A stretch of DNA of 25,137 bases. Source: a virus. Positions 1-25,137 of the stretch are shown in pieces. Numbering within the stretch: the first letter of the stretch is position 1; every line of letters begins with the position of its first letter. The stretch lies in the IMG/VR virus record IMGVR_UViG_3300010354_000588, positions 1-25,137 of that record. The stretch is one strand, 5' to 3'. A model generated the notes under the pieces. That model saw only the letters and a list, made by a program, of their open reading frames with translations. It was not told where the DNA came from and ran no database searches. A program made the position numbers and the translations under genes.

Positions 1-176
1 ACGATTCTATCAGGGTTACCATACTGTTTACAGTATTGTATTAGATCAATATGTAGTTTGTAATCGCCTTTCAGTCCGCTGAATTCAGAACTAAGTTTAT
101 GATCTATAAAATTAGAATTATCAAATACAGCTATACTAGCATCATGATTCAGTGCGTTAATTCCCCAAGTAATCAT
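1..176 (-). CDS. Carbamoyltransferase, NodU/CmcH/TobZ type (N-terminal part, cut by window edge)
   Basis: Reading the minus strand from the ATG at 176-174 gives 58 codons open to the left edge. The protein begins MITWGINALNHDAS, matching the start of NodU/CmcH/TobZ carbamoyltransferases, where a Gly-(I/L)-Asn-x3-His-Asp-x-Ser block opens the ASKHA-fold domain. The family transfers a carbamoyl group from carbamoyl phosphate to a hydroxyl on sugars, antibiotics or Nod factors. The start is supported by purine-rich AGAGAAAGAA just upstream and by a 20-base overlap with the end of the SGNH-like gene before it, so it ends a polycistronic run. Coming after three SGNH-like genes, it probably decorates a glycan (inference). 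The C-terminal domain lies outside the window, so intactness cannot be judged. Confidence 0.75.
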   Translation of the reverse strand, partial: MITWGINALNHDASIAVFDNSNFIDHKLSSEFSGLKGDYKLHIDLIQYCKQYGNPDRI

Positions 177-921
177 TTGTTCTTTCTCTTATATATTTGT
201 TTTTAAAATCTTTAACATCAGTAGGAAGATGAAAATCATTTAAATTAATTGTGACTTTACTTTCTTCTAACCATTCTAATATTTTTTTTCCTAAAATTAA
301 ATTATTTTCTTCGGTAAAATGACAAGGTCTGTAATCATGTATTGATTCTAGATATTCTCGTGTTAATCCAAGAGCATTATTTTCTAAATCATATATATCA
401 GAAAGACTATGTTTGTGTCCTACATAATCTGATAGTTCTTCGTTAAATGGAATGGCATTTATTAGTAATGTCTCTGGCCTTAAATCTCTAATATGTCGCA
501 CCATAGATGCCACTGAATGTAGATCTATAAGATCATCTTGTAAATATGTGTAATAATCAATCATACTTTTACAAGTGTTTACTGCTCGAATATTCTCTGG
601 AAAATATCTTTGAAAATATTTCAAACTATTTTCGGAATCGACTACACCAGAAAAAAAGCTATATTCCCAAAGTGGATGACTAGGTTCGAACAGATCAGAG
701 ATCCATCTTCTTAATGGATGGGTAACTAAAAAAATGTTTTTGTCATAATTTATATGAAATTCTTTAAATCTACAATAGCTGTAACTAACACTACTACCGC
801 TTTTCGCCCAATTATCTATGTGATAATTTTCTCGTAAGACATCAACCCAACTGATTAAATTAGGTAATAATTGAGAAGCAAAACTATCTCCGTATATTCC
901 CAATGTAGGTAATTTTTTCAA
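157..921 (-). CDS. SGNH/GDSL hydrolase-like protein, paralogue 1 of 3
   Basis: A 254-aa protein with the block I motif GIYGDSFA (Ser13), an SGNH block II-like segment (GSSVSYSY, about 41-48), and a C-terminal RPCHFTEENN segment that supplies the block V histidine. SGNH enzymes are serine esterases/acetylhydrolases acting on lipids or glycans. The usual D-x-x-H is not kept: the nearest Asp is five residues before the His, so a Ser-His dyad or a changed substrate is possible. The start codon is TTG, backed by AAGGA six bases upstream; no ATG fits the conserved N-terminus. It is the last of three homologous genes, follows a 33-aa ORF and overlaps the carbamoyltransferase. There is no signal peptide, so it should act in the cytoplasm. 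The exact reaction is unknown. Confidence 0.7.
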   Translation of the reverse strand: MKKLPTLGIYGDSFASQLLPNLISWVDVLRENYHIDNWAKSGSSVSYSYCRFKEFHINYDKNIFLVTHPLRRWISDLFEPSHPLWEYSFFSGVVDSENSLKYFQRYFPENIRAVNTCKSMIDYYTYLQDDLIDLHSVASMVRHIRDLRPETLLINAIPFNEELSDYVGHKHSLSDIYDLENNALGLTREYLESIHDYRPCHFTEENNLILGKKILEWLEESKVTINLNDFHLPTDVKDFKNKYIRERTNDYLGN

Positions 922-930
922 TATAAATCC

Positions 931-1032
931 TTACTTGTAAATGAAGGGATCTTTTTTACGTTGTTCTTGTAACCGTTTTCTTATAAACCACCAATGTTTT
1001 ATATTGTGGTAAAGTATCTTAAGTATTTTCAT
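931..1032 (-). CDS. Small 33-aa basic protein, unknown
   Basis: A short ORF fills the only gap in this operon. It opens at the ATG at 1032-1030, 14 bases inside the end of the upstream SGNH-like gene, and stops with TAA at 933-931, ten bases before the TTG of the next gene. The product is basic and aromatic: HWWF in the middle, then a K/R/Q-rich stretch, ending DPFIYK. There is no convincing Shine-Dalgarno sequence, so expression may rely on translational coupling. I do not recognise a family. Its stop codon region carries the AAGGA that serves the next gene, so it could be a coupling peptide as easily as a functional protein. Support is tight packing and an open frame only. Confidence 0.4.
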   Translation of the reverse strand: MKILKILYHNIKHWWFIRKRLQEQRKKDPFIYK

Positions 1033-1822
1033 AATTTTTTATCAAATATTTTCTTTTAAATTCATCAAAGCTCGATGGTGTTACAAAATCTTCTAAATTT
1101 AATGTCACTTGGCCATTTTCTATCCATTGTAACATTTTATTTCCTAAAATAATATTGTTTTCGTCTGTAATATGACAGTGCCTAGTATCACGTAAGGATT
1201 TTTTATCTAAATATTTTGAAAACTTCTCCCAATCATCGAAACCAAGGGCAGCAGTTTCTAATAGACAAATTTCTGCTAGAAAATGTCTATGACCAATAAT
1301 ATCTGACAAATAATTAGCATGAAATTTATCTTTGATATAGGAGGGTAAAGATGCGACCATTAATACATCAGGTCTTAAATTTTTTATTTCATAAATTAAT
1401 CCTGCTGCTGTGAAAATGTCTAATTCAGTATTCTGTATATATGAATAATAACCAATCGCTGCCTCGAATGTTTTTAGAATTAATTTTTTCTCAGGACAAA
1501 ATTTTGATAGATTTTTATAATGTTGATTAAGAAGTTCAAGGTTGTTAATGTGTGATAAATGGGCCTGACCTATTGAATCTAGCTCATTGTAAATGTGTCG
1601 GGTCCAAATTCTACTAGCATTTGTTACTACAAATATGATTTTGTCATATTTTTCAAAATTCTCTTTGAATTGAACAAAAGAGTAATATAAACTCGATCCT
1701 GCCTTACTGTAATTATCTACACTATATTTTTCTTTAAGAACGTCTACCCAACAGAACTGAGTATCTAATCTAAATTGATCTGCGATACTATAACTATCTC
1801 CAAAAATTCCTAATGTTTTCAT
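1019..1822 (-). CDS. SGNH/GDSL hydrolase-like protein, paralogue 2 of 3
   Basis: A 267-aa paralogue of its two neighbours. It has block I GIFGDSYS (Ser10), AGSSLYYSF as the block II counterpart, VVTNASRIW near residues 66-74 (its Asn may correspond to the block III Asn, not retained in the sisters), and HCHITDENN with the block V His near the C-terminus. A further family-specific segment, DIIGHRHFLAEICLLE, is shared with the sister proteins, showing that the three form one subfamily. The ATG at 1822 lies in an ATGA overlap with the upstream gene's TGA, indicating translational coupling. Of the three this copy looks closest to a complete Ser/Asn/His set. Likely a cytoplasmic glycan or lipid O-esterase; the substrate is unknown. 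Confidence 0.7.
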   Translation of the reverse strand: MKTLGIFGDSYSIADQFRLDTQFCWVDVLKEKYSVDNYSKAGSSLYYSFVQFKENFEKYDKIIFVVTNASRIWTRHIYNELDSIGQAHLSHINNLELLNQHYKNLSKFCPEKKLILKTFEAAIGYYSYIQNTELDIFTAAGLIYEIKNLRPDVLMVASLPSYIKDKFHANYLSDIIGHRHFLAEICLLETAALGFDDWEKFSKYLDKKSLRDTRHCHITDENNIILGNKMLQWIENGQVTLNLEDFVTPSSFDEFKRKYLIKNYENT

Positions 1823-2571
1823 TTATAAAGATGTGGCAAATATAATTTACAAAATTCTTTCTTATTGGATGGTTTTATAAAATCATCTATTCGTAAATTA
1901 ACTTTATTGTTTGAAAGCCACTCTAACACTTTTGTTCCAAGAATTTTATTATTTTCAATAGTGATATGACATGGTCTTTTATCGGTAAGGCCATAAAGAT
2001 CTTTTGTACTTAAATTCATGGCCTCGTTTTCCATTTCTACAATATTTTTTAAAGAATTTTCGTGATTTACTATTTCGGTTATATCAGGATTTTGATTAAA
2101 GGCGTTTATAAAAAGTACATCTGGTTTCAAATCTTTTATTTTACTTAGCATAGTCATTGTAGCTAATTCGTCTTCTTCGGTATTTTGAATATATTTGAAA
2201 TAGTTTGCTGCTGCTAACATTTTGTTTTTAGCAATAAAATTATCAGGGAAATTCTTTTGAATTATTTCTTGATACTGTACTGCTTCGGACGCTGACACAA
2301 TATGATTAAGGTAATTATACTCACTATTTTCCTTAAATAAATTTCCTAACCATAGTCTATCTACACTACTAACAATAAAAATTATTTTATCATATTTTGT
2401 CCTATATATTTGGTTCATAAATTTTTTATAACTAAAATATATACCTGACCCAGGTACTGAAAAATTTTGAATTATAAATTCATTTTCTAAGTAAGTTACC
2501 CAAGTAGGACCTGCATCTACATTTGAAGTAAACGCGAAACTATCACCAAAAATTCCTAAATTTTGTTTCAT
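1819..2571 (-). CDS. SGNH/GDSL hydrolase-like protein, paralogue 3 of 3
   Basis: A 250-aa protein, first of the tandem trio. It carries GIFGDSFA (Ser11), PGSGIYFSY, IVSSVDRLW and RPCHITIENNKILG, which align one-for-one with the other two copies. The block III position is Ser rather than Asn, so the oxyanion hole may differ. Start ATG at 2571 overlaps the primase stop as ATGA. Having three diverged copies in a row suggests duplication followed by specialisation on different acyl groups or sugar positions (inference). It lies directly downstream of primase in the same transcript, unusual company for a replication gene. Family membership rests on motifs read by eye. Confidence 0.7.
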   Translation of the reverse strand: MKQNLGIFGDSFAFTSNVDAGPTWVTYLENEFIIQNFSVPGSGIYFSYKKFMNQIYRTKYDKIIFIVSSVDRLWLGNLFKENSEYNYLNHIVSASEAVQYQEIIQKNFPDNFIAKNKMLAAANYFKYIQNTEEDELATMTMLSKIKDLKPDVLFINAFNQNPDITEIVNHENSLKNIVEMENEAMNLSTKDLYGLTDKRPCHITIENNKILGTKVLEWLSNNKVNLRIDDFIKPSNKKEFCKLYLPHLYK

Positions 2572-3527
2572 TTTTTAAACCATTTTTTTGCTAGTAATTC
2601 AATTTTTAGTTTACTTGTTTCTTTAGAACGATGAATACTGTATAGTGTATAGAGTTTACCATATTGTTTAACTGCATCTGAAACATCTTTAATATTAGTG
2701 TGCCAATCAGGAAAACTTACACTCCATCCATACTCGATTGCTTGTTTTACTATTTTATATCCTTCATGGTCCCTATCCGGAACCACAATAATTTCCTTAT
2801 TTAACCTGCTTATTAGTAGGTGTTGTTTGTTACTACACTCGCTACCTAATATAGCTATACCATCGACGCTTATGGCATCCATTGGACCTTCACATAACAC
2901 AGCAAATTTTCTAGTCCAATGTTGATTATCTAAATTAAACACATATCCAGATTGTTGTTCGCTAATGTACTTAGGTTTTCCTTCTCTAACCAATCTAGCA
3001 GTATATCCTACACATCGATCTTGATAATAGAAAGGAATTATTACTCTATTATTAAACCCTTCCTCAGGTGTCCAATACCAATCATAACTGTCTATGTCAA
3101 GTCCACGATCATAAATGTAAGTCAGGACATTATGACAATCAGAATTATTCAAACTGTCTTTTAACAATACTGATCCTAACGGTAGAGTTTTTGTATGAAG
3201 AATAGGTACAAGACTTTTTATTTCAGTTGTATCTACTGTTTCCTTTAATCTTAAAGCATCAAAACTACATTTATTGATTTGATCGTCAGGAACATTTAGC
3301 AGTTTGAAGAGTTTTTTAAATTTAAGACTGAGTAATCTGCCAGGTTGCCAACTTGCTTTAAACTGACAATTAAAACAATGATAACTTACATTATCACCTT
3401 TAATTATAATACCGCCACGTTGTCTTTTATCATCGCAACAGACCGCATTAAAACTGATCCAGCCGCTGGGCGTGTGTTTTCTTTTTGGAGGTAAGAATGC
3501 TTGTACTGTATCTATAACTAGACTCAT
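2568..3527 (-). CDS. 61: DNA primase, T4 gp61-like
   Basis: A 319-aa protein, close to T4 gp61 (about 342 aa). It has an N-terminal zinc-ribbon-like region with Cys30-Cys31 and Cys51-x2-Cys54, then a TOPRIM domain with CEGPMDA (Glu213, Asp217) and PDRDHEG (Asp251, Asp253), the metal-binding acids of primases. gp61-type primases lay RNA primers for lagging-strand synthesis with the gp41 helicase. The ATG at 3527 precedes a typical primase N-terminus (IDTVQAFLPP then TPSGW), so the start is firm, yet no Shine-Dalgarno is visible. A sigma70-like promoter ends six bases before this ATG, implying a leaderless message. The stop overlaps the first SGNH-like gene by four bases. Confidence 0.9.
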   Translation of the reverse strand: MSLVIDTVQAFLPPKRKHTPSGWISFNAVCCDDKRQRGGIIIKGDNVSYHCFNCQFKASWQPGRLLSLKFKKLFKLLNVPDDQINKCSFDALRLKETVDTTEIKSLVPILHTKTLPLGSVLLKDSLNNSDCHNVLTYIYDRGLDIDSYDWYWTPEEGFNNRVIIPFYYQDRCVGYTARLVREGKPKYISEQQSGYVFNLDNQHWTRKFAVLCEGPMDAISVDGIAILGSECSNKQHLLISRLNKEIIVVPDRDHEGYKIVKQAIEYGWSVSFPDWHTNIKDVSDAVKQYGKLYTLYSIHRSKETSKLKIELLAKKWFKK

Positions 3528-3533
3528 TTTAGT

Positions 3534-3562
3534 ATTTTATGAGAATACTAATACTTTGTCAA
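3534..3562 (-). promoter_or_regulatory. Sigma70-like promoter for primase operon (predicted leaderless)
   Basis: On the minus strand, TTGACA (3562-3557) is followed by a 17-base spacer and TAAAAT (3539-3534), 11 of 12 consensus positions with ideal spacing. Exactly six bases (ACTAAA) separate the -10 box from the primase ATG, so the expected +1 is the A of the ATG. The -10 overlaps the TAA stop of the upstream structural gene. This would let host RNA polymerase transcribe primase and the SGNH genes early. Confidence 0.6.
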
Positions 3563-4352
3563 TTTTTCCGGTGTTTTCTATTGAAGGGATATATTTAATT
3601 CTTAACCAACCAATATTATTACTGTAATCTGATATCTCATTATAAATCTTAGTTACTCTATCGGTAGTATTTGTAATACTAAATGTTTCTAAATCGTTCC
3701 ATTCTGTTGCGCTGCTTACTACAACATCATTGGTTATTTGGACAGATACAGTAGCATCGAATGTAGTAGGCCAGAATTCTAATTTAATTTGATGCTTATC
3801 ATTTATGTCATTTCTTGGATTAACTTCTACAGAATCACTAACATATGTGTAAACGTAATTACCAGGTACAGTGTCGTCTACAAGATATGTAAAGGCGTCT
3901 ATTATCTGTGGTTCGGGTACATCAGGAGTTGCTCCTGCTCGTAGATCAATTACACCGCCTATTCCAAATTGTGTGTCGCCGTAAAGCGGTGTTTTATGTT
4001 CGCTTTCTCCTAAAATATAAAGTGTATATTTTAAAAATTGCGGAGCAATATAATCTAAATCTTGTGCATAAACTGTCATAGTTGCTAACCCTGTGGTATT
4101 TGGCACTGGATTTACATCTACAGTCAAAACTTCTTTATTATGATTGTCCATTATAAGACATTTAAGGTTAAAATTTGTAATATTAATACGTTTTTGATCC
4201 GCATTACGTATATCAAATTCTACCGTATTTTTCATGCCTTTATACATTTTAATGTTTCGTTGATACACAGGTCTCCACTCCACAGTATAAGATACCAAAT
4301 CGGCCACTACTGAAATTCTATTTGAATATAAATAAGATGAAATTTTTTGCAT
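3537..4352 (-). CDS. Probable virion structural protein with Ig-like (BppU-N-like) domain
   Basis: A beta-rich protein of about 271 aa. The segment around residues 40-125 follows the pattern of phage baseplate/tail Ig-like modules (PVYQRN..., a field of NTVEFDI, then DNHNKEV, then a GLATMTVYAQDL turn), resembling the BppU N-terminal domain. Two further beta-rich stretches follow a proline-containing linker near 140-150. I chose the ATG at 4352 rather than the in-frame TTG at 4367: the TTG sits only three bases after a late-type CATAAATA box and would precede the expected transcription start. A GAG-containing leader sits before the ATG. Structural role is inferred from fold-like pattern and late promoter; no specific tail component can be named. 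Confidence 0.5.
   Translation of the reverse strand: MQKISSYLYSNRISVVADLVSYTVEWRPVYQRNIKMYKGMKNTVEFDIRNADQKRINITNFNLKCLIMDNHNKEVLTVDVNPVPNTTGLATMTVYAQDLDYIAPQFLKYTLYILGESEHKTPLYGDTQFGIGGVIDLRAGATPDVPEPQIIDAFTYLVDDTVPGNYVYTYVSDSVEVNPRNDINDKHQIKLEFWPTTFDATVSVQITNDVVVSSATEWNDLETFSITNTTDRVTKIYNEISDYSNNIGWLRIKYIPSIENTGKIDKVLVFS
4327..4334 (+). promoter_or_regulatory. Candidate T4-type late promoter box (TATAAATA)
   Basis: An exact TATAAATA, the T4 late promoter -10 element read by gp55-directed polymerase, lies 41 bases upstream of the plus-strand gene starting at 4376. It is inside the coding start of the minus-strand structural gene. In DNA this AT-rich a single octamer can occur by chance, so the call is tentative. 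Confidence 0.35.
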
Positions 4353-4370
4353 TTGATTGAATCTCAACTG

Positions 4371-4378
4371 TATTTATG
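4371..4378 (-). promoter_or_regulatory. Candidate late promoter box (CATAAATA)
   Basis: Minus-strand CATAAATA fits the relaxed NATAAATA late box of T4-like marine phages. It lies 18 bases before the ATG at 4352 of the likely structural gene, leaving room for a short leader with GAG. Its first three bases are the complement of the start codon of the divergent gene at 4376, so promoter and start codon share sequence. Confidence 0.4.
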
Positions 4379-4753
4379 GCGAAACTTAGAGAAAACATAC
4401 AAGAACAATTACCCTTTATTTCCGTACTGCACTATGGTGAAAACGAATATGTTGGGATTATAATAAATCAAGATCAGCATGTAACCTGTTTTTATGATTT
4501 AGGAGTTATCAAAACACCTGAGGATAAAGCGGGACTGTTAGAAATTGGTGAAATTTGGTGGTGGGAGTCTAATAGACAAGTACCTATAAGCATTTTTTGT
4601 AGGAAAGAAATAGAGCCTTACAAATATGCTATAAAAACTTTTAACAGTAAAGATGTTAGAATAGTGTTAGGCCCAGTAGTCAATTTGATGAATCTTACTT
4701 TAAAGCGGGTAAAGCGTAAAAGTGTTCAGTTAGTTAGACATCCGAAACGTTAA
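4376..4753 (+). CDS. Conserved-looking 125-aa protein, unknown function
   Basis: A 125-aa protein on the plus strand between minus-strand genes. It is beta-rich in the middle (ENEYVGIIINQD, then GEIWWWESNRQVPISIF) and ends in a strongly basic tail (LKRVKRKSVQLVRHPKR). The WWWESN block followed by a basic C-terminus suggests nucleic-acid or ribonucleoprotein contact, but that is a guess. No Shine-Dalgarno is evident before the ATG at 4376. It diverges from the structural gene and converges on the DnaE-like gene with a three-base overlap of stops. No catalytic motif seen. Coding status is supported by the full-length open frame fitting exactly between neighbours. Confidence 0.6.
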   Translation: MAKLRENIQEQLPFISVLHYGENEYVGIIINQDQHVTCFYDLGVIKTPEDKAGLLEIGEIWWWESNRQVPISIFCRKEIEPYKYAIKTFNSKDVRIVLGPVVNLMNLTLKRVKRKSVQLVRHPKR

Positions 4754-5331
4754 CTAAACTCGTAACCTATAGTTTCACAAATCAAATTCATTTGTACAAC
4801 TACAGCAGTTGCGTATGCGATAGCATGGCTTTTCTTAAAATAATATTCATCATTATCTGGTTTACGCCAAACTTCTATCATTATTTCATTCCAAGATTTG
4901 CCGACTAAGTGTCGTTTAGCAGGACGAATCATAGCTAAAACTGCGGCTAATTCTTCTATACTTTTTGGTTTCATGACCTTTAAAATATCACTGTGCCCAT
5001 TAATATGAAATAATAAATTACTAAATTCTTCAGACTCTAATAAATCCCAAAGGGGTTCTGTGTTTATTAATTCTTTCAAATGATTCTCATTTTTGATATC
5101 TTTATAGAGATTCACATTTAAGAAATCTATTTTAAAATACCCTCTTTTCTCTGCCTCTTTGTAATCTATATTACTAGAGTTAGTTATAGGATTATAAGGA
5201 ATCTCTGTATAGTATACACCGGTGTTGTGTTTTTTTAACGAGCCATCTGCTTCTCGGATCGAAGCATTGATATGTCTAATTTTTTCGAGAATATGATCTC
5301 TATCAACAAAGTCGATGTCTATATCAGGCAT
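4750..5331 (-). CDS. Miniature DnaE/PolC-like protein (C-family polymerase palm fragment)
   Basis: A 193-aa protein with the hallmark motifs of bacterial DNA polymerase III alpha in the right order. PDIDIDF at residues 2-8 corresponds to the motif holding E. coli DnaE Asp401/Asp403; GYFKIDFLNV near 64-73 (Asp69) corresponds to the Asp555 motif; IEELAAVLAMIRP near 125-137 corresponds to the DnaE FEDMIALVALFRP segment; YFKKSHAIAYA at 164-174 corresponds to FNKSHSAAYA. DnaE is about 1,100 aa or more: here the PHP domain, most of the fingers and the beta-binding, OB and tau-binding parts are missing. The order is preserved and three catalytic Asp remain, so it is not random decay. It follows a 60-aa gene after one base. 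Polymerase activity is unproven; a regulatory, clamp-loader-binding or decoy role is equally possible. Confidence 0.7.
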   Translation of the reverse strand: MPDIDIDFVDRDHILEKIRHINASIREADGSLKKHNTGVYYTEIPYNPITNSSNIDYKEAEKRGYFKIDFLNVNLYKDIKNENHLKELINTEPLWDLLESEEFSNLLFHINGHSDILKVMKPKSIEELAAVLAMIRPAKRHLVGKSWNEIMIEVWRKPDNDEYYFKKSHAIAYATAVVVQMNLICETIGYEFS

Positions 5332-5332
5332 A

Positions 5333-5515
5333 TTAGTGTATTACTTGCGTTTCAAATAGTAAAAGTGGTAAATTTTTGTTTAGATATTCAGCATATTCTT
5401 CTGCGTCATCTAAATCTTCAAACCCTTCAAGTTTTACATATATAGATGAATCTTTTTCGCTTACAATGATCTGCATACTTAATTCTGATAATGCTCCGAT
5501 AATATTTTCGCTCAT
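5333..5515 (-). CDS. Small 60-aa acidic protein, unknown
   Basis: A 60-aa acidic protein with an alternating beta-strand start (MQIIVSEKDSSIYVKLEGF) and a DLDDAEEYAEYLNK helix, suggesting a small alpha/beta fold. Its ATG overlaps the stop of the zinc-finger protein gene (ATGA) and its TAA is one base before the DnaE-like start, so all three should be translated from one message. It contains no recognisable catalytic motif. The tight coupling to the DnaE-like protein makes a partner or subunit role worth considering, which is inference only. Confidence 0.6.
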   Translation of the reverse strand: MSENIIGALSELSMQIIVSEKDSSIYVKLEGFEDLDDAEEYAEYLNKNLPLLLFETQVIH

Positions 5516-6204
5516 AATGTGGACTCCTTGACCACTTGTTTTACAAATTCTAAATCTGCCTTTTGTTGTTTAAACTTTTTAAGCCAGACTTGAGGATCTA
5601 TAATAGTACTTATAGAATTTAGTTGTTCATCTAGTAGTTCAGACAATAATTTTTTACCACTTTCACAATTTAGTAATAACCACGGGCTTATCTTACCGTC
5701 TTTAATATCATAAACAGCTCTATTACTACTTACATATTTAAAATAGTGATCCCATGAACTATTATTCTTTACAGCCCATTCAGTCATGTTTTTTATACTT
5801 CTTTCTAAAGCAGTATCTACATTTTCGGTATGTATTAGTTCTAACACATACTTTTCATATAGTTCATCTCTACACCAATGATCTAATTTCACTCCGCTTT
5901 TTACAACCCAATCTAAAAATTTTTCTGGATATAAAGGATTTGTATTACTAACAAAACTACCAAATTTTACAAACGCATTATAGTAAGGACTTTTGGCAAA
6001 TTCGTCATATGATTTGTTAGTATTACTTTTTTGTACGAATTGAAAAAATTTATTAAAAGCAGTTAATCCAATCATGACATGTTTTTCGTCTTTCATTACA
6101 TATCTGCGTTTCTTTTCGCACATATGAATCATCAAAGTTTTTTCTCTAGTAAACTTTGACTGACAGTATTCACATATATAGCTGCTTGTTTTTTCCAAAA
6201 TCAT
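5512..6204 (-). CDS. Zinc-finger-containing conserved phage protein (possible gp59-like helicase loader)
   Basis: A 230-aa protein. Residues 9-32 form a C2H2-like finger (YICEYCQSKF, then a helix ending H-x-C before EKKRR), followed by a largely helical region rich in aromatic and charged residues. The C-terminal half, with repeated helices from about residue 75, recalls the all-helical T4 gp59 helicase loader (217 aa) in length and in some pattern, but I could not establish homology by eye. A DNA-binding replication or transcription accessory is the cautious reading. It overlaps both neighbours by four bases (ATGA), in a run of small replication-region genes. The finger is seen; the gp59 idea is a weak inference. 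Confidence 0.55.
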   Translation of the reverse strand: MILEKTSSYICEYCQSKFTREKTLMIHMCEKKRRYVMKDEKHVMIGLTAFNKFFQFVQKSNTNKSYDEFAKSPYYNAFVKFGSFVSNTNPLYPEKFLDWVVKSGVKLDHWCRDELYEKYVLELIHTENVDTALERSIKNMTEWAVKNNSSWDHYFKYVSSNRAVYDIKDGKISPWLLLNCESGKKLLSELLDEQLNSISTIIDPQVWLKKFKQQKADLEFVKQVVKESTL

Positions 6205-6677
6205 TTAAATATTTTTTCTATTTGTTTGTCGTCATACCCATGTAATTTAGCCAGCTCTTTACATTCTTTTTCTGTACTTATAACAGATAATAATTCTAAT
6301 TCATCCATTTTTCTATTAGGATATATTTCTGCCAGAAACTTAACTGTTTTATTAGAAGATTTTTTTTGTTTAAATCCAATCCATTCATGATAAAATAATT
6401 TCCTACTTTCGTGACTACAAAGACATAGTAATTGCCAAAGCAATTTAGGATGTTTTTGTAAATCCTTCCAATTTTTATTAAAGTATTCATTAACTGTAAG
6501 AACAAAATGCTCTTGAAGATCAGGGTTTGATGTTTTAACATTACTTACATAACGATTAAGTAAAAAGAATTCATTTTTTAATGTTTTCTGTTGATCTTCG
6601 TTTAATTCGTCCCAAAGACCTTTCATATTCATGTCCACTGCTGCTAGTTTCTCTTTTAATTCAATTTTATCACTCAT
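6201..6677 (-). CDS. Conserved helical protein, unknown (possible gp62-like clamp-loader subunit)
   Basis: About 158 aa, starting MSDKIELKEK. The frame is open further upstream to 6779, but the ATG at 6677 has a strong AAGAAGGA seven to eight bases before it and only an eight-base overlap with the upstream gene, so I chose it. The product is all-helical, with KHPKLLWQLLCLCS near the middle, WIGFKQKK, and a C-terminal VKFLAEIYPNRKMDELELL. Helix order and size are loosely like T4 gp62 (187 aa), the small clamp-loader subunit, but similarity by eye is slight. No catalytic motif. It overlaps the zinc-finger gene by four bases. Confidence 0.55.
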   Translation of the reverse strand: MSDKIELKEKLAAVDMNMKGLWDELNEDQQKTLKNEFFLLNRYVSNVKTSNPDLQEHFVLTVNEYFNKNWKDLQKHPKLLWQLLCLCSHESRKLFYHEWIGFKQKKSSNKTVKFLAEIYPNRKMDELELLSVISTEKECKELAKLHGYDDKQIEKIFK

Positions 6678-7182
6678 CGAATAGTCCTTCTTGATTACAC
6701 CACTCATAGATTTCTTTATAAGAAAGTGTATCTTTTGATTGTAAAAATTGTACAGTAAACAAATATCTAGTTGTATCAAAATTAATTACTGTATGCTTAG
6801 TTTGTGTGTTAAACAAGTAAAATGATTTAAATTTATATTCTAGTTCGATAAAATTGTCATTCCAGTCATCTGATGTAGTTCCAAATAATGTATGACTTTT
6901 GCTTTCAAAGGATAACTTTAAATTAATACTTGCTGCTCTAGTTCCATCAGTATGCCAATTATAAACATTAAACGATGGCATTTTAACAATAAATCCAACT
7001 TCAACAGGAAATTTACGATTTATTGTTTGTAGTAATGGTTCCTTCATCCAAATCTCATCAGAAACAACCATTATATCTAATCCATATTGTCTTGCCCATA
7101 TATCTGATTTTACTAACGACGGGGCAATATTTAATAAATGATTTGATTGTTGTTTAAATTTTTTATAAAATTGATCTGTCAC
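6670..7182 (-). CDS. 2-oxoglutarate/Fe(II)-dependent oxygenase-like protein
   Basis: A 170-aa protein with the facial triad pattern of 2OG-Fe(II) dioxygenases: NWHTDG (His77, Asp79), the distal His in TKHTVINFD (His130) and an Arg nine residues later (Arg139) suited to bind 2-oxoglutarate. These enzymes hydroxylate proteins, nucleic acids or small molecules, and they are frequent in marine T4-like phages. The overall look (HTDG followed by INL) is near the aspartyl/asparaginyl beta-hydroxylase type. Start is GTG at 7182 in a GTGA overlap with the upstream stop; AAGGA lies nine bases upstream. Substrate unknown; it sits beside small DNA-replication-type genes rather than the sugar genes. Confidence 0.75.
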   Translation of the reverse strand: MTDQFYKKFKQQSNHLLNIAPSLVKSDIWARQYGLDIMVVSDEIWMKEPLLQTINRKFPVEVGFIVKMPSFNVYNWHTDGTRAASINLKLSFESKSHTLFGTTSDDWNDNFIELEYKFKSFYLFNTQTKHTVINFDTTRYLFTVQFLQSKDTLSYKEIYEWCNQEGLFDE

Positions 7183-7430
7183 AACGGATCATCCTTACTT
7201 AGTCTGTATAGTATTTTAGCACGATCCATAGCTCGTTGTAAAGCTTTATTGGTTTTAGCCGCTTTTCTTATTTCATTCCAAAGTTCAATTTCTTTAAATT
7301 CTTGTTCTTTTTCTATTGGATCGTAATCATATCCTACTACTATTTTTTCTGTGCTACCAAATTTTCTAGCATATGTGATACCATTGGATTTTTCGTAAAT
7401 GTAATTTTGATTTGGTTCTAATTGACTCAT
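7179..7430 (-). CDS. Small 83-aa conserved-looking protein, unknown
   Basis: An 83-aa protein: a beta-rich N-terminus (NYIYEKSNGITYARKFGS) followed by a helical, charged C-terminus (ELWNEIRKAAKTNKALQRAM). No catalytic residues stand out. Start ATG at 7430 has AGGA nine bases upstream. It is the first gene of the leftward run that includes the 2OG oxygenase, the zinc-finger protein and the DnaE-like protein, and diverges from a KpsC/S-like gene. Its first nine bases are identical to those of that divergent gene as part of an inverted repeat. The helical half with many Lys/Arg could bind nucleic acid (guess). Confidence 0.6.
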   Translation of the reverse strand: MSQLEPNQNYIYEKSNGITYARKFGSTEKIVVGYDYDPIEKEQEFKEIELWNEIRKAAKTNKALQRAMDRAKILYRLSKDDPL

Positions 7431-7476
7431 AAATATCCTGTAGTGATAAATTATTTAATATATTTTTATGAGTCAA
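7422..7476. repeat. Inverted repeat spanning both divergent start codons
   Basis: Left arm 7422-7436 (TTGACTCATAAATAT) and right arm 7462-7476 (ATTTTTATGAGTCAA) are reverse complements at 14 of 15 positions, separated by 25 bases. Each arm contains the start codon and first codons (Met-Ser-Gln) of one divergent gene, and on the other strand a TTGACT and a CATAAA(T/A)A facing the opposite gene. It could be a symmetric operator/promoter or a by-product of shared start signals. Confidence 0.55.
7428..7435 (+). promoter_or_regulatory. Candidate late promoter box (CATAAATA)
   Basis: Plus-strand CATAAATA fits NATAAATA and is 32 bases upstream of the ATG at 7468. The first three bases are the complement of the start codon of the minus-strand gene at 7430, the same arrangement as at 4371-4378. 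Confidence 0.35.
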
Positions 7477-8262
7477 ATAAAATACGCAGTAGTAGATCAA
7501 TTAATAGAAAAATCGCATCATTGGGCAGCACAGCCCTGGATCAAATACGGAGCCGAAAAATTTAGTAGTATACATCATGTACCTTCAAATTATGTTTTAT
7601 TAGCAATACATTTTGCTCCTTGGTGGAGTCCATTAAAAGAATGGATTGAAGCAGGTAATAAATGGATAGAAATTGATTATGGTTATTGGGGCCATAACTT
7701 ACCAAGAAGAAACACTCGTAGAGTAACGTATTGCGGTAGTCATAATCTTAAAATGAAAACCCCTCCGTTTTCTAGAATTAAAAATATCGATCCTCCTGTA
7801 CTAGATTGGAAGAAAAAAAGAGGAAATTATATTTTAGTTATAGAACCGCAACAAGACATGATTTTTCAAAGAACTAATGTAACACTACGAGATTGGAAAT
7901 TAAATTTACATAATCAAATTAGGAATTTTTGGTCTGGCGAAATAGTTTGGCGTAAAAAGAGAGGCAGTAAAGATCCTATAAGATGGCCGGAATATGTTTC
8001 GCAATTAGAAAACTGTTTTGGAGTAGTAGGTGAAAGAACTATGGCATGTGTAGAAGCTGCTATTATGGGATACCAAGCTTATACAACAGATTTTTCTTTA
8101 GTTAGTTTATTAATGGGTGATAAGTTAGAAAATATATTGGAAATTCAACATCCTGACAGATCAGCATGGTTAGATCATATAGCATGGAGTCAATTTACTA
8201 GGGAAGAATTTTATCAAGATCAGGAAGTAGCAATATTAACAGAAAGATATCAAATTTTATAA
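7468..8262 (+). CDS. KpsC/KpsS-like capsule-type glycosyltransferase-family protein (divergent subfamily)
   Basis: A 264-aa protein. Its IDYGYWGHN block and following RRVTYCGSHN align with IDTGYFGNG and HRVTKNAMQN in the C-terminal half of the 541-aa protein at 17120-18745. YILVIEPQQD, then GEIVWRKKRGSKDP, ENCFGVVGERTMACVEAAIMG and a final WLDHIAWSQFTREEF complete the pattern of GT-B-like capsule proteins of the KpsC/KpsS type, where the last motif is W-x2-(L/I)-x3-(Q/E/H)-(F/W)-T. The usual R-P-H-P is replaced by R-K-K-R here, so activity may be altered. It is an isolated plus-strand gene, converging on GT25 with one base between stops, and has no clear Shine-Dalgarno. Confidence 0.6.
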   Translation: MSQIKYAVVDQLIEKSHHWAAQPWIKYGAEKFSSIHHVPSNYVLLAIHFAPWWSPLKEWIEAGNKWIEIDYGYWGHNLPRRNTRRVTYCGSHNLKMKTPPFSRIKNIDPPVLDWKKKRGNYILVIEPQQDMIFQRTNVTLRDWKLNLHNQIRNFWSGEIVWRKKRGSKDPIRWPEYVSQLENCFGVVGERTMACVEAAIMGYQAYTTDFSLVSLLMGDKLENILEIQHPDRSAWLDHIAWSQFTREEFYQDQEVAILTERYQIL

Positions 8263-8263
8263 T

Positions 8264-8950
8264 CTAAGTAAGTAAATGAATAGAATTTCTTGTTAAAGAT
8301 AATTCCAGTATTTTATCTTGATAGCACGGATGTAGTCTGACAACTGTAGGAACAGTGACTCTGATATCCACGATATTACTTCCAATTTGTGTATCTGCTG
8401 CTACGAATCCAAATACTTCAATCCAATCTAGAATTTTTTTAGCAGCATTAGGTTTAATAATGTATCCATATGCTCCTCTCATATAGTTACCTGTTCCATT
8501 TTTTTCTGTAAGTTTTGTTTGCGAATTATGATATTTTTTTATCGAAAATGGTTTAGCTTTGGTAACTTCGTTACTATATTCTTCCGAAAAAGGATCTTCG
8601 TCATCTAATTTTAGAACATCTTGAAACGTTCCTAAAAAATTTTGTGGTAACGGTCGTATGAAATAACCGTCATGTTCTAAAATTAAATAAGGAATATTAT
8701 CGTTAACACAGTCTCTCCACAAATAGTAGTGACTCAAGAAGCATCCATAAACTCCTGGTCTACCTCCTTTAAAAATATATTTAGGACGTATTCCTAATTT
8801 TTTTAAATGTTCAGGATAACTATAACCATCTATGGCATCAAAATGTTCTACATTTATTCCAAACAGTCTGGCTCGTTCGATACATTGAGCAGCATTTTTT
8901 TCGGAATCATAGTTTCCTTTAAGAGTAATTATTTTTGCTTTTATGGACAT
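8264..8950 (-). CDS. Glycosyltransferase family 25-like protein
   Basis: A 228-aa protein with the family 25 (LPS beta-galactosyltransferase) signature: N-terminal IITLKGNYDSEKNA and FDAIDG, GCFLSHYYLW (Cys70 to Trp78) and LILEHD (89-94), where Glu-x-Asp lies at the nucleotide-sugar site. GNYMRGAYGYIIKPNAAKKIL (a region near 155-175) matches the usual GT25 'Y-x-I-x3-GA-x2-L' portion. These enzymes add hexoses to LPS core or similar glycans in the cytoplasm. The gene overlaps the upstream FkbM gene by 32 bases and is the last of the cupin/FkbM/GT25 run. Start ATG at 8950. Confidence 0.8.
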   Translation of the reverse strand: MSIKAKIITLKGNYDSEKNAAQCIERARLFGINVEHFDAIDGYSYPEHLKKLGIRPKYIFKGGRPGVYGCFLSHYYLWRDCVNDNIPYLILEHDGYFIRPLPQNFLGTFQDVLKLDDEDPFSEEYSNEVTKAKPFSIKKYHNSQTKLTEKNGTGNYMRGAYGYIIKPNAAKKILDWIEVFGFVAADTQIGSNIVDIRVTVPTVVRLHPCYQDKILELSLTRNSIHLLT

Positions 8951-9572
8951 AAACTTTATCAGATTCGTGAAATGTGGTAATGTATACGTAATCTAATTCA
9001 TGAAATAAATCTGCTAATTTGCTATTTAAATTTTTTTCAAATCTATTATCTAATTGATCCCATACTTCTACAACTATAGTAGGTTTAAATTGTGTTATTG
9101 TATTTTTTGCCCCCATTAGAGCATAATATTCGTATCCTTCTATATCTAAATGTATTAGATCACAACTATCTAATCCTAATTGATCAATTTGTAATACCGG
9201 ATACTTTCCTGCTCCATTTATAAAATTTTTACCTCTATTCTTTTCATTAATAGACAAATCTACCATAGATGGTTTTTCGCCTAAACAAGCCTGAATTTTT
9301 ACAACATTTGTTTCTGTTACATTTCTACAGAGACAATAAAAATTAAGCCATTCAGGTTCAAAAGTGTACACCCTATTAAATAAAGTAGCATATTTTTTAG
9401 GATAAAATCCGCAGTTGCCTCCTGCTTGAACTACAACCTGATGAGACTCTACAAATTTATCAATTTCAAAAGGAAGATCTGGATATCTTAACATATAGTC
9501 CCAACATCTTTTGTCGCTCTTAGGCCAGATATAGGAATCTCTCTGTTCAACTAAATCTGATATAGCTATCAT
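8919..9572 (-). CDS. FkbM-family methyltransferase
   Basis: A 217-aa SAM-dependent methyltransferase of the FkbM type. VVVQAGGNCGFYP (46-58) is the SAM-binding loop, with Gln instead of the usual Asp before the glycine-rich loop; YTFEPEW is the acidic strand beta2 end; DLIHLDIEGYEYYALMGA is the typical FkbM 'D-x-E-G-x-E' motif IV region; VVEVWD follows. FkbM enzymes O-methylate sugars or polyketides. It is coupled by a four-base overlap to the upstream cupin and by 32 bases to GT25, suggesting joint action on a glycan. A second FkbM gene is at 15570-16226, only distantly similar. Confidence 0.85.
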   Translation of the reverse strand: MIAISDLVEQRDSYIWPKSDKRCWDYMLRYPDLPFEIDKFVESHQVVVQAGGNCGFYPKKYATLFNRVYTFEPEWLNFYCLCRNVTETNVVKIQACLGEKPSMVDLSINEKNRGKNFINGAGKYPVLQIDQLGLDSCDLIHLDIEGYEYYALMGAKNTITQFKPTIVVEVWDQLDNRFEKNLNSKLADLFHELDYVYITTFHESDKVYVHKSKNNYS

Positions 9573-9916
9573 TTTTTAACAAATCCTGCGTCACGTCTTT
9601 CTATATCATTATGATCAAATTCTGCCCAGTACAATTCTAATGCTATAGTATCTTCTACAGCTTCGAATTGATGGTATTCTGTAGGAGCGACCTTAGTATA
9701 GTCACCAGGGCCAAGAATAGTTTCGTCAGTTAATTCGTAATCATTTTTCCAAACTCTAATAATCAACTTTCCGGTGATTACATAAAATCCGTTCCATTTA
9801 AATTGGTGTTTATGTTGACTACAAACTCCACCCTTCTTAATATCAATTCTATGAAATTCTAGTACACCGTTAGCTTCCAATAATTCTGTTTGTCCCCACA
9901 CTTTTCCTGCTTTCAT
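9569..9916 (-). CDS. Small cupin protein (mannose-6-phosphate isomerase/ManC C-terminal-like)
   Basis: A 115-aa single-domain cupin: HKH (His35, His37) with NGFYVITGKL as motif 1 and TEYHQFEAVE (His82) as motif 2. The third metal ligand, usually Glu four to five residues after HxH, is not obvious (Asn at 42). It resembles the type II phosphomannose isomerase cupin and sugar epimerase-like cupins that bind nucleotide-sugar intermediates. AAGGATAACTT precedes the ATG at 9916, a good ribosome site. It heads the cupin-FkbM-GT25 overlap group. A related, better-conserved cupin is fused to a nucleotidyltransferase at 18742-19506. Likely sugar-phosphate processing or binding; reaction uncertain. Confidence 0.75.
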   Translation of the reverse strand: MKAGKVWGQTELLEANGVLEFHRIDIKKGGVCSQHKHQFKWNGFYVITGKLIIRVWKNDYELTDETILGPGDYTKVAPTEYHQFEAVEDTIALELYWAEFDHNDIERRDAGFVKK

Positions 9917-9935
9917 AAGTTATCCTTTTTAAAAA

Positions 9936-10703
9936 TTACCAAGAAGGGCGTACCTTAGCTAATTCGCCTTTTCTTTTTTGAGATTTCTCCATCATTTTTT
10001 CTCTTTTACCTTTTCTGTCTCCTTTTAGATGCATAATATATCCATCTAATACTGAGTTAAAATGATGTTTGTTTACATGAGCACTTAAATTTATCGATTT
10101 AAATTTTTCTTCTGTTTCAAATTCTTTTCTTACAACATCAAAGATAAAACTATCATGCCATTCTTTTAATTTATATAATTCGTCAGTATCATAATACCAT
10201 TTAAATCTATTAAAGAAGTCTTTAGAAAATTTGTGATTCAAATCAAAAATCATAAACCCGCATTCACTAAATCCCTTATTATCTCTTCCGAGATATCCTA
10301 CAAAAAAATCTTCTGGCAAAAAATTTCTAAAATATTCTGGACTTACTGAATCATATAATTCTGTATCACTATCTAGCCAAATTAGATAGCGGGAATTTGT
10401 ATTAAAAGCAGCATGATATAAGGCATACACTTTATGACTAAATCTAATAGATTGATATTGAAACTTAACATTGCCTTCGTTTCTAAATTTATTTCTTTCT
10501 TTAAACTGTGTAAGTTCCGGGATACTATTTTCCAAATTTAGAATCTTAAAGTTTTTTTGTTCCGGAATATCTACATTATCTTTATAAATTAATACTTCTA
10601 TTAATGGATTAAGAAATCTTGTACATGACTCCAAAAAGAATTTACCATAGTTGTGATAACCGTCGTCGCTGAATGTGGTAACAATTGATATATTTTTACT
10701 CAT
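9936..10703 (-). CDS. GT-A-type glycosyltransferase (paralogue of 14764-15573)
   Basis: A 255-aa protein of the same family as the plus-strand gene at 14764-15573. Shared blocks are VTTF near the start, SIRFSHKVYA, YLIWLDSDTEL with the DxD metal motif (Asp111, Asp113), GYLGRDNKGFSECGFMIFDL, LKEWHDSFIFDVVRK and a terminal YIMHLKGDRKGKR. DxD and the E-C-G and W-H-D-S motifs fit a GT-A nucleotide-sugar glycosyltransferase; the WHDSF block is characteristic of this phage-associated group. It follows the conserved 168-aa gene with an ATGA overlap and ends 20 bases before the cupin. The sugar and acceptor are unknown. Confidence 0.75.
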   Translation of the reverse strand: MSKNISIVTTFSDDGYHNYGKFFLESCTRFLNPLIEVLIYKDNVDIPEQKNFKILNLENSIPELTQFKERNKFRNEGNVKFQYQSIRFSHKVYALYHAAFNTNSRYLIWLDSDTELYDSVSPEYFRNFLPEDFFVGYLGRDNKGFSECGFMIFDLNHKFSKDFFNRFKWYYDTDELYKLKEWHDSFIFDVVRKEFETEEKFKSINLSAHVNKHHFNSVLDGYIMHLKGDRKGKREKMMEKSQKRKGELAKVRPSW

Positions 10704-11206
10704 AAAATTTTTGATAGATTTATAATTTCACTCTGTCTACTTATTTCTTTAACAAAATAAGAGCATAACGGCTTTTCTTTACCAGACAATGGTACAGTCA
10801 ATAATTGACCGTTTTTCATCTTAGGAAAATACCATTTTACATCGTTATAAAAATTAATTATCTCTATAGGTTTGAATTCAATTCTAAAACTGCTCAAAGG
10901 ATTAAAACAAAATGCTTCAAATCCTCTATCATTTAAACTGGTTAAAGGTAAAATTTCTATTTCACTACTACTACTGCTATCCCCTACTGCTATGCTCCAA
11001 TCAATGGGCATAGTTACTTCTTCGTCTCCTATTTTCAAAACCATAGCAGGAGCATTGAAGCTTTCTAGAAATATTAATGGTATAAAGAAAAAATCTGGAT
11101 TAGTAATATCGCTATTATCTAACACGCTAAATCTCATATTTTCGTCTACGTCATCGGGTAAGTTATTTAAATCAAATGATTTGTTTTCTAATGTTAAAAT
11201 GTTCAT
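10700..11206 (-). CDS. Conserved-looking 168-aa protein downstream of uvsW, unknown
   Basis: A 168-aa protein that starts one base after the uvsW stop. The sequence has an N-terminal LTLENKSFDLNNLPDDV, a beta-rich middle (MVLKIGDEEVTMPIDWSIAVGD) and SCSYFVKEISRQSE-like end near residue 150. The SSSSSE linker may be flexible. No catalytic motif or known fold is evident. Position directly after uvsW and translational coupling (ATGA) into the glycosyltransferase suggest it belongs to the conserved uvsW transcript rather than to the sugar genes. I have an impression of similar proteins in other T4-like marine phages but cannot name a function. Confidence 0.6.
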   Translation of the reverse strand: MNILTLENKSFDLNNLPDDVDENMRFSVLDNSDITNPDFFFIPLIFLESFNAPAMVLKIGDEEVTMPIDWSIAVGDSSSSSEIEILPLTSLNDRGFEAFCFNPLSSFRIEFKPIEIINFYNDVKWYFPKMKNGQLLTVPLSGKEKPLCSYFVKEISRQSEIINLSKIL

Positions 11207-11207
11207 A

Positions 11208-12674
11208 TTAATTCCAATCTATTTTCTCAAGCGTGAACGGGTACTTAGCTTCCTTATAAAACTTCTTCCTTTCGGTAAGGTGCCGTTTCGCATATTTACA
11301 GGTGCTGGTGATATCCCAAATTTGTACGAAGTCTTTGTCTTCTGCTTTTCGAATGCCTCGCCCAATGCTCTGTATAACGCGGACAAAGCTTTTTCCGGGC
11401 TCCAGAAGAACCAGATTAAAAATCCTAGGAATATTAATACCCACAGCGGCCACGCCATAAGTCGCCACAGTAATCTTTTTATCACTAACTGCATGTTCTT
11501 TATATTCTTCCTTTCTGTCTTTAGTTTTTACTTCTCCAGAAATAAAAACTGATTCGTTTATATTTTCAACTAAAAAGTTGCCGGTATCTATTCTGTTTAC
11601 TAAAACTAATGTGTTACCAGCTTCTGAAATTTCTTTAATTAAGGAAGCTATATAAGACATTCTTTCCTTATCAGTTACCAAATATTTTAATTCTGTAGCA
11701 TATGATTTAAATTCAGGTAAATCAATTAATTGTAATACGTTTACGTGTAGATTACTTAACACACCTAGTTCCTGAAGTTCATGAGCAGTGATTCCTCCTA
11801 CTACAGGTCCGATACTGGCAAAAATTATTTCAGACTCGTAATCTGCTTTAGGAACGGTACCTGTTAATCCCCATCTAATAGCTGAGTTACAAAAGTTTTG
11901 TGTTAACAAATTTTTTAACACTGCGGCTTTGGCCATATGAACTTCGTCGACTATTACACATTGAACTCCATCTAAAAATTCAGCTAGAGTAATAATCTCG
12001 TGTTCAGAATTTTTAGATTTTTTGTCTAAAATGTTTAAACTTTGCCATGTACATATAGTATGAGTTTTGTTTAGTTCTTTTCTATCTCCATAATATACTC
12101 CTACGTCTAATCCTACAAGATTAAAATCTTCTTCTGTTTGTTCTACTAAACTTTTATTAGGAACTATCACCACGGTCCTGCCATATGGTTCGCACAATTG
12201 AGCTAATGTTGCTGTCATAATAGTTTTACCGGCGCCGGTCGCTACTTCTTGTAGACTTTGCGGATTCTCAATAAATCTATTAACTACTTCAACTTGATCA
12301 TCACGTAACAATATAGGATCGCCTTCGGATCTATGTCCTGCTCCCCATACTTTACCTTGATCAGCCCAATATGTGTTTGTTACTTTAGCAAACTCTAGTT
12401 TTAGCGGCTGTCTTAGATCTTGTATTTCCTCTATCTCATAATTTAATTCTTCCAATACAGACAAGATAGTTGGGATTTGATTTACATAACCATTTCCACC
12501 CATGCCAAATAAAGTCACTGAGCCATCCCATCGACCTAATTGATACGATGGTCTGTATCTAGCAGTCGGGTCGACAAATTTAAATTTGCTTACTAATTTT
12601 CTTCTTACTTCGACGGGTAAACCTTCTAATTTAATGTTTACTTCGTCCTTTATTATAAGTTTACATGATGGCAT
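11208..12674 (-). CDS. uvsW: UvsW, RNA-DNA and DNA helicase
   Basis: A 488-aa superfamily 2 helicase, matching T4 UvsW (503 aa). Motif I ATGAGKT (145-151), motif Ia IVPNKSL, motif II DEVH (243-246), motif III TGT (271-273) and motif VI QSIGRGIRK (435-443) are all present, with the N-terminal DNA-binding region ahead of them (YQLGRWDGSVTLF). UvsW unwinds R-loops and recombination junctions, switching T4 replication from origin- to recombination-dependent. Its ATG at 12674 lies inside the last 14 bases of the 391-aa gene, so the two are co-translated. The complete motif set indicates an active enzyme. Confidence 0.93.
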   Translation of the reverse strand: MPSCKLIIKDEVNIKLEGLPVEVRRKLVSKFKFVDPTARYRPSYQLGRWDGSVTLFGMGGNGYVNQIPTILSVLEELNYEIEEIQDLRQPLKLEFAKVTNTYWADQGKVWGAGHRSEGDPILLRDDQVEVVNRFIENPQSLQEVATGAGKTIMTATLAQLCEPYGRTVVIVPNKSLVEQTEEDFNLVGLDVGVYYGDRKELNKTHTICTWQSLNILDKKSKNSEHEIITLAEFLDGVQCVIVDEVHMAKAAVLKNLLTQNFCNSAIRWGLTGTVPKADYESEIIFASIGPVVGGITAHELQELGVLSNLHVNVLQLIDLPEFKSYATELKYLVTDKERMSYIASLIKEISEAGNTLVLVNRIDTGNFLVENINESVFISGEVKTKDRKEEYKEHAVSDKKITVATYGVAAVGINIPRIFNLVLLEPGKSFVRVIQSIGRGIRKAEDKDFVQIWDITSTCKYAKRHLTERKKFYKEAKYPFTLEKIDWN

Positions 12675-13836
12675 AATCGAAGCCTGTTATTGGTTTTATA
12701 TCTGAATAACAAATTTTTAAATCTACATTATCACAGTAGCTATAAATTTTACTATTTTTAAAACTAGGTGTAAAACAAATTAATGATTTAGGTTTCCATT
12801 TATCTTTTACTAAAAATTTGGGTAAGGACTTATTAGATAAACCAACTAGTTTTGTTGTGTTGTCTAAGTAACAATTAAATTTTAAACTAGCAATTTTTTG
12901 ATTGAAATCTTTGTTGGTATTGTTATCTAGTCTAAAATATATACCTATATTTTCTTCTATGTTAGATGACGAAAACACATTGTGTATGGTATCTAACAGT
13001 TCGATACATTGTTTACTTTTATGTTGATCAAAAATAACTAATATTGGAAATCTTTGAAGAGTCTTTAGGGATAAAATAATATCTTGAAAAGAATAATTTA
13101 AAGAATTAACATATACATCGGAATGTGTACGTAAAGCTAAATTATTTTCTAATGAATTTTTTTCTAAAGATTCATGGAATGTGTACTGAAATCTATGTTT
13201 TCTGTCATGTATTAGAGTTATATCATTTATATTGTTTTCTCCAACATCTTCAGAAAATTTTCTAATAAAATTTAGATTGTACATGTCTTTGAAATCAAAA
13301 GTTTTAGTCGAACTTTCTTTTATCGATACAATCTCCTTGTAATAATTTACTATTTTTTCATCAAAATTAAACTGAAAATCCTGTAAATTTTTTACTAATG
13401 TAAGCACATTTTTTTCAGTAAGATCTACTACATACTGATTGTTTTTTATAGAGTGAATGTCACCATCTAATGTTTTAGACAAATTAAAAAGTTTATCTTT
13501 GATTTTTTTATTAAAGGTAAATTCCACTACAATTTTACTAGAATCTGTGTCAGAAATGAAAACTTTCTTAACTTGATCTAATTGTCTAAAAGGTTTAGAC
13601 CAAACAGGAGTTGAAATGAAATCTAATGAAGTATGCGATGCTTTTTCAATTTCTACTTTATATTGATATAAAATTTTTAGAAGTAGATTAGCTTGATTTT
13701 CGGTCAAAAATAAGTCATTTCTAATTTGATATCCTATACTTTCCAAGACTTTTTTATCTTTAGCTTGCCATTCAACTACCTCGCTATAGAAGTTGTTGAA
13801 TATCAAATCTTGTAATAAGTTATCTACAGTTTTCAT
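12661..13836 (-). CDS. 391-aa protein upstream of uvsW, unknown
   Basis: A 391-aa, lysine- and asparagine-rich, mostly alpha/beta protein. The N-terminus (DLIFNNFYSEV, then LTENQANLLLKIL near 43-56) is helical; the second half has alternating strands such as FPILVIFDQHKSKQ and KPKSLICFTPSF. No Walker A or other enzymatic motif is found. It overlaps uvsW by 14 bases and has the same promoter, so it may act with UvsW in recombination-dependent replication (inference). It is the first gene after a perfect sigma70 consensus promoter, and no Shine-Dalgarno precedes its ATG at 13836, implying leaderless translation. An alternative start could be the in-frame TTG at codon 12. Family not recognised. 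Confidence 0.6.
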   Translation of the reverse strand: MKTVDNLLQDLIFNNFYSEVVEWQAKDKKVLESIGYQIRNDLFLTENQANLLLKILYQYKVEIEKASHTSLDFISTPVWSKPFRQLDQVKKVFISDTDSSKIVVEFTFNKKIKDKLFNLSKTLDGDIHSIKNNQYVVDLTEKNVLTLVKNLQDFQFNFDEKIVNYYKEIVSIKESSTKTFDFKDMYNLNFIRKFSEDVGENNINDITLIHDRKHRFQYTFHESLEKNSLENNLALRTHSDVYVNSLNYSFQDIILSLKTLQRFPILVIFDQHKSKQCIELLDTIHNVFSSSNIEENIGIYFRLDNNTNKDFNQKIASLKFNCYLDNTTKLVGLSNKSLPKFLVKDKWKPKSLICFTPSFKNSKIYSYCDNVDLKICYSDIKPITGFDYAIM

Positions 13837-13842
13837 AATAAA

Positions 13843-13871
13843 ATTATATATTAAATAACAGTAGTTGTCAA
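13843..13871 (-). promoter_or_regulatory. Perfect sigma70 consensus promoter (predicted leaderless) for the uvsW operon
   Basis: Minus strand TTGACA (13871-13866), a 17-base spacer and TATAAT (13848-13843): 12 of 12 consensus bases at ideal spacing. Six bases (TTTATT) then lead straight to the ATG at 13836, so the predicted +1 is the start codon A. The -35 includes the TGA stop of the upstream KpsC/S-like gene. It should be read by host polymerase with the housekeeping sigma. Confidence 0.75.
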
Positions 13872-14725
13872 ATGTTTGAGTTAAAAATTCGTAAAATTGG
13901 GGTTCCTTGAGTTATTTCCTCTAAGGTCCATTCACAGTGACAAAGATCTTCTAACCAATACTCACGTCTTGGTCTAATAGGATTATCAATTCTAGAAAAA
14001 TCATGATTACCGACAGAAAATGCCAGACTAGCAGAATTTACAAAAGCAGGAACACCATTGATAATACTTAAAATTCCGGTATTAGAACAGGGATTGACCA
14101 CAGCCCACGCATTTTTTAAATCTTCATCGAAATCAAAGTCGTCATAGGTTCCTTGAATCTGTTTAGGTATTCTTACTTTAACATTGGCATAAGAAAAATT
14201 CGCAGCCCAATGCCAGTCTCTAGGGTGGGGTCGAAAAATTATGGGTTTGTTAGTATGTTTTTTAACACTATCTATGGTATCTTTAAGCCATTCTATAGGA
14301 GGAGGCATATCAGACCATTGTTCGCTCTTAGTATGCTGACCGCAGATAACAATGTTGTCACCACTCATGGTCCAGGGTTTTAACTTTATTCCTAATTTTT
14401 CAGGTCTATTGGGTTGGTAAGGATAATTTTTACCAAAATTTCCGTAATTATTGATGTGGTGTAATCCTATTCTCCATGTAGTACCTCTTTTCAAACAACC
14501 TACTTCTAAAACTAATATTCTTTTTCTCAGTTTGCGAGCATCATCCCATATTTTTTTATTTTGTTCCATACGTCCGTGCCATAGCACACTCCATATTACC
14601 AAAACATCGGCAGTAATATCGTGCTCGACCACTTCATGACCGAGTTTTTTAGCACCTTGTTCAAACGCGGTAAACACCGGTTTAGAATTTTGAGCACCAA
14701 AGCGAGGAAAAATTGAGAATTTCAT
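13868..14725 (-). CDS. KpsC/KpsS-like capsule polysaccharide glycosyltransferase-type protein (R-P-H-P subfamily)
   Basis: A 285-aa protein. ADVLVIWSVLW lies near residue 45; LGIKLKPWTMSGDNIVICGQ around 120 has the L-K-P-W motif shared with the protein at 16204-17130; IIFRPHPRDWHW is the classic R-P-H-P of KpsC/KpsS-type proteins (GT-B-like, CMP-Kdo users in bacteria); AVVNPCSNTGILSIINGVPAFV gives the nucleotide-sugar-binding strand-loop; and the end has WLEDLCHCEWTLEEI, the family closing motif. Bacterial KpsC/S are larger and often two-domain, so this is a single-domain version. Its TGA lies in the -35 box for the next gene. Start ATG at 14725 lacks a clear ribosome site. The donor may be Kdo or another sugar. 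Confidence 0.65.
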   Translation of the reverse strand: MKFSIFPRFGAQNSKPVFTAFEQGAKKLGHEVVEHDITADVLVIWSVLWHGRMEQNKKIWDDARKLRKRILVLEVGCLKRGTTWRIGLHHINNYGNFGKNYPYQPNRPEKLGIKLKPWTMSGDNIVICGQHTKSEQWSDMPPPIEWLKDTIDSVKKHTNKPIIFRPHPRDWHWAANFSYANVKVRIPKQIQGTYDDFDFDEDLKNAWAVVNPCSNTGILSIINGVPAFVNSASLAFSVGNHDFSRIDNPIRPRREYWLEDLCHCEWTLEEITQGTPILRIFNSNI

Positions 14726-14763
14726 ACGAGTGATAAGTAATATATGTATTTAATGAGGATAGT

Positions 14764-15573
14764 ATGCCAAAATATGCGGTAGTTACAACTTTTCATGCCA
14801 AAGGGTATGAGCAATATGCCCAAAAGTTCATAAAAACCTTTATTCAAACGTGGCCGCAGACTGTAAGTTTATATGCTTACACCGAAGAATGTAAAATTTC
14901 CGAATCTGCCTCGAATCTTATTGTAAGAGATTTACATTCATCTAGTCAACCTTTAGTAAATTTTAAAAACACATGGAAAAATGTACCTAAAGCTAACGGA
15001 GATGTCAGTCAAGACCCTATAAGAAGTAAAAGACGCGATGCCGGGAAAGGATTTAAATGGGATGCCATAAGATTTGCTCACAAAGTGTATTCAATTTTTC
15101 ATTGTGCTGAAAATTGTGACGCAAAAATATTAATTTGGATGGATGCTGACATGATATGTCATAATTCACTTACTGAAAATACCTTAGATTCCTTAATTCC
15201 TGAAAATGTAGACTTATGTTACTTAGGGAGGGGAGGTAAGTTTAGTGAATGCGGTCTTTATTCAATGAATTTATCCAGTATACGTATCAAACAGTTCTTA
15301 AAACAATTTCAAGAGTATTATGATGACGCAGAAAATGGTATTTTTCAGTTAGAGGAGTGGCATGATAGTTTTGTTTTCGATGCTGTAAGAAAATTACATT
15401 CTTTAATAGAAGTAAACTGGTCTGACGGATTAATTACAGGCGAAGGTCATCCGCTAATTAACAGTGCATGGGGTGCGTATCTTGATCATCTTAAGGGAAA
15501 ACGCAAAGAATACGGTAAAAGTCTAAAAACAGACTTAGTTGTAAACAGAAATGAAGGATATTGGCAATTATGA
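14764..15573 (+). CDS. GT-A-type glycosyltransferase (paralogue of 9936-10703)
   Basis: A 269-aa protein with the DxD motif in ILIWMDADM (Asp127, Asp129), preceded by WDAIRFAHKVYSIFH and followed by YLGRGGKFSECGLYSMNL, LEEWHDSFVFDAVRK and YLDHLKGKRKEYG; each aligns with the minus-strand paralogue about 4 kb away. It has a basic insertion before the shared core (SKRRDAGKG, near 88-96) that the paralogue lacks. GAGGAT lies just before the ATG at 14764. It diverges from the KpsC/S-like gene at 14725 and overlaps the downstream FkbM gene with ATGA, so the pair forms a small plus-strand module that would both add and methylate a sugar (inference). Confidence 0.75.
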   Translation: MPKYAVVTTFHAKGYEQYAQKFIKTFIQTWPQTVSLYAYTEECKISESASNLIVRDLHSSSQPLVNFKNTWKNVPKANGDVSQDPIRSKRRDAGKGFKWDAIRFAHKVYSIFHCAENCDAKILIWMDADMICHNSLTENTLDSLIPENVDLCYLGRGGKFSECGLYSMNLSSIRIKQFLKQFQEYYDDAENGIFQLEEWHDSFVFDAVRKLHSLIEVNWSDGLITGEGHPLINSAWGAYLDHLKGKRKEYGKSLKTDLVVNRNEGYWQL

Positions 15574-16226
15574 AAGAATCACACGGCTTTTGGTTTCCAG
15601 ATTATGATAATCATTTTCCAAGAATGCTCAAAAAAAGTTTAGAAAAGGATGGAGTATTAAGATATCAATGGAGAGCCAGGGAATCCGCAATAGCAAACTG
15701 TAAAGAACATAGGATTTGTATCGACATAGGAGCGAATGTAGGTCTCTGGAGTTGCGAACTAGTGGAAAATTTTCAACAGGTTATAGCTTTTGAACCAGTT
15801 AATGAGTTTATTCAGTGTTTTAAGAAAAATGTTAAAAAAACCAATTATACAATACATGAATGCGCTCTAGGAAGGCAAGAATCATATATTAATATGAATA
15901 TAGTCGAAGGAAATACAGGACACAGTCATATAGATCAGAATTCTTTAGGAAAAGGATCTATTCCTTTAAAGACATTGGATAGTTTTGACTTTCAAGACGT
16001 TGATTTAATAAAAATTGACGTAGAGGGGTTTGAAGAAGAAATATTAGCAGGTGCTATGAAAACAATTATTAAAAATAAACCTGTTATTGTTGTAGAACAA
16101 CAAACTCATGAATATAAAGATGCTAGAACAGATTTGCCATCAGTAAAGATTCTACAATCTTTAGGATATAAGGTAGTTGATCAGTTTAAGAAGGATTGGG
16201 TTCTTAAGTTCCAAGGTACGGAATAA
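15570..16226 (+). CDS. FkbM-family methyltransferase
   Basis: About 218 aa, FkbM-type SAM methyltransferase: ICIDIGANVGLW is the canonical SAM-binding motif I, VIAFEPVNEF the acidic beta2 end, TLDSFDFQDVDLIKIDVEGFEEEI the FkbM D-x-E-G-x-E region, and VIVVEQQ near the C-terminus. I start it at the ATG at 15570, within the ATGA overlap with the glycosyltransferase stop, rather than the TTG at 15561: AAGGA lies 11 bases before the ATG but only two before the TTG. Its last 23 bases overlap the end of the convergent gene at 16204. It probably O-methylates the sugar added by its partner. Unlike the copy at 8919-9572, it keeps the motif I Asp. Confidence 0.85.
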   Translation: MKESHGFWFPDYDNHFPRMLKKSLEKDGVLRYQWRARESAIANCKEHRICIDIGANVGLWSCELVENFQQVIAFEPVNEFIQCFKKNVKKTNYTIHECALGRQESYINMNIVEGNTGHSHIDQNSLGKGSIPLKTLDSFDFQDVDLIKIDVEGFEEEILAGAMKTIIKNKPVIVVEQQTHEYKDARTDLPSVKILQSLGYKVVDQFKKDWVLKFQGTE

Positions 16227-17130
16227 ATTTTCTATATATATCTCCTGCTGCTCCTTCGTCATCGGTCCAGTGAGCAGCAGACAGATCATAAATCCACTGA
16301 TTTCTGTCAAAAAAGTCTGGTGTTTCTATTAAGGCAACATTTTTATTTGCCACAGTCCAAGCAACACAACTTTTATCGTCTATAAAAATAGGAATTCCTT
16401 CACATACAGCAGCAACAGCACTTGAACTATTAAAAAAAACAGCAGCATGGGCTTTATGTAAACTTTGTAATAATGGAATTTGTGTGCTATCTACAACTGA
16501 AATATTATTTGTGTCACTTACGAATTTACTGAAATCTTGAGGCTTTCCAGGATGCGGTCTTATAACAATATGCCTTGTAGTATGCTGTCTTAGTTCTATT
16601 AATTTGTTAGCTAACCACTGCATTGGGTCTAAATTTTTCATACTGAACCCGCCATCTCTTTGCATACAAACTAAAATATGATTTCCTTTAGATCTCCAAG
16701 GTTTAAGTTGAATATTTAAAGCAGAACTTATCTTAGACCATTTTTCAGAGTTTGAATCATGATTAGCATATTCTGCTTGGTCGTAAAAAGGACCGCCTAT
16801 ACTGTATCTTAAAAAACGATTTTCACTATCTATATATTTCCAACAGTTCGCATCAATACACATAGTGTGATTGCCTAATTTTTTTTGATTTTCGACAATT
16901 TGCTGTCTTAACAAAACATTAGGAGTAGTTTTATCCTGAGTTACCCAGCCTAGAATCACAGCTAATCTGCTAGGAGTATACCTATATTGTGTTTCTACGT
17001 GTACAGTATGTCCAAACTTTCTAACACCTTCCGCAAAACTATTTAAACAACTTAATTTTTTTGGATGTTTAGTAATATTAAGTACACTACTCAAATAAAC
17101 AACAACATCATAAACATTATTATGTTTCAC
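16204..17130 (-). CDS. KpsC/KpsS-like capsule polysaccharide glycosyltransferase-type protein (R-P-H-P subfamily)
   Basis: A 308-aa protein related to the one at 13868-14725: IQLKPWRSKGNHILVCMQ, HIVIRPHPGKPQD, AVFFNSSSAVAAVCEGIPIFI and a closing WIYDLSAAHWTDDEG align block by block. The serine-rich FFNSSSA loop is typical of KpsC/S-type GT-B-like proteins. The start is GTG at 17130: GGAG lies eight bases upstream and no in-frame ATG exists in the N-terminal stretch. It overlaps the stop of the 541-aa glycosyltransferase by 11 bases, so it is translated with it. Its stop overlaps the plus-strand FkbM gene tail to tail. The probable role is adding an acidic or Kdo-like sugar. Confidence 0.65.
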   Translation of the reverse strand: MKHNNVYDVVVYLSSVLNITKHPKKLSCLNSFAEGVRKFGHTVHVETQYRYTPSRLAVILGWVTQDKTTPNVLLRQQIVENQKKLGNHTMCIDANCWKYIDSENRFLRYSIGGPFYDQAEYANHDSNSEKWSKISSALNIQLKPWRSKGNHILVCMQRDGGFSMKNLDPMQWLANKLIELRQHTTRHIVIRPHPGKPQDFSKFVSDTNNISVVDSTQIPLLQSLHKAHAAVFFNSSSAVAAVCEGIPIFIDDKSCVAWTVANKNVALIETPDFFDRNQWIYDLSAAHWTDDEGAAGDIYRKFIPYLGT

Positions 17131-18745
17131 TAACTATTCTCCATGCTTCCCCAGTTCTCATTTCGGCTTCTGTGAACTGTGAATAGGCAAGATGACACGC
17201 CCATCTATGAACTTCGTCTAAAGTAGGAATGTACGGTTTTTCTATCAGACTTAAATCAGATAAACAAAGACTTTGAGCAGCATTAGGTCCCAATGTGAAG
17301 GCCGGTTTTCCTAATAATAATGATTCCGTAGCCGCTATACTGTTAAATGTCACTACACAATGAACATCTTGTGTAAGAGCCATTGCCATTGTATCTGTGG
17401 TAACTCTTTCTGTTCTTCCTTTTTTCAATCTTATTACAATCTCTCTATCAGTATATTTTTTAATAGTTTCCAAGGTTTCGGCTACCCATTTATCTAAATC
17501 GAGCTCATAAAAAACCATAACTTTGGCACTAGGAGGACATAATAATATTTTAGAGCCTCCTCTGAATTTAGTAAGACTTACTCCTGTTGCTTGGAATCTA
17601 TCTGCTGGTCTATCCACAATAGGACCGATGTTCTGCATGGCGTTTTTTGTTACTCTGTGATAGAGTTTCTTACGACCGTTACCAAAATATCCAGTATCTA
17701 TATAATAAAAATCTCGACCTTGTTCTCTACAAGCTCGCATTTGTTTTCTTTTTGTAATGCCTCTTAATAAGACTGGTTTAGTATCTTTTTCTACTAAATC
17801 CCATGTACTAATTTGTCCACCGGCACCAAGAATAAAATTTTGTAAAATTGGATCATACATATGGCCTTTCTCCGAATATCTAAATTCTGAATCTGTTGAA
17901 GTTAAATTGTTTGTTTCTATATTTTTAATTTTGTCTATCACGATTTCTTGTGTAGTATCATAATAAGTGCCCGACGGATCGACTCTGTATTTTAAAATAG
18001 TATCAAAAACTTCTTTTATTTCTTTAGGAACTAATTCATAAGGACTTGGTGGCGGTGGAGGAGATTTAATAGTTTCTAAATATTTGTGTTTTTCTTCTAC
18101 CCATACTGCTCCGTATTCACAATTTACATGATTAGGAAACCAAGGACCGCCCTCTGTATAGTGAAGTGCTTTAGGTTTGCCATGGTTGGGTTCTTTATAC
18201 CATCCTACTAGCCAGTTCCATTCTTGACTAAGACATCCTATTTCTTCATCTTTTAGCCATTGAAATCTATGAAGATATGCTCCTGTAGCACTGTTTACTA
18301 GTTCTTTAGTAAGAACTTTATTACTAGGATGTTCGCAATTAAATAAAATCAAACTACTCCAATTTTTTCTTGGATATCTGTGTTGTGTTTTACCGTCCAT
18401 TTTAACAGTGTTTGTAGGATTATATTCATGTTGGACTACCATTACAGCGTAATTTTGATTATGAGTCATATAGAATAGTTTTTGAACATCTTCTAAGAAA
18501 ACAAAATCACAATCTACAAATGCTGCCCATCCTGTATAATTGTTTAAATGTGGAACTAAAAATCTAGTGAATGTAAATTCCGTTGAACTTAATGGGTCTT
18601 CTTCTCTGGTATAAATTTCTGCTTTTCGTAATTCATTTTGTTTTAAAGGAATTACTTCAACATTTTCATTTCTAGATACAAGTGAATGTCTACATACTTG
18701 ATATGCTATATCTTCTCTACTGTCCCAACCGACATATACTTTCAT
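17120..18745 (-). CDS. Two-domain glycosyltransferase: GT8-like GT-A domain fused to KpsC/S-like domain
   Basis: A 541-aa fusion. Residues 1-225 form a GT-A domain beginning MKVYVGWDSRED, with FVDCDFVF (DxD at Asp78-Asp80), LILFNC, and the late HYTEGGPWF (His195), the pattern of GT8-type and related retaining glycosyltransferases. A proline run near 229-234 leads to a second part: IDTGYFGNGRKK (349-360), ILLCPPSAK, EIVIRLKKG (435-443), TFNSIAATESLLLGKPAF and WACHLAYSQFTEAE. That half is a KpsC/S-like domain closest to the plus-strand gene at 7468-8262; like it, it has R-x-K-K in place of R-P-H-P. The gene is joined by ATGA to the nucleotidyltransferase-cupin gene, placing sugar activation and transfer together. 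Confidence 0.75.
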   Translation of the reverse strand: MKVYVGWDSREDIAYQVCRHSLVSRNENVEVIPLKQNELRKAEIYTREEDPLSSTEFTFTRFLVPHLNNYTGWAAFVDCDFVFLEDVQKLFYMTHNQNYAVMVVQHEYNPTNTVKMDGKTQHRYPRKNWSSLILFNCEHPSNKVLTKELVNSATGAYLHRFQWLKDEEIGCLSQEWNWLVGWYKEPNHGKPKALHYTEGGPWFPNHVNCEYGAVWVEEKHKYLETIKSPPPPPSPYELVPKEIKEVFDTILKYRVDPSGTYYDTTQEIVIDKIKNIETNNLTSTDSEFRYSEKGHMYDPILQNFILGAGGQISTWDLVEKDTKPVLLRGITKRKQMRACREQGRDFYYIDTGYFGNGRKKLYHRVTKNAMQNIGPIVDRPADRFQATGVSLTKFRGGSKILLCPPSAKVMVFYELDLDKWVAETLETIKKYTDREIVIRLKKGRTERVTTDTMAMALTQDVHCVVTFNSIAATESLLLGKPAFTLGPNAAQSLCLSDLSLIEKPYIPTLDEVHRWACHLAYSQFTEAEMRTGEAWRIVSET

Positions 18746-19506
18746 TTTCTTTCTATATCCTCTTCTTTACAGTCACTACCGTACTGAATTTCTACTATCT
18801 TTAAAGGTGTATCAGAAGGATTACATAATTGATGCCATTCAGTTTTTTTAATATGTAAACTTTGATGTTTATGAAATATACCTAAAAATTCGTGATCTGA
18901 ACTTCTATTGATAGTATAAACTTCAGCAGTTCCTTCTACTATAAACCAATGCTCTGCTCGATGTTCATGTTTCTGCATGCTTAGACATTGGCCTGGATTT
19001 ACTGTTAGTTCTTTAACTTTGACTTCTTTACCATTTTCATGAAGTATACGGTAATATCCCCAGGGGCGTTCTGTTTTAGGACTTTTCCATTCCTCTAATA
19101 TCCAAGAACTTGAATTTTTTTTATCTTCGCCCCCGACACCAAAAACAAATTCTAGATTTGTATCCGTAAAATCCATTTCTGGGATATTTGTTTTTGTTCT
19201 GTCACCACCGTTGGCAAAAATAATTTGATCTGTAGGGTAACTTTGTCGTACCATCCAGATAGCATGTTTGGCTGTATCATCTGTATCATTGAAATCGATC
19301 ACAAAATCGACTCCTTTGATATTTCGAATGATATTAGTACGTTCTATGAGAGGCATAAAACTTCTAGATTTTTTTCTCACGAGCCAGTCATCGGAGTTGA
19401 CTCCTACAATAAGGAGATCTCCTAATTTCTTTGCCGCTTGAATATAAGAAATATGTCCGGAATGGACAGGGTCAAAACCACCAGTTATCAACACTATTTT
19501 TTTCAT
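18742..19506 (-). CDS. Nucleotidyltransferase fused to PMI-type cupin
   Basis: A 254-aa fusion. Residues 1-130 match the cytidylyltransferase/HldE C-terminal family: GGFDPVHSGH (H15-x2-H18), VGVNSDDWL, then a GGDRTK motif near 100-105. Residues 145-250 are a cupin like that at the end of type II mannose-6-phosphate isomerase/ManC proteins: RPWGYY, VKVKELTVNPGQ, KHEHRAEHW (His180, His182, Glu185, His186), IVEGTAEV and EWHQLCNP. The expected reaction is NTP plus a sugar phosphate or glycerol phosphate to a nucleotide-activated product, with the cupin either isomerising or binding the sugar. HldE and ManC do not have this domain pairing. It is coupled by four bases to the two-domain glycosyltransferase. 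It has no clear ribosome site. Confidence 0.85.
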   Translation of the reverse strand: MKKIVLITGGFDPVHSGHISYIQAAKKLGDLLIVGVNSDDWLVRKKSRSFMPLIERTNIIRNIKGVDFVIDFNDTDDTAKHAIWMVRQSYPTDQIIFANGGDRTKTNIPEMDFTDTNLEFVFGVGGEDKKNSSSWILEEWKSPKTERPWGYYRILHENGKEVKVKELTVNPGQCLSMQKHEHRAEHWFIVEGTAEVYTINRSSDHEFLGIFHKHQSLHIKKTEWHQLCNPSDTPLKIVEIQYGSDCKEEDIERK

Positions 19507-19537
19507 GCTGATATTTATCTGATAGTTTTATACCTGG

Positions 19538-20176
19538 CTAAAGTTTGGTAAAAAGATAAGAAATAGAATTCCACCCAGAGATTCTTTCACCAAAAGCATT
19601 TTCTATCTCTTTAATAGCTGTAGGAAATCGTGCGTGTTTAATATTAGTTTTAATAAAAAATCTTCCATTATTATTAAGATAGTTAAAGATATTATCTTTT
19701 AAAAATCTCCAATCCTGGGCTGTCCATGTATTTTCTAGTTTTTCATTATAATCAAATACTGATCTACAAATGGTTATTAAATCAAATTTGTCATCAAGAT
19801 AGAATGATTGTTGTTTTTCTATGGTTAGTTCTCTAATATCCAACTCATAAAAAGAATAAATGTTAGATAAAAAATTAATAGAATCTTTTGTTTCTGTTCC
19901 TACGACAGAATGTCCAAGATTTTTACTTAATACTAATAGATGTCCTACTCCTGTGCCTATATCAAGTATCTTTAAATTTTTGGTATCTCGTAATTTTAAA
20001 AAATTTATTATAGATAATTTTTCAGGCAAATATACTAACTCATCAAAATATTTGTAATAATTATTAGTATTGTCGTACGGAACATTAAGATTAGTTAAAT
20101 CTACACATTTTCTAGCCCAATCTAATTGATCCGAAGTGAAATTGTTAGTAAGCGATCTGTCTTTATAAGGTGGCAT
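19538..20176 (-). CDS. SAM-dependent class I methyltransferase
   Basis: About 212 aa. The SAM-binding motif ILDIGTGVGHLL lies about one third of the way in; VVGTET is the acidic beta2 position; DKFDLITICRSVF is motif IV; NNNGRFFIKT is a late strand typical of class I enzymes. I take the ATG at 20176, as the TTG at 20191 has no usable ribosome site while GGAA sits some six to ten bases ahead of the ATG. It overlaps the uvsY-like gene by 14 bases. Sequence detail does not tell whether it modifies a sugar or something else; its downstream neighbours are glycan genes, so small-molecule or glycan methylation is the better guess. Confidence 0.75.
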   Translation of the reverse strand: MPPYKDRSLTNNFTSDQLDWARKCVDLTNLNVPYDNTNNYYKYFDELVYLPEKLSIINFLKLRDTKNLKILDIGTGVGHLLVLSKNLGHSVVGTETKDSINFLSNIYSFYELDIRELTIEKQQSFYLDDKFDLITICRSVFDYNEKLENTWTAQDWRFLKDNIFNYLNNNGRFFIKTNIKHARFPTAIKEIENAFGERISGWNSISYLFTKL

Positions 20177-20615
20177 CTTCCATTCCAGCAACTCTAAGTT
20201 TAATTATATTACTTAATTGCCACTGTTTAATATCCAGTGATTTAGTTATTCCTAACCATTTATTACGTAATAAGGCAAATTCATTAATAATTTTTTCGAA
20301 ATCGACTACATCTGATTCGCCTTCTACATATTTTTCGCAGTCTCTACTACTAAGGGCACGTTGATAATTTTCAAGATATTTACGAAAATGTTGACTTTTT
20401 AAACGTCGAAGCTCTATGTTTAGATATTCTAATATAGCTTCAATTTCTTGAAGTTGACTATATCTTAATTCTACAATACCAGGCATGTTAGCAGCTGCCT
20501 TTTCTATATTTCCCGTTATGCGGCTATCATTTTTTGCTGCCTGTAATTCGGCTTCAAAGTATGTCACAGCATCAGGAATATAAGATATATCTTTACTTAC
20601 TTTAGAATACCACAT
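20163..20615 (-). CDS. uvsY: Probable UvsY-like recombination mediator
   Basis: A 150-aa helical, charged protein. The central LRYSQLQEIEAILEYLNIELRRLK (residues about 50-75) is a long amphipathic helix, followed by SRDCEKYVEGESDVVDFEKI and a C-terminal helical segment (KWLGITKSLDIKQWQLSNIIKLR) that resembles the end of T4 UvsY (137 aa). UvsY loads UvsX onto gp32-covered ssDNA and forms hexamers. Position supports it: it follows uvsX by one gene in the same transcript, close to gp32. Sequence likeness to T4 UvsY is weak by eye, so the name rests partly on context. Start ATG at 20615; gap of two bases to the acidic gene. Confidence 0.6.
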   Translation of the reverse strand: MWYSKVSKDISYIPDAVTYFEAELQAAKNDSRITGNIEKAAANMPGIVELRYSQLQEIEAILEYLNIELRRLKSQHFRKYLENYQRALSSRDCEKYVEGESDVVDFEKIINEFALLRNKWLGITKSLDIKQWQLSNIIKLRVAGMEDATL

Positions 20616-20617
20616 TA

Positions 20618-20863
20618 TTAATCTTCGTCATCGTAATCCCAATTGTCTTCGTCATACTGATCTTCATCTGGTTCTTCGTCCATATAGTATGAAATAGCTT
20701 CATCTAAAGATTCATCGTACCCACTTGCAGATTGTATTATTTTATCACTCACTCCATGATCAGCTAATAAGTCGATGTAACGCTCTGCTGCTAGATCAAT
20801 TGTCTTTTTATCTAAATATTCCTTAAATAGCATCCAGATATCGGCAATTTGATTTTCATTCAT
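20618..20863 (-). CDS. Small acidic protein between uvsX and uvsY, unknown
   Basis: An 81-aa protein. The first 55 residues are helical, and the last 20 are almost all Asp/Glu with Tyr and Trp interspersed (DEDNWDYDDED at the end). Such tails imitate nucleic acid and recall the acidic C-terminus of gp32, so it might bind UvsX, UvsY or gp32 and tune filament assembly (inference). It overlaps the uvsX stop by eight bases and ends two bases before the uvsY-like ATG, so expression is tied to both. No enzymatic motif. Confidence 0.65.
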   Translation of the reverse strand: MNENQIADIWMLFKEYLDKKTIDLAAERYIDLLADHGVSDKIIQSASGYDESLDEAISYYMDEEPDEDQYDEDNWDYDDED

Positions 20864-21905
20864 TTTCTAAAAGCTCCTCAGTTTCGATAGGTTTGTAATT
20901 GTTAAAGTCATTCATAACTTTATCTAAACAGCCTTCTTCATTACGTTCCCATTCTTTGCGATAATATTTAATAATTTCTCCATCATTTGTAGTGAATGAT
21001 AGTCTATTTCCGTCTTTTTTAAGAAGCCCTTTGCCCTCTGCTAAATCGACTAGACCACTATAAGGATTCATTCCTGTTTCATAAGGAATTTTTACCTGTA
21101 CACTTTCAAAAGGTTTAGCATATCTAGTTTTCATTACTTTACAAGCAGCACGAATTCCTCTAACTTCTGAAATCTTATTGCCGTCATCATCTTCTTTTAA
21201 TTTTAGTTTTTTCATAGCAACTACAATGCTACTAGCATAGATAAAACCTTGTCCTCCTGAAATCTTATCATCCGGATCAAACATATCTTGACTGGCATAG
21301 GTATGATTAGTAGCAATTAATCCAACATTAGCACTGCCAAACATGTTTACACAATTACGGACAAGTGCTGTAAGTGCTTTAGGTTTACGACCCATATCTC
21401 CTTTAAGATCACCTGCTTCAAACTGATTAACATCTGTTGGTGTTAGCAACATTCCAAGACTATCAATTACAAACAAAACTTTAGGACGATCTTCCATTGT
21501 TTTGTATTCTTTCATAAACTCATTTATAGTTTTAGCTACGTCATCGATCATAGCCATATTAAGTTTAAGAAGTTTGTCTTCTGCTGTGTCAACACCCAAT
21601 GCTTTAAGCCAATCTTCATCGAGCGCATTCTCGCTGTCAATTAAAATAACATAAATGCCTTGCTCTTGAGCATGTCTTACAAGATTTCCTGAACAAATAT
21701 AACTTTTACCTGCTCCGCTTTCCCCAGCAAATACAGTAACTTTGCCTAAAGGTACACCTCTATTAAAATCACCACTTATCAAGTAGTTAAGAGCGTAATT
21801 TCCTGTACTAATCCAATCTGTAGGATCATTAAACCCTACACCTAATCCGTCGATACTTTTTGTTAATGTTTTACGAAACTTTGTTAAGTCAAATGCTTTA
21901 GCCAT
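20856..21905 (-). CDS. uvsX: UvsX, RecA-like recombinase
   Basis: A 349-aa RecA/Rad51-family recombinase (T4 UvsX about 390 aa). Walker A GESGAGKS (61-68), Walker B VLFVIDSLGM (143-152) and the loop region DLKGDMGRKPKAL followed by GLIATNHTY are in order. It coats ssDNA and performs strand exchange for recombination-dependent replication and repair. AAAGGA lies upstream of the ATG at 21905, and a sigma70-like promoter with a perfect -35 precedes it. The following acidic protein and uvsY-like gene are in the same transcript. The base composition appears somewhat richer in GC than that of the flanking glycan genes, as expected for a core gene. Confidence 0.95.
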   Translation of the reverse strand: MAKAFDLTKFRKTLTKSIDGLGVGFNDPTDWISTGNYALNYLISGDFNRGVPLGKVTVFAGESGAGKSYICSGNLVRHAQEQGIYVILIDSENALDEDWLKALGVDTAEDKLLKLNMAMIDDVAKTINEFMKEYKTMEDRPKVLFVIDSLGMLLTPTDVNQFEAGDLKGDMGRKPKALTALVRNCVNMFGSANVGLIATNHTYASQDMFDPDDKISGGQGFIYASSIVVAMKKLKLKEDDDGNKISEVRGIRAACKVMKTRYAKPFESVQVKIPYETGMNPYSGLVDLAEGKGLLKKDGNRLSFTTNDGEIIKYYRKEWERNEEGCLDKVMNDFNNYKPIETEELLENE

Positions 21906-21923
21906 AATTTTTTCCTTTGTATA

Positions 21924-21952
21924 ATATTAAAATAATAATTGTTGCCTGTCAA
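21924..21952 (-). promoter_or_regulatory. Sigma70-like promoter for uvsX
   Basis: Minus strand: perfect TTGACA (21952-21947), a 17-base spacer, then TAATAT (21929-21924; 4 of 6). Unlike the two leaderless promoters, it leaves 18 bases before the ATG, with AAAGGA as ribosome site. It fits between the radical-SAM stop and uvsX. Confidence 0.5.
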
Positions 21953-21961
21953 AATATTTGA

Positions 21962-23383
21962 TTATCTGCCTTGAAATGTTTTTAATTTGTCTTTATACAA
22001 TTCAAATAATCTCTGTTCATGATCAAAAAAGTCGCCTACTAAATTCCTAATTTCTAAATATGATTTACCCACTATTGAATTTAAATCTACTCCTAATGTT
22101 TTAATGGCTCCTAAATGCCACATACCCATTCTTGATTGTGCATCTACATATCTATTCAACGTAGCCGATACGTTGTAAGCTTTAATCCAGGACCAGTCGC
22201 CTCTTTCCCAATGTAAATTGTATAAAGGGTTAGGCCAAGTCACACCTTCTTTTACAAAATTCTTTTCCCATACACCATTTTTTTCATGATGGTTTAATAA
22301 AAGAGGAATGAACCAAAAGAAATCAATGTTAGATGACTTTAACCAATCAGCTGTTTGATATAGATGGTCTTCGGTTTCGCCTGGCAATCCTGCTATAAAA
22401 TGACAATCTATGTGTGTATGAGTCCACTTTTCTCGGATTTCTAATAAAAAATCTTTTCCTCTTTTAGCACTCCAGGGTTTAGCTATCGCTTTAGCTGCTG
22501 CTGGATGAAAAGTTTCAATACCAAACAAAGCACCACGTTGACCGCAGTTATGTAATATATCCTGAGTGTGCGGATTTTTATCCAACAGATCAGCTCTATT
22601 GTAAGCTAAAAATTCTAATTTAAAAGGTAATTTATCATATATTTTTTCTAAGTTTATAATTCTATCTGTATTAGCATTAAATGTTTCATCTAGAAAATAA
22701 TATGCGGTAGTTCCAAATTTTTCATAAATTTCTACAAACTCATCTACCATTAACATTATATCTTTTTCATCTGTACCAGGTTTTTTTCCTAAATTTGGAT
22801 CCCTACAAAATGGACATTGAAATATACAACCCCTGCCCCATTCTATAGGTAAGCACTCGCCTGGTAAAATACAATCATGATCTTTATATGTAAATCGTTG
22901 ATGTTCTATAGAAAAGTTTTTTCTTAATAATTTTGTTGAAGTTTTTTGCTGACTTAACTCATCTAAGATTTTTAAAAGAGGATTTTCTCCAAAGTGATCG
23001 AATACATGAAAATCAAAAATTTTAGTGCCTTTAACATATTGTCCTGGACCACCAATGGCAGTTTTAAGTTTGGGGTATTTTAACTTTAATTCAGTAATAG
23101 CGATATCTATATTTTCAGGAACGTTGGAAGCAGCATGTTGCATAAGTAAATTTGTATCATAACTTGTCCACATAGTGCTACTAACACCTATCAATAATGT
23201 GCTATCATCTATGAACATTTCTGTATGTTCAATTAATTCTGAAGGACTAAACAAATGTGTGAATTCTATAACTTGACAAGTATAACCGTGTTCCTCTAAC
23301 CATCTAGCTAACGAATAACAAGCTATAGGTCTCCATATAAGTGGTCTGTGTCCTATTTGACTATAAAAAATGACATTGGCCAT
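21962..23383 (-). CDS. Radical-SAM enzyme with B12-binding-like N-terminus
   Basis: A 473-aa protein. Residues 1-150 look like the cobalamin-binding-type Rossmann half of B12-dependent radical-SAM proteins (RPIACYSLARWLEEHGY, LLIGVSSTMWTS, AIGGPGQY, FGENPLLKILDEL), but without an evident D-x-H-x2-G. The radical-SAM core follows: GRGCIFQCPFC (Cys186, Cys190, Cys193), the CX3CX2C iron-sulfur site, then YYFLDETFN, LFGIETF and HFIAGLPGETEDH, all expected. A tryptophan-rich C-terminal part (380-440) is specific to this family. It starts directly after the stop of the DUF3050 gene with no gap. The reaction is unknown: C-C, C-P or C-S bond formation or methylation are options. Rare in T4-like phage cores, it appears intact. 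Confidence 0.8.
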   Translation of the reverse strand: MANVIFYSQIGHRPLIWRPIACYSLARWLEEHGYTCQVIEFTHLFSPSELIEHTEMFIDDSTLLIGVSSTMWTSYDTNLLMQHAASNVPENIDIAITELKLKYPKLKTAIGGPGQYVKGTKIFDFHVFDHFGENPLLKILDELSQQKTSTKLLRKNFSIEHQRFTYKDHDCILPGECLPIEWGRGCIFQCPFCRDPNLGKKPGTDEKDIMLMVDEFVEIYEKFGTTAYYFLDETFNANTDRIINLEKIYDKLPFKLEFLAYNRADLLDKNPHTQDILHNCGQRGALFGIETFHPAAAKAIAKPWSAKRGKDFLLEIREKWTHTHIDCHFIAGLPGETEDHLYQTADWLKSSNIDFFWFIPLLLNHHEKNGVWEKNFVKEGVTWPNPLYNLHWERGDWSWIKAYNVSATLNRYVDAQSRMGMWHLGAIKTLGVDLNSIVGKSYLEIRNLVGDFFDHEQRLFELYKDKLKTFQGR

Positions 23384-24139
23384 TTAATTAAAATTTTCCT
23401 GTAAAATTAAATCCCAAAATTTTTCTCTAGCTTTAATTGCAGTAAGAGCTGCTTCGGTAGCTTCTTTCATTCTAGTTTCATCATTTTGACATAATTCGAC
23501 TAGCAGTTTTCTAGCAGCAGGCCCGTGTTGATCTGAATCTATTTCAACATGTCTAGCAAGATACCATTGAAATATTTCTGAAGGAATTTCTGCTCCTTGT
23601 AATTGTACTAGAACAGATTTGAATTGTTGGGGTAACAAGTCCTCTCTTCCTAATGCCAGTGCTGAACAAATAACCCAAGGTTTATCAGTATCAATAAAAG
23701 ATTTAGTTTGCTTCATAAAAAATTTAGCAGGTGCTGGAACTTTAGGATGAAGAATAGCATTTTGATAACCTATAGTATCAACTAAATCAGACCAACTTTC
23801 TATCCAACTAGTATCTATACCTATTTCTTTCATTGCTAGTATATAAGATTCAAAGTGACTAGAATAATCTTTACCGTTGTAGGTAATATCACTTTCTTCC
23901 CCTAAAATTATTTCATTGATCCATCTTCTGGCAGAAGCAGAATATTTAGGTGTCCACGGACTACCACTTGGAGCCAAGTGATGTTGTAGTTGTTTAGTTA
24001 AACACATGAAATCCCAAACAGCATAGACATGGTTGATCATGAAGATTTTTAAATCATCAATACAACCAATACTTTGTCTAGCTGTTAAGGGATGTTGGCG
24101 CAATTTCCATTGCGCCGTTTCTATTTGTTTCCAATCCAT
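23384..24139 (-). CDS. DUF3050-family protein (haem-oxygenase-like fold, possible diiron oxidase)
   Basis: A 251-aa protein with DUF3050 features: FMINHVYAVWDFMCLTKQLQ (33-52), INEIILGEESD (74-84), SSHFESYILAMKEIG (93-107) and LARHVEIDSDQHGP (195-207). In this fold (TENA/HDO type), similar His/Glu/Asp clusters bind a diiron cofactor; here the available ligands are His37, Glu76 or Glu82, His95, Glu97, Glu166, His197, Asp201 and His205. The spacing (H-x3-D-x3-H) differs slightly from the H-x3-D-x2-H of known oxidases. The reaction is unknown; the fold could oxidise an amino acid or small metabolite. TAA abuts the radical-SAM ATG, so the two are co-translated. No clear ribosome site; a stem-loop lies just upstream of the ATG. 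Confidence 0.75.
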   Translation of the reverse strand: MDWKQIETAQWKLRQHPLTARQSIGCIDDLKIFMINHVYAVWDFMCLTKQLQHHLAPSGSPWTPKYSASARRWINEIILGEESDITYNGKDYSSHFESYILAMKEIGIDTSWIESWSDLVDTIGYQNAILHPKVPAPAKFFMKQTKSFIDTDKPWVICSALALGREDLLPQQFKSVLVQLQGAEIPSEIFQWYLARHVEIDSDQHGPAARKLLVELCQNDETRMKEATEAALTAIKAREKFWDLILQENFN

Positions 24140-24144
24140 AATAT

Positions 24145-24168
24145 TAAGTAAAGATAAAACTTTACTTA
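24145..24168. terminator. Stem-loop between gp32 and the DUF3050 gene (attenuator or processing site)
   Basis: A nine-base-pair stem (TAAGTAAAG / CTTTACTTA) encloses the six-base loop ATAAAA. Flanking AATATT repeats may extend it after a bulge. It lies 8 bases downstream of the gp32 stop and 6 bases upstream of the DUF3050 ATG. No T-run follows and the stem is AT-rich, so it is a weak rho-independent terminator at best; it could instead trim or stabilise the gp32 mRNA 3' end or lower translation of the next gene. Confidence 0.4.
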
Positions 24169-24175
24169 TATAATA

Positions 24176-25137
24176 TTACTTTTGACGATTGCGAATCATA
24201 GCAAGGATATCTTCTGCCTTGCTTGAGCTTGTCGAAGAAGGTGTTGCTTCTTTCTTGGATGTAGATTCTGTATCGAAAGGAGGATCATCGTCTAGATCTG
24301 GACTTGTTTGAGGATTGCTTGGTGGGCCTGCCTTAGCTACAGGATCACCAGTCGCTGAGCTCATGCCTGCCGGTTTAAAATATTGACCCCAGCGATCCAT
24401 ATCAAATGGTTCACCGTCTACACTTGCTTCGAACATTTCTTTGATTACTTTGATTTCTACATCAGTAGGTTTTTTCGGTAAGTAATCTTTAAGTTCAAAT
24501 AAGCCATTGGCTTCAAGAGCTGCTGCTTCTTTATCGTCTAATGGACGACTACGACGACTCCATTTACTAGTGCTATAATCAGCATAACCGCCTTTGCTAG
24601 TTTTGATTAATTTAAAATCTACACCATTTACAGCGTCAGTAGGTAGATCATCCATCTCAGGATCAAGCAAAGCTGCTCTGATTAATTGAAAGATTTGAGG
24701 ACCAATAATAAATCTACGAATTGGATTTTCTGGTTTTTGTTCTTCTTTCAATCCATCTTCTACTACAAAGCCTTGGAAAATATAACTACGTTTTTTCCAA
24801 TATTTACGACCTTGATCCTCTAAGCTCGGATCTTTGAACCAGCCACGTACTTCACTAAGGATAGGACAAGTTTCGCCATACATTTCCATACATGGAACAT
24901 TGACTGTGACTTGTTTGCTTTCTGTTTGACCTTTGATTCCTGCGAAAGGAAGCTTGATCATAGAACGTTCTACCCAGAAGAAAGTATTATCTGCGTTACC
25001 ATCTGGTAGGAATCGTACTGTGGATTCGGAACCTTCTTTTAAGTTCCAGAACGGATAGATTGAATTATCTCCGCCTTTTGATTCGCCGCCACTGCGGGTT
25101 TCTTGCTCTTTAAGTTTTGCACGAATTTCAGCTAAAG
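24176..25137 (-). CDS. 32: gp32-type single-stranded DNA-binding protein (5' end cut by window edge)
   Basis: The frame stays open from the stop at 24176 to the right edge, about 319 aa, and an internal Met at 24961 is not the start: upstream codons give FWNLKEGSESTVRFLPDG, the gp32 OB-fold beginning that corresponds to the T4 AVIRFLPS region. Further on are IFQGFVVEDG, NPIRRFIIGPQIFQLI and a linker with acidic DLDDDPPFDTES before a short helix AEDILAMIRNR. gp32 coats ssDNA, recruits UvsX/UvsY and replication proteins via the acidic C-terminus, and controls its own translation in T4. Only two Cys (VPCMEMYGETC) remain in the zinc region, so the T4 zinc site (one His, three Cys) is not conserved. 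Confidence 0.85.
   Translation of the reverse strand, partial: LAEIRAKLKEQETRSGGESKGGDNSIYPFWNLKEGSESTVRFLPDGNADNTFFWVERSMIKLPFAGIKGQTESKQVTVNVPCMEMYGETCPILSEVRGWFKDPSLEDQGRKYWKKRSYIFQGFVVEDGLKEEQKPENPIRRFIIGPQIFQLIRAALLDPEMDDLPTDAVNGVDFKLIKTSKGGYADYSTSKWSRRSRPLDDKEAAALEANGLFELKDYLPKKPTDVEIKVIKEMFEASVDGEPFDMDRWGQYFKPAGMSSATGDPVAKAGPPSNPQTSPDLDDDPPFDTESTSKKEATPSSTSSSKAEDILAMIRNRQK

Follow-up and report, generated by a model that had tools for sequence, protein, structure and literature searches.

We analyzed positions 1 to 25,137 of the IMG/VR virus record IMGVR_UViG_3300010354_000588, a single strand of 25,137 nucleotides that is referred to below as the window. Two genes, encoding a DUF3050 protein and a radical-SAM enzyme (rSAM), lie between those of a gp32-like ssDNA-binding protein and the uvsX recombinase (Table 1), with uvsY beyond uvsX. 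Both reading frames, on the minus strand, lie exactly where an earlier sequence-only reading had placed them between gp32 and uvsX, and its claim that the rSAM gene starts on the base after the DUF3050 stop is correct: the ATG (from 23383) directly follows the TAA. Because of this zero spacer, the two genes are probably co-transcribed. The pair leaves 36 bp free upstream and 56 bp downstream. The promoter-like element directly before uvsX, whose TTGACA is also present before uvsX in related phages, suggests that this gene has its own promoter. In another part of the window (8264-20191), several glycan genes are present, which encode glycosyltransferases (GT25, GT2- and GT8-like), FkbM methyltransferases, and a fusion of a nucleotidyltransferase with a mannose-6-phosphate-isomerase-like cupin.

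Table 1. Positions of the genes, predicted sites and promoter-like element in the window
Feature	Position	Strand	Remarks
gp32-like ssDNA-binding protein	24176..25135	minus	PHROG 1192, 4e-59; 5' end off window; upstream border of the slot
DUF3050 protein	23384..24139	minus	251 aa; PF11251 240.5 bits; AF2 pLDDT 94.8; HamA 9vwb Z 30.4
Glu82, predicted iron ligand	23894..23896	minus	invariant in 52 sequences, as is the adjoining Glu81
His95, predicted iron ligand	23855..23857	minus	invariant in 52 sequences
Glu166, predicted iron ligand	23642..23644	minus	invariant in 52 sequences
His197-x3-Asp201-x3-His205, predicted iron-ligand helix	23525..23551	minus	invariant in 52 sequences; Tyr193 one turn upstream
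Radical-SAM enzyme, N-terminal cobalamin-type Rossmann domain	21962..23383	minus	473 aa; PF04055 40.6 bits; AF2 pLDDT 92.0
CX3CX2C 4Fe-4S motif, Cys186-Cys190-Cys193	22805..22828	minus	only Cys invariant in 27/27 phage rSAMs
Promoter-like TTGACA-17-TAATAT	21924..21952	minus	just before uvsX; consensus match only
uvsX recombinase	20856..21905	minus	PHROG 97, 1e-69; downstream border of the slot

The DUF3050 and radical-SAM proteins

The Pfam score of the DUF3050 protein is far above the family cut-off of 22.2 bits, which places the protein in this family, and a weaker match to Haem_oxygenas_2 was detected as well. Its AF2 model has the heme-oxygenase-like helical fold that the sequence-only reading had named. 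In the structure comparison proposed by that reading, CADD (Z 22.6) and UndA (20.0) were among the matches, together with HrmI (22.2), PqqC and FlcD (both 19.7), and the closest solved structure was that named HamA (35% identity), which was also the only confident match in a profile search of solved structures. The 52 DUF3050 sequences compared, from phages and bacteria, have eight invariant residues in common (E81, E82, H95, E166, Y193, H197, D201, and H205). All of these residues except E81 and Y193 are predicted diiron ligands (three histidines and three carboxylates), in agreement with the six ligands assigned to DUF3050 through homology modelling (PMC4520260). The protein is a predicted diiron oxidase with a complete predicted ligand set and, judging from sequence and model, would contain metal; the sequence-only reading had regarded the lack of a metal site as evidence against itself, and the predicted site is intact. 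We found no proven reaction in the literature for any DUF3050 protein, HamA included. In a review (PMC11705231), HamA is described as a heme-oxygenase-like diiron oxidase (HDO) and a putative N-N bond former acting on a valine-derived substrate, this putative role being assigned to HamA, HamE, or both. HamA is dispensable after dihydrosydnone N-oxide, HamA/PvfA are dispensable for hydroxylamine (PMC11659414), and mangotoxin is still produced, at a reduced level, by mgoB mutants (PMC3298696).

The second protein is a member of the radical-SAM superfamily (Radical_SAM cut-off, 29.5 bits), and its cluster-binding motif consists of the very cysteines that the sequence-only reading had listed (Cys186-193). 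The B12-binding model PF02310 scores 12.6 bits in the window rSAM, under the cut-off of 32.1, and 38.3 bits, above it, in the relative from L072. The AF2 model has a two-domain cobalamin-type fold, i.e., a Rossmann domain and a radical-SAM core. Its fold matches are OxsB (Z 21.4), AprD4 (21.3), TsrM (20.6), CysS (20.5), MgmA (20.4), and MTTases near 20; scores within 1 of each other count as tied. AprD4 has the cobalamin-type fold without use of cobalamin, so the fold match does not settle B12 use, and the earlier term "B12-type" holds for the modelled fold. A methylthiotransferase (MiaB/RimO) identity is excluded because the three N-terminal cysteines of the second cluster are missing, with no other family-wide cysteine. 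A SPASM/twitch peptide maturase was also rejected, as there are no conserved C-terminal auxiliary-cluster cysteines. The window rSAM is under every NCBIfam cut-off, including those of PhpK (60.4 bits vs 600), the ladderane rSAM (50.8 vs 360), and HpnJ (49.5 vs 577.6). A sequence search with the single protein found no relative among solved structures, and no PHROGs model matched it. PADLOC gave a weak 30-bit match to the candidate PDC-M51A over the radical-SAM core, and the DUF3050 protein was without a match. In the rSAM tree, a clade with a support of 100/100 unites the phage proteins with one bacterial array of six copies and separates them from the remaining bacterial B12-type rSAMs in the sample.

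The gp32-uvsX interval and the occurrence of the pair

The interval between gp32 and uvsX (window 21906-24175) was surveyed in 80 close uvsX relatives (including L228, L232, L237, L239, L252, L261, L263, L267, L269, and L274). It is empty, i.e., less than 400 bp separate gp32 from uvsX, in 43 of these relatives, and contains extra genes in 30. Among the contents of the filled intervals are a fatty-acid desaturase, several genes of unknown kind, and SPASM/twitch rSAMs with a short-chain dehydrogenase (often two such rSAM genes accompany the dehydrogenase). This interval is a cargo slot of the phage group, and therefore the position between gp32 and uvsX gives no clue to timing or to a DNA role. 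The sequence-only reading had taken this placement as a hint of early timing in infection; the hint is countered by relatives that have nothing or unrelated genes in the slot, and by other phage groups that have the pair at other places. The slot is also a place to seek more alternative cassettes.

The gene order gp32-DUF3050-(rSAM)-uvsX was found in about 25 IMG/VR contigs. A profile search detected further DUF3050 proteins, at about 40% identity, in other phages, where most of them adjoin an rSAM that belongs to this family and has the CX3CX2C motif, in varied gene settings. After dereplication, this rSAM adjoins DUF3050 in 22 of the 28 non-redundant phage loci, a count that leaves out one truncated locus; SPASM-type rSAMs are the neighbors in four others, three of which also have a Cys-rich peptide, and two are without an rSAM. 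The corresponding frequency in bacteria is 0/80 (Fisher p 8e-18), the bacterial loci being the best matches to the phage profile and not a random sample. It should be noted that all loci are metagenomic fragments, that pattern-based searches miss distant members, and that the E-values of collection scans are relative. Eight phage groups have the adjacent pair, with either gene coming first and with spacers mostly of -4 to +1 bp; since the L066 and L072 types, counted separately here, share a setting, there are about seven independent genome settings. DUF3050 is found after the rSAM, before it, or between two rSAMs (L092), and L041 has a DUF3050-rSAM-rSAM2 triple. Clustering of the neighboring proteins showed wide recurrence for two families alone, DUF3050 (11 groups) and this rSAM (nine groups); the next most widespread families, fatty-acid desaturase and PstS-like, are present in three groups each. 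This co-occurrence in eight groups supports a real unit, which is phage-specific as far as sampled; the sequence-only reading had held that the two genes should be found together elsewhere, and this they are. The distance matrices of the two proteins correlate (Mantel r 0.92, 14 lineages, permutation p 0.0002), although part of the parallel divergence is due to shared phage ancestry. Among 50,697 records of phage isolates, we found no relatives of either protein, one match having an E-value of 6.

A search for the rSAM in 15 DUF3050-bearing bacteria and 864 further bacterial genomes returned mostly partial, low-scoring matches, one array excepted. Two bacterial DUF3050 loci have a neighboring rSAM, L141 and L152. 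An identity was individually assigned for the rSAM at L141: it is the tRNA enzyme MtaB, is encoded on the opposite strand, and was rejected as a pair partner. The array (L197 7976-19866, G251 contig C127) belongs to one gammaproteobacterial genome and comprises six rSAMs of the otherwise phage-only family, several of them paired with a protein of about 200 aa from an unknown family; a PLP decarboxylase, AMP-ligase-like genes, and a methyltransferase adjoin it.

The two genes can part in at least one lineage, as the L001 type keeps DUF3050 without the rSAM at the slot; this state was found in six contigs of two lineages. Directly after its DUF3050 stop, L013 has ATGGCAAACTTAATTTTTTTTTGA (MANLIFF-stop), a sequence similar to a shortened rSAM start (MANVIFY). 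The apparent remnant suggests that the loss of the rSAM in L013 is probably secondary. The L001-type loci are fragments, and these phages may carry an rSAM elsewhere in the genome. Contigs with rSAM-rSAM2 were present in two samples that contain the DUF3050-only type (L001/L044 and L006/L046), although the contigs of a sample cannot be tied to one genome. One 364-kb contig has both DUF3050-rSAM at gp32-uvsX and rSAM-rSAM2 far away. The rSAM2 paralogue directly follows the rSAM in L042 (6001-8921), L044 (6001-8922), and L041 (6001-8945). Two contigs of the viral collection, L085 and L086, carry DUF3050 in a very different gene setting that lacks an rSAM, and may be bacterial DNA.

Related systems and sister clusters

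HamA, MgoB, and PvfA of the ham, mgo, and pvf diazeniumdiolate clusters have the Pfam family, the fold, and the six ligands in common with the phage DUF3050 protein. Their partners are an AurF-like N-oxygenase and an NRPS, whereas the sole partner of the phage protein is a radical-SAM enzyme; neither an AurF-like N-oxygenase nor an NRPS was found among the scanned window ORFs, and the neighbors of the pair are gp32 and uvsX. The HDOs CADD, HrmI, SznF, UndA, FlcD, and PolF have a similar helical bundle with three histidine and three carboxylate ligands, at about 10-16% identity to the phage DUF3050 protein. The ligand helix reads HxxxDxxxH in the phage protein and HxxxDxxH in SznF (H311, D315, H318). 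SznF has a cupin and PolF a DUF6421 helper; unlike the phage protein, neither has an rSAM. OxsB, TsrM, CysS, MgmA, and AprD4 match the full-length fold of the phage rSAM, at 14-16% identity. The biosynthesis of PQQ (PqqA peptide, the rSAM PqqE, and PqqC) also combines a radical-SAM enzyme with a heme-oxygenase-fold oxidase. PqqE is of the SPASM type and PqqC is metal-free; the window pair differs in having neither a peptide nor SPASM cysteines. Support of PQQ synthesis has been proposed for rSAM-bearing Baikal viruses (PMC7678222), a role that was rejected for the window, whose rSAM has no SPASM cysteines. Variable cassettes with rSAM genes, as here, are known from the pelagimyophages, which are aquatic T4-like phages (PMC7029224), and we found no HDO partner described for those genes.

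The sister phage DUF3050 proteins of L025, L075, L078, and L083 form a clade (98/90), and their genes end clusters of up to four rSAMs (L078 2571-8738; L083 2644-8750; L025 474-6747; L075 455-3581; also G013). L025, L078, and L083 have, upstream of the rSAMs, a short peptide whose C-terminus carries a CxCxCxC run. This gives a RiPP-like order of a 68-71 aa peptide with a terminal Cys-x-Cys run (CDCQCQCNCNRGTV), rSAM genes, and DUF3050; the peptide is missing from L075, which is a fragment. The leader of the peptide resembles a neighboring phage structural protein. The first rSAM of L078 is nearest to the ranthipeptide maturase PapB (125.8 bits vs a cut-off of 340). Iron-sulfur assembly genes (IscA/IscU/ErpA-like by eye) adjoin the rSAM-DUF3050 clusters of L078 (9202-10283) and L075 (4045-5100). 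In the pair-bearing phages searched, no homologue of the Cys-rich peptide was found, the only match, in G006, having a value of 0.04 and an internal stop.

Possible function of the pair

With a probability of about 0.5, we consider the two genes to be a phage-specific two-enzyme cassette that acts on one small, probably amino-acid-derived substrate, with the enzymes working in succession. The pairing is well supported, whereas catalysis and the shared substrate are what we infer; a two-step pathway, suggested by the sequence-only reading, is plausible. HDOs perform O2-driven oxidation of C-H or N-H bonds, and cobalamin-fold rSAMs methylate or rearrange. The rSAM would generate a 5'-deoxyadenosyl radical and would methylate or rearrange the same substrate as the DUF3050 oxidase, the two acting one after the other in either order. 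The substrate would be a small host metabolite, and its derivation from an amino acid is a tentative assignment, favored because the space next to the pair is too short for a precursor peptide and because the pathway of HamA is valine-derived. The location of the cassette between gp32 and uvsX follows from this interval being the cargo slot.

Modification of a peptide or protein, in which the pair would tailor a target encoded elsewhere (a ribosomal peptide, or a protein of the phage or its host), stays a candidate because of the Cys-rich peptides in the sister clusters, which have as many as four rSAMs. Precedents for such tailoring are the PQQ, ranthipeptide and MCR-modifying enzymes, and the PapB-like rSAM of L078 and the presence of MgmA, which methylates a protein glutamine, among the close fold matches are consistent with it. 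The pair-bearing phages searched contain no homologue of the Cys-rich peptide, though, no partner gene recurs near the pair, and the free space around the window pair is too small; the last, with the missing homologue, led us to reject an adjacent precursor peptide, and tailoring as a whole appears rather unlikely. Lipids stay a candidate because fatty-acid desaturases lie near several of the copies (L041, L042, L044, L078). The HDO would act on a fatty acyl chain, like UndA, and the rSAM would methylate or cyclize this chain. The fold match to UndA, the score with the ladderane B12-rSAM model, the desaturase-like genes common to four large pair-bearing phages, and acyl-CoA dehydrogenase as the top neighbor of bacterial DUF3050 (10/80) are in line with a lipid substrate. 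Conversely, the ladderane score is far under the family cut-off, the folds of HamA, CADD, and HrmI are nearer than that of UndA, and a related phage without the pair at the slot (L263) also has desaturase cargo, all of which makes this explanation improbable.

The location of the pair within a replication and recombination block, beside gp32 and uvsX, could point to modification of DNA or nucleotides, but the slot is generic cargo space and other phage groups have the pair beside other genes. A DNA-linked role was rejected as the main reading, and we regard it as very unlikely. The chance that the two genes are independent cargo, adjacent by coincidence, is slighter still: DUF3050 does stand alone in the L001-type phages, yet the two genes adjoin each other in eight groups, whichever comes first, and in most cases the stop of one touches or overlaps the start of the other; the co-occurrence counts strongly disfavor such a coincidence.

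Returning to the two-enzyme cassette, it is possible, at somewhat less than even odds, that these phages use a diiron oxidase, O2-dependent and dedicated to the task, in tandem with a cobalamin-fold rSAM to produce a small molecule of their own or a modification without precedent, and that the cassette has spread among aquatic phages via alternative-cassette slots. We found neither this combination of enzymes in described pathways nor an HDO with a radical-SAM enzyme in phages in the literature. The chemistry that phages are known to carry mostly concerns DNA bases, photosynthesis, and nucleotides. A pair of metalloenzymes, one O2-using and one of the radical-SAM type, that is conserved and specific to phages would indicate phage biosynthesis of an unexplored kind, and it gives the DUF3050 family a compact two-gene system for substrate discovery. 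The four large phage genomes that we compared share 43 families, mostly core ones, plus desaturases and carbamoyltransferase-like genes, and these shared families hint at no single substrate. Genes that look by eye like NodU-like carbamoyltransferases are present in all four of these pair-bearing genomes (e.g., G001 8406-9383 and 55633-57447).
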